A stretch of 64,000 nt of DNA from Pelobates cultripes (Eukaryota > Chordata > Amphibia > Anura > Pelobatidae). Position numbers and translations under genes: made by a program. Shown piece by piece: positions 1-64,000 of the stretch. Where the stretch lies: contig OW240921.1 in NCBI GenBank assembly GCA_933207985.1, positions 20,097,044 through 20,161,043 on the forward strand, written 5' to 3'. The notes under the pieces are model-generated. The model was not told the origin of the DNA. It saw only the letters and a program-made list of their open reading frames with translations, and searched no databases. The first letter of the stretch is position 1. Each line of letters starts with the position of its first letter.

Positions 1-236
1 GGGTATGTCCAGTCTTTTTTAGTAGCCACTTAGGCATAAACACTGGCCAAAATTGGCGTTTTTTGCATTTTTCACACACAAACAAATACTAACGCTTACT
101 TTGGCCAGTGTTTGTGACCAAATGGCTACTAAAAAAGACTGGACATACCCCATTTGCAATACCTTGGGTTGTCTACTATTGCAAATGGTATGCCATCATA
201 GGGGTAATTTTCATTCTTCGGCTAAAAGAACGAATG
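1..236. repeat. Unclassified dispersed foldback repeat
   Basis: Positions 1-28 and 123-150 are perfect inverted copies (28/28), and a second inner pair (38-51 with 100-113) lies between them, so 1-150 can fold into a long interrupted hairpin. The following 150-236 (around 'ataccttgggttgtctac') resembles 41505-41580 and 42829-42893, so this is one copy of a family present at least three times in the window. The superfamily is not recognised. The window may cut the element at its left end. Confidence 0.6.
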
Positions 237-239
237 TAC

Positions 240-261
240 ATATTTTTTTTATATTATATAT

Positions 262-305
<44 letters not shown>

Positions 306-428
306 CAATAATTATATATATATTTAATCAGTATCAGTCTACGTGTAATTTGATATTAATAGATATATATAATTATATATCTATTAATAGTAAAATACAC
401 CTATACAGTGTATGGGTGTGTATGTATA

Positions 429-460
<32 letters not shown>

Positions 461-520
461 CTTAGATCATATATATATATATATATATAATATATATATA
501 TGTGATCTAAGTATATAATT
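240..520. repeat. (TA)n microsatellite tracts
   Basis: Long TA runs at about 262-304, 437-461 and 470-500 are joined by AT-rich sequence. A near-palindrome is centred near 485 (a 'cttagatca' arm at about 461-469 and its complement near 502-511). Open frames across this stretch encode only Ile/Tyr runs and are not genes. Confidence 0.9.
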
Positions 521-554
521 ATTTTTTTTACACTGATTTTGACTTTATTTTATT

Positions 555-740
555 TGAATTCAGCCAGCAGGGGGACTAACTGTCATTACAGGCGGGCCCC
601 CTGCTGGCAATGGTGCAGCCAGCTAACCCGGCCATGTGATTGTGAGGTCCTCGCAAGGACCTCACTCTCACATAGTCAGTCGAGGAGGCAGGAGCCGCCA
701 CGGGGGACTCCCTGGAATCCCAGGTGAGTCCCCCGACCAG
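555..740. repeat. GC-rich repeat block related to 1190-1500
   Basis: A GC-rich island inside AT-rich DNA. The start (an 'agcaggggga' motif) and the closing 'gtaagta' are shared with 1190-1400, and the 'ccaggtaagt' portion recurs near 16360. No coding signal is seen. Confidence 0.5.
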
Positions 741-769
741 GTAAGTAAGAAAAACCGTGAGGGTAAATT

Positions 770-788
770 TCATTCTAAGTGTATTTTG

Positions 789-832
<44 letters not shown>

Positions 833-1110
833 CTATCAAAATACAGTTAGAATAAAATTGCATATAGATATATATATATTTTTTAAAATTTTTATTATTT
901 TTACGTTTTTATTTAATTTAAATTACTTATTATTTGTATTTTATAATAATATTTATATACAGTATATATAGTTATTATATATATTATATATATATACGTG
1001 TGTAATTTAATTATAAGTGTATTTTTATATTAATATATGTACATATTAATATAAAAATACACTTAGTATGACATTATATATATATATGATATATATATAT
1101 ATATAATATA
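770..1110. repeat. AT-rich inverted repeats
   Basis: 773-793 is complementary to 831-852 around a TA microsatellite. 1014-1036 is a perfect 23-bp inverted copy of 1043-1065 with a 6-bp spacer. Both hairpins use a 'taagtgtattttnata'-like arm, so they are probably pieces of one AT-rich MITE family. TA runs continue at about 1075-1105. Confidence 0.65.
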
Positions 1111-1184
1111 TGTCTTTATATCATATATATTTATACACATATATAATTTATATTTTTATTAACATTAACTTTATTGTTTTTTTT

Positions 1185-1500
1185 TATTTTACACTAGCAG
1201 GGAGACTGCCTGTCAGCACAGGGAGTCCCCCTGCAGGCAGACACATGGACACCTATTGTGACCATGTGATCGCTCTGTTGAGCGATCACAGGGCCCCATG
1301 GGTCCTAATCCGCCATGGAGAGACTGTCTGGGCTGCAGGCAGTCTCCCCACAACAGAAGCACCGCCGATCGCCGCCGGGGGAACAACGCCGATCGGGTAA
1401 GTACATTGGAACATTAGGACGGTTCAGGACTGGCACCGGTCGGCAATGCATAAATGCCGATGACGGTCCTGAACCGTCCTCGGTCCTGAAGGGGTTAACA
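1185..1500. repeat. Dispersed GC-rich repeat ending in GGGGTTAA
   Basis: Contains a short hairpin (gtgatcgctc / gagcgatcac near 1266-1290) and a pair of complementary 'acggttcaggac' / 'gtcctgaaccgt' segments (about 1419-1478), and finishes with 'ggggttaa'. A second diverged copy ends at 16498. Short open frames on both strands here are shadows of the repeat. Confidence 0.55.
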
Positions 1501-1564
1501 AACATATAACAAAGCAAGAGTGGGGTATGGAATGGAGGTAAAGAGGAAAACAGTAGATGGATAA

Positions 1565-2225
1565 AATAAGTAAGACAGTGTGTATATATATATATATATA
1601 TACTTACACATACAATCTGCTATGCATGAACAGTCAGTTGCAAAATATGATGGACATTTTATGAGACTGAGATGTGCTTCATCTGTAAGTTATGGAATTC
1701 CTTTAAAACCATTTCCAAGAAAACAAAATAATATTTTACTCATAAAGAATATTTATTCAAAGTGAAGTTATGTCAAATACAAAATGGAAAATAATAAATA
1801 TAATACATATTTCAATGATATAATATACAAAAAAAATTAAATAAGTAAAGAAAACAAAACAAAACAGTTAACAACCATACAGATGTAATACCCGTTTCCA
1901 GACTGTACATATAAAACAAAATAACTGGAACGTCAAAAACATATAACCACAAAATAATTCTGGCTTATATGGAATGTCTAGGATACAAGATGCATACATT
2001 TTAATGCATTTGAACAATGCGTGTTTTCTTTGGGTGTCAGGGCAAATGCTGGTGAACTGCTATGAACTCGGGTCGAGGCTGGCAGGGGAGATCAGAGGAG
2101 TGTGGCGTGTTTCTTTAAAAATAAAATTAAGATCGCATTAATAAAGCATTACAAACCTTAGTACCTTAATCTGAAACTGACAACGAGGTAATGGGTAATA
2201 TTCCATAGATAAGCCACCAAGATAC
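1565..2225. other. No gene seen; AT-rich unique or decayed sequence
   Basis: A short TA run at about 1580-1602 is followed by A-rich sequence. Nothing recognisable as an exon, RNA gene or complete repeat. Confidence 0.5.
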
Positions 2226-2229
2226 TAAA

Positions 2230-2786
2230 AGTACCTTAACCCCTTAAAGGATCACTATAGTGCCAGGAAAACATACTCGTGCCCCCACCCTCAGGGTCCC
2301 CTTCAAGCCGGGCTCTGGGGAGAGGAAAGGGTTAAATCTTACCTTTTTTCCAGCACTGGGCGGGGAGCTCTCCACCTCCTCTCCGCCTCCGATCCTCCTC
2401 TTCGGCTGAATGCGCATGCGCGGCAGGAGCTGCGCGCGCATTCAGCCAGTCTCATAGGAAAGCATTTATAATGCTTTCCAATGGACGCTAGCGTCTTCTC
2501 ACTGTGATTTTCACAGTGAGAAGCACGCAAACGCCTCTAGCGGCTTTCAATGAGACAGCTACTAGAGGCTTTAGAGAATTGATTAACCCATTTATAAACA
2601 CAGCAGTTTCTCTGAAACTGCTATGTTTATGAAAAAAAGGGTTAATCCTAGAGGGATCTGGCACCCAGACCACTTCATTAAGCTGAAGTGGTCTGGGTGC
2701 CTAGAGTGGTCCTTTAAGGACACACGACATGTGTGACATGTCATGATTCCCTTTTATTCCAGAAGTTTGGTCCTTAAGGGGTTAAA
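2230..2786. mobile_element. Nested TTAA-flanked MITEs
   Basis: The inner element runs 2244-2717, with inverted ends TTAAAGGATCACTATAG and CTAGAGTGGTCCTTTAA (15 of 17 paired) and TTAA at both borders, as for piggyBac or Kolobok-type elements. Internal hairpins include one near 2605-2630 and a strong one at about 2669-2700. It sits inside a second repeat whose borders are 'ttaaccccttaa' (2237) and 'ccttaaggggttaa' (near 2773-2786). No transposase frame, so non-autonomous. A related partial copy is at 61790-62080. Confidence 0.65.
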
Positions 2787-3092
2787 GGAGTTGCAGTAAT
2801 GTATGTCAGTAACTAGTAATCTTTGTCATACAACAACTATTCCTCTCTTCCCTGAACAGCAATAAATAAGCAACTTTGTTTAAAAAAGAGATCTGAAGAC
2901 TGTCAGAAATGTATTTATTTACATTTTTTTATAATCTCTCAAAACCACGTGGGAACAGTCAAGAGTTGACAATGTTTGCCTTTATGCCACAAGATATATT
3001 ATGCACAAGGCCAACACAGCTTTTCACCCAGAAACCAGAGTACCTGGAAAATAGACACCATTTTTGCAGAGGGTCATAAATATTTATGACCC

Positions 3093-4297
3093 CAGTGGCG
3101 GATCCAGGGGGGGGGGGCAACAAGGCAATTGCCCTCCCCGAGATTCTCCCCTGCCGGCCAGTGCAGGGCTGGCATTGTCTAAGTGCCAGCCCTGCAATGT
3201 GCCTGCAGACCGGGGAGGGAGATCAGAGATCAGAAATCAGAGATCTCCCTCCCCGGTCCGCAGGCACTGTGCTGACAGCCGGCAGAGGGGGGAGGGAGAG
3301 AGGACCCGGGAGCTCAGCCTGCAGCTCCTCCGGGTCCTCCTCTTGCGAGCACGGAGCGTTGCTGTGGTTACCACAGCAACTCTCCAAATCTCACAAGAGT
3401 GAACTCTAGTCCTGGAGCTATGGGCTAGAGTTCACTCCTACCACTGGGACCACCAGGGACTAAGAAATGTCCCCCCTCCTCCCAGTAAAGGTAAGAAGGG
3501 AGGGGGGACATAAAGTATATTTATTTTATTAAATACATTTTTTTATATTATTATTAAAAAGCCTCCATACCCTCCTTCCTCCCCCATACAAACACTGCCC
3601 CCATACACACACTACACACACTGCCCCCATACACACACTACACACACTGCCCCACAAACACTGCCCCCCATACACACATTACACACACTGCCCTGCATCC
3701 CATACACACACTGCCCCCATACACATACTGCACACCCATACACACACTGCTCAACAAACACTGCCCCCCATACACACATTGCCACACATACACACATTGC
3801 CCACACACACATACAGTGCCCTCCCATACACACTCTTCCAAACACACATACAGTTCCCCCCATACACACACTGCCCCAAACACACATACACTGCAACTCT
3901 CACACACACTGCACCGCTCACACACACACACACTGCAACTCTCTCACACACACACTGCCCGACACATAAACTGCCCCTTAACACACACACTGGAACCCTG
4001 ACATACACTGCCGCCCTCACGCACTCGCGCACACACTTCACCGCTCACACACACTGCACCTTTCACACACACTTCACCCCTAACACATACCACTGCTCCT
4101 ATGCGCTAAATCCCAGCAGACCCCAGGTAAGTTGTCAAACTGTTCTTAAACGGTTTGATTACTTACTCTGGGATGGGATCCTGGCACTACTAGCACCATA
4201 ACTACTACACTGAGCTGTAGTGGTTATTGTGCCTGGGTTATTTCTTTAAATAATCTACAAGTGCCCCTCCCGAGATCAGGCTCTGGATCTGCCACTG
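3093..4297. mobile_element. Non-autonomous DNA element with 15-bp inverted ends
   Basis: Left end CAGTGGCGGATCCAG and right end CTGGATCTGCCACTG are inverted with one mismatch. Inside are a G-run, a GC-rich hairpin region (3180-3270) and the CA-rich minisatellite. No clear target-site duplication was found, so the limits are provisional. Superfamily not determined. Confidence 0.55.
3590..4095. repeat. CA-rich minisatellite (cacacactgccccc-like units)
   Basis: Irregular units of roughly 14-28 bp built on 'cacacactgcccc'. The minus-strand open frames here translate to Cys/Val repeats and are products of the repeat, not cysteine-rich genes. Confidence 0.85.
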
Positions 4298-4299
4298 CA

Positions 4300-4830
4300 C
4301 AGTATTCCCCCCTCCTACACACCATGACCCCGCTCCCTCACAGTATCACCCACCTCCCTCACAGTATATCACCTCCCTCTCAGTATTACCCCCTCCCACA
4401 CACTATCGCCCCTATATCCCACACACTATCACCCCCTCCCTCACTAGATCATCCCCTTCCACACACACACAAACTGTCACCACCTCACACACACAGTATC
4501 ATCCCCTTCACACACAGTCACTCTCACTTATACACACTGTCACCCCTACAATGTAGTGTCACCATACTCATACACTGTCACATTCCCACACATTGTCACC
4601 CGTCCTCACACTGTCACCCCCTCCACACTTTCAGCCCTTTCATGCATCCACACTCTCACTAACCACTCCTAGTCCTGTTAATCTCACCCCCTCCAAACTC
4701 ACCTGCCCTCTCTTTGCCACACTCATTAACCCCCTTAATCCTGTCACACTCCTTCCTCCAACCATTCCATATTCACCCTTCACTCCAAAACTGTAATACT
4801 CACCCCACCCCAACTGTGCCACACTTACCC
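4300..4830. repeat. C-rich simple sequence (cacagtatcacccc-like units)
   Basis: Degenerate short units rich in C, A and T continue past the right inverted end of the preceding element. Ser/Pro/His-rich frames here are not considered genes. Confidence 0.7.
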
Positions 4831-5264
4831 TGTCACTGAAATCTTAAATTTTCATTTTTGTTTTCGAGAACCCCTTCACACCAGTACTTATTTATACCCG
4901 ACTGCCGGGCTATGCGACCATACCCCACAATTGTGTATAAACGATTGGCATAATTGCAAATTAAATTTATTTATTGCAAATTAATTTTGTTTGCAAAATG
5001 TGCTACAACTATAGCCAGAGAGCTCACAATGCAGGGGCACAGGAACCTCTGACATTGCAAGCTTCTGAACAATGAATGCAGAGACTGACTCTCTGTATCC
5101 AGCGCTGCAAACACGCCTTTCGATATAGCGAATACTCCTTACACTTATACAAAATACAACCCTATTATTTTATACTTTGGGTGTAAGTGGGGCCTCATGC
5201 TTGAAGTTCGCCTAATGCCTCATAAAGTCTAGAGCCGCCTCTGACCATAAGTACCACAAAACAT
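4831..5264. other. No gene seen
   Basis: Mixed-composition sequence. 5216-5246 resembles the tail of repeat elements of the 'ggcggatcc' type, but no borders can be fixed. Confidence 0.4.
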
Positions 5265-5693
5265 ATCCCCATAAATGTTACATCCCCTGATAGCTCTGAT
5301 GGCTGAACAACATATCCAAAAATCACCCAGATCAGATCAGGGGTTCAGAAAATTTATGGAAGTCATATCTTTACCCAGGCGAAACCAGGTGCCGCTGGAG
5401 GACCAACAGGGAACCGCAAGGTTTTCATGCCGAAAATAGTTCCAGGGCGTTCGCGGCTAAGTCCCCCTGAAGTCTATTTGCGTTTTTTGTCCATGCGAAC
5501 AAGATAGCCACCACCACATGTTCGAATGTCGGCCACTTCGACTGTTCGGGACTTCGAAGAACAATTGTTTTAAGTCCCAATATCCACAAATAGGGTCCCT
5601 CAGCCAAAACAAATTAAAGGGACCACAGTCACAGGGCAAAAGGTTGGCAAGTAGTACTCTCCAAAAACCAGTGGCATGGTCACTTTCGTCACA
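5265..5693 (-). mobile_element. Truncated LTR relic (TGTGA-type LTR family)
   Basis: 5270-5340 matches, in the same orientation, 26211-26295 inside a complete reverse-strand LTR (shared 'cccctgatag' and 'caaaaatcaccca' segments). On the minus strand the relic would begin TGTGACGAAAG at 5693, which agrees with the TGTGAC start of the LTR at 26497. The other end is decayed. This is one of four members of related LTR families in the window (also 25949-26497, 27195-30060 and 32340-33145). Confidence 0.55.
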
Positions 5694-5759
5694 AACACCG
5701 AAGTAACTGTAATTAAACTTCTTCTCAAGTTGAATTAACTGCAATCTCTATACAGTTGA

Positions 5760-6420
5760 GCTTAATCCCTATTGTGAAAGGATATCCGTGTGCAAGGAGG
5801 ACAGGCTTTTTTCATTGAACTATATTGATCTAATCCAGTGAAAGCGTGACTATAGCTCTTGTGCCAATATATCGCTTTGTATCAGCTATACCCATTAGCA
5901 ACATTACTTACATTCAGCAACTTTAATTATGCCCTCTCCCTGTATCTTTGATCTAATTTAACTTGTATCTGATTCCCCTACAGAGGCATACCTGAATAAA
6001 GCCTAACAAGATAGGAGAACTGGATCTCTGCTAATTTTTATAGTCAGAGAATTACCCGAAAAGGCTTCAGATTACAAATCTGACCACAACCACTTTGTGG
6101 TGAAGTGTTTCAACTACAGTATATACTCTATTTTCTTTCCAGATAACACCTATACACAGAGTTTCCTCTCTGGTGGGAGTTATAATTCTATTTCATTGAT
6201 GAATAGGGGTTAAGCCCCGAGACACTACTGCTGTGTCTTTTTGGTGTTCCAGTTTCAGAGTGGGAGATTCTGCAAGAGCAGACCTCCCTACTCTGAACAA
6301 CCCTTGATAGCTTGATAAAGGCCTCTGTGTAGGCCGAAACATTGCACTTTATGTTCCAATAAGACTGCCTTCCTGCAGCTATCCTGAGTGCCTGGACCTA
6401 ATTTATTTTATCTACTAAAC
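5760..6420 (+). repeat. Probable PLE-derived 3' region with degenerate hammerhead-like motif
   Basis: Around 6310-6340 there is a 5-bp hairpin (GGCCT/AGGCC, 6-nt loop) followed directly by GAAAC, as in stem II plus box 2 of a hammerhead ribozyme. The first box reads CTTGATAAA rather than CTGANGA, so it should be inactive. This architecture is common in anuran PLE pseudo-LTR relics, which is the basis of the call. The rest of the stretch shows no exon. Confidence 0.35.
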
Positions 6421-6982
6421 TGGATTTTGCCAACCCTGGCCCTGATAAGCAGATGGAGTCAGAAGTGTGAGTGCAAGTATCAGAGTACAATATGTGAACT
6501 AACAGTTTGTATGACCAATACTACTTGAGATCCTCTTCACATTTGGTGAGTTCATATTTGGGGCCTTTGGTTTTCTTTTGAGGGAATAAAAACATGTTGC
6601 GGGATATAGAGAGAGACTAGCAGAACTTACCTTCCACCCTCCCCCATTACATAACTATTCATTTGGATGAAGGTTTATATTTAGTTTGATTGTCTATTAT
6701 GATACTAGGTCAGTTTTTGCATCTCATGCAAAGTTATCATCAACGTTTGCTATGTGGCAAAATGCAAACATGTGTTTCGACCATCATCGCCTTGAATTAT
6801 TAATACCACTGTTTGCACAATGTGATTTTAAGATAGCAGTCTAATAGAAGATGGGAGGTTTCCATTTTGATAATTAAAACAATGTCATCATCAGAACAAG
6901 AGTAGACCAGTTTAGATCACCATCACAGTGTTGTTCATTTGGGATATTTCCTCCTTTCTATCTCAGGCATGTAATTAAATCC

Positions 6983-6990
6983 TATAAATA
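6983..6990 (+). promoter_or_regulatory. TATA box of the first three-finger gene
   Basis: TATAAATA lies 58 bp upstream of the start codon at 7041. Transcription would be expected to begin near 7010-7020, giving a short 5' leader of roughly 20-30 nt. Confidence 0.6.
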
Positions 6991-7040
6991 CAAGCAACAA
7001 GCTCATAGAAGAAGATACCAGAACTCACTGATCCAGCATC

Positions 7041-9785
7041 ATGATGAGCTTCATGCTAAGTGCCTTTTGCATGCTTGCTATTTTCTTCAACACAGGTGAG
7101 TTAGGAAGCATAGTTACTTCTCAATGTCTGGGCGACCATGTCGACCTCAGTTAGAAGACACGTTTTTTTAATGCTATTTAGTTATGTGTGTAGACCAATA
7201 AGAACAGCACATGGTTATATTAGATGGCTAGGTATATTTAACCATGCTCCCGATTGTTTGGAAAGTCTACAGATGAAGACAAGTTAAACATATGAATGTG
7301 TCTCCTTGTGTATTTTAATGTATGTTGGTTACCATTTCTGATCTGAAAACTCTGTAATATATTAGTTGAAGGCCATGAAACCATGTGTAGTGATTAATAT
7401 CAACATTCATTTCATATGTAGGACTGTATTAGATTAAAAAAATAGATACATTTTAGGAAGAATAAGGGAAGAATAAGGGAGAGGAGGTCACTCAATATTT
7501 CTAAGACTGAAATAAAGCATTATGGTTACTAAGGAATCGGGTGGTTTAATATAGGATATATGCAATATTATTCTTATTATTCTTATTATTATTATTATTC
7601 TTGAGAAGCTGACTGAAGTGGTTATGGTGTTCAGAGTAATTTTTTTTTCATAATAAAAAATATCCATACCACTTGTCCCAAACATTTTTGGGTGCTAATT
7701 TATGGATTCCCTATCGCTTTCCATGCTTACAATTTGCATTCCATTTATATATATTTTTTATTTGTGTGTATTTTTTATTATCCCCTAGTTTTAAAAATGA
7801 AAATATTCAATATACTCATAGGTCTCTATATGCTCATAAGATAAATGTTTTCTGAGCCAGATGCCAAAATTACACATCAGAACAGCTTATTGCATTGTTC
7901 TGGGCCATGCCAGGTGTGTCCAAACACACTCTAAGAAAAAAATATTTTGTTTTTTTAAAATCAATTTTTCCCGTTTATATCTCTATCTGCACTTTGAGTC
8001 AATTTGAGCTAGCCAGTTATCAGATGAAAATAAAGACGAAGCAATATCATGTGTTATCACTACAGAAAAAAAAGCCATTTTATTGCATATTTATAATTTT
8101 GCAATATTTATTAACTTTTGCAACATTTGTTAAAAAAAAATAAAAAAAAAGTTAAGTACCATTACATTTCAGTTTGTTTGTCATATTAAAACAATGCCTC
8201 ATATAATTGTGTTTCCAAAAAATATTCTCTCTTTAAAATAAATTCTAGGGCACATATGTTAGCGATGTACGGCACATGAGAAGTTTGGAATAATATATCG
8301 AGGAACCTGGGCTGGGGGCATCAGGTGGGGGCTTAAAATACAATTAATAGTTGGTGGACAGGTCACAGTCCACCCCCTGTTAACACCTATTGCCACACAT
8401 GGGGGCTCTATAATAAACCGTGGGTGGAACTCTGATGCAAATCTTCTGCGTGTTCTGATTGGTTTGTTTAGTCAGGCTGAGGATAGATTTTGTTTTGTGG
8501 TACATTTAAAAAAAAAAAAAAAAGTATTGCCTTTCATCAGTTTTGTTCTTTGTTTATTTTTAATAGTAGCGTTGGAGGGAGATGAATAGATAGATAGTAG
8601 GCTAATCCTGAAACACTCTTGGTATTTAGTTACGCATATATGCATCCCAGTAGGGGGCGCTCTAGCTAGCCCTAAAGCACAGATTAAGCATTGATAAAAG
8701 GGTCTAATTTCAAAAATAAAAATAAAACAGAGTTATCATATATTTCTACATTATATTCAATCTATCCATTATTCATGTTTATTTTCTTTTATTAAGAAAC
8801 TTGTTTCATTCTAGGGAATTGTTTTCAGTGTCAGAAATGTGAAAACACGAATGGTGACACATGCTCTGGAGAGCTTGAGACATGTGATACATCTGTCGAC
8901 TCCTGCTTGACTACATTAGTTGTTACAATTCATGGTAAGTAATTAATCCAGCTGTGTAATTATCATGGTATTACTACAAGAAGGTGTACAGAAATGTTTT
9001 GTCAACCACTACTTACGCTAAAATTGTAAACTATGGTGATACTAAAAGCTATTTATTACAGGTACCAACACCACTTCACACATCACAAAGTCTTGTGTGT
9101 CCAACACCGATTTGTGTTATGCTAATTATAACATGACATTTGGATCTATGCAACTGTACAGTATAGCTCAGTGCTGCAAAAGCGATGGGTGCAACAAAGA
9201 CAACATAAAACGTGAGTATTGAGACCTCTCTCATAGGATTGGTAATAAGTAAGACCCAATGACTGTGTCATCTTAAGAGTCACCCATGAGCATGTTAAAC
9301 ATGGATGGTTTTAGAGATTTTTTTTTTAAATGAGACAAGATCTTCACAGTCAATATAATTGTTACCTCATCATTATCTCTGTTCCTTCCTCAGTGCCTCC
9401 CTTTAACCATACCGAAAATGGCGTAAGCTGTCTTTCCTGTTTAAATGTAGGCGGGGAAAAGTGTGTCACTAAAGAAACCATTAATTGTACTGGCGCCCAA
9501 ACTAAATGTTTCTCCTACACCGGTGGAATCTATATTAAAGGTAGGTGTCCAGTCTTTATCAATCTTCAATCAAATGTATTTTAGCCATCTGAGTGCCACC
9601 ATTTGTTAAAGAGTGGATAGTATGATTGATTGATGTATTCTGACATATACATTGTTTTAATATTTACAGGCAAGTTTGTTGACACTGATCTAAAAGGATG
9701 CACCACTGAAGATGTTTGCACCCACCATGCCCCGACCTACCCAGCCACTCTGTTAAAAGACGGATATATATTAACCTGTCCTTAA
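7041..9785 (+). CDS. Secreted two-domain three-finger (Ly6/uPAR) protein, PLI-gamma / sodefrin-precursor-like
   Basis: Five exons join without a frame break: 7041-7095, 8815-8934, 9062-9211, 9394-9540 and 9670-9785, all bounded by AG/GT and all in phase 1, giving 195 aa. Exon 1 is a signal peptide (hydrophobic, starts MMSF). Exons 2-3 form domain 1, with NCFQC at its start and QCCKSDGCN at its end. Exons 4-5 form domain 2, which has 8 cysteines and ends ILTCP without the usual CC...CN tail. The family includes phospholipase A2 inhibitors of blood plasma and amphibian courtship-pheromone precursors, so the molecular role cannot be fixed from sequence. N-glycosylation sequons are present (NTT, NMT, NHT, NCT). 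Domain 1 has 11 cysteines rather than 10, leaving one potentially unpaired. The start was chosen because the TATA box and signal peptide agree. Intron 1 (7096-8814) shows no other gene. Confidence 0.9.
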
Positions 9786-9879
9786 GATTGACGTAGCAGC
9801 AATCTACAGTAAATGCACATAGATTGACAGATGATGAGTTGCATTAATTGTAGTGTATTGGATATATCAAACGAATATA

Positions 9880-9905
9880 AATAAATTCACTTTTCATCAA
9901 ATAAA
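9880..9905 (+). promoter_or_regulatory. Polyadenylation signals of the first three-finger gene
   Basis: AATAAA occurs at 9880-9885 and again at 9900-9905, about 100-120 bp after the stop codon, consistent with a short 3' UTR. Confidence 0.65.
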
Positions 9906-10439
9906 CTCTATGTATAATTATATGTATTCTATAATAGCATGGCAGTAATGTGTATAATTATTCTCAAGAGTTTGTCTGCAGTTGAAATTATTGAATTAAA
10001 TATAAAGTGTGACAATAAAAGCAAAAGTGTCAACTGGAATTGTATTTTAAATTTGATTATTATTAAACTAAAGTAGTGTAAACAGGAAATAATATTCTCA
10101 GAAATGCCAAAAAATATTAGATTGTACTTGAGAGTCATTCCATTGTTAAATTAACAAGATTCTTGCCACGGTGGTGGACTTTTTCCAATTATGGATAATG
10201 TGTCACAATAGGTGCATGTAGGTCCACACACATAGATAATCCCAAATAATGATGAAAAAGTATGCATATCAAAAAGTCATGGTAGCATGCTGTCACTGCA
10301 ACCCTCATAGATGCTAAAGTTGGAACAGGCATTTCACACCAAAACCGCAAAGAAAGAGAATTCAGCGCTAATTACCACACAATTAGTAAAGGTAGGCAGC
10401 AACCCAAAGGAAGGAGAACCCCTCAAGTCCTTCAATGAG
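9906..10439. other. No gene seen
   Basis: AT-rich intergenic sequence. From about 10150 it takes on the character of dispersed frog repeats, but no borders are identifiable. Confidence 0.45.
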
Positions 10440-11300
10440 TACAGGTAGAGAAAAAGATATCTAAGGGCTGCGCCAAAAGTCCGGTAACGTATATCTAGAA
10501 TACTAGTAGATCGTCAGGGATACTGGATAAGGTTTCCTGGTGGAAGTAGGTGCGTCTGGTGTTGACTGTTCAGTATATGAAAATACAAAAGAGATAGAGG
10601 CAACCAATGGTGCAGTATGTAAAATCCAAGGTGCGGTAGGTAACAAAAGTAGAGAACTCACATTCAGGGGAGCTATGGCCAGCTCTGGTGTGAATCACGT
10701 ACAGCGGTATAATCCCCGCTTATGGGATATGCAGGGGAGGGCTCTCCGTCAGCACCATCTGGTAATCCAAAGCTCAGGAGAAGAGATAGAAGCAACAATA
10801 GTGCTCTCAATTGTGATATAATTGAATGTGCAATAGATAGAAAAAGGAACTCACATTTGAGGGAGCTATGGCCAGCTCCGGTGTGGATAGCGTACCGCGG
10901 TATAATCCCCGCTTATGGGATATGTGGTGGTAGTACGTCCGTCAGCACCGTCTGGTGGTCCAAAGCTCCAAGAGAGAGGGATAAAAAGCAGCAATAGTGC
11001 TCTCAATTGTGATGTGATACAGGAGTAAAATAACAAATAAAATAATACTCACAAAGATAGAGCAGAGGTACTGCTCTATGGATGGGTGTTGGTGGTATGA
11101 TCCCCACCTGGGATTTCTTGGAGTACTGGAACAGTAAAAATTTGCGAGTGGAAGTAGAAGTAGCAGGAACGTTAAAATGCCAGGAATAAATAATAAAAAA
11201 ATAAAAAAGTATAAAGTGCATAGAGAGTGCAATAAAAAGAGGATTGGTACGGTAAGGTAACCAAAAATTTTTTATTGTTCTAAAATACACAATAAAATAT
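10440..11300 (-). repeat. 194-bp tandem repeat, about three units
   Basis: 'aactcac' restarts at 10654, 10848 and (as 'actcac') 11049, giving periods of 194 and about 200 bp. The first two units share long blocks such as 'agctatggccagct' and 'tataatccccgcttatggg'; the third is more diverged. Frames across it are Met/Gly-rich shadows. The array is followed immediately by a reverse-strand hammerhead-like motif, an arrangement seen in PLE pseudo-LTRs and retrozyme-type repeats. Assignment to a superfamily is inference. Confidence 0.6.
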
Positions 11301-11309
11301 AAAAGTAAT

Positions 11310-11360
11310 AAACCATAAATGCGTTTCACCATAAGTGGCTTCTTCAGAATGGGAGAATTT
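11310..11360 (-). ncRNA. Hammerhead-like motif (weak)
   Basis: On the minus strand, CTGAAGA (11347-11341) is followed by a 3-bp stem (GCC/GGU, including a G-U pair) and then GAAAC (11327-11323). Both core boxes are intact, but stem II is short and a convincing stem I or cleavage triplet was not found. Probably a relic. Confidence 0.3.
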
Positions 11361-11960
11361 CACACCAAAACATTGTAGTACACTGAGATGACACACATTT
11401 TCCAGCAATGTGTCTAAAAATAAATACACCCATGCCCTGATAGATCTCATAGGTTCCCAAATCACTCTAAGGCACCTGGGAAGGTCATGTTTGCAAGGGG
11501 TTGCCATTCCACTTCAAATGAGTTGCTCTCCAAACAAACCAACTGGTACCTCCCCCACACTGCAAATACAAAAAGATCGCCTGCATATCTCAAGCTGAAA
11601 TCTATGTGGTACCTAGCTAAATGCTGTCAGGGAGACTTCAACATTCTGTGCAGAAGAGGTGCCAGAATATGAAAACACAAAGAGTATAATGTATATCCCT
11701 GTCTCCACCTAAACCTCGGTTTACTCCAAAAAAACACGATTTACAGAAAAAACAAATAAAATTGATGTGGTGTGCTATACAAACATGTTAAAGTCACCAA
11801 CTAAGTGGTATACATACACTGGTAATGAGTCTCGCGGAAAGTATTGGTATAATAATCCCAGTTAGGAACAGAAATTCCAGCTTTAATCACTTAAAAAAAT
11901 AAAATAAAAAATATGAAACAAAACATAGTGTAAAACCATACAAAAAGACGATCTAAAAAA
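11361..11960. other. No gene seen; repeat-derived sequence
   Basis: A continuation of the repeat-like region with no exon, inverted ends or open frame worth reporting. Confidence 0.4.
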
Positions 11961-12500
11961 GGTAATTATTGCACTCACAAACACTCTGCCACTAAAAGTG
12001 GCCAGAAAGGCACGTAGATAGGTCAAACAGACCTCCAAATTGGGGCTCCAATATGTTCCTAGTCAGATAAGTCCTTCCACCTCACTCGGGTTCCAGATCC
12101 CAAGGAATGTAGCTAAAGATGTCACTGTTTTCTGGATAGGATATGAGGATGTCCCAATAGAAGTAGGTGAAAGCCTCAGAATTCTCCAAAATGTGTCCTG
12201 TGGCAGACCGCCTGGTATCTCGACTGGGTACCTTTCGCCAGACACGCTTCCTGGATCCAGCTCCAAGTGGTGAGAGCTCTTCTCCAGAGAGTATAGCTGT
12301 ATATAGCCGAGACTTAATGCTGGGAGTGAACTGAACTGACTTTAATGGGACAGAGTACATCCAATGTATACACAGACCCCAGCAGACCTCCATTACCTTT
12401 GCCACAAGCCCCTCCCAGGAATCTCTGGGCCTGGGAGATAATTGCGTTAAAGACTGGTAAGCTAATTATCTCCCAGGAACAGAGAGGCAAACATAAAAAT
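11961..12500 (-). mobile_element. Diverged LTR-like relic
   Basis: 12430-12475 contains a 'gagataatt...aattatctc' hairpin of the type seen in the LTRs at 26127-26170 and 27814-27858, with a 'tttaatgggac' segment upstream as at 25970. This suggests a distant reverse-oriented member of the same LTR group. Ends not identified. Confidence 0.35.
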
Positions 12501-12959
12501 ATTACCTGCCACTATTTTGCCTATACACTAATATTTCCATAATCACTACTACTGCGTACCACATATTAGTGCAATTAATTAGCACTTATGTGTTGACTTT
12601 CTTTTTGTGTTTTTTCTCTTTTTCTTTCTCCTTTGGATATACTGCAAGGAGGTTGAATAAGTGGTTTATAAGAGGCTTGATAAACGGCCGAAAACAACTG
12701 AATTCGTATAAACGAATAGTTAGCCGCTGTGAAGACACTGAGCAGAAATCGATAAAGTGAATAGTGAAAATACTGCTGAATATCTATATTCTATATGCTA
12801 TATTGGATTTGATTTTTAGTGTACTCATAGTAGGCTATAAGAGTTGCATAGACTCGAAGCTAATCAGCTCTGAGCTACTCTCTGGTTACAGGGGGGGATA
12901 AAAAGGTTTAAATTAACCCTTTATTCGACTATCTAGTATTAAGATTTTGACAAGGCAAA
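12501..12959. other. Probable 5' region of the L1-like element
   Basis: Lies immediately upstream of the ORF1 relic and includes a pyrimidine-rich stretch (12590-12640). No independent gene. Confidence 0.35.
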
Positions 12960-13032
12960 AGTGCTGCTGTATCCGGGCGAATTATCGACATACTTGGAGA
13001 AGCTTGCATTCAAAGACCTATTTGGAGAGAGA

Positions 13033-13924
13033 ATGGGACCTAAAAAAAAGCACCAGACAGCGTTAAACGCTATGTCTAAACCCACTATACCAACCATATC
13101 ACCACAAGGAGCACAAAGACTCCATACAGATCAGATAAGGCAACAGGAAGAACAAACAGAGTGAGGTACTCCCAGCTTTTGATCCTTTAAGTTCACCAAT
13201 AAGCCCTTCGATGCTAGAAGTTTCAACAGAAAGCCTAGATCTTAGATCAGTACTTGCACAATTACCTTCTAAATCAGATTTGATTGATATATTTAAAAAA
13301 ATGGAGGATAGCTTCGGGGAAAAATTAAAAGCTGTCACTACAGAAATACACTACTTAGGGGACAGAGTGTGTGAGCTGGAAGAGAACCAAGAAATAAATA
13401 AAAACCAGTGGACTGAATGTTGGAATACACTAAGATCACAGACCGAAGCTATTTTACCCATACAATGGAAATTGGATGATATTGATAATCAAGGAAGAAG
13501 AAACAATCTACGGATAAGAGGGGTCCCTGAATTGATGGAGGATGAACAAGAAGATCCTTCAAAAATTCTTACCTGTATCTTCAATCAAATTCTAGGAAGA
13601 ACTTCGGACTTTAAAATTAAGCTGGATAGAGCCCATCGAATAGGAAGATTAAGGAATATACCACAAGAAAATCCTCGAGACTTAATTTGTTGTATCCATG
13701 ACTTCATATTAAAAGAAGAAATTGTAAGGAAAGCTAGATCAATGAAGGAAATCAAATTTAATGATCATACTATTGCAATCTTTCAAGATCTCTCTACCTC
13801 TACTTTAATGGCACGTAGAGCTCTGAGACCGATCACTCTCCTTTTGGGACAAAAACAGATAAAGTGTCAGTGGAACTATCCATTTGCATTAATGGTCATT
13901 CAACACTCCAAAATATATGATTAA
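13033..13924 (+). pseudogene. L1/Tx1-like LINE ORF1 (broken)
   Basis: Starts with MGPKKK at 13033. A stop at about 13162 and a change of frame separate this from the main frame at 13211-13924 (237 aa from its first Met). The long frame shows a coiled-coil-like acidic/basic region, then RRNNLRIRGVPE, a DRAHRIG motif, PRDLICCIHDF and a C-terminal WNYPFAL, the order found in L1 ORF1 proteins (RNA-binding RRM plus C-terminal domain). The protein would coat LINE RNA. The broken N-terminus means it is not functional. Confidence 0.8.
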
Positions 13925-14322
13925 GACACCAGCTGATATACCAGAGTTTCTACAAGCTTTGGGGCTTCCTCCTATTGAGATTGAAGATTGGACAGGCCTT
14001 TCAGGCATCTCTCTACCATAAGAATTTCAAAATCCCAAATGGCAAACCAAAACTAAAAAAAACATGTCTTGTGGTCACAAATGGGTCTCCCACAGGGATT
14101 GCATATTATCCTATTATGGAAGCAATAATTATAGGAAGAATATAAACTTAATCTTTCTTTTTTCGATTTTTTATTATTTTTACAATTTACTTTTTTTTCC
14201 CTTTCTTTTTTCTTGTTGTTTTGTTTATCTTTTTATTGTTTATTTTTTTAGTGTGCTCGCAGCTCAAATATTGGGAAAGTTGTATTTGGCTCAGGTTGGT
14301 GGAATTTTTTATTGGAATTATG

Positions 14323-15841
14323 GTGCAAATTAGTCTTATGTCTTTAAATGTTAAGGGGTTGAATTCCCCTAGGAAGCGATCTATCCTGGTACAGGAATTA
14401 GAAAGACAGAAAAAAAATATTGTTTTTATCCAGGAAACTCATTACAAAAATACCTTTCAGCCTACAATTAATACGAATAGAGTCAAACAGACCTTCTATA
14501 GTAACTTTGTAAAAAATAAATCTAGAGCATTGGCAATTTTTATAAACTCTGACTTGAATTTTATCCAACTAGACAGTAAATTGGATTGAGGAGGAAGATA
14601 TTTTCTTAAAAGGGAAGGTTAATGATCAAATGATCACACTGGTAAATATATATGTACCCAATGTTAATCAGGCATCATTCTTGAGCACCTGCCTGAGGAA
14701 ATTGGAGGATTTTAAGGAAGGAGTTTTGATAGTTGGTGGAGATTGTAATATAGTGCTGGATTATGCTTTAGATAGCTCCTCAAAGACTAGAGAAACACAG
14801 ATGAACCAGAGGTCATCAGTGCTAAAAACATTACATTCCTATCAATTGATAGACTGTTGGCGTATCTTGCATCAGGGCGAGAGGGACTATACCTCTTATT
14901 CAACACCTGCAGATAGATATATTGTTTGTAAACCATAGATATCTACATTTAGTTAAAGGAGCAAAAATAGTGAATATTACATGGTCTGACCATGCCCCCA
15001 TTTTTGTAGATATTGAGCTGCAAGGTGATATGAGGGGTAAAAACACCTGGAGACTAAAGGAGTCCCTCCTGGATGACCCAAGAGTCATCAAGGATTTAAC
15101 AGAAACAATATCCCATTATTTCTTAGATAATTGTACAGATGATATCAATGATATGTGGATATGGGAGGCTCATAAGTGTGTGATCCGGGGGGTTCTGATT
15201 AAATGGGGAGCTAGATGTAAAAAAGAACGTCCTGAGGAAATAGAAAAGATGACGAAAACGTTAGTGGCAACAGAGTCTACCCATAACCAAACTCCAACAG
15301 AGGAGAATTTTAAGCACTTAATGGTAGTCAGATCAAAGCTAAGGGCATTATTGAACTACGAAGCTCAAAGAGCGGTCCAGCTGACTCAAAGTACATTGTA
15401 TACATACGGGGATAAAAGTGGGAAATTCTTAGCTAAAACACTCAAAGCTAAATTGCAAAAAACTTATCTATCTAAAATGAAAGATAAACAGGGGAAAATT
15501 TGTAATACCACTGAGGAAATAGCAAATACTTTTAGTAATTATTATAAAGATCTCTACAATTTAAACCCCCCAGAAAAGACCCCTTACGATAGAGTGCAAT
15601 ATCTATCCAAAAATATACCAATAAAAATTTCAAAAGAAACAGCAGCGCAAATGGAGGAATTGTTCTCCCTGGAGGAACTCTCGGCGGCGATTGAGGCAAT
15701 ACCCCTTAATAAAAGTCCTGGGCCAGATGGATTATCAGCACGCTACTTTAAACAATTCCAAAACATTCTTGTCCCACACTTTCTCAGGGCCTTTAATGGA
15801 TTGTCTTCAACTACTGACATTCCACCATCAAACACAAAAAT
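14323..15841 (+). pseudogene. L1/Tx1-like LINE ORF2: endonuclease and start of reverse transcriptase
   Basis: Begins MVQISLMSLNVKGLNSP, an APE-type endonuclease start, followed by FIQETHY with the catalytic Glu. Frame breaks occur at about 14588 and 14937. Near 14970 the TWSDHAP motif (endonuclease C-terminus) follows in the last frame, then the linker and the first RT motif, LNKSPGPDGLSA, at about residue 260 of that frame. RT is cut off at about 15841, before the catalytic YADD block, where unrelated repeat DNA begins. The missing RT core and frame breaks mark it as dead. Confidence 0.8.
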
Positions 15842-16497
15842 ACAAAAAAGTGTGCCGCGCTTGTGTGAAATACCCTTAGATATATGTCAATGGTGCATAC
15901 ACCGTATGTTTGTGTGTTAATCAATAAAAGTAAGGATAAATACCCCAATATAGCTAACTTTCAGTAGGTCTTGACCCTGTATACAAAAGACAGGAAACCC
16001 ATAGCATAATACTGTTATGGTAAATAAATTGATATAATAGTCTATATAGTCCAACTCACATATAGTGGAGCCTGTTTACAAAAGAACTGGCTCAGGTAGT
16101 ATCACTTGGCAAGATGTTTCTTGAAAGGATTCCAAAAAGAATGGAGCTTGGTCCTCGATAAATGTGAGGGACAGGATAGGCAAACACGAATTGGAAATAT
16201 AAAAAGAGTAACATTTATTCAAAAAACGTATAAAATCTTACATCAGTGATGTCTTTAAAATAGCACAACGTATTTAAACGATAGTATTTGTCTTCCTCAG
16301 GGGCAGTAATAAGAACAAAGAGGGGGGGCAAAGTGGATGGAGGGGGACTCCCTAGGCTCCCAGGTAAGTCCCCATACCGCGATCGCTGGCGACCTGGTAA
16401 GTACATAGGACAGCCTGGACGCACTATGCCGCTCCCCCGGCGTTTAGAGACGGTTCCGTAAGGACGGCATAGAACGCCCGATGTCTTTGAGGGGTTA
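15842..16497. repeat. Repeat DNA replacing the LINE RT core
   Basis: Sits between the ORF2 RT start and the ORF2 C-terminal tail. 16335-16497 is a second copy of the GC-rich family of 1190-1500, again ending in ggggttaa. Around 16270-16305 the reverse strand reads a CTGAGGA box, but no matching GAAA follows, so no ribozyme is called. About 2 kb of expected ORF2 is missing, so this is replacement and not a simple insertion. Confidence 0.5.
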
Positions 16498-17110
16498 AGA
16501 TATGTCTAGCTAGATATTGGAAAACACAAACTGTTCCATCTTGGCCTGAGATTAAATCTCAAATTAAGTTCCAGGCAGCCTCGGATAAATATTTTTATAA
16601 TAGAGATGTATCAACTAAAGTATTATACAACAGGATATGGTTAAAATGGTTTGTAATATAAACCCAATATTCTTCCCTGCGAGAATCTTTAATACTCCAG
16701 AGACCTCCAAAATTTACCATCACGGGAGCGCCATACCCCGAAACAACAGAGACAATAAAATGAAAATAAGATTAATGAAAGGTTTTATTTTAGTGAATGA
16801 ATGTATATTGTTTTTCTGTTTTTAATTTTTTAATTTTATTTTTTATATAGAACGATAAATGATACGATATAAGTACATTGACGTAATAAACTCTTTGACT
16901 TGTATGAAGAGCCTAAGAGAAAGGGGGAAAAGATAGAGGATTTACCTAAGTATTTATTAATTGGTGATTAAATAACTACATTTATCACGATATCTGTATA
17001 TGTATTTTATTATGAATTTTGTATAATTTTTTCTTTTTCTATTGTTGTCTCCTATTGTATTTGTAATTCATTATAAAAAAAAATGTTAATAAAGAGAAAT
17101 ATATAAAAAT
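16498..17110 (+). mobile_element. 3' end of the L1/Tx1-like LINE
   Basis: 16500-16660 encodes the end of ORF2 (ARYWKTQTVP, then FYNRD and WLKWFVI before a stop), followed by a 3' UTR and an A/T-rich tail with aataaagag (17090) and further A runs. The LINE tail ends next to the 3' end of the minus-strand three-finger gene. Confidence 0.65.
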
Positions 17111-17136
17111 AAATAAACAGAGACTTTGTATTACTT

Positions 17137-17142
17137 TTTATT
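17137..17142 (-). promoter_or_regulatory. Polyadenylation signal of the second three-finger gene
   Basis: AATAAA on the minus strand, about 19 bp beyond the stop codon at 17161-17163. Unusually close to the stop, but the only good candidate before the LINE tail. Confidence 0.4.
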
Positions 17143-17160
17143 TCTATTGCTGTGTATTAG

Positions 17161-20100
17161 CTATTGCCAAAGCTTTTTAACACACGTAGAAAGATAAAGA
17201 TAAAAAATCAATGCAGTCGGGAAAAGACGGCTGCTACTGCTTTTAGCTTCAGTGCACGTTGCCTCTTCATTAAAGGTTTTAAAATCTTTGGTGATTGTTT
17301 CATTCAGTCTATAACAAATTTTAGGAGAGGTACAGCCATGTGTAGTCTCCTTGGTGATCAGCTGCCCTATAAATGAAAAGAGGAACTATTATACTTGAGA
17401 AATATAGTTGAAAACAATTACTATTTACAAAAAAAAGTTTACAATCTCATAATCTTATGAATGATTATCTGTCTATCTCATCAATCTGTCCCAATTTTTT
17501 GTCCATGTTAGACTCAGTAAAACTTGTACTTCTGAAGAGCCGGTATCGTATTCAGTGTTCATGAGATCTGTCTTTCATCATCAACTTGGAGAAAGAATGA
17601 GGACCTTTACTCAGGGCATGGCTACTAAAACAAGACACTGTTTTGCGAGCAGGTCATCCACTACCATCAAGTCTCTTTTTGGGCATTCCTGATTCATTAT
17701 GTCAAGGAAAGAGAGACATTGAGCTTCTTCAAAAGAAAGTGTTTTTAGATCTATACACTGGGTATTTAGGGTTTAGGTTAGCATTAGGTAGAGTTAGGGT
17801 TAGATAAGGTTTGAAATGGTGTCAAATTTGTGATGCTAGTCAATATGGTGAGGCATATTGTCACTTAAACGAGCATGTCTTCAATTTAAACCTATGTTTC
17901 CCACAAATCTGTCAAAGGTGTATGTGGGAAGAAATAGAACACACAAGGCCTCTGAAATTCACAATTAAATCACAATGTGTGTAAGAAAAAGAAAACTGCT
18001 GAATTTGACAGGAATTTGTTAGGAAATAACCAGGTGTAAAGACTCAAATTATTTAGCACGTCTTCTTTTACAGCGTGTATTCCATGGTCCAGAAACAGCG
18101 CAGTTGGGGGCTACTATTATGTCCAATTGTAATATGATATATTTACCATGTGTCAGCAATTTTTTGTGTCTGATACACTTTGTTTCATTCCCAGAACATT
18201 CAATATATGCATTAGGTTGGCATACACCATATGTATCAATATAACAGGAAGGGCAGACCAATCCATTTCCTTTACTTAGTGATTGCTTGGGAACTGAAAA
18301 TGAAGATATAACAGTAATCTGTGTTAATGAATCTAAATTATAATATTAAACAATTGTGGTTACTTTTATATTATTCAACATTTCAGGAAAAAAAAGACAG
18401 ATAATATAAATGGAGAGTAAAAAAATGTTTGAAGAAAAACTTTTTTACCTTGAAAATTCTTAACACACAAAAAAATGTATTTTGAGTTTTAATTCAAAGT
18501 CACCTTTTACTAATATGTATTTTATTTAAAAAAAAAAAGTCGTCACTATACTTTGTGGGTGTCACGGATGTCATTACCCTAACACACAGGAAAGAGGATA
18601 CCCACAAATAAAGGGTCCTAATGTAGAAAACTATAGAATCAAAGTCAGGAATAGCCAAAGTCAGGAATACAGATATACGGATATACGATTTTCTAATCTA
18701 TCAAGTACGCGCCTTTGGAGTGGGCAACATTTGAACTTATTTTTGCAGAGAGCAGCAGCTTGGCGTTAGCGAATGTGGAGGAGCAATTAGCTTGTGCCGA
18801 ATGAGTAAGTATGTTTCTCATACAGGTTTCCATCCATGTGTACGCTTGAAGAAGTTGGGCCGTGAGGCTAGATGGGAACTGCTCAGCACGGAGCAGGCAA
18901 TTATTGCTATAGTTGGGAGTTTTAATGTGCTTGGCCTTATCTCTCTCTTTTTGGCATATTGCTATACAGTCTCAAAGTGGCTTCAACTAACAGATTAGAT
19001 CATGCTGATGAGACCAACAAGGTTGAAACTGTACAGTCCATGACACTTTTTGGTCACTAATCCTTTTGGATTACAATCCAGGCTATGGTTTGAAAAAAGA
19101 ATGTGTTTAAAACATCATCCATTGTGAAGGATGTTGACAAAAATGCAGAATGAAGTTTGATACCCAAGGCGTATCTGTGCTCATTTGCATGTCAAGCCAG
19201 GAACTCTGGGGTAGTTAAGCTGGGGACTCTGGAATACTTGAGGAAACATTGTTTCTTGAGTTTTTGTGCCCAATGAGGACTTTAGCAATATCAAACTTGA
19301 GATAACCAGATGATGGATAACAGTAATTCTTTCTACTTGTACTGAAGGGGTTTTATCGTGTTTGGTCTCACCACACTCTTTTTGGTACCTAGCTATATGT
19401 TTCCAGAGAAACGTCAACTTCCAAACCAGAACGCGCACCATGCTGAAGAAATCCACAAGGTCAAAACTGCAGTCCATGGCTGGTCTCTGGGCACTGATCC
19501 TTGGATCATAGCACATGCCAAGGTTTAAAAAACAAAAAACAAAACAACAACCTGTGTTTAAAGCAGCATCTGTTGTTAAGGGTACCTGCAGGAATGCAGG
19601 ACAAAGTATGAAACACAATGCCTGTGCTCATTTGCATGTTAAGCCAGGAACTCTGGGTTAGTTGTGGAAACATGATTTTTTTTTAAGTTTACGGTGCCCA
19701 AGTGGATAAAAAAAGCGATGATGTACTGAAACACTGTACAGACCTAAACAAAATTACAAAAATAACTTTAAGTACTCACAAGTGGGTATTCTGGATACAC
19801 AGTTGTCAGTGTAACAGCAAGTGATGTTTCTTAGTATGATCCGATCTTTACTTCTTGTGGAACCAGTGATCTTACACTCACTGTATTTTCCACATCTCCT
19901 TGTAATCCTTGTATACATTTCTCCTCCTGAGAAATAAAATGTTAGTAGCTAATAAGTTAAAAGCAAAAATGGTTATTAATCATCACAACAGTAGACAACT
20001 CATGACAAGATTTTTTTCTATGAACATGACAGAAGCTTTGAGTTCCAATTCACCTTAAAATAGGAACTACCACTTCCTAAATGTTTTATACTATTTTATT

Positions 20101-22204
20101 CACTAAATTCTGAATGGACCCAAACTGAATAAGGCAAAAACAGTTTTTGCTGAGTGGACTATTCAGACTGAAAAATTTGGACATTTTGGAATTCAAAAAG
20201 GTCCGGATTTTGTAATTCAGGCCCTGAACAGGCCTGAACAGGCCTGAATTTAGTACAGATTTCAGCCGGACTCAGTGCCACCGAATGCACTGGGTATGAC
20301 TGAAATCCAGACTTAGAGGCTTGAAGGCTTTGCGGCTTCATTGCTGCCCAGTCACTGGAAAAGGCCCCATCTCATGAAGTTTCACTTCTCTCAAGATTAG
20401 AGTTCTAATCTAATCTGTTAGAGTTCTCTAATTTTTTTTCCTAATGGTCAACCAGTCAGAGTGCTTTAACTTATATTGCAAAACGTGGGAAATTTTAACA
20501 TGCTTTGAGATAGTTGACATAGCATAGGAAAGCCTATATAAGGACTTTCCCCGTGATCAGATCTCAGTTTGTGGCAATCCCCCCATGGGAGAGGATGGAT
20601 TAATTTTATTGCATCTCGGTTTTTATTTTTCCCAGCCTTTTTTTTTTTGCGATTGGGCTTTTTTCAAACGTTAAACAGTTGCATCGGGAATCCTGGATTT
20701 TAATTTGACCTTTTTTGGTCTTATTTTTTGCACTTCGGCACTTCAGTTTGGTTCAGCACTTCTGAAATTCAGGACTTGAGCACTTTTGAGACTTCTGCAA
20801 TTCCCTAAACCTAACCCTACCCCTACCCCTAATCTAACCTTACATCTAACCCTAACCCTACCCCTAATCCTAACCTTACCCCTAACCCTAACTCCTAATC
20901 TCAAGCCTACCCCTACCCCTAATCCTAACTCTACCCCTAAACTAACCCCTAACCCCTAACCCTACCCCTAACCTAACCCCTAAATCTAACTCTAACCCCA
21001 CCCCTAACCCCAACCCCTAACCCTATTCCGAATCCTAACCCTACTCTGAATCCTAACCATACCCCTCAGTTTGGTTCGGCACATCCAAAATTCGACACTT
21101 CGGTAATTCGGTTCGTCGGCTCTTCCGAAATTCGGCACTTTGGCAAAGCGTCCGAATTTAAATTTGGATGGAAACTAATCACACATATATTTATATACCA
21201 TATGAACAACTAGTAAATCATCCACACATGTATACGAAGTTGAAAAAGCCTCCCACTTCCAAATATTGTCCGAGCCGGATACGATCAGCTATCCCAATAT
21301 GGCGACGCATCCGGCTCTAAATGAAGTCCTCTTACAACCCCAATATGTCCACCAATCTTCTTAATCTTCTTACAAATCCATTAAAGGAACGACCGATGCA
21401 TCACTTCCTGTGACGTTTTTCTTGTTACGTGCACCGTCACATGATCGTCCCGTTCGTGATTCTGCCAGTGCGTAATTTATTTACTATTTACTCACGGATG
21501 GGACGATCATGTGATGGCGTTTTAAGTGTAAATAGTGGCATTGCACTTGGGTTATTTTTATCAGCACCAGTTTTATATCGTGTTAGCAACATTTTTTTCT
21601 TCAGTCTGTCACTATTCCAAAGGCATGTTCACCCCTACTTTAAAATTAGTTAGGGCCCCCACACATCCCTTGGAGAGGACACTAAGTCCTCCCCACAACT
21701 AACTTCTTCACCTCTTGTCTCTGTCAATATTATTTTATAGGTCAATTACTTCTCAAATATCTACATTATATAATTGTAAAGCACTGCAGAATATATGCCT
21801 ATATTCGTGTGGTATAAATGCTTATAATAATATCAGTATATTTTCATACACACACACATGCAAGCGTAAATGCATGCACATTTACGCCAGCTGCACAAAC
21901 AAAAATTTAGACAAAGAGGAAACAGAGCACACACACGCACATGCACACACACGCATTACAGAGTCACAAGTATTAAAAACCATGATGCATATTTAAAGCA
22001 GTTTTTTATTTTTTATTTTATCTATGAGATGCAGATTTTATGCAGATCAAGACACCAATTGGATTAGAACATGTTGTGACATACCAGTGATGGTCTGTGT
22101 GGCTATAGTGAGACAGGCATTGTGCTCAGAAGAACACATGGTTGGTCTATCCGAGCAGCTCTCTCCTGTCCATTCATAGCACTCCATGCATAATAAATGA
22201 TGTA
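17161..22204 (-). CDS. Second two-domain three-finger (Ly6/uPAR) gene, 3' four exons
   Basis: Minus-strand exons 22204-22085 (120 nt), 19926-19780 (147), 18293-18147 (147) and 17366-17161 (206 with stop TAG) splice in phase 1 throughout, mirroring the first gene (120/150/147/116). Domain 1 carries LCMECYEW, then CGKYSEC and ITCCYTDNC (10 cysteines). Domain 2 carries VCPSCY, then HGCTSPKIC and ATCTEAK (8 cysteines). Sequons NIT and NET are present. Unlike the first gene, the C-terminus continues through SSSSRLF into a hydrophobic stretch (ALIFYLYL) and ends KKLWQ, which could be a GPI-attachment or membrane tail. The signal-peptide exon was not found: it should lie above 22204 but may be displaced by transposons or lost. 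Complete from domain 1 on, it would add about 206 aa to a signal peptide. Confidence 0.82.
17763..17815 (+). repeat. Short TTAGGG-like tract
   Basis: Degenerate 'tttagggtttaggtt...gttagggttag' sequence inside the intron between exons 4 and 5 of the second three-finger gene. Too short and diverged to be a telomere relic with confidence. Confidence 0.5.
19000..19043 (+). ncRNA. Type I hammerhead ribozyme, intact core
   Basis: Stem I is TCATG (19000-19004) with CATGA (19039-19043). Box 1 is CTGATGA (19005-19011). Stem II is GACC/GGTT with loop AACAA (19012-19024, one G-U pair). Box 2 is GAAA (19025-19028). Stem III is the self-complementary CTGTACAG (19029-19036). The cleavage triplet is GTC, with cutting expected after 19038. 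All invariant core residues are present. It self-cleaves RNA if the plus strand is transcribed; activity is inferred. Confidence 0.75.
19438..19481 (+). ncRNA. Hammerhead ribozyme copy with damaged box 2
   Basis: Stem I CCATG/CATGG is a perfect 5 bp, box 1 is CTGAAGA (19443-19449), and stem III CTGCAG is followed by TCC. Box 2 reads AAAA where GAAA is required, which should abolish cleavage. This is the second monomer of the 438-bp array. Confidence 0.6.
20140..21195. mobile_element. hAT-like non-autonomous element with C-rich telomere-like tract
   Basis: The right part (21060-21190, 'ttcggcac' repeats then 'gaaactaatcacaca') matches the right end of the MITE at 54493-54622 ('gaaactaattgcaca'). 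20805-21065 is a run of CCCTAA/CCCTACC-like units, about 260 bp. The left end is not defined. Located in the intron between exons 2 and 3 of the minus-strand three-finger gene. Confidence 0.45.
20805..21065 (+). repeat. Interstitial telomere-like (CCCTAA)n-type tract
   Basis: Many CCCTAA hexamers are mixed with CCCTACC, CTAATC and CTAACT variants. Degenerate throughout and embedded in a repeat element, so not evidence of a chromosome end. Confidence 0.75.
21196..21880. other. No gene seen
   Basis: Intronic sequence of the second three-finger gene. Contains complementary 'acatgatcgtccc' / 'gggacgatcatgt' segments near 21440 and 21500, suggesting an old MITE, and a CA-rich patch at 21850-21955. 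Confidence 0.4.
21885..21935 (+). mobile_element. PLE N-terminal scrap
   Basis: About 40 bp (from 'cagctgcacaaac' to 'gaggaaacagagca') is nearly identical to 23252-23292 within the larger PLE fragment, so this is a duplicated scrap of the same element. Confidence 0.5.
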
Positions 22205-22359
22205 CTAGTGAGTAGAAAGAGAAGATAAGGAAAATAAATATAATTAAACACTTAATCAATAACAATATTGTACAAAACATATTACAGTTTGTTAAAGCAC
22301 AGTGAAACTTATATAAGATATTAGAATTCTTATAAAATACAGGGAAAATGTTTCTTTTT

Positions 22360-24420
22360 TTTCAAAAAAAGATTGAGGAACTACAAGTAAAGCTAGAACA
22401 AATAAAAGTGACCCTCGCTGTGTTACAATGAAAGACAATGTTACAGCTAAAATGGGCAAACTTGAACAGGAAGTGGTTATGAGAAAATGTAAAACATTTA
22501 AAAGGGATAAAGAATCCCAGAGTAGATTCAATAGGAACCAAAAACAACACCATATGGAGTGAAGATCCCAAGAATTATAAAAAATAGGAGACTGATTAGT
22601 CAAATAAATTTGTCCTATACCCCACAAACTAAATACACACAGGTGTATAGACATAAAATAGCAGATGAAGAATTTAAGGCCATTACATCATAGTTACATA
22701 GTTACATAGCTGAAAAGAGACTTGCGTCCATCAAGTTCAGCCTTCCTCACATTTGTTTTTTGCTGTTGATCCAAAAGAAGGCACAAAAACCCAGTTTGAA
22801 GCACAATTTTGCAACAAACTAGGAAAAAAATTCCTTCTTGACCCCAGAATGGCAGTCAGATTTATCCTTGTATCAAGCAGTTATTACCCTACATTGAAAG
22901 ATTATATCCTTGAATATTCTGTTCTTGCAAGTATGCATCTAGTAGCCGTTTGAACATCTGTATGGACTCTGATAAAACCACTTCTTCAGGCACCACCTAA
23001 AAGAAGGTACAATACTACTTATAGAAATGAGACTTATATTGACAGAAAAACGTATAATAGACTGAGAAACTTTGATCAGGAAGGAGCTGTCCCTAAAAGA
23101 ACAGAACATAGAAACATGAAATCAAATTAAGTGCAATGCAAAAATGATTTTTTGGAAGTGGTGAATACAAACACTCGCATAATGCACAAGTATCCACCTA
23201 TGTGGAAAGATCCAGGGAAAACAGGAGATTCATGCTACCCAATGAAATTAACCAGCTGCACAAACAAAAAATTAGACAAAGAGGAAACAGAGCAGGATGT
23301 AGAGTCCAACAGAAAAAATGCCAGATTGGACAATGAGACTCTGTTATAAACATCTCCCAATATAAACTTACTACAGAGGAAGAAAAGATTCTTGAATATG
23401 GATTGAAATATGCTCCCACACAACCACTTAATTATTTCACAATATTTGTGGATGTACACAAATTTATCCGCAAGCTCACACTTTTCGGTATTTTAAGAAA
23501 TGAGGAAATATATGTAGCCATATGGAGAAGAAAAAATGTCTTGATTAAGACAATTTATCTATTGGAGACTTGGAAGGAATACAAATTTTGGAATCTTTAC
23601 AACATGATGGAAAGGAAGACAGTCTATCAAATCAAATTATTCACTCTGACTTCAAACCGATATCCTCCTTCTATCCTAGCCATGAACAAGGAGAGTTCAT
23701 ACGGGTATACAGTGACCAGGTCTTGAAAGATATAAAAGATATGTGTGAGAAACATAAGAAACATAAGTCAAATTTGCCATTCAAATAAAAAAACTGCCCT
23801 GAAAACTCTACAGAATAACACAAGTATGCAAATCAGAGAGGCAGATAAAGGTGGTGCGATAGTGATAAAAAACAAAGATTAATATATCCAAGAAGCAATG
23901 AGATTGCTTGGGGATACCAATACATATATGAAGCTAACTACTGATCCTACACAAGGGTTTCAACTGGAACTCCGTCAACTTCTGATGGAAGCAAGGGCAA
24001 AGGAATCCTAAATCAGGATTAATTTAATTTCTTTCATCAAGAGAAACCAATTACGGCAATTTTCTACCATCTGCCTAAAATACATAGAGATATACAAAAC
24101 CCGCGTGGACACCCTATCATATCCGGAATTGATTCTCTAACCAGCAACCTATCGGCATATGTAGATCACTATTTACAACATATGATGACACATCTAGACT
24201 CGTACCACTCATCTGTTGCAACTCATCCCAGAAATTAATTGGACTAAAGACTGCATCCTGGTTAGTTTTGATGTAACATCCTTATACACCAATATTCCTC
24301 ACCCAATAGGTATAAGTGCGGTCCAGTATTTTCTAAGTTTGTTTAATGAAATTAACCATAGAAAAAAACACAGGGAAAAACACACAGAATGTATACCCGT
24401 TAAAAAACAGATGCAGTAAA
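22360..24420 (+). pseudogene. Penelope-like element, N-terminal half, decayed
   Basis: Fragments in several frames. 22365-22650 is a charged coiled-coil-like N-terminal region. After an inserted repeat (22690-22990), 23390-23480 encodes YAPTQPLNYFTIFVD, a conserved PLE pre-RT block. 23590-23780 continues to the YPSHEQGEF region and 23825-23880 shows the READKGGAIVI motif. 24055-24420 gives early RT motifs (FYHLPKIHRD, PIISGIDSLTSNLS, then VSFDVTSLYTNIP with the first catalytic Asp region). Stops and frameshifts are frequent. RT motifs after that point and the GIY-YIG domain are absent. Confidence 0.75.
22690..22990 (+). repeat. Dispersed 'catagttacatag' repeat inserted in the PLE
   Basis: Begins with doubled 'atagttacat' and runs to 'cacttcttcaggcacc'. 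Sequences of this type are common in amphibian genomes. It interrupts the PLE N-terminal coding region. Class not determined. Confidence 0.5.
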
Positions 24421-24867
24421 CTGTGTATACCTGGAAATGATATAGTAGTCTAGAAAAATACTATCAATGCATATATTATAAAGAGGCTAAATATCCCTAT
24501 ATAACAAAATTAAAAAGTAGATAGGAAAAACACATATAAACCCTGGATGATAGTAAAGTATCAAATTCTATCCAAGCAATACTATAAGCAGCTACTAGGA
24601 GCTTTAATAAATCGGGCTTAATATTGCCACTGCAGTATTGACATAATCATTTCAAATGTATCAAGCAGGGAACAAAAAGAAAAATAATAAATAAATGACT
24701 ACCGCTACAGGAAAGCCTTTACTATATAGATATTCTATTAAAGTAATCCCAATATATACTATATCCTGTGATGCCCTAGGTACACCAAAAATAAATGAAA
24801 ATGGGTTACACATTCGATAGAATGAAATAGATGGATAAATGGATAGAGGCTATAAATGAACACCTGG
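24421..24867. other. No gene seen
   Basis: AT-rich sequence between the PLE fragment and the chromovirus gag. The 5' LTR expected for the chromovirus is not present here, so that element is 5' truncated. Confidence 0.45.
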
Positions 24868-25480
24868 TTCATTTCCTTCAGATAGAGCTAAGATTGGGTA
24901 TCTGATGAACCAACTTAAAGGTAAGGCCTTAACCTGGGATAATCCATTGTGGGAAAGTAATAGGAGAATCGCTCATTGTTACCAGGAATTCCTGGTGGAA
25001 TGCAAACTGACGTTTGAACCATTAGGCAGGGAGGAAGACACCTCCACTGCCTTAATGCATATCAAACAAGGAAACCGGTCTATCTCAGATTATGCAATAG
25101 AATTTCGTACCACGGCATCTGAGGTAGACTGGACTAATAAAGGATTAATCACTGCTTTTGAAAAAGGATTATCTGAGACTATTCTTGACGAAATTGCTGC
25201 CAAAGACCTATCTAAGGGGTTAAGTGACTTTATTACTTATGTGATGCAGATCAATAATAGACTTGCTAGAAACAGAACTAGACTTTGTCACCAGCACCTT
25301 GATTCTCCAAACCTGTTATCTCTGGCCTTCCAACGCTATCTGAACCCATACCTATGAAGTTAGGGGTTACTGGACTGTCTGAGGCAGAGAAACAGTATAA
25401 GAGAAAAGAGGGTCTTTGCTTATATTGTGGCAAAAAAGGACACATGAGAGATGCTTGTCCTATATGTCCGGAAAACGTTC
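24868..25480 (+). pseudogene. Chromovirus gag (capsid and zinc knuckle)
   Basis: Encodes a Ty3-type capsid segment (MNQLKGKALTW at 24905, then YQEFLVEC and SISDYAIEFRT) to a stop at 25357. A shift of frame then leads to CLYCGKKGHMRDAC at about 25411-25455, a CX2CX4HX4C zinc knuckle that binds element RNA. The N-terminus is missing and the frame is broken, so it is not functional. Confidence 0.8.
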
Positions 25481-25530
25481 GCACCTAAGAATCTTAAGGG
25501 GACAGGTCTTAGGTGTAATGGATAGGTGTA

Positions 25531-25948
25531 ATGGATACATCCTTAAGTAATTCCCAAAGCAGATTTCTCCTTGACATTTCCAGCTTTTGCAATGAGAAGA
25601 ACTTTTCATGCAAAGCCCTGGTTGACTCAGGTGCAGCTGGTAACTTTATTGATTTATATTTTGTTAAGAAACATACTATACCAGTCAGGGAGAGATCATC
25701 ACCTCTAGCGGTTGAGGCTATTGATGGGAGACCCCTATCTTAACCATTGATTACCCATGAGACCTTGCCTATTTGCAATACGATAGGAGCTTTGCATAAG
25801 AAATACATTACTTTCCAGATAATCGCTTCCCCTTCTTGTCCCATCGTATTAGGTTTCCCTTGGTTCATCAAGCATAACCCTCATATCGACTCGACTAAAG
25901 GGGAAATACTGGATAGGGGAAATAACTGGACGGCACACAGTTTTGGAG
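25531..25948 (+). pseudogene. Chromovirus aspartic protease
   Basis: [12 protein letters not shown] at about 25621-25656 gives the DSG active-site motif of retropepsins. A stop after RPLS (25741) is followed in the same frame by the conserved PIVLGFPWFIKHNP block. The reading then runs into the reverse LTR at 25949. Roughly 100-odd residues expected between protease and RT are missing on the far side of that LTR. Confidence 0.75.
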
Positions 25949-26497
25949 TGTAAGCAGGGATCTCAAGTTTAATGGGACACACTGGCCTTTTATACAATTT
26001 TCCAGGCCAGAGGAACACCCCCTGGACCTGATGGGGCACAGGAACACAGAGGACATAAACCAATAAGAACAAACATACAGTCTGTGACACGCCCATGTAC
26101 AGTACATCCCTCCCCTCTGCTTAGGAGATAATTGAGTAAAGTCCTGTAAGTAACTCAATTATCTCCAGGCAGAAAAAACACATTTTCACAAAGTTCATAA
26201 AGTACCCCAAAATCCAACATATCCCCTGATAGCCCCGATCTGGGTGAACAACATATCCAAAAATCACCCAGATTGGTTCAGGGGTTCAGGAATTTCCTGG
26301 AAGTCATAGGTTTGACCGACCGCAAACATGGCCCCATGCCCAAAACAGTTTCAGGGAAATCAGTGCTTACAGTCGGTCAAGTTTTGTAGTCTTTTACAGG
26401 TTTCCCTGCAGGGCTCATAGTCTGTGGGCAGGAGACTGGCAAGAAGGCTCCTCAAGGATCTCATGGCAAACTCACTTGAAAAGGGGAGTTTGTCACA
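25949..26497 (-). mobile_element. Solo LTR, reverse orientation, TGTGAC...CTTACA
   Basis: 549 bp with TG/CA-type ends when read on the minus strand, a TATA-like TTGTATAAAAGG (about 25997-25986) and a CATTAAA polyadenylation-type signal before its end. No clean target-site duplication (left flank TGGAG, right flank GAGAA), and host pol sequence is missing here, so insertion was accompanied or followed by a deletion. Confidence 0.7.
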
Positions 26498-27194
26498 GAG
26501 AATTACGTCCTTGCATTGACAAGATTACTATAAAGAATGCCTATCCCATTCCCCTTAAATCTGAATTGTTTGATAGACTCCAAGGTGCTAAGATCTTTGC
26601 CAAACCTGACCTTAGGAGTGCATACAATTTGGTGAGGATTAGGAAGCATCACGAAAGGAAGATGGCATTTAACACTAGGAGTGGGCACAATGAATACCTC
26701 GTCATGCCCTTTGGATTATGCAATTCTCCGGCCGTGTTTCAGGATTTTATTAATGATGTACTCAGGGACTATATCTATTCATTTGTTCTAGTTTACCTGG
26801 ATGATATCCTTATTTATTCCCCAGACCTCCAGACTTATCATGAACATGTTAAACAAGTATTACAAACATTGCTTGATAATAGATTTTATTGTAAACTTGA
26901 GAAATGCATATTTGATCAGCTGGTTTCCTAATGGATCCTCGCAAACTAGAGGCCATTCTACACTGGCCATTACCCAATGGGTTAAAAGCCATCCAACGAT
27001 TTATTGGTTTCACTAACTATTATAGGAGATTCATCAAAGGTTTCTCTTCGGTAATAGCCCCCAACACCAATATGACACGCAAGGGGGCTAATTGTACTAT
27101 ATGGCCTAAAGAAGCTAAAGAGGCTTTTGAGCTTCTTAAACAAATGTTCGCATCTGCTGACATATTAAGACATCCTGACACTAGTAAATCTTTC
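26498..27194 (+). pseudogene. Chromovirus reverse transcriptase (5' part of pol)
   Basis: [18 protein letters not shown] (with the usual YRELN step missing) leads to [26 protein letters not shown] and YLDDILIYS at about 26794-26820, the catalytic RT motif. A frame change near 26925 is followed by the thumb/connection block (LHWPLPNGLKAIQRFIGFTN). It is then cut at 27194 by the solo LTR. Confidence 0.8.
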
Positions 27195-28000
27195 TGTGAA
27201 GAAATCCCCCTGTTTCTGCCTATTGTATTCGGTAGATGTAGCTACCGAACAAAGACTACCCCCCTGGCTCGTTAAACATCAAAGATTACTTCAATTGATG
27301 CCTCTGTCTGTGCAGCCAGCGTTCGTCTGCCGAATGCCACGTGGCAGAGAAAACCACGGCCATCTTTGTTCATGCGAACAAAGGCAGCGGGACTTGGTCG
27401 TCGAGTGTATGGAACTGAAATCGGACACTCCGGTCTCAAACAGACAAACGCTGCAACTTTACTTACCGAATAGCTAGAAGAGCGCTATTCGGTACTTTGG
27501 TGCATTCGAAAGAGGGGGACGATCGCTGCTAAGAGCCAGGGGGATCTATTTCGTAGTTTGTTCGTTTTTCTCCTCTTTTTAAAGTGACTGGCAAAACCCA
27601 CCAATCTCATGGAACTGTTTTGGGCATACAGCCCAGGGTGAGCCTGTCACAGAAGACCTCCATAGTTTTTGCGAACCCCTTAACCGATCTGGGTGAAATT
27701 CGAATATGTTGGTCACCCAGATCAGGGCTATCAGGGGACATGTTATTTGTGGGGATACGACAAGTATAAAGGGGTGTCCCAGTTATTGGGGTAAAAGGTG
27801 ATTTTTCTGCCTGGAGATAATTAAGTTATTATTTTATCAGACTTAATTATCTCCAGAGCTAGGGGAGGGAACTGTGGATGTGTGTTATGGTTTTACAGTA
27901 TGTGATTGGTTAATGTTTGTCCCTCCCTGAGGGATGTCCCCTTGCATGGGGACTTGCATAAAAGCCTATGTGACCATTAAAAGTTAGTTCATTTTGTACC

Positions 28001-28902
28001 TGTCACGTTCTGTTCCTCGCTGCGGATCATTCTGACAATGGCTTCTGGTATCCAGTACTCTTTTTGCTGTCCTTGCTTGGCTTTTCTGGTTTTCTGGTCT
28101 ATGTCTGGTTTTCTTTGTTGCTGGGTTTCTGTGTTCATTCTTAGATTCTGTCCCTGGATTTCCCAGTCTCTTGGATTCACTTAAATGTTTGTTTTATGTT
28201 GCCACACCCGTTTGTTTTCCACTCTCCTTTTGTTTCAGTTGGACCTGCAGCAGTGTTTCATGTCTCTGTCCTTTCTTGCAGGTAAGTGCTATAGTGGTTT
28301 AGTGTGGCTGTTTTAGCATACATTAGGCAGTGTAGGACCTGCCAGATATGGGGTACATTGGCGTTGTTGGCAGGCTTGTGCAATGTATGATCATATAATG
28401 TAACTAAATCCCTATACTTTTCATATATAGTTCTCAGCTATGTCTCCTCTTGTTTTACCTTGTATATCTTGTCTTGTAATCCCAGTCCATGTACAGTCCT
28501 GTCCAGTCATGCCCATGTTATGCTCTTGTTTTCCTCATGTCTTGTGTACATGTTCTAGGTTCTGCTTTCTGTCCTGCTCCGGTTCTGGATTCTCCTAGTT
28601 TTGTCTTGTTCTCATGCATGGTGTCTATTTCAAGTCTTGCCTTGCTTCAGTACTGGATACATACCTGTTGCAGAGCCTCCCTATTCAGCTTCTGGGAGGT
28701 CTGCTTAATTACCTGCTCCTAGTTCCTGGGATCCGCATAAGCTGATTCAGGGTTCTGGTTGTGGCTGCATAAACGCTGGTGCTTAACACCAGGGGATTGT
28801 GGTTACCCTGCACCAGACCCTGCTAATCCACCTCCACACTGTGACTCCTACTCTGAACATCAGGCATACTGGGTCCCGGTTTCCGTACCACCACCCATGA
28901 CA
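28001..28902. mobile_element. Solo LTR (TGTCA...TGACA) nested in an LTR
   Basis: 902 bp with TGTCA/TGACA ends and a perfect 5-bp target duplication GTACC (27996-28000 and 28903-28907). Internal sequence is T-rich with no coding capacity. The retroelement family is not identified. Its first bases resemble the chromovirus 3' LTR start (TGTCACG), but the bodies differ. Confidence 0.8.
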
Positions 28903-29029
28903 GTACCCTTCTTCTTGACTTCGGCTGATGTTTGGGGATTCGTGTGTTTCACTAAGGGAATCATCTTGTGAAGCTATTGGGATTACTATATGGTTCGTCT
29001 ACTTTATCTACCAAACGGAGGGCTATAAT

Positions 29030-29985
29030 TAGTGATGTCGCGAACATTAAATTTTCGGTTCGCGAACGCGAACTTCCGCAAATGTTTGCGAACCGGGCGA
29101 ACCCGGCGAACCGCCATAGACTTCAATAGGCAGGCGAATTTTAAAACCCACAGGGACTCTTTCTGGTGGGTGGGGGCCATAAAGATAATGAGGGGGGGAC
29201 CTACAGTCCTCCCCCTCTCTGGCCCCCACCCCTGTGCGGCGGGTGGGGGCCCTAAAAATAACAATCAGAGTGTTCTTAGCCTAATTGCAGGGCGGGGGAA
29301 GGCTTTATAAGCCTTCCCCCACCCTGCGGAGCTCAGTCTGCGCGGAGCCCTCCATGGGTGAAGATGGATTATTTTTTTGCGCTGGGGTTTTTTCTTTTTC
29401 GTTGGGTTTTTTTTTTTTTGCGCTCTGGATTTTTTTTTTTTTTTACTTCGACGGTTATGATGGTTTTTTATTTTTTGGAGCTGAAAAATGAAGATTTGAG
29501 AAAAAAGAAGACGTCGAATGGTAAGTTTAATTTTATTTTACAGGTTAGTTATTTTATTCCCCCCTCACTATTTTTTAGGGTGAGGGGGGTAGGTAGGGAC
29601 TTTTTATTTGGGGGGGTGGGTGACTAGGGGCTTGAGGACCCCTAGTCACCTTGGGGGGGGGAATTTACTTAGGGCCCCCACCCGCAGCCCAGGGATGGGA
29701 GGCGGGGGGGAGGACAGTAGGTCCCCACCCCCTCATTATCTTTATGGCCCCCACCCACCGCGCAGGGGTGGGGGCCAGGGGGGGCAGTAGGTCCCCCCCC
29801 TCATTATCAATATGGCGGTATTGCGAGTAGGGGCACAATTTACTAATACTAAGTAATTTTTACTTAGTATTAGTATATGAATAGGGGGCGGACCGAACAT
29901 CGCATATGTTCGCCATCCGTGGCAAACGCGAACACGCTATGTTCGCCAGGAACTATCCGCCAGCGAACCGTTCGGGACATCACTA
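29030..29985. mobile_element. hAT MITE, TSD GCTATAAT
   Basis: Ends TAGTGATGTC and GACATCACTA, with a perfect 8-bp target duplication (29022-29029 and 29986-29993), as expected for hAT. Contains GC-rich 'cccccaccc' blocks and an internal palindrome near 29840-29878. 956 bp and non-coding. The other complete copy is at 41703-42610 (opposite orientation) and a truncated one ends at 43789. Confidence 0.88.
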
Positions 29986-30065
29986 GCTATAATCACTAAG
30001 GCTCTGGCGGTTCGGGAGGAAACTACAGAATAAGATTTAAATATACTTGGTTTCCTAACACTTTC

Positions 30066-31868
30066 CTACTTGAGGTTGACGCCTTCGAGACAGGGGTCGG
30101 GGCTGTTCTTTATCAGAGAGAGAGTCAGGATGCCCCTTTGCATCCTTTTGGTTACTTCTCCTGCCGAGCGTAACTATGACATTGGTAATAGAGAACTGTT
30201 AGCCATCACACTAGCACTTAAGGAATGGCGACATCTTTTGGAGGGTTCCAAGTATCCCATTCTGATTATTACTGATCACAAGAACCTGGCATATATTGGG
30301 GATGCCAAACGACTGTCTTCTAGACAAGCTAGGTGGTCATTATTTTTGTCTTGCTTTAACTTCATTATCACCTACAGACCCTGTTCTAAGAACATTAAAG
30401 CTGATGCCTTGTCTGGGCAATTTGACATTGAATCGGATCTAGAACAAGAGACATCCCCTATTATTTCTCCTGAGTATATTATTGCATCCACTGTCCTTTC
30501 TTTATTGTCCCCTTTGCTCCGTGCTATCATGGTGGCTCAGCCCCAGGCGCCTTGCAACAAACCTCAAGATAAATTGTTTATTCCATTGCCTGACAGGAAC
30601 GAGGTGCTGAAGGTATTCCATGACAATGTGACCGCTGGGAATCCGGGTATTAGTTAAACTGTATCTGCCTTTTCCAGGTCATTTTGGTGGGAGTCACTCA
30701 GGAGGGATATTAAAGATTATGTAGAAGCCTGATCTGTCTGTGCTGTTTCGAAGGTTCCTCGTAAACTTCAGTGTGGATTGTTACAGCCATTTTCTATACC
30801 CAGTATCCCATGGTCTCATTTATCGATGGATTTCATTGTTGAACTGCCTATTTCCAATGGGTATACAACCATCCTCATGGTAGATGACCGTTTTTCGAAA
30901 ATGGCACACTTTACTCCACTTAAAAAATTGCCATTGTCTCAGGACCTGGTGCACATATTTATACGCGAAATGGCTACATGGTATTCCTCAAAATATTGTG
31001 TCTGACAGGGGTTCTGGAGGGCATATTGTGTTCTGGAGGGCATTCAATAAACAATTCAGCATTGAATTGTCATTTTCCTCTGCTTACCATCCCCAAACTA
31101 ATGGTACGGCTGAAAAAGCTAACCAATCACTTGAGCTGTATTTACGTTGCTTCGTGAATAGTACACAGTCTAACTGGGCTGAATTATAGCCCTGGGCTGA
31201 ATTTGCAAGGAATAATGCTACCCATGACTCATCTGGACATAGTCTGTTTTTTGTCAATACGGGTCATCATCCTGCTGTTCTCCCTGATGTGTTTTCAGAT
31301 ATGGCTATCCCTACTCTAGGTGATCACATTACCTCTATACTTGGACTAAGGTTCAGGCCGCTCTTGAAACTACGACTGCTCGCTTTAAGTTTCATGCGGA
31401 TAAACGGCGGAGTGCCAATCCAGTTTACCAGGTGTGTGATCGGGTTTGGTTATCCTCACGCAACATCAGGTTGAAGGTTCCCAGCATGAAGTTTGCTCCG
31501 AGGTTTCTTGGTCCTTTTTGTGTGGTTAGGAGAATCAATCTTATTTCTTATTCTCTGGCCCTTCCAGTGTCCTCATGTATACTTAATACTTTTAATGTGT
31601 CCTTGCTCAAACCGCTTCTTTGCAATCGGTTGTTCCCCCTCCTCCTTTGGTTGTTTCTGGACAGGAGGAGTACGAAGTCTCGTCCATCATTGATTCCAGG
31701 TTTTCTTGTGGTTTCTTACAGTATTTGGTTGGTTGGAGGGAGTATGGGTCTGCTGACTGTTCTTGGGTTTTGGCTTCTGGTCGTAAAATCTGTTCTTTTG
31801 ATGCCAAGTTTCCTCTCAAACCTGGTCCTACCCACCCAGTGGGCGGTCTTCAGGTGGGGGGGGGGGTA
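30066..31868 (+). pseudogene. Chromovirus RNase H, integrase and chromodomain
   Basis: After the solo LTR the pol frame resumes with LLEVDASETGVGAVL, then NRELLAITLALKEW (RNase H). The integrase follows: MDFIVELP and MVDDRFSKMAHF at 30829-30910 supply the first catalytic Asp region, and SAYHPQTNGTAEKANQS at about 31078-31130 the block with the catalytic Glu. Stops at 30657, 30733 and near 31187 and frame shifts break it. A chromodomain (YEVSSIIDSR, YLVGWREYG) at about 31660-31790 places it among chromoviruses. The polypurine tract follows. Confidence 0.82.
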
Positions 31869-31869
31869 A

Positions 31870-32325
31870 TGTCACGTATTCATCTGCACATAAAAATGTG
31901 GTTAATGGCATTTACCGTCCTGACACGAAAAGTTGTGCTGAGCAGCATTACCGTCCTGACAGGAAAAGTTGTGCTGAGCAGCAATCATGCAATCGGATCC
32001 ACTTGAGGCGTATTTAAAATTAATTCTCCTTTTGCTCATTGCCCTGTCGTGGTTTCATCCTGATGGTAATCCAAGAGTGCTTTCCTGATCTTGATTTTCT
32101 GGTATTTGACTTTGGCTTAGTTTTGACTTCCCTGAATTCTGTTATCTTTGACTTTTGGCTTTCCCTCATCGTTGTGTCTGAGTCTGTGTTCCTGACCTCG
32201 GCTAGTATTTTGACTATTCTTGGATATGTGAAGTCCGGCCATTATAAGGTCCAGTTATACGTTGTCCTTAGTTCTAGGTGTGACACAGTTCTGCGTGCTG
32301 GATCAGCTTGTAATCCTGACATTCA
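31870..32325 (+). mobile_element. Chromovirus 3' LTR (approximate end)
   Basis: Begins TGTCACG directly after the polypurine tract and contains a tandemly repeated 'accgtcctgaca' segment. The right end is placed at a CA dinucleotide before the next LTR fragment, but without the 5' LTR for comparison it is uncertain. Confidence 0.6.
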
Positions 32326-32339
32326 TTAAGTTCAAAGAA

Positions 32340-33145
32340 AACAACAAGAATTTAGTGCTCTCTTTGTGTGGCCGCCATTTGTATAACCGAACGCCACTTG
32401 GTGGAGAAAATGGTGGCCATCTTGTCGCACTAAAGCAGGCAGCGGGACTTAGTCGTTGAGTGCCTGGAACTCTGAGGCGGCCACTCGACGGCCTGAAAAC
32501 TGGTGAAACCATACGAACGCCTGAGAGTGCTTTTAGGCAGTGTTTTTTTGACTGGATCTCCCGAAAAAACACTGCCCACGAGCTAGGGGACCCGTTCACC
32601 TTTTTATTCAGTTAATAACCCTCGAACTAGACCGACCACTACCTCTATAACTATGGAACTATTTTCAAGCGTCTCAAGAGAGGTCGATCAAATCTGCACC
32701 CCAGTGGCGATTCGACTAGGTTTGTGGGATCTGAGCGCTTTTTGTGAATGTTGTGTGCTCAGATCCAAGCTATCTGGGGATGTATAGACTATGGGGGTCA
32801 GTTATGCAAAATATGATTTTATGTATTTTAAAGGATTTTTGGAGTTTAGTAAAAAAATGTAAATGTTTTCTGTACCCGGACATAACTCAGTTTAATACAG
32901 TACTTAACCCAATTATCTCCCAGATACAGAGGAGGGGTTACACTGTTTTATGTGTGAGTGTCCTGGACCTGAGAGACAATGTGATTGTTTGTACTGTAGT
33001 CTACTCTCAGGTCCAGGGGTTAGTGCCCCTTGCATGGGGACTTGCATAAAAGGCCAGTTGTGGCTACCATTAAACACATTGTTTTACCCCTTCATGAAGT
33101 GTTGGCTCATATTTGGGGGATTGTGAGCTATAATCACTAAAACAT
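32340..33145 (+). mobile_element. LTR fragment related to 27195-30060
   Basis: Shares 'ggcagcgggactt', 'ccttgcatggggacttgcataaaa' as two shorter blocks, and the closing 'gctataatcacta' with the solo LTR. Ends inside a PLE at about 33145. Confidence 0.65.
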
Positions 33146-34655
33146 CTTCTATGCTTGGATTTCGGGACATTCTTCATGGATATACTCAGTCGGAGAAAAT
33201 ATCATGACAACGACAGTATAGAATCATTACCAACATTTGTGACCACATACAATACAGCTGCCACTGAAATTAAAAGGATCATTCTAACACGCTGGCCGAT
33301 TAATACTTGTGATAATATGATGCAAATTGAGCAAACAAATAAACCAAGAGTGGTGTTCAAACAAAATACAACTATCAAAAACCTTGTAGCCCCAAGTATG
33401 CCACGTATGAAAGCAAACATGACCATTGCAACAATACTTCTGAAATGAATATACAGATGTAACAGGAAAGCTTGCTCCACATGTGGGTTGATCTCAAACA
33501 AAGACAACAACCAACATTTCTCGTCAAACCATCTAGACAAAGAAAAAACATATGAAATTGAACAATTTATTAATTGCATTACATTATATGTGATATATCT
33601 TTACGAATGCCCTTGCGGCAAACAATATGTGGGACGCACATGTAGGAAACTTAAAACAAGAATAGGGGAACACTTAAGAGGAATCAAGAACAAATGTATC
33701 AATCATGGTGTACCCATCCATTTTGCAGAAAACCATGGAGCTAACTCAAGAGATCTAATAGTGAAAGGCGTTGAGGCAATCAAACAGACCCTCAGGGGAG
33801 GTGATAGATTAAGAACCCTCAGGCGAAGGGAATCATATTGGATCTTCAAGCTTGGTACACTCTGGAATGGGGGCCTCAATAAAGACCTAGATCTAGCAGC
33901 CTTTTATTAATTTAAATGTAATTTATTCTATATATTTTTTATTCAATATTTATTTTTATTTCCATTTTTCTTTTATTTTAGTTTTTTTATTTAGTTGTAT
34001 TTATATCCTTATTTTAGTTTCATTTTTTTTTTTTTTTTTTTTTTACTTATATTTTATTTACCAAAGAATGTTCTGCCACATAAGAAGAGTTTACTGGCAC
34101 CATCACTCCTTCTCCAATACCTGGGGACTAATTAAATAAATCATCTCCTCTATGTATTCTCATGTTTCATATAGTAGATACAATACAAAGTTTCATTGAT
34201 TGAGACTCAGTACCCTGCTGTGTGAAACTAGCACTTTTTATACACACCTCTCTTTGATAGAACATTCTGATGCTATGTTGGCTCACATTATAACAATGTG
34301 TGCTTAATACACACTTGCTTAGTTTTAATGTTTAAGTACAGTTTTAGCTCACTAATTCAGTATATCTTAAACAAAAGTAGTACTTGATCTGAACCTTTTT
34401 TGATAAGGAGATACTTCTTTATGCAACACATATCTATTGCTTTATATGTATTTTAAGAAGTATTACCTACTATCAGTATCTATACCCCTATTGTTATTAT
34501 TTCATTATTTTATTATGCCATAGCATGTTTATAACAGAGTTTAGTAAACAAGTCCTCCTTTTTTATCCTGGGTATTGTTATCCCTTTAAGACTCACGTGG
34601 GAGTGGGGGGATTTGTATCACAGGGGATTGCGTGTGATTCAAGTACCCAGTTTTT

Positions 34656-34698
<43 letters not shown>

Positions 34699-34860
34699 TT
34701 GTATTTTTACTTACATACTTTTATTTATTTTTAATGTAGCATATTTGTATTCTGTTACTTATTTTTGAATAAACTTCCTTCACCATAGAAGCCCTCCTTC
34801 TCTGTTTTGTGTTTTCTAGGCACATCAACTAAAAAATTATATAAGATTAATAAGACTTTT
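33146..34860 (+). pseudogene. PLE fragment with GIY-YIG endonuclease
   Basis: 33155-33448 encodes the PLE linker (LTRWPI, then RVVFKQ and KNLVAPS). 33488-33910, in another frame, encodes the GIY-YIG endonuclease: LYECPCGKQYVGRTCRKLKTRIGEH, read here as two shorter runs LYECPCGKQYVG and KLKTRIGEH, then RRESYWIFKLGTL and GLNKDL. This domain nicks target DNA for PLE insertion. RT is absent. The following 3' region has a poly(T) run (about 34028) and a TA microsatellite (34661-34694), and ends near 'aataaacttcc' (34768). Confidence 0.75.
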
Positions 34861-35096
34861 ATAAATCAATTTTATATATGTATTTGTTATTCTGACATCT
34901 GTATTTATCTTTTAGTCCTAACCTGTGATTAGCAATTAGTGAAGTGTTTGCTATAATAATTAATGATCAATAGAAAAGAACAAAATTAAAATAAAATATA
35001 TTTTTTTTTATAATATGCAGGAAGTAATATATTCAATTTCTCTTTTAGTTAATTAGACCTTGGCACTGGAAACAGGTAAGTGTAAAAAGGGTTTTT

Positions 35097-35260
35097 GTCA
35101 CATAGAAACATAGAATGTGACGGCAGATAAGAACCATTCAGCCCATCTAGTCTGCCCAATTTTCTAAATACTTTCATTAGTCCCTGGCCTTATCTTATAG
35201 TTAGGATAGCCTTATGCCTATCCCACGCATGCTTAAACTCCTTTACTGTGTCACTTTATA
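35097..35260 (+). repeat. Dispersed 'acatagaaacatagaatgtgacgg' type repeat
   Basis: Starts 'cacatagaaacatag' and continues to 'ccatctagtctgcccaat', a sequence type widespread in amphibian genomes. Duplicated at 48894-49055. Class not determined. Confidence 0.5.
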
Positions 35261-35859
35261 CTCCAACCGGGAGCGGACGACCTAAGTAAATTGACTGAGG
35301 GACACTATAACACTAGGAATACTATATGCTATAGTGTTGTTTTAACTGACGACGACAACAACAACAAAAAAACCAAAAGGTGACTAAGAATTATATAAAA
35401 ACACCTCAAATAGCGATATATATTTTCCAATAAAGTTTGCTATGCCCAGGGATTCTCCAATCCTGATGTATAGGCAAAAAAACCCCCACAAAAAATGGTA
35501 CAGAAAACTTATAAGATAGCAGAGTTAACTACTGTGATGGTAAATATATAGTGAATCATTGCTTTCCCACACAAGCCAAAATTCATTAAGCGCATTGAAT
35601 ACAACTAATAAAGGCATGACAGGACAATGGATGATCTCTCTCTTTTTCCTTGTTATCTTATTAACAAAACAATAATACTCCTTCGTAAATATGAATTATC
35701 TGGTCCCAACTGCTGTCCCCTGTTGGTTAGGGGTGAACATTTTTGAATCAACAACCAGTTGGCTTGAAGGTCTGGATTACTTTTTTAGGCATTTTTGTTT
35801 GTGACAGGTTTGTGTTAGTGGTCAATTTATATTTATTATTGCCAAAGAGAAATTAAATT
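35261..35859. other. No gene seen
   Basis: Contains a small hairpin (35295-35340, 'actataacacta' against 'gctatagtgtt') typical of a MITE fragment. Nothing else is recognised. Confidence 0.4.
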
Positions 35860-36048
35860 AAGTCTATGAAAATTTTAACAGGTGGGGGAGCCACAGTGGG
35901 AGTACATTACATGGATCACACAGTGGTCTAATTCATTAACTCATAGAGCAGGCAACACTCTTGATCTCAACTTCACCAATCTCTGTACCACCTCTAATCT
36001 CTCCAATGTTCCATTTCCTTTATCTGACCCCATCTGTTGTTCATTGAC
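35860..36048 (+). pseudogene. Rex1/L2-like LINE endonuclease fragment, copy 1
   Basis: HRAGNTLDLNFT and PFPLSDP match the C-terminal part of APE endonucleases of Rex1/L2-type LINEs (usual THxxGNTLDL ... PLSDH). The LINE is interrupted at 36048 by the PLE, with the insertion target TGTTCATTGAC at 36038-36048. The same LINE continues at 53401 beyond copy 2. Confidence 0.7.
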
Positions 36049-37409
36049 CCGCAATGAACACAATGAGTTTGTCCTCAGACTGTTGAGGTTTATATTGACT
36101 CATAATTACTTCCTCTTTAAAGGCAACTACTATCACCAGGTGAAGGGCACAGCGATGGGTACGACTTGTGCACCATCCTATGCCAACCTTCACCTGGGGT
36201 GGTGGGAAAGTAACATTGTCTTCAACCCTAGTCTCGATAAATTTAGCGTACACATAAACCTATGGAAACGCTATATCGATGACATTTTGATAGTGTGGAC
36301 AGGTCCGATTGATCTATTCCATGAATTCGTGGAAGTACTCAATGTGAATGAGATTAACCTTAAATTCACTTTCGATATAGGAGAGAAAAGACTGAATTTT
36401 TTGGACCTAACTCTCGAAATTTCTCATAACAACGATTTCACCACCACGCTTTTCAAAAAACCAACCGCAACCAATAACTTTCTGAACTGGGAGAGTCATC
36501 ACCCCCCTGCTTTAAAAAGTGGGATACCGACAGGCCAATATCTCAGACTAAGGAGGAATTGTTCCTCCCAAGAAGATTTTAAAATAAAAGCACAGACCCT
36601 GAGATCCCTTTTTAAAGCCAAGGGATATCCAAACAAGTGTCTAAAAAGAGCTTATCACAGGGCACTAGCTACCGAAAGGACCAACCTTCTGTCCGAAAAG
36701 TCCCCCCCCCCCCAAAACAAAAATCAGGAAATAATAAGATGTATTGGAACCTTTGATTCGGGTTGGGACGGTATGAAAAAAAACACTAGAGAGATTCTGG
36801 CCACTACTGTACCAAGATACACATCTTAAAGATGTGCTGACACCCCACGTATCGATTACAGCAAGGAGAGGTCAGAACTTAAAAGATATTTTGGTTCCAA
36901 GCCATTTATCTCTCCCAAAACCTACTAACACCTGGCTTAAATCGCCTGCTGCCGGCACCTTTCAGTGCAGCAAGTGTAAGGCCTGTAAATTTATCCGGAA
37001 ACAATCGAAATCATTCTCTAACTCGGATAATACTGAGATACACACAACTAAAACCTTCTTTAACTGCAAAACCGAGGGCCTAATATACCTCATTACTTGC
37101 AGTTGCAATTTGAAATACGTGGGGAAGACTTTCAGACAGTTTAAAACCCGCATCCTTGAACACATAAACTCTGTGAATCCATCTAGACAGATAGATACAT
37201 CTATATCAAGACATTTGAAAATTAAACATGCCGGCTCTGCACAGGGCTTACGCTTTAATGGAGTAGAAAAAATAAAGTTGGGACCAAGGAAGGGAGATCT
37301 GGACAAAAGACTCTTACAGCGAGAGAGCTTCTGGATATTTAAATTAAAAACTTTATCCCCCTTGGGCCTTAACGAAGGATTCTCATACACTCCCTTTATC
37401 CCTGATTAA
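36049..37409 (+). pseudogene. PLE reverse transcriptase and GIY-YIG endonuclease, copy 1 (frameshifted)
   Basis: RT middle motifs KGTAMGTTCAPSYANL (about 36146) and YIDDILIVW (about 36272), then the linker, a Cys-rich segment (CSKCKACK) and a GIY-YIG domain (LIYLITCSC, KYVGKT, RILEHI, RESFWIFKL, GLNEGF). One extra A near 36778 shifts the frame, splitting it at 36829/36834. The N-terminal half is missing by 5' truncation on insertion. PLE RTs prime on the nicked target, and GIY-YIG makes the nick. Confidence 0.85.
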
Positions 37410-39615
37410 ATACCGGTTCTTCCCTAGCAACACTTCATTAATTTACTATTTAATAATTGGAAATTAATCCATCAAAAGAGTAAATACTACTTAGATACAT
37501 TCAATATGGAAATTTACCCCTGGTATGTCTGTGACTGACCCCTAGTGGCTCAAAGAAGGTATACAGCCCTCATTATTATAGCCTGTCTAGTGGGTATCTT
37601 CTGGATACACTTTAATTATACTATATAACTCACTCATTTGAGTAAATTATGTCCAGTAAGATTTACACATGACCGATCACTCTGATCCCATGATGACACA
37701 TGATCCATTAAAAGTTATATAAATTACTTAAAATTTAATATATCGTATGCTACTTTTCCCCCCATCTCCTATTTATAATACTATACACGCTATTTGGATA
37801 TATGGACTAGCACAACGTACCAGCCATCTAAATTGACAAATTGAATTGATACTGCCAATGGGAATGGCTGGACAAATTTCGATTACCGAAATACTAATCT
37901 CCATTTAGTAAGAATAAGAACTGACGAATTTATCTGCATTATAAAAAGCCTCAATATTTGATTATGTATATCAGAGGCATTTATCACCTAGTATTTATGT
38001 AGACACACTGGTATATGAGTATCTGGCAATTTATTTACGAACATCAAGCCATTGATAATACCCGCACATGGGAATTTTGGGTATAAGCTCAGCTACTACT
38101 ATTTTCACATGACTGCTAAGAACAGTATAGCGGGGGTTAATTCCGCCCGTAAATCGAGAATGAGGCTTGATAATGAAATGATCATTACCCTAATAGGAAG
38201 TACAGTTAACCTGACCGCCCATATTTATATAATCCTTATGATATCCTGGGATAGGTATTAGGTCCCCATGGCTGAGCGAGGGTTAAAATCCCTTATTTTC
38301 ACTTTTTAGAGGTTTTTCGCTCAAAGCCTCTCTACCCATTCTCATGATCCCACAGGCGTCCAGATAACCCATGATGAACCGTCTACTTCTCAAACAATGC
38401 CTTGTGATAGCAATACACTGATTTTACATGATATAAATTTCTTGACGAATCATTCGTCTCTGATTATAAAATTTACACAGATATATTCACCTTCGTCCTT
38501 TCCCTATTCTATGAAGCAAGTCACTCCATCCAATGAGTACATACAGGGTTAAATATAAACCACACAATGTAGAGGTGGACTTAACCCTGATTGGAGTTTT
38601 CTTCCTTTTTTTTTTTTTCTTTATTTAAACAGCGAATTAGCATATTCTGACGTCATTTTGGCGCCAACTGACGGTCCACACAGGAACCCTGATTGGTGGA
38701 ATCCTCTCAACAGTTACAATACCAGGGGTATTTAAACAAGGTCTAGGGTCCATAACGAATTCAGCCCCTGACGAAGGTGCATCACAGCACCGAAACGCGC
38801 GTCGGGTTGAAGGAGGTTTTTCTCCTTCACTTTCACTCACTTTTTATTTTCACTTCTAGGGCACTATTTCACGATGTGTAGGTAACCAGCACTCTAAGCA
38901 TGGTTCTACACATTAGCACTATTATTTCCTAATTTTTCACCTTTTCCTCCTGTCACTCCTGATATGCTATCTAGATTGGAATTATCTATTTGATTGAGGA
39001 ATCTGGACTGGCTCTGTATGTATTTGAGGGGGCAACAGATACTCTTTGTACCCCATAGCGATTTAGGAAACCACTAACTTAAGATTTATCATTTATGACA
39101 TATTTTGTGATTAATCTACAAATTTTCATGTAGACTTTTTTCCTTTTATTATATGTTACTTGGTATCCAGCTAAATGCTGTTATCCCTAATTGCTGATTG
39201 CTTAACTACACTCTTATTGTAGCTTTTTTGATACAGCGGGCTTTGCTACAAGTGTTACTTTATATACAGCCACTATTCAAAGTTCCTCTTTGACTGATTG
39301 TCTTTTCCATCTAGATTACAGGAGTTAATTTAAAGGCTCATTCCACAACCGCTTTTACTGTTGACATGGACATACTATGGTTGATTATATTAAAGTCCTG
39401 AGTCTCAAATAGATTCTTTACGTCTAAGAGTCCTTTAGACAGGAGAAGAGCCATTTAGGCTATTTTAATCACTTGAATCTACGTATGAACCCTCTCTATA
39501 TTCCGACATATTGATGGCAATTTTGATTTAATTATCTATTATCTACTAATATTTTGTCCAGCTGACAGTCCTGGTTCTGGTTTCAGTGACCAGTAACAGG
39601 AAAGTCATTTTCTAG
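37410..39615 (+). mobile_element. PLE 3' region / pseudo-LTR, copy 1
   Basis: 2.2 kb after the PLE stop codon with no long frame. Holds the hammerhead ribozyme (38760-38811). In this copy the sequence runs straight on into an ORF start at 39799, as expected where tandem PLE units share a pseudo-LTR. Confidence 0.65.
38760..38811 (+). ncRNA. Hammerhead ribozyme in the PLE, copy 1
   Basis: Stem I is TTCAGCCC (38760-38767) with GGGTTGAA (38804-38811), 8 bp with one G-U. Box 1 is CTGACGA (38768-38774). Stem II is GGTGC/GCACC with loop ATCACA (38776-38791). Box 2 is GAAA (38792-38795). A minimal stem III follows within CGCGCG, and the cleavage triplet is GTC, cutting after 38803. All core residues are present. 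Hammerheads with very short stem III are known from PLEs and may act as dimers. Confidence 0.85.
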
Positions 39616-39909
39616 TACTTCCATTTTGGGGTTATGCCCCTTGACACCACTGGAGTGTCATTTAAAGGTGTGACTGACCACTAGGAGGGTGGTATATTCA
39701 AGTCTGGAATAACCACTACCTTTGGCCTAGTCAATTTCTACTACTTTTTTTGTTAAATTGGTTTCAGTACCATATCACCTTTTAAGTGTTGCCTGGTTAT
39801 GGCCGGTTTTCTATCAGATAAAACGTCAAGGGATGCCTGGTACTCTGACATAGACTCAGTCTTCTCTGAGGGGCACCTGCAAGAGAATATCACTCATACA
39901 AATATAAAC
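39616..39909 (+). mobile_element. Start of the next tandem PLE unit (cut by gap)
   Basis: Continues from the PLE pseudo-LTR into an open frame at 39799 (MAGFLSDKTSRDAWYSD, acidic) that runs into the gap. Reading this as the N-terminus of a following PLE ORF is inference from position, since no diagnostic PLE motif is reached. Confidence 0.5.
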
Positions 39910-40009
39910 NNNNNNNNNNNNNNNNNNNNNNNNNNNNNNNNNNNNNNNNNNNNNNNNNNNNNNNNNNNNNNNNNNNNNNNNNNNNNNNNNNNNNNNNNNN
40001 NNNNNNNNN
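39910..40009. other. Assembly gap (100 N)
   Basis: Exactly 100 N, the usual placeholder for a gap of unknown size. It lies between the two copies of the large duplicated block and inside a PLE. Confidence 1.
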
Positions 40010-40060
40010 ACAAACTAGCAAAAAAATGATCCTACGCTAACGTTTAAAATATGCCTTTTG
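40010..40060. repeat. Unclassified host repeat, piece 1
   Basis: Together with 41502-41702 and 42611-42893 this is one repeat of the family seen at 1-236, split by an L1-derived insertion (40061-41501) and a hAT MITE (41703-42610). Confidence 0.5.
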
Positions 40061-41501
40061 GGGGGCGGGGCCTAACCGCAGAGCTGTGCAGACGCTCATC
40101 TCAGCAGCTCCTACTAAACCGGGCACTTAACGCTAAAATTAACTGCCGCACAGGCACTTAATCGTGACCTCAAAGCTACCACTCGAGAGAGGACACCGAG
40201 GTGCAGAGATCGGTACCTCTCAAGCAACGAACTGAGCACAGCACACAATGAGGCCTACAAGCGTGGCAGGCGCAGGGGAGGCGGCCGATCCCCAGCAGCA
40301 AGGCCACGCCGGAAAGCTGACTGCAAGCCCTCGTTCCCCCCCCCTCTGGACCGGTGGGGGTCATCCCGGTCCACCCCCAAATGACTCCTGGGCGAAGCAA
40401 TGGGCTAATACAGGCTCCATGCAGCCCAAAAGCTACCGTCCCTGAGACCACCAAGATGGCGGAAGCATCTCGCATCGCCGACACGTCTAATACATGGCGG
40501 GAAACTGAGAGGCGACTAAACAGTATATTCACTGCTTTCTGGGAGTCCCTAGAAGCCCACATGAGAGGTTCAGAGCCTGAAGAGATCCCCCAGACTTCGC
40601 CACAGGGTACCCCACAAGATGCCAGACGGGGAAAAAGAGCAACACAGCCCCAACGGCAGAGGCAGCAAAAGGGCGACACTTACCCGAAGTGGCAGGGGCA
40701 GAGGCAACACGCACAACCCAAAAAAGCGGATGCTGGAAGGCGGCGAGTGGTCAAACACCGGCATCTCCCAGGCAAGGCGGGGAAGCGGGGGGAACCGCCG
40801 AAGACAAGCACAAGACCACCCCAAACAAGGCAGGTGAAGCTACACACAGCACCCACAGCAACTCAGAACAGCCCAGGGGATCTCAGCACCCACACGCCAA
40901 GGAGATCGCACCAGCTGCACCACCTACAGCAGGGGGTACCCACCCAGCCCCGTCAAGGCATCGGCTGACCCAAAAGGGACTGAGACTCTAACCCAGATAG
41001 TATAAGCAGACACATAACTCCTTTTGCCCCACTGGAACTCACACAAATGTCTGATGACATATATTACTTATTTCGTTTTCTTACTATGTTCAGTTTTGCT
41101 CCTTAAAAATCCTATCACTCGCAGCCAAAATGGAGGCCTGCATATTAAGCTAAGATGCTAATGTAGCAGGGGGTTTTACTACTTTTCACTCTTAACTTTT
41201 AATTTTTAAATCAGTGTTTTCACCTCCTGCTCCACATAGTTAACCCTCTAGCACTGTACCTATCTAGTTTGTTTACTTTTCATAAAATGCGCAGATTAAG
41301 CTAGCAAGTTCAACTGCAAATTGTAATCTATAGTAGCCTATGTTTTGTTTGAGCATCTATATTCAAAAAATGTGCACTACTTTAAATGCCATAATTCTAA
41401 AATCAATGTGTTATGACCACGCTTACGTATGTCATTGTGGCAGAGTAAGCTGCTTTGTTAACTCTTGCACGCAAAAAATAAAGAATTTAAAAAAAAAAAA
41501 A
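40061..41501 (+). mobile_element. L1-derived short non-autonomous retroelement with poly(A)
   Basis: Flanked by a perfect 15-bp target duplication AAAATATGCCTTTTG (40046-40060 and 41502-41516). Begins G-rich (gggggcggggcct), ends AATAAAGAATTT plus a 17-bp A run. Typical of L1-type retroposition. Internal frames (40354-40968, with MAEASRIADTSNTWRETERR) resemble the N-terminal part of a frog L1 ORF1 but lack ORF1 core domains and all of ORF2, then pass into a 3' UTR. An internally deleted L1 derivative is the best reading. Confidence 0.75.
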
Positions 41502-41702
41502 AAAATATGCCTTTTGAAATACCTTGGGGTGTCTACTTTAAGAAATGGTAGGCCTTTGTGGGTTCTTTTTTTAACAGTCAAACTGCTATAATGCCCCAAA
41601 TTGAAGTATAAGCCCATTAAATTTGTCTCTCAAAATTCTACTGTAAATACTGAAATGGACAGGTCTCTTTATGGCACCGTAGCTTCACAAAATAGTGCCA
41701 AA
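41502..41702. repeat. Unclassified host repeat, piece 2
   Basis: 'gaaataccttggggtgtctac' region is shared in shorter form with 155-185 and 42829-42850. Ends at the target duplication GTGCCAAA (41695-41702). Confidence 0.55.
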
Positions 41703-42610
41703 TAGTGATGTCCCGAACGGTTCGTCGGCGAATAGTTCCCGGTGAACATAGCGTGTTCGCGTTCGCCACGGATGGCGAACATATACGATGTTCGGTCCGC
41801 CCTCTATTCATTTACTAATACTAAGTAAAAATTACTTAGTATTAGTAAATTGTGCCCCTACTCGCAATACTGCGAGTAGGGGCATGTCTATTAAACAGTG
41901 GCTGCTCACTGTTTAAAAAAAAAAAAAAAGGGTCTGAAAAATGAAGATTTGAGAAAAAAGAAGACGTCTAATGTTAGTTTACTTTTATTTTACAGGTTAG
42001 TTATTTTATTCCCCCTTCACTATTTTTTAGGGTGAGGGGGGTAGGTAGGGACTTTTTATTTGGGGGCACTTAGGCCCCCCTCTATCATCACCACGTCCCC
42101 AGGGGTGGGGCCGGAGGGGGGGTCGACAGTAGGTCCTCATTAGTCAATATGGCCCCCACCCACCGCTCAGGGGTGGGGGCCGGGGGGGACAATAGGTCCC
42201 CCCTTATTGTTATTAGGGCCCCCACCCACCGCTCAGGGGAGGGGCCGGGGGGGGGACACAATAGGTGTCCCCCTTATTGTTCATTTTAGGGCCCCCACCC
42301 ACCGCTCAGGGGTGGGGGCCGGGGGGGACAATAGGTCCCCCCCTTATTGTTATTAGGGCCCCCACCCACCGCTCGGGGGGGGGGACACAATAGGTCCCCC
42401 CTCATTATCAATATTGCCTCCACCCGCCGTGCAGGGGTGGGGGCGGGACAATAGGTCCCCCCCTTATTGTTCATTTTAGGGCCCCCGCCCACCGCTCAGG
42501 GGTGGGGGCCCGGGGGGGGGGGGGACAATTGAAGTCTATGGCGGTTTGCCGGGTTCGCGAACATTTGCGGAAGTTCGCGAACCGGAAATTTCATGTTCAC
42601 GACATCACTA
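41703..42610. mobile_element. hAT MITE, TSD GTGCCAAA
   Basis: Ends TAGTGATGTC and GACATCACTA, with a perfect 8-bp target duplication (41695-41702 and 42611-42618). Opposite orientation to the copy at 29030-29985. The centre has five or so 'gcccccacccaccg...ggggtgggggc' units of about 90-110 bp. Non-coding. Confidence 0.88.
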
Positions 42611-42893
42611 GTGCCAAAGACATTCATTGGGGACATCATTTTACTCAGAAGACTTAGCTGAGCATAATTTTGGGGCTTTAAGCTTAGTGGCACATATGAA
42701 ATATACAAAATGCCAAGGAAAAATGTAATCCGTATGTAAAAAAAATACCCAAAATTATTTACCACATACCTTGGCATATATTGGTGAAAAAATGAGGGCA
42801 TGTTAAGGCACAATATGCACCATATGAGATACCCTGGAGTGTCTACTTTTACAAATGGTAGGCCTTTGTGGTTTTCTTTTGAACAGTCTAAAG
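42611..42893. repeat. Unclassified host repeat, piece 3
   Basis: Resumes after the hAT target duplication and ends abruptly at 'aacagtc' (about 42893), where hAT internal sequence begins without a terminal inverted repeat. Confidence 0.5.
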
Positions 42894-43789
42894 AATTTTC
42901 CCAATGTGTAAAATGACACGGAGCACTGTGATTGGATGGCTTGAAATCCATCCAATCACAGTGCTCTGTGTCATTTTACACAGCGTGTGCAATTTCTTTG
43001 GAATTTTCCCACGCTGTGTAAAATGACAAAGAGCACTCTGATTGGCTTAAACCTACCAATCAGATTGTTCTTAGCCTAATTGCAGGGCGTGGCAAGGCTT
43101 TATAAGCCTTCCCTTGCCCTGCGGAGCTCAGTCTGCGCGGAGCCCTCCATGGGTGAAGATGGATTATTTTTTTGCGCTCTGGTTTTTTCTTTTTCGTTGG
43201 GTTTTTTTTTTTGGCGCTCAGGATTTTTTAAATTTTTTTTTTGTTCGACGGTTATGTTGGTTTTTTATTTGGCCTTTTTTGGGGCTGAAAAATGAAGATT
43301 TGAGAAAAAAGAAGACGTCGAATGGTAAGTTTAATTTTATTTTACAGGTTAGTTATTTTATTCCCCCCTCACTATTTTTTAGGGTGAGGGGGGTAGGTAG
43401 GGACTTTTTATTTGGGGGGGTGGGTGACTAGGGGCTTGAGGACCCCTAGTCACCTTGGGGGGGGGAATTTACTTAGGGCCCCCACCCGCAGCCCAGGGAT
43501 GGGAGGCGGGGGGGAGGACAGTAGGTCCCCACCCCCTCATTATCTTTATGGCCCCCACCCACCGCGCAGGGGTGGGGGCCAGGGGGGGCAGTAGGTCCCC
43601 CCCCTCATTATCAATATGGCGGTATTGCGAGTAGGGGCACAATTTACTAATACTAAGTAATTTTTACTTAGTATTAGTATATGAATAGGGGGCGGACCGA
43701 ACATCGCATATGTTCGCCATCCGTGGCAAACGCGAACACGCTATGTTCGCCAGGAACTATCCGCCAGCGAACCGTTCGGGACATCACTA
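42894..43789. mobile_element. hAT MITE lacking its left end; left junction of duplicated block
   Basis: The right end GACATCACTA is intact at 43789 but no TAGTGATGTC left end is present. 42907-42942 and 42950-42985 form a long hairpin ('gtgtaaaatgacac', 'gagcactgtgattgg' and complements). 43060-43284 is similar to 29268-29480 but visibly diverged; from 43285 it is identical. Confidence 0.65.
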
Positions 43790-43864
43790 GCTATAATCAC
43801 TAAGGCTCTGGCGGTTCGGGAGGAAACTACAGAATAAGATTTAAATATACTTGGTTTCCTAACA

Positions 43865-45672
43865 CTTTCCTACTTGAGGTTGACGCCTTCGAGACAGGGG
43901 TCGGGGCTGTTCTTTATCAGAGAGAGAGTCAGGATGCCCCTTTGCATCCTTTTGGTTACTTCTCCTGCCGAGCGTAACTATGACATTGGTAATAGAGAAC
44001 TGTTAGCCATCACACTAGCACTTAAGGAATGGCGACATCTTTTGGAGGGTTCCAAGTATCCCATTCTGATTATTACTGATCACAAGAACCTGGCATATAT
44101 TGGGGATGCCAAACGACTGTCTTCTAGACAAGCTAGGTGGTCATTATTTTTGTCTTGCTTTAACTTCATTATCACCTACAGACCCTGTTCTAAGAACATT
44201 AAAGCTGATGCCTTGTCTGGGCAATTTGACATTGAATCGGATCTAGAACAAGAGACATCCCCTATTATTTCTCCTGAGTATATTATTGCATCCACTGTCC
44301 TTTCTTTATTGTCCCCTTTGCTCCGTGCTATCATGGTGGCTCAGCCCCAGGCGCCTTGCAACAAACCTCAAGATAAATTGTTTATTCCATTGCCTGACAG
44401 GAACGAGGTGCTGAAGGTATTCCATGACAATGTGACCGCTGGGAATCCGGGTATTAGTTAAACTGTATCTGCCTTTTCCAGGTCATTTTGGTGGGAGTCA
44501 CTCAGGAGGGATATTAAAGATTATGTAGAAGCCTGATCTGTCTGTGCTGTTTCGAAGGTTCCTCGTAAACTTCAGTGTGGATTGTTACAGCCATTTTCTA
44601 TACCCAGTATCCCATGGTCTCATTTATCGATGGATTTCATTGTTGAACTGCCTATTTCCAATGGGTATACAACCATCCTCATGGTAGATGACCGTTTTTC
44701 GAAAATGGCACACTTTACTCCACTTAAAAAATTGCCATTGTCTCAGGACCTGGTGCACATATTTATACGCGAAATGGCTACATGGTATTCCTCAAAATAT
44801 TGTGTCTGACAGGGGTTCTGGAGGGCATATTGTGTTCTGGAGGGCATTCAATAAACAATTCAGCATTGAATTGTCATTTTCCTCTGCTTACCATCCCCAA
44901 ACTAATGGTACGGCTGAAAAAGCTAACCAATCACTTGAGCTGTATTTACGTTGCTTCGTGAATAGTACACAGTCTAACTGGGCTGAATTATAGCCCTGGG
45001 CTGAATTTGCAAGGAATAATGCTACCCATGACTCATCTGGACATAGTCTGTTTTTTGTCAATACGGGTCATCATCCTGCTGTTCTCCCTGATGTGTTTTC
45101 AGATATGGCTATCCCTACTCTAGGTGATCACATTACCTCTATACTTGGACTAAGGTTCAGGCCGCTCTTGAAACTACGACTGCTCGCTTTAAGTTTCATG
45201 CGGATAAACGGCGGAGTGCCAATCCAGTTTACCAGGTGTGTGATCGGGTTTGGTTATCCTCACGCAACATCAGGTTGAAGGTTCCCAGCATGAAGTTTGC
45301 TCCGAGGTTTCTTGGTCCTTTTTGTGTGGTTAGGAGAATCAATCTTATTTCTTATTCTCTGGCCCTTCCAGTGTCCTCATGTATACTTAATACTTTTAAT
45401 GTGTCCTTGCTCAAACCGCTTCTTTGCAATCGGTTGTTCCCCCTCCTCCTTTGGTTGTTTCTGGACAGGAGGAGTACGAAGTCTCGTCCATCATTGATTC
45501 CAGGTTTTCTTGTGGTTTCTTACAGTATTTGGTTGGTTGGAGGGAGTATGGGTCTGCTGACTGTTCTTGGGTTTTGGCTTCTGGTCGTAAAATCTGTTCT
45601 TTTGATGCCAAGTTTCCTCTCAAACCTGGTCCTACCCACCCAGTGGGCGGTCTTCAGGTGGGGGGGGGGGTA
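43865..45672 (+). pseudogene. Chromovirus RNase H, integrase, chromodomain, copy 2
   Basis: Same protein blocks and the same stops as 30066-31868 (stops at 44461, 44537 and near 44991), so it was already dead before duplication. Polypurine tract at 45657-45672. Confidence 0.82.
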
Positions 45673-45673
45673 A

Positions 45674-46129
45674 TGTCACGTATTCATCTGCACATAAAAA
45701 TGTGGTTAATGGCATTTACCGTCCTGACACGAAAAGTTGTGCTGAGCAGCATTACCGTCCTGACAGGAAAAGTTGTGCTGAGCAGCAATCATGCAATCGG
45801 ATCCACTTGAGGCGTATTTAAAATTAATTCTCCTTTTGCTCATTGCCCTGTCGTGGTTTCATCCTGATGGTAATCCAAGAGTGCTTTCCTGATCTTGATT
45901 TTCTGGTATTTGACTTTGGCTTAGTTTTGACTTCCCTGAATTCTGTTATCTTTGACTTTTGGCTTTCCCTCATCGTTGTGTCTGAGTCTGTGTTCCTGAC
46001 CTCGGCTAGTATTTTGACTATTCTTGGATATGTGAAGTCCGGCCATTATAAGGTCCAGTTATACGTTGTCCTTAGTTCTAGGTGTGACACAGTTCTGCGT
46101 GCTGGATCAGCTTGTAATCCTGACATTCA
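45674..46129 (+). mobile_element. Chromovirus 3' LTR, copy 2
   Basis: Identical by eye to 31870-32325, starting TGTCACG after the polypurine tract. Right end uncertain. Confidence 0.6.
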
Positions 46130-46143
46130 TTAAGTTCAAAGAA

Positions 46144-46949
46144 AACAACAAGAATTTAGTGCTCTCTTTGTGTGGCCGCCATTTGTATAACCGAACGCCA
46201 CTTGGTGGAGAAAATGGTGGCCATCTTGTCGCACTAAAGCAGGCAGCGGGACTTAGTCGTTGAGTGCCTGGAACTCTGAGGCGGCCACTCGACGGCCTGA
46301 AAACTGGTGAAACCATACGAACGCCTGAGAGTGCTTTTAGGCAGTGTTTTTTTGACTGGATCTCCCGAAAAAACACTGCCCACGAGCTAGGGGACCCGTT
46401 CACCTTTTTATTCAGTTAATAACCCTCGAACTAGACCGACCACTACCTCTATAACTATGGAACTATTTTCAAGCGTCTCAAGAGAGGTCGATCAAATCTG
46501 CACCCCAGTGGCGATTCGACTAGGTTTGTGGGATCTGAGCGCTTTTTGTGAATGTTGTGTGCTCAGATCCAAGCTATCTGGGGATGTATAGACTATGGGG
46601 GTCAGTTATGCAAAATATGATTTTATGTATTTTAAAGGATTTTTGGAGTTTAGTAAAAAAATTTAAATGTTTTCTGTACCCGGACATAACTCAGTTTAAT
46701 ACAGTACTTAACCCAATTATCTCCCAGATACAGAGGAGGGGTTACACTGTTTTATGTGTGAGTGTCCTGGACCTGAGAGACAATGTGATTGTTTGTACTG
46801 TAGTCTACTCTCAGGTCCAGGGGTTAGTGCCCCTTGCATGGGGACTTGCATAAAAGGCCAGTTGTGGCTACCATTAAACACATTGTTTTACCCCTTCATG
46901 AAGTGTTGGCTCATATTTGGGGGATTGTGAGCTATAATCACTAAAACAT
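46144..46949 (+). mobile_element. LTR fragment, copy 2
   Basis: Copy of 32340-33145. One base change was noticed, near 46664 (T where copy 1 has G). Confidence 0.65.
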
Positions 46950-48450
46950 CTTCTATGCTTGGATTTCGGGACATTCTTCATGGATATACTCAGTCGGAGA
47001 AAATATCATGACAACGACAGTATAGAATCATTACCAACATTTGTGACCACATACAATACAGCTGCCACTGAAATTAAAAGGATCATTCTAACACGCTGGC
47101 CGATTAATACTTGTGATAATATGATGCAAATTGAGCAAACAAATAAACCAAGAGTGGTGTTCAAACAAAATACAACTATCAAAAACCTTGTAGCCCCAAG
47201 TATGCCACGTATGAAAGCAAACATGACCATTGCAACAATACTTCTGAAATGAATATACAGATGTAACAGGAAAGCTTGCTCCACATGTGGGTTGATCTCA
47301 AACAAAGACAACAACCAACATTTCTCGTCAAACCATCTAGACAAAGAAAAAACATATGAAATTGAACAATTTATTAATTGCATTACATTATATGTGATAT
47401 ATCTTTACGAATGCCCTTGCGGCAAACAATATGTGGGACGCACATGTAGGAAACTTAAAACAAGAATAGGGGAACACTTAAGAGGAATCAAGAACAAATG
47501 TATCAATCATGGTGTACCCATCCATTTTGCAGAAAACCATGGAGCTAACTCAAGAGATCTAATAGTGAAAGGCGTTGAGGCAATCAAACAGACCCTCAGG
47601 GGAGGTGATAGATTAAGAACCCTCAGGCGAAGGGAATCATATTGGATCTTCAAGCTTGGTACACTCTGGAATGGGGGCCTCAATAAAGACCTAGATCTAG
47701 CAGCCTTTTATTAATTTAAATGTAATTTATTCTATATATTTTTTATTCAATATTTATTTTTATTTCCATTTTTCTTTTATTTTAGTTTTTTTATTTAGTT
47801 GTATTTATATCCTTATTTTAGTTTCATTTTTTTTTTTTTACTTATATTTTATTTACCAAAGAATGTTCTGCCACATAAGAAGAGTTTACTGGCACCATCA
47901 CTCCTTCTCCAATACCTGGGGACTAATTAAATAAATCATCTCCTCTATGTATTCTCATGTTTCATATAGTAGATACAATACAAAGTTTCATTGATTGAGA
48001 CTCAGTACCCTGCTGTGTGAAACTAGCACTTTTTATACACACCTCTCTTTGATAGAACATTCTGATGCTATGTTGGCTCACATTATAACAATGTGTGCTT
48101 AATACACACTTGCTTAGTTTTAATGTTTAAGTACAGTTTTAGCTCACTAATTCAGTATATCTTAAACAAAAGTAGTACTTGATCTGAACCTTTTTTGATA
48201 AGGAGATACTTCTTTATGCAACACATATCTATTGCTTTATATGTATTTTAAGAAGTATTACCTACTATCAGTATCTATACCCCTATTGTTATTATTTCAT
48301 TATTTTATTATGCCATAGCATGTTTATAACAGAGTTTAGTAAACAAGTCCTCCTTTTTTATCCTGGGTATTGTTATCCCTTTAAGACTCACGTGGGAGTG
48401 GGGGGATTTGTATCACAGGGGATTGCGTGTGATTCAAGTACCCAGTTTTT

Positions 48451-48493
<43 letters not shown>

Positions 48494-48656
48494 TTGTATT
48501 TTTACTTACATACTTTTATTTATTTTTAATGTAGCATATTTGTATTCTGTTACTTATTTTTGAATAAACTTCCTTCACCATAGAAGCCCTCCTTCTCTGT
48601 TTTGTGTTTTCTAGGCACATCAACTAAAAAATTATATAAGATTAATAAGACTTTTA
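46950..48656 (+). pseudogene. PLE fragment with GIY-YIG endonuclease, copy 2
   Basis: Copy of 33146-34860. GIY-YIG coding at 47292-47714 is identical in translation to copy 1. The poly(T) run (near 47828) is about 9 bp shorter. TA microsatellite at about 48456-48489. Confidence 0.75.
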
Positions 48657-48893
48657 TAAATCAATTTTATATATGTATTTGTTATTCTGACATCTGTATT
48701 TATCTTTTAGTCCTAACCTGTGATTAGCAATTAGTGAAGTGTTTGCTATAATAATTAATGATCAATAGAAAAGAACAAAATTAAAATAAAATATATTTTT
48801 TTTTATAATATGCAGGAAGTAATATATTCAATTTCTCTTTTAGTTAATTAGACCTTGGCACTGGAAACAGGTAAGTGTAAAAAGGGTTTTTGT

Positions 48894-49055
48894 CACATAG
48901 AAACATAGAATGTGACGGCAGATAAGAACCATTCAGCCCATCTAGTCTGCCCAATTTTCTAAATACTTTCATTAGTCCCTGGCCTTATCTTATAGTTAGG
49001 ATAGCCTTATGCCTATCCCACGCATGCTTAAACTCCTTTACTGTGTCACTTTATA
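48894..49055 (+). repeat. Dispersed 'acatagaaacatag' repeat, copy 2
   Basis: Copy of 35097-35260 within the duplicated block. The following 49056-49654 holds no gene, as in copy 1. Confidence 0.5.
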
Positions 49056-49654
49056 CTCCAACCGGGAGCGGACGACCTAAGTAAATTGACTGAGGGACAC
49101 TATAACACTAGGAATACTATATGCTATAGTGTTGTTTTAACTGACGACGACAACAACAACAAAAAAACCAAAAGGTGACTAAGAATTATATAAAAACACC
49201 TCAAATAGCGATATATATTTTCCAATAAAGTTTGCTATGCCCAGGGATTCTCCAATCCTGATGTATAGGCAAAAAAACCCCCACAAAAAATGGTACAGAA
49301 AACTTATAAGATAGCAGAGTTAACTACTGTGATGGTAAATATATAGTGAATCATTGCTTTCCCACACAAGCCAAAATTCATTAAGCGCATTGAATACAAC
49401 TAATAAAGGCATGACAGGACAATGGATGATCTCTCTCTTTTTCCTTGTTATCTTATTAACAAAACAATAATACTCCTTCGTAAATATGAATTATCTGGTC
49501 CCAACTGCTGTCCCCTGTTGGTTAGGGGTGAACATTTTTGAATCAACAACCAGTTGGCTTGAAGGTCTGGATTACTTTTTTAGGCATTTTTGTTTGTGAC
49601 AGGTTTGTGTTAGTGGTCAATTTATATTTATTATTGCCAAAGAGAAATTAAATT

Positions 49655-49843
49655 AAGTCTATGAAAATTTTAACAGGTGGGGGAGCCACAGTGGGAGTAC
49701 ATTACATGGATCACACAGTGGTCTAATTCATTAACTCATAGAGCAGGCAACACTCTTGATCTCAACTTCACCAATCTCTGTACCACCTCTAATCTCTCCA
49801 ATGTTCCATTTCCTTTATCTGACCCCATCTGTTGTTCATTGAC
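49655..49843 (+). pseudogene. Rex1/L2-like LINE endonuclease fragment, copy 2
   Basis: Same fragment as 35860-36048. Here the other half of the host LINE is present at 53401, and the two halves carry the PLE target duplication TGTTCATTGAC (49833-49843 and 53401-53411). Confidence 0.75.
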
Positions 49844-51203
49844 CCGCAATGAACACAATGAGTTTGTCCTCAGACTGTTGAGGTTTATATTGACTCATAA
49901 TTACTTCCTCTTTAAAGGCAACTACTATCACCAGGTGAAGGGCACAGCGATGGGTACGACTTGTGCACCATCCTATGCCAACCTTCACCTGGGGTGGTGG
50001 GAAAGTAACATTGTCTTCAACCCTAGTCTCGATAAATTTAGCGTACACATAAACCTATGGAAACGCTATATCGATGACATTTTGATAGTGTGGACAGGTC
50101 CGATTGATCTATTCCATGAATTCGTGGAAGTACTCAATGTGAATGAGATTAACCTTAAATTCACTTTCGATATAGGTGATAAAAGACTGAATTTTTTGGA
50201 CCTAACTCTCGAAATTTCTCATAACAACGATTTCACCACCACGCTTTTCAAAAAACCAACCGCAACCAATAACTTTCTGAACTGGGAGAGTCATCACCCC
50301 CCTGCTTTAAAAAGTGGGATACCGACAGGCCAATATCTCAGACTAAGGAGGAATTGTTCCTCCCAAGAAGATTTTAAAATAAAAGCACAGACCCTGAGAT
50401 CCCTTTTTAAAGCCAAGGGATATCCAAACAAGTGTCTAAAAAGAGCTTATCACAGGGCACTAGCTACTGAAAGGACCAACCTTCTGTCCGAAAAGTCCCC
50501 CCCCCCCCAAAACAAAAATCAGGAAATAATAAGATGTATTGGAACCTTTGATTCGGGTTGGGACGGTATGAAAAAAACACTAGAGAGATTCTGGCCACTA
50601 CTGTACCAAGATACACATCTTAAAGATGTGCTGACACCCCACGTATCGATTACAGCAAGGAGAGGTCAGAACCTAAAAGATATTTTGGTTCCAAGCCATT
50701 TATCTCTCCCAAAACCTACTAACACCTGGCTTAAATCGCCTGCTGCCGGCACCTTTCAGTGCGGCAAGTGTAAGGCCTGTAAACTTATCCGGAAACAATC
50801 GAAATCATTCTCTAACTCGGATAATACTGAGATACACACAACTAAAACCTTCTTTAACTGCAAAACCGAGGGCCTAATATACCTCATTACTTGCAGTTGC
50901 AATTTGAAATACGTGGGGAAGACTTTCAGACAGTTTAAAACCCGCATCCTTGAACACATAAACTCTGTGAATCCATCTAGACAGATAGATACATCTATAT
51001 CAAGACATTTGAAAATTAAACATGCCGGCTCTGCACAGGGCTTACGCTTTAATGGAGTAGAAAAAATAAAGTTGGGACCAAGGAAGGGAGATCTGGACAA
51101 AAGACTCTTACAGCGAGAGAGCTTCTGGATATTTAAATTAAAAACTTTATCCCCCTTGGGCCTTAACGAAGGATTCTCATACACTCCCTTTATCCCTGAT
51201 TAA
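49844..51203 (+). CDS. PLE RT (partial) plus GIY-YIG endonuclease, open in copy 2
   Basis: Open to a stop at 51201-51203, and open upstream into LINE sequence from 49677, giving a 508-residue frame of which the first 55 residues are LINE-derived. RT motifs KGTAMGTTCAPSYANL at residues 88-103 and YIDD at 131-134. Cys-rich CGKCKACK precedes the GIY-YIG domain at about 400-508 (LIYLITCSC, YVGKT, RILEHI, RESFWIFKL, GLNEGF). N-terminal RT motifs with the first catalytic Asp are absent, so it cannot be an active RT. Differs from copy 1 by having one A fewer near 50572, which keeps the frame. Confidence 0.8.
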
Positions 51204-53400
51204 ATACCGGTTCTTCCCTAGCAACACTTCATTAATTTACTATTTAATAATTGGAAATTAATCCATCAAAAGAGTAAATACTACTTAGATACATTCAATA
51301 TGGAAATTTACCCCTGGTATGTCTGTGACTGACCCCTAGTGGCTCAAAGAAGGTATACAGCCCTCATTATTATAGCCTGTCTAGTGGGTATCTTCTGGAT
51401 ACACTTTAATTATACTATATAACTCACTCATTTGAGTAAATTATGTCCAGTAAGATTTACACATGACCGATCACTCTGATCCCATGATGACACATGATCC
51501 ATTAAAAGTTATATAAATTACTTAAAATTTAATATATCGTATGCTACTTTTCCCTCCATCTCCTATTTATAATACTATACACGTTATTTGGATATATGGA
51601 CTAGCACAACGTACCAGCCATCTAAATTGACAAATTGAATTGATACTGCCAATGGGAATGGCTGGACAAATTTCGATTACCGAAATACTAATCTCCATTT
51701 AGTAAGAATAAGAACTGACGAATTTATCTGCATTATAAAAAGCCTCAATATTTGATTATGTATATCAGAGGCATTTATCACCTAGTATTTATGTAGACAC
51801 ACTGGTATATGAGTATCTGGCAATTTATTTACGAACATCAAGCCATTGATAATACCCGCACATGGGAATTTTGGGTATAAGCTCAGCTACTACTATTTTC
51901 ACATGACTGCTAAGAACAGTATAGCGGGGGTTAATTCCGCCCGTAAATCGAGAATGAGGCTTGATAATGAAATGATCATTACCCTAATAGGAAGTACAGT
52001 TAACCTGACCGCCCATATTTATATAATCCTTATGATATCCTGGGATAGGTATTAGGTCCCCATGGCTGAGCGAGGGTTAAAATCCCTTATTTTCACTTTT
52101 TAGAGGTTTTTCGCTCAAAGCCTCTCTACCCATTCTCATGATCCCACAGGCGTCCAGATAACCCATGATGAACCGTCTACTTCTCAAACAATGCCTTGTG
52201 ATAGCAATACACTGATTTTACATGATATAAATTTCTTGACGAATCATTCGTCTCTGATTATAAAATTTACACAGATATATTCACCTTCGTCCTTTCCCTA
52301 TTCTATGAAGCAAGTCACTCCATCCAATGAGTACATACAGGGTTAAATATAAACCACACAATGTAGAGGTGGACTTAACCCTGATTGGAGTTTTCTTCCT
52401 TTTTTTTTTTTTCTTTATTTAAACAGCGAATTAGCATATTCTGACGTCATTTTGGCGCCAACTGACGGTCCACACAGGAACCCTGATTGGTGGAATCCTC
52501 TCAACAGTTACAATACCAGGGGTATTTAAACAAGGTCTAGGGTCCATAACGAATTCAGCCCCTGACGAAGGTGCATCACAGCACCGAAACGCGCGTCGGG
52601 TTGAAGGAGGTTTTTCTCCTTCACTTTCACTCACTTTTTATTTTCACTTCTAGGGCACTATTTCACGATGTGTAGGTAACCAGCACTCTAAGCATGGTTC
52701 TACACATTAGCACTATTATTTCCTAATTTTTCACCTTTTCCTCCTGTCACTCCTGATATGCTATCTAGATTGGAACTATCTATTTGATTGAGGAATCTGG
52801 ACTGGCTTTGTATGTATTTGAGGGGGCAACAGATACTCTTTGTACCCCATAGCGATTTAGGAAACCACTAACTTAAGATTTATCATTTATGACATATTTT
52901 GTGATTAATCTACGAATTTTCATGTAGACTTTTTTCCTTTTATTATATGTTACTTGGTATCCAGCTAAATGCTGTTATCCTTAATTGCTGATTGCTTAAC
53001 TACACTCTTATTGTAGCTTTTTTGATACAGCGGGCTTTGCTACAAGTGTTACTTTATATACAGCCAATATTCAAAGTTCCTCCTTGACTGATTGTCTTTT
53101 CCATCTAGATTACAGGAGCTAATTTAAAGGCTCATTCCACAACCGCTTTTACTGTTGACATGGACATACTATGGTTGATTATATTAAAGTCCTGAGTCTC
53201 AAATAGATTCTTTACGTCTAAGAGTCCTTTAGACAGGAGAAGAGCTATTTTAATCACTTGAATCTACGTATGAACCCTCTCTATATTCCGACATATTGAT
53301 GGCAATTTTGATTTAATTATCTATTATCTACTAATATTTTGTCCAGCTGACAGTCCTGGTTCTGGTTTCAGTGACCAGTAACAGGAAAGTCATTTTCTAG
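51204..53400 (+). mobile_element. PLE 3' region / pseudo-LTR, copy 2
   Basis: Copy of 37410-39615 with about ten base changes and a 9-bp deletion near 53247. Here it ends cleanly at the insertion target duplication, which defines the true 3' end of the PLE. Confidence 0.7.
52554..52605 (+). ncRNA. Hammerhead ribozyme in the PLE, copy 2
   Basis: Identical to 38760-38811: stem I TTCAGCCC/GGGTTGAA, CTGACGA at 52562-52568, stem II GGTGC/GCACC, GAAA, short stem III and GTC. Cleavage expected after 52597. Confidence 0.85.
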
Positions 53401-55017
53401 TGTTCATTGACAGCCGCATACCTCGTACCCAAAGGATACCACCCTCACCACATCAGTCTTGCATAAACCTCAAGACCTACAGCAATTCTCCACCAACCCC
53501 CAAAGTCTCCTTTCACCCATCTCAAATCTCAACTGTGCTAACACTGCAACCTCCCTCTACAACTCCACTCTCTCCTCTCAGCTAGACATCATTGTACCTC
53601 CTACACTTCAACACACTAAGGTCCCTCAATTACAACCCTGGCACACCAAGCTGACCCGATGCCTCCAAAAACGTTCCAGAACTGTTGAACGTTGCTGGAG
53701 AAAGTCTCACTCTGCGTCTGACTTCCTCCACTATAACTTTCCTCTTTCCTCTTCAAAAGAAAACTACTTCAATACATTCATAACCACTCTCTCCCACGAG
53801 CCCAAATGACTTTAATGCTTTTAATTAACTGTATTCTTTGCCATGTCGTGCCTCCTCCTAACAGCTTGACTGCCACAAACTTTGCAACTCACTTCACTGA
53901 GAGGATTTCTACAATCAGGGAAGAGATCTCTCTTCTCTAATTCCCTGTTCAATTACCACCCTATGTCGCTCTGCCGTTTGTCTCCAAGATCCTTGAGAGA
54001 GTTGTGTATGCGAGATTGACAGACTTCCTTGAATCCAACTCTCTCCTTGACCCGCTTCAATCTGGATTCTGTGCTCGTCACTCTGTTGAAACAGCTGTGA
54101 CCAAAGTATACAATGATCTTATCACTGCAAAATCTCCTTTATCCTAATTCTTCTCGACCCGTCTGCTGCTTTTGATACTGTTGATGATCATCAGCTTCTT
54201 CTCATCCTCTGTAATCTTGATCTACAAGATACCTCTCTCAGCGGTCATTCAGTGTTTCTTTTTCTGGCTCTGCCTCTTCTCCCCAATCCCTCTCTGTTGG
54301 TGTTCCTTGGTCCCCTATTGTTCTCAATCTACACTGCTTCACTTGGTAAACTCATCAGCTCCTTTTGGCTTCCAGTATCATTTCTATGCGGATGACATGC
54401 AAATGTATCTGTCCTCCCCCGATTTCTCACCACCCATTTTAACTCATGTTTCTGACTGCCTCTCTGCTATTTCCAACTGGATAACTGCTCATTAGGGATG
54501 CGCATGGGCAAAAAAATTGGTTCGGTTCAGAAATTCAGGTAAGAAAAAAAGCATTCGAATGTCCAAATTGTACGAAATTCGGCCGAATATACATTCGTAA
54601 CGAAACTAATTGCACATGTCTAGTGCTCAATTCCTTAAACTGAACCTGTCCAAAACAGAACTTCTGGTCTTCCCTCCATCAAGTGTTGCTATTCCCATGT
54701 CTGCATCCCTCCAAGTCAATGGCGCTACCATCTGCTCTCCTTCACCCCTCATGTCCAATCAATCGCCAAATCCTGCCGCTTCCATCTCAAAAACATAGTG
54801 CGCATCTGACCCTATTTAACACCTGATACGGCAAAGGCACTTGTCCGTGCCGCTGTCCTCTCTCGCCTTGACTACTGTAATCCGCTTCTCAGTGGTCTTA
54901 CGTGTTCCCAACTTGCCTCATTACAGTCTATAATGAATGCGGCGGCAAGGCTCATTTCCCTGTCAACCAACACCTTCCACGCCTCCCCCTTTGTCAGTCC
55001 CTACATTGGGACTGACT
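53401..55017 (+). pseudogene. Rex1/L2-like LINE, linker and reverse transcriptase (decayed)
   Basis: Continuation of the LINE whose endonuclease piece is at 49655-49843. In broken frames it encodes FVSKILERVV and LLDPLQSGFCARHSVETAV (RT motifs 1-2), a decayed motif A region near 54160, [15 protein letters not shown] at about 54372-54416 (catalytic YADD), then LKLNLSKTELLVFPPSS. Interrupted by a 130-bp MITE at 54493. Several stops and frameshifts; non-functional. It passes into PLE sequence near 55017. Confidence 0.75.
54493..54622. mobile_element. Small hAT MITE in the LINE
   Basis: 130 bp from TAGGGATGCGCA to TGCACATGTCTA (imperfect inverted ends). The flanking 8-mers CTGCTCAT and GTGCTCAA share the central six bases, an aged target duplication. 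It splits the LINE coding sequence between WITAH and FLKLNLS. Related to the right end of the element at 20140-21195. Confidence 0.7.
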
Positions 55018-55019
55018 TC

Positions 55020-55182
55020 CATTAAAAGGAACATTGGAGGGTTTGATATAATCTTATGCCAGAAGGAATGTAGGTGGATATATAAGCTCAAAACCTTAAA
55101 CCCTAGAGGTCTGAATGAAGGCTTCTCTTTCTCTCCGTTCATCTGCACTATGTCAGTATTCTGCGATGTATATAATGTATAG
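55020..55182 (+). pseudogene. PLE C-terminal scrap
   Basis: CRWIYKLKTLNPRGLNEGFSFSPFI is the extreme C-terminus of a PLE GIY-YIG domain (seen here as WIYKLKTL and GLNEGFSFSPF). Joined directly to the LINE 3' region. Confidence 0.7.
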
Positions 55183-55359
55183 TTTAGCTTGGCTTTGTCT
55201 TGTTTTTTGTATATATATTTTGTAGGGATCGACCGATATTGATTTTTTAGAGCCGATACCGATACCGATATTCTGTGAACTTTCAGGCCGATAGCCGATA
55301 TAATTTGCCGATATTCTGTACATTTACCATTTTGGAACAAAATATACATGCAACGTGCA

Positions 55360-56365
55360 GTGGATGCAGTGTGACAGGGGAGCTGTGTGTGTTTGTGTAG
55401 TGTGTGTAGTGGATGCAGTGTGTGTTTGTGTAGTGTGTGTGTTGTGGATGCAGTGTGTGGAGGATGCAATGTGTGTTTGTGTAGGGGATGCAGTGTGTAT
55501 TTGTCTAGTGTGTGTAGTGGATGCAGTGTGTATTAGTGTAGTGTGTATATAATGAAAGCAGAATGTGTGGGTAGTGTGCGTAAAGTGAATGCTGTATATA
55601 CTAAATTCAAAGTGTGTGTGTATATAATGAATGCAGAGTTTGTGTGTATTTGTGTAGTGTGTGTATAGTGAATGTAGTGTGTTTATATAATGCAGAGTGT
55701 GTGTATATAATGCAGTGTGTTTGTGTAGTGTGCATTATATAAACACACTACACAAACACTGCATTATATAAACACTACACAAACACTGCATTATATAAAC
55801 ACTACACAAACACACACACTGCATTATATACACACTACACAAACACACACTGCACAAACACACTACACAAACACACTGCATTATATAAACATAAACACAC
55901 TACACAAACACACACTGCATTATATAAACACACTACACAAACACACACTGCATTATATAAACACACTACACAAACACACTGCATTATATAAACACACTAC
56001 ACAAACACACACTGCATTATATAAACACACACTATACAAACACACACACTGCATTATATACACACACACTATACAAACACACTGAATTATATACACACAC
56101 TATACAAACACACACTGCATTATATAAACACACTATACAAACACACACTGCATTATATAAACACACTACACAAACACACACTGCATTATATAAACACACT
56201 ACACAAACACTGCATTATATACACAGTGTGTTTGTATAGTGTGTGTATATAATGCAGTGTATTTGTGTGCATTGTATACAAACACACACACACACTCTAT
56301 ACAAACACACACTGTATTATATACACAGTGTGTTTGTGTAGTGTATGTGTATATAATGCAGTGTG
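55360..56365. repeat. Minisatellite, 'acacactacacaaacacactgcattatata' type units
   Basis: Units of roughly 31-37 bp. Up to about 55730 they read as TG-rich, then switch to the complementary CA-rich strand until about 56220, and flip again more than once before 56365. The strand flips make it a self-complementary array. Frames here are repeat translations. Confidence 0.8.
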
Positions 56366-56516
56366 TGAGGGGGCATTTTTTATTAAATTATTTTAAAAAA
56401 AAAGTATAATTAATTCTTATTTATTTTTGTTGTCCCCCCTCCCTGCTTGTTACCTGGCCAGGGAGGGGGGATATGACAGTCCCTGGTGGTATTGGCTGAG
56501 CTGGGGGGACGGGCAG

Positions 56517-56690
56517 CAAGCGCTTACTCACCTCCCAGCAGCTCCTCCAGCTCCCCAATGCAACTCTCGCGGCCAGCGTGTCGCGCGGAGCGTTGCCATG
56601 GTGATCCATGGCAACGCTCGGAAGGCCGCGGGTCTCGCGAGAGTTGCATTGGGGAGCTGGAGGAGCTGCTGGGAGGTGAGTAAGCGCTTG
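56517..56690. repeat. 55-bp perfect palindrome arms with nested hairpin
   Basis: 56517-56571 and 56636-56690 are exact inverted complements (55/55). The 64-bp spacer contains another perfect 14-bp hairpin (gagcgttgccatgg / ccatggcaacgctc, 56588-56619). Confidence 0.9.
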
Positions 56691-56857
56691 CTCTCTGCCC
56701 CCCCAGGACCGCCGGGTTTGTAATGAGCCCGGCGGTCCTAGGAGGTATTATCGGCAATATCGGTATCTGAATTGGCCGAAACCGATATTGCCGAGAATAC
56801 CGAATATCGGCCGATTATATCGGTAAAACCGATAATCGGTCGATCCCTAATATTTTG

Positions 56858-57800
56858 TGTGTGTGTGTGTGTATATGTATATATATTATATTTTATATTT
56901 TGATCAATTTTATAGTTACCAAAATCAGAACCAGGCACTTTCAAAATGGACCACTATACTGTTTAAACGATCCCTGATATACATATGGGACATCTATCCC
57001 TAATTTGTAACTTATAAGGTATTCTGAGGGATATTCACTGTTTAGAAGTACATCCTTTTTGGAGCGTTGGACTTGATAAATACACTTGTGCTAATAATAG
57101 CATCAAGTATCTTTACACTTTCAAATGAGGTCCAATTTTGGATAATACACCTTGAGTGTAACTTCCAATTCAGCTCTCAGGAATTACATGTAGGGGAGCA
57201 TCATTACCCTAAAGGAATCTATCTTATATTACTTGCACTGTACCCACATGTTATTCTTCCTGAGTACAATACATGGATATTACTAGGTGACTTTGGATTA
57301 TTCACCTTTAATTAGACACATATATTGTGCTGTACAACTTAAACCAGTCCCCAGACAGAAAGCCCCAAGCACGGGCAGCAAAAGAGGGAAACACTCATCC
57401 AAAGTACAAAATAAGTAAACAAATCACTAAATCAATACAGTAAAAACATATAAATACAGTAAAATAATCCACAGCCACCCAAAGTAACAGGAGGCAGTGG
57501 TACACTGACCTGTGCTTGTGTGGAGCAGCAAAGAAAGAGGAAATAGTTGGTTGAGAGGAGCTTTTTATGGATTCCTTACTTTTTTTTGTGATTGGTGTTT
57601 TTCTCTCTATGTTAATGTGCTGTGGATGTCTAGTAAAGAGAGACTTAAGCAAATATGAAGCATCCTGTCATGCTATAAAATTAGTCACCATAATTCTTTC
57701 AAGAATATGAGTCTTTACAACCTCTTCTTTTTTGCATTGGGACAGTATCTTATGTTTCCACGGATCGTAATCCATCTCTGCACACAATCTTCATGATTGA
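56858..57800. other. No gene seen
   Basis: Short TG repeat at 56853-56880, then AT-rich sequence. Several frames of 60-85 codons have no recognisable domain or splice context. Confidence 0.4.
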
Positions 57801-58560
57801 CAGTCTGGGTAGGGAGGAGGACCTGACACTTTGTTAGGACATTCCCTCAGCAGTCCTTTCACTTCTGATTGTACAGAACTAGCTGGAAGGAGTGCTCTCA
57901 TGTCCGTTAAATACCAGCCTGGATTAATTTGCCGGTTAGCTCTTGACAAAGGCGTGTCGGGCAAACATTTATGCAGATGCATTAATTTGGATTTGATTTG
58001 TTTTATTTTACTTACCTGAGTTCCTGTCCCATTCAGGTCTATTCTGAGGGCACATACTTGAGCTAGAGGGGACTTAGACAGCCAAGTTGCCTTGAAGCAA
58101 CAGTGGGGAATATCAGATTAGGTTTTCCAGCTAGATAGGAGCTATCAGCTCACCAGTCTGCAACATTTTGTGTTAGACAACCGTCTTCTGGGTTTGATTC
58201 TCCCGCTGACTATATAGCTATTTGACTGTGTTTATATCCCTCCGGACAACATCCAGTATGTTATACCTTTAGCGGCAAGGTGATCCGTTACAATCACACT
58301 GAGATTTAGCTTCACTCTGGTGTGTGAATACTACCTAATAACTGAATACTACTCTTCTAGGGCTACCTTTTATAAACCAATACCCCTGAATTGGGAGCAT
58401 TCACTAGCTAATAGCCCTCTGGGATTGAACGATATCACAAAGGCAATACCTTTCTAGATACCTTGATGAAAATAGTCACATAATTTAAGTCCAGCAACAG
58501 TGCCTTTGGGCCTGCATTTGTCTTCTTTTTTCATCTTTTGTTGCCTTTTTGTTGTGTCAC
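57801..58560 (+). repeat. Repeat-derived stretch with degenerate hammerhead-like motif
   Basis: 57944-57978 reads CTTGACAAAGGCGTG then GGGCAAAC, an alignment to the degenerate motif at 6310-6340 but with both boxes altered. No exon seen. Confidence 0.25.
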
Positions 58561-60020
58561 TCAACTCCTCACAATGTTATGAAGCTGATTTGATCCTAAG
58601 TGTTGATATTTCCACCAACCCTGCTCCCCTCGCTAGCTTCCTATATAGCTTGCACATTTTTTAGACCACTAGTAACCACTGTACCAGTACTTTAGAGGTA
58701 TCTACATGTCCACTTATCCATTTAAGGGTATTTACTGTGGGTACTTATGGTCCTCTAAAACTTTACTGTGGTATTTATAGTGTCTATATGGTCCATATAC
58801 CCCCTAAACCTGAACAACCACTATACCTGTATTATAGAGGTCTTCTCATTTTTACTTAATCCGTCTAAGGATAATTATTCCATGAATTGTGTGTCCTCTA
58901 GTACTGAAGTGTGGTATTTGGGACAGAGCTACCCAGGCTTTTAAAGGTGTGTCACGTTTTTCTTTTTTCTATTCACTTTCATATTAAGCTGGGTTTACAC
59001 TAAGTTTATATATTTTGTATTTTTGTTTATTATTTGGCTAAACAAAGATTTATACCACTACCATGAAATTTTAACTTTAGGAGGTTCTCTTGAATGGAGC
59101 GGTTTTCACCTACTCTTAATGTGCAGGTTCCCCCCCCCCCCATTCCTTTGTGTTTTCATATATTTGTTCAGGGTTATGCCCACAGATACCTCCTGTAACC
59201 TCTTGTGAGACACCAACGCTGGTTTATCCAACACTATAGCCTCTATCTATTGCTTTATGTCTTATGTTACATTATTGGGGTGTAAAAGAGGATAATAAAA
59301 GGGGCACTAGACACAACTCCCCACTATGTCCACACATGTAAACTGTATTTCACTGACATCCCAAAGCTTTCGTTGAGTTTTAGCACTGATGTTAGTGTTC
59401 TTCTTTAGAAGATCTACATTTCCAAAAAAATATATGCCAAGATGATATGTCTGAAGTCAGTATAAGCCTAGCAGGATTTGAAATCAGGAGGGGGAGCAGT
59501 GGTTGGCATGTCATCTTGTGAATATTGCAAAGGCTAATGTGTTCATTCAAAAAGGTTGTATGTTTACTCAGTTATCTCAGGTCACACGTGGGAGTAAAGG
59601 TGTGTGTAGGCATCTCATGCTGTACTTTTCCTGAGCTGGTCTTATTCCTTATTGGAAAAATAGTCTGATGATCATTTGACATATCTGTGGCAATATTTTT
59701 CTAACAAAAATGAAAGCACTGCAGGCTAAAAAAGAGATGCAGAAATTGTGTGCTTGTAGTTACATTGCTGTTAGCCCTTTCCTATGTTTTGAAGCATATG
59801 TATCTGACAAGACTCAATTTGCACGTGAACAGTCACCTTCTACCTACAGAAATCAACTTACTTATCCTATACTCTGTAATTTTCAAGTTCAGTCTCTAAG
59901 CTGACTTTGATTTTTTCCAGTTTAGCTATATCGGCTCTAAATCTAAAATTCACTTTTAATTCACTTTGAATTCCCAATAATGCACACTTTAGTTCATAAC
60001 CCTGGTTGTTTTCTGTTCTA
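58561..60020. other. No gene seen
   Basis: Unique-looking or decayed sequence. Includes 59320-59480, which has the character of dispersed repeats, but no borders, long frame or splice-flanked exon are recognised. Confidence 0.4.
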
Positions 60021-61570
60021 CAGGGAGTGCAGAATTATTAGGCAAGTTGTATTTTTGAGGATTAATTTTATTATTGAACAACAACCATGTTCTCAATGAA
60101 CCCAAAAAACTCATTAATATCAAGCTGAATATTTTTGGAAGTAGTTTTTAGTTTGTTTTTAGTTATAGCTATGTTAGGGGGATATCTGTGTGTGCAGGTG
60201 ACTATTACTGTGCATAATTATTAGGCAACTTAACAAAAAAACAAATATATACCCATTTCAATTATTTATTATTACCAGTGAAACCAATATAACATCTCAA
60301 CATTCACAAATATACATTTCTGACATTCAAAAACAAAAACAAATCAGTGACCAATATAGCCACCTTTCTTTGCAAGGACACTCAAAAGCCTGCCATCCAT
60401 GGATTCTGTCAGTGTTTTTGATCTGTTCACCATCAACATTGCGTGCAGCAGCAACCACAGCCTCCCAGACACTGTTCAGAGAGGTGTACTGTTTTCCCTC
60501 CTTGTAAATCTCACATTTGATGATGGGCTACAGGTTCTCAATGGGGTTCAGATCAGGTGAACAAGGAGGCCTTGTCATTAAATTTTCTTCTTTTATACCC
60601 TTTCTTGCCAGCCACGCTGTGGAGTACTTGGACGCGTGTGATGGAGCATTGTCCTGCATGAAAATCATGTTTTTCTTGAAGGATGCAGACTTCTTCCTGT
60701 ACCACTGCTTGAAGAAGGTGTCTTCAGGGAACTGGCAGTAGGACTGGGAGTTGAGCTTGACTCCATCCTCAACCCGAAAAGGCCCCACAAGCTCATCTTT
60801 GATGATACCAGCCCAAACCAGTACTCCACCTCCACCTTGCTGGCGTCTGAGTCAGACTGGAGCTCTCTGCCCTTTACCAATCCAGCCACGGGCCCATCCA
60901 TCTGGCCCATCAAGACTCACCCTCATTTCATCAGTCCATAAAACCTTAGAAAAATCAGTCTTGAGATATTTCTTGGCCCAGTCTTGACGTTTCAGCTTGT
61001 TCAGTGGTGGTCGTCTTTCAGCCTTTCTTACCTTGGCCATGTTTCTGAGTATTGCACACCTTGTGCTTTTGGGCACTCCAGTGATGTTGCAGCTCTGAAA
61101 TATGGCCAAACTGGTGGCATGTGGCATCGTGGCAGCTGCACGCTTGACTTTTCTCAGTTCATGGGCAGTTATTTTGCGCCTTGGTTTTTCCACACGCTTC
61201 TTGCGACTCTGTTGACTATTTTGAATGAAACGCTTGATTGTTCGATGATCACGCTTCAGAAGCTTTGCAATTTTAAGAGTGCTGCATCCCTCTGCAAGAC
61301 ATCTCACTATTTTTTACTTTTCTGAGCCTGTCAAGTCCTTCTTTTGACCCATTTTGCCAAAGGAAAGGAAGTTGCCTAATAATTATGCACACCTGATATA
61401 GGGTGTTGGTGTCATTAGACCACACCCCTTCTCATTACAGAGATGCACATCACCTAATATGCTTAATTGGTAGTAGGCTTTCGAGCCTATACAGCTTGGA
61501 GTAAGACAACATGCATAAAGAGGATGATGTGGTCAAAATACTCATTTGCCTAATAATTCTGCACTCCCTG
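60021..61570 (-). mobile_element. Tc1/mariner element with TA target duplication
   Basis: 1550 bp. Inverted ends begin CAGGGAGTGCAGAATTATTA on the left and mirror it on the right, with TA at 60019-60020 and 61571-61572. Further inverted blocks near the ends ('ttattaggcaa') are repeated internally. It carries one reverse-strand transposase. Confidence 0.92.
60327..61352 (-). pseudogene. Tc1 transposase with three in-frame stops
   Basis: Reading from ATG at 61352 to TGA at 60327-60329 keeps one frame for 342 codons, the usual Tc1 length. It is interrupted by TAA (61314-61316), TGA (60849-60851) and TAG (60525-60527); no frameshift is needed. The N-terminal helix-turn-helix DNA-binding region has LKRDHRTIKRFIQ. 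DDE catalytic motifs are visible as LWTDEMRVSLDG, FMQDNAPSHAS and SPDLNPIENL. The last stop falls directly after ENL, where Trp is usual. It would cut and paste the element if intact. Confidence 0.9.
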
Positions 61571-61572
61571 TA

Positions 61573-61789
61573 GAATGTAATCTAAAGTATTAAAGATAGA
61601 GCACTCACCATGAAAACCAGTGGACCAGCGGGAATTTTTTATTGGTGACTCTTCACTTTTTTTTATTTTAACTTTTTTGCACCACCTTTTAGAACCGAAT
61701 ACTCTGATAAATCTCCCCAAACGTATCTCTTTCTCTTATTCAATGTGTGTGCTGATCTTGTGTGGGCGTTCTCACGCTATGCATGAGGA
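61573..61789. other. No gene seen
   Basis: A short stretch between the Tc1 element and a MITE-like fragment; T-rich at 61640-61680. Confidence 0.4.
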
Positions 61790-62080
61790 AATCCAGAGTC
61801 ATGCAAAACTCCAGAGGAAGGCATTATACATTCTTTTCTATGGTTGGCCATTGGCGCGCGTGTGCATTAGGTCTCCCCCATCAGTGGGGAGGAGCAGAGT
61901 GGGAGGCGGGACATCAGTGCTGGACTCAGGTAAGTGACAAATGATTTTTAACCCCTTCTGCCTTATGGTTGGGTAATGGGGTTCACGAGGAAGGGGGGCA
62001 CAATAGGGAGCTATAGTGACAGGAAAATAGCGTTGTTTCCCTTCATTCTGTATTTTCCAAAGCAGTGGTGGTTTTCCTTC
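61790..62080. mobile_element. MITE fragment related to 2244-2717
   Basis: 'gggagctatagtgacaggaaaatag' near 62010-62035 parallels the 'cactatagtgccaggaaaac' end of the element at 2244, here preceded by a GC-rich body. Borders not found. Confidence 0.4.
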
Positions 62081-62140
62081 CAACTGTCACCCATCAAAGC
62101 ATAATGGTGTGTGAACAGTGAACAAAATTAAATAACTTAC

Positions 62141-62275
62141 CCACTGGCAGAGTATTATTGTGTTCAGCCTCCCGACAGCTAATGTCTATAAGATCTTCAT
62201 TAATGGTTGTTTTTATGGTTCCAACTACTTTTTTCAGAAGACAAAGATTATTTGATGCACAGCCAGCCATGCTCT
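62141..62275 (-). CDS. Isolated three-finger domain exon (domain 2, second half)
   Basis: On the minus strand an acceptor (tacag) precedes 62275 and a donor (gtaagt) follows 62141, giving a 135-nt phase 1-1 exon of 44 codons. It reads SMAGCASNNLC, then INEDLIDISCREAE and NNTLPV. This matches the exon that starts HGCTSPKIC in the second gene and KGCTTEDVC in the first: three cysteines with the last in an xC-polar context and no CC...CN tail. Neighbouring exons were not found up to 64000 or nearby downstream. It may be an exon of a third gene extending beyond the window, part of a multi-domain gene with the exons at 17161-22204, or a leftover of a lost gene. Confidence 0.65.
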
Positions 62276-62280
62276 CTGTA

Positions 62281-62460
62281 TCTGGGTTAAATACAGTTGA
62301 ATGGAATTAATAACATTAAAAATAAAGTTTTAGTAACTGAACAAAAGATGCAAATGTAAATATTATGAATTAATAAGCAGTGTAAATGTTGTAAAAGGTA
62401 ATGAAAAAAAACAATAATTAAAGTTTTAATAAACCATTAAAAGTATATTAAAATATTTAT
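62281..62460. other. Probable intron sequence, A/T-rich
   Basis: Sequence upstream of the isolated exon on its strand. No second exon is recognised. Confidence 0.4.
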
Positions 62461-62612
62461 TGAGACAGGGAAAGGGGGAAGAAAAAAAAAGAAAGAAAGG
62501 GAAAGAAGGGATGGAGAAAAGGAAAAAGAAAAGTAAGAAAAAAGAAAAGAAAAAGGGAGGGGGTATAAAGAAAAATGTGCGAAAAAAAGCACAAAAAAAA
62601 AACAACAAAATT
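62461..62612 (+). repeat. Polypurine (A/G) tract
   Basis: About 150 bp of almost pure purine on the plus strand. The Lys-rich frame over it is not a gene. Confidence 0.9.
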
Positions 62613-63290
62613 CTTGTATGTGTCATGCAACTCTATTTAGAGATTAACACAGACACAATACAGTTTTTTGTTTGTTCTGTTTCTGTTTCTGTTTTGCTTT
62701 GATTCAATCTGATTCAATTTGATCTGATTTTATTTGTTTAGATTTGATTTGATGAGCAATATGAGTATAATATGCAAAGTACTTGCCATTTACTCTTAAT
62801 CTAACCCTTAACCTCTTTAGTTCCCTACCTTCTGTGATTTTTTTTTTTTTAAAGCTTATACTATTGTTAAAGGTTGAATGCATTATGATAGGAGAAAAGG
62901 GTTAATTAGAAGGATGGATAATATACTTTATTATGTATTTATGTATTTTTTGTTTTACACAAACTCTTACTGGTTTATGCTATATGCACCACTACAATGT
63001 CAGTAATTTCCTGCTCAAGAATTCTATTTTTTTTTGCCTCTGAATAGGGGCTTTAAGTTTTCCCCACAAGGCTGAGTATTCAAGAATTGGTGTTGGCCTT
63101 ACCGATTCGAGAACAGCCTCAATGTTGGCTCTTAATGATAAGAGCTTTATGTATATATTTATATTTTTCCTTTATTTCCTTTTTATTTATTTATTTTTGT
63201 GCTTATGTACCCAATTCCTCACCCCTCATCCATGAAGGAAATGCTTATATGGGATCTTATTTAATCACTATTAAACTTAATATGGAGAGG
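62613..63290. other. No gene seen
   Basis: A 'gattcaatttgattt'-like short repeat patch at 62695-62750, then AT-rich sequence. Confidence 0.4.
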
Positions 63291-63482
63291 CAGGGAACAA
63301 GGTCTAACAAACATATGCTGCCTTTCTTACTTAATGATATTTTAGGAAGGGCCAGCCGGCCAGCTCTTGAGCCCCCATGGCGCGAGGGAAGCAAGAGATC
63401 TGCCTGCAAAGTGCCACCCAAGGCAGATGCCTTGTTTGCCTCGCGATACACACGTCCCTGCATTACACACATAAACCCCTAA
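63291..63482. repeat. Dispersed GC-rich repeat fragment inserted beside the LINE tail
   Basis: A GC-richer block ('cgcgagggaagc', 'gcctcgcgatacac') between AT-rich neighbours. Open on both strands but without a domain. Class unknown. Confidence 0.35.
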
Positions 63483-63920
63483 CCTAAAATTCCTGCGATA
63501 GAGGTCAAAGATACCAAATATTTTCTGTACCATATTAAAGTTGTACCTTGTTTTGCTAATCTACTTGGGGTTAAATACCATCTATTCACTATCTTATCCT
63601 GTACTTCAGCTAAATTTAGGCAATGTATATTCTTAGAAACAATATCTATTGATCTTTTCCACTTATCATAACTTATGTTGATGTGTATATCTTGCTTCCA
63701 TTTATTTTTAACAGAACAGATAATATTTTCAGGTTCTCTTTCGTATAAATCGAGGCATCTCGAAATCATTTTTTATCTCTTTACTCTCAATATTATATTT
63801 CGAACTTAGAGAGTTAAAATCCATAATTTTGCCATTCTCTACTATGTCGCTAATTGCCTTTATCCCAAGATTAATCAATTTCTGTATACCTAAATCTATC
63901 TAGTATGATGAAAGAATTGG
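63483..63920 (-). pseudogene. L1-like LINE ORF2 C-terminal region
   Basis: The minus strand encodes the post-RT region of L1-type ORF2: upstream pieces with IQKLINLGIK and DIVENGKIMDF (about 63895-63800), a frame change near 63770, then KWKQDIHINISYDKW and NRWYLTPSRLAK. Truncated before the usual Cys-rich end at 63483. No RT core in the window; the rest may lie beyond 64000. Confidence 0.65.
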
Positions 63921-64000
63921 ATTAATAGGACACTTAATTTAAAGATGATATATGGAATTATTTTTTAATTTTTTTTCTTTTTTCTTCTCCTTCTATTTCT

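Follow-up and report, generated by a model that had tools for sequence, protein, structure and literature searches.

A probable decayed retrozyme dimer with one intact hammerhead core in Pelobates cultripes DNA

A short tandem repeat at positions 18899-19706 of a 64,000-nucleotide stretch of the Pelobates cultripes genome (contig OW240921.1; the whole stretch is called the window below) is most probably what remains of an animal non-LTR retrozyme that was inserted long ago into an anuran genome and has since decayed. The repeat holds a first monomer with an intact type I hammerhead core and an incomplete second monomer in which the core is broken. This interpretation rests on an Rfam match and on a descriptor hit that shuffled windows do not give, on a partial dimer with ends out of phase, on the 436-nt spacing and on a weak palindromic stem III, together with the Penelope-type frames, a GIY-YIG frame, two weak hammerhead matches and a relic fragment (11601-11659) found in the same window. 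It is weakened by the lack of a target-site duplication, by a modelled circle no more stable than shuffled ones, by the lack of a relative outside the window in the viral_contigs scan, by a hammerhead score under the Rfam cut-off and a hammerhead fold that is not the minimum, by neighbouring matches at an E-value of only 0.5, and by a unit slightly longer than the reported 170-400 nt RNAs. On the best reading the element is an ordinary representative of the known retrozyme kind and no new system. Among the titles listed in searches of a partial paper library, none was about this particular element.

The hammerhead motif in the first monomer

The features of the repeat are the following.

18899-19706, plus strand: partial tandem dimer, retrozyme-like, about 1.9 monomers (local alignment, profile search)
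18899-19324, plus strand: monomer copy 1, 426 bp, counted in phase from the left edge at which the element becomes detectable
18999-19044, plus strand: type I hammerhead ribozyme with intact core (Rfam Hammerhead_1, descriptor scan)
19028-19037, plus strand: 10-nt palindrome ACTGTACAGT, which forms the weak stem III (read from the sequence)
19325-19706, plus strand: monomer copy 2, 382 bp, right end incomplete (local alignment, profile search)
19438-19480, plus strand: second hammerhead, degenerate (letters read; no hammerhead match)

The original observation was that every hammerhead core residue is present at this site, and copy 1 indeed carries CTGATGA (19005-19011), GAAA (19025-19028) and GTC (19036-19038), with a predicted cleavage site at 19038/19039. 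The three stems and the self-complementary stem III that had been claimed were also confirmed: stem I is formed by TCATG/CATGA, stem II by GACC/GGTT, whose basal pair is a G-U wobble, and stem III by ACT/AGT around GTAC, the whole of stem III being palindromic (ACTGTACAGT). The palindrome could, as judged from its letters, allow pairing between copies. The elements that define type I (core CUGANGA, GAAA and UH, three stems, stem I open) are found together in copy 1 only. A longer stem I, GATTAG/CTAATC, is possible, and the best pairing seen was reached by 515 of 5000 shuffled flanks, which is not significant.

A covariance-model search had been proposed as a check, and it returned an end-to-end alignment with Rfam Hammerhead_1 at exactly 18999-19044, although with 28.0 bits the match stays under the gathering score, the curated cut-off of the family, which is 34 bits. 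The E-value was 1.9e-4 when 1.1 kb was searched and rose to 0.011 when the search covered the whole window, both computed against all 4227 Rfam families, and a default Rfam search of the whole window gave zero matches at the gathering score. A strict descriptor, consisting of the core plus stems I, II and III with minimum lengths of 4, 3 and 3 pairs, matched once in the window (18999-19044) and in none of 60 dinucleotide-shuffled windows. As a sequence, the hammerhead motif is real.

A chance hammerhead-like sequence is a highly improbable explanation. It would fit the score below the Rfam cut-off, and it would fit the folding results: the 49-nt motif folded no better than its own shuffles (z 0.52, with 132 of 200 folding equally well or better), and in a 74-nt fold the hammerhead structure reached -5.6 kcal/mol versus a minimum of -16.3 kcal/mol, the folding programs preferring non-hammerhead structures for this motif with models that leave the core and tertiary contacts out of account. 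Chance does not fit the absence of descriptor matches from the 60 shuffles, the low E-value of the local stretch against the full set of families, or the repeat context, in which the second monomer carries a recognisable, degenerate hammerhead.

The tandem dimer and the decay of its second hammerhead

Both BLAST and local alignment place the two copies head to tail, with an alignment that starts at 18899/19325 and stops at 19279/19706. A profile made from the two copies finds 18899-19323 and 19325-19706, as it must by construction. The second monomer noted 438 bp downstream therefore exists and the core-to-core distance is 438, whereas the cleavage sites are spaced by 436 nt and the repeat amounts to about 1.9 units. 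The ends of the dimer are out of phase (426 bp versus 382 bp). Between the copies, 276 of 346 ungapped columns are identical (80%; K2P 0.24), with 71 gap columns; BLAST, which counts gaps, gives 67% identity over 325 columns. Because the copies are only 80% identical (K2P 0.24), the insertion looks old.

Could the two monomers instead be the remnant of a tandem satellite of the newt satellite 2 type, left by a rearrangement and never passed through a retrotransposed circle? We regard this as unlikely. The monomers do stand in tandem, the classic amphibian case is newt satellite 2 (PMC6155905), and no target-site duplication was found between 18840-18935 and 19690-19800, where the longest shared word is 5 nt (a length reached by 200 of 200 shuffles); such a duplication is, for its part, not universal among animal non-LTR retrozymes. 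A satellite would leave unexplained why the copies number only about 1.9 and end out of phase, and why the unit profile picks up nothing in the window beyond these two and a single short relic, and it overlaps the retrozyme reading in any case, as PMC7229834 counts such satellites as retrozymes.

The same profile result led us to reject a long array within the window. Tandem Repeats Finder misses even the 18899-19706 dimer and so provides no evidence on arrays either way. An upstream copy 0 before 18899 was rejected as well, since the left flank aligned with a score of 40, under the mean of 100 shuffles (50.5; maximum 77). The stretch 19790-20300 aligned to the element with a score of 57, for which the only comparison is the left-flank shuffles (mean 50.5, maximum 77). 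The direct repeats listed in 17500-21000 are the two copies and a CCCTAA-like array only, and BLAST of 18400-20000 found no other repeat pair flanking the dimer. A 148-codon minus-strand frame overlaps the dimer and is taken as chance. The modelled 436-nt circle folds at -102.1 kcal/mol; its shuffles average -102.4, and 15 of the 30 are equally or more stable. Two exact patterns of the monomer had 0 matches each in viral_contigs, an unlikely place for relatives.

The second hammerhead is damaged at several points: G12 is changed to A (19463), 2 nt are lost from loop III, and the first pair of stem II, at its base, is an A-C mismatch. Its cleavage site would lie at 19474/19475. Rfam gave no hammerhead match at 19438-19480 up to an E-value of 10, and on the opposite strand only a weak, unrelated lncRNA match. 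G12 is essential for hammerhead catalysis. With a single intact core, the release of monomers or circles would not be expected at this locus, and their release through two independent hammerheads was rejected because G12 is lost in the second core. The proposal that a transcript could release 438-nt circles or monomers is thus unsupported; a plus-strand transcript could today undergo at most weak cutting at 19038/19039.

There is also a joint proposal, which we find very doubtful, that the intact half would act in a mixed dimer to cut the copy 2 site and yield a 436-nt monomer, with the family moved by the local Penelope-like elements through a shared tag. This would add a frog family with a large 436-nt unit, mobilised now or recently. 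The mixed dimer would pair TCATG/CATGG in stem I and ACTG/CAGT in stem III, as read from the letters and not computed.

The hammerhead has not been better conserved than the sequence around it: 34 of its 42 columns are identical between the copies, the same rate as for the whole element (276/346), as expected under neutral decay. This between-copy column comparison gave no sign of selection on the ribozyme. With one of two diverged copies intact and no such sign, the case suggests that a genomic hammerhead can retain a perfect core simply as a neutral remnant.

The element is best conserved at 19175-19216, where 40 of 42 columns agree between the copies (P 0.005, uncorrected for the selection of this block). 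This block contains an octamer that recurs in the second copy.

19183-19190, plus strand: octamer ATTTGCAT, copy 1, within the best-conserved block
19630-19637, plus strand: octamer ATTTGCAT, copy 2, with the same letters

Counting both strands and both element copies, the window contains this octamer 10 times. Octamers belong to snRNA promoters, and ATTTGCAT is a possible snRNA-type promoter element, which we give as a lead only.

The probable surrounding gene and the orientation of the element

The element is flanked by minus-strand pieces with the look of three-finger exons.

19778-19930 (limits approximate), minus strand: three-finger exon that, in the direction of the gene, precedes the intron holding the element (Pfam matches below cut-offs, then GTGAGT)
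18052-18345, minus strand: open frame with the next three-finger exon (cysteine pattern; no Pfam match)

Four exon-like pieces on this strand fit a two-domain gene of the Ly6/uPAR type, as far as their sequence tells: one at 22.1 kb (UPAR_LY6, 18.6 bits, under the curated cut-off), the exon at 19778-19930 (UPAR_LY6_2, 22.4 bits, cut-off 31.5; UPAR_LY6, 17.1 bits, cut-off 24.8), and those at 18.2-18.3 kb and 17.2-17.4 kb, which show the cysteine pattern only and no Pfam match. The element lies between the second (19.8-19.9 kb) and the third (18.2-18.3 kb) of them, on the opposite strand. The claim that it is antisense to the host gene was right, with the element on the plus and the exon-like pieces on the minus strand. 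Its placement in an intron of a three-finger gene is supported by the flanking pieces, and we infer an intronic position in a putative Ly6/uPAR-type gene from Pfam matches that stay under their cut-offs.

Amniote genomes contain intronic hammerheads (RECK, C10orf118), and a similar recruitment by the host gene was considered, which would agree with the intronic position and with one core kept intact while its sister is broken. We hold it to be extremely improbable. The antisense orientation speaks against any part played in the host mRNA, as the pre-mRNA, made from the other strand, would be without the hammerhead; the hammerhead columns are conserved no more than the rest; and if each copy is given half of the K2P of 0.24, or about 0.12 changes per site, simple arithmetic leaves an intact 13-base core in about one of five copies. 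A function of the ribozyme in the host gene was rejected on the grounds of wrong strand and no extra conservation.

A telomere-like array of about 44 degenerate CCCTAA units occupies 20803-21066, which lies between the first and the second exon-like piece of the putative Ly6/uPAR-type gene.

Comparison with known retrozymes and the Penelope-type neighbours

As reported by Cervera and de la Pena 2020 (PMC7229834), animal retrozymes consist of tandemly repeated units of 150-450 bp, with type I hammerheads and a GC content below 50%, and their RNAs, linear and circular, measure about 170-400 nt. The same source describes amphibian hammerheads as having a weak (palindromic) stem III and working better as dimers, and proposes Penelope-like elements as the movers of animal retrozymes. 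The repeat described here has a 436-nt spacing, a GC content of 0.40 and a type I hammerhead in each unit, with the caveat that the second one is recognisable yet broken. The GC value does not discriminate, because that of the whole window is 0.39.

That the repeat is of one kind with newt satellite 2 and the retrozymes, as had been proposed, is supported by this anatomy: a type I hammerhead, a weak palindromic stem III, a short tandem repeat and an amphibian host. The axolotl retrozymes HHR_Amex1/2 (330 and 350 bp; PMC7229834) share the first three of these traits, and Penelope-like elements are reported in the axolotl genome as they are inferred here; compared by description, our case differs in its 436-nt unit, its anuran host and its decay to one intact core. 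Newt satellite 2 is likewise an amphibian tandem repeat with a type I hammerhead that acts as a dimer, but it is a satellite DNA of about 330 bp, whereas only a single partial dimer is seen here. An snRNA promoter has been reported for newt satellite II (PMC2220036), to which the octamer in our best-conserved block corresponds as a candidate only. Perreault et al. 2011 (PMC3088659) had already reported repeat-associated hammerheads from Xenopus tropicalis, so that hammerheads of this kind are no novelty in frogs; by description, the likeness lies in the host being a frog, and X. tropicalis has its hammerheads in multi-copy interspersed repeats. What we have is probably an anuran case of a retrozyme-like element near Penelope-type frames, the amphibian type having been characterised in salamanders.

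The following features of the window bear on a Penelope-type supplier.

49674-51203, plus strand: 509-aa frame, read as part of a Penelope-like element (domains of homologues; no Pfam match itself)
38762-38809, plus strand: weak hammerhead match, read as minimal Penelope-type (Hammerhead_1, 22.9 bits, E 0.5)
52556-52603, plus strand: the same weak hammerhead match in a duplicated copy (Hammerhead_1, 22.9 bits, E 0.5)
11601-11659, plus strand: relic fragment resembling the stretch just upstream of the hammerhead (nhmmer, BLAST)

Canonical Penelope-like elements are described as defined by the pair of reverse-transcriptase and GIY-YIG domains (PMC11167929). Of the 448 homologues of the 509-aa frame, many carry reverse-transcriptase domains and some GIY-YIG domains, and this domain pair suggests that the frame is part of a Penelope-like element. 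Among the best 120 of the 448, the named homologues are mostly from frogs, with the salamanders Ambystoma and Lissotriton also present, and the best named ones come from Leptobrachium leishanense (57%) and Pelobates cultripes (59%). In a duplication that includes it, the second copy carries the frame uninterrupted over 509 aa, but in the first copy it falls into two pieces. This duplication, with an offset of about 13.8 kb, covers at least 29280-39300 and 43075-53094, with frames and tandem repeats recurring; 38400-39200 and 52194-52994 are 99.5% identical by BLAST.

The two weak hammerhead matches, which have identical letters at 38755-38815 and 52549-52609, sit about 1.35 kb downstream of the frames read as Penelope-like, one in each copy of the duplication. 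Both are under the gathering score of 34 and both are missed by the strict descriptor. They may be minimal hammerheads of Penelope-like elements; the Penelope-type elements of the window show no BLAST similarity to 18.4-20.0 kb. GIY-YIG endonuclease frames lie at 33449-33910 and 47253-47714 (Pfam 27.1 bits, above the cut-off, for the first one, which was tested) and are perhaps the end of another Penelope-like element. A further frame, 14853-15920, has no Pfam match and 11 homologues, the four named ones being from Leptobrachium or Pelobates. The protein hits of these frames, which belong to mobile elements, point by themselves to an anuran host, perhaps one close to the spadefoots.

The relic at 11601-11659 is the sole further trace of the unit found in the 64 kb. 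It scored 16.0 bits with nhmmer (E 7.4e-5), versus 9.0 bits for the best of 40 shuffled windows, and BLAST aligned 42 nt of it at 79% (E 0.002). It alone shares 19 of 21 nt with 39161-39181 and 52955-52975 (BLAST E 0.01-0.02 within the window), each about 0.35 kb downstream of a weak hammerhead match. This 21-nt resemblance, noticed after the fact, may be chance.

The history that we favour, the decayed retrozyme, would run as follows. A source repeat would have given a multimeric transcript that was cut by its type I hammerheads, which probably worked as dimers through the palindromic stem III, and the cut monomer would have been ligated to a circle. A reverse transcriptase, most likely supplied by a Penelope-like element, would then have rounded the circle nearly twice, and the resulting cDNA would have been inserted as a 1.9-mer. 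Drift after insertion would have altered both monomers, so that one hammerhead core was kept and the other lost G12. Proximity of a retrozyme to a Penelope-type element is a prediction of the proposed mobilisation by Penelope, but the two are reported to occur together widely and their proximity is no proof.

Other possible mobile DNA is also seen in the window. Sub-cut-off matches to microRNA models were found on both strands of a hairpin of about 80 nt at 42903-42984, which looks like a small inverted-repeat transposon. Two adjoining minus-strand frames at 60528-61313, with helix-turn-helix Pfam matches below the cut-off for 60852-61313, have the look of a broken transposase, which we take to be of the Tc1/mariner type.
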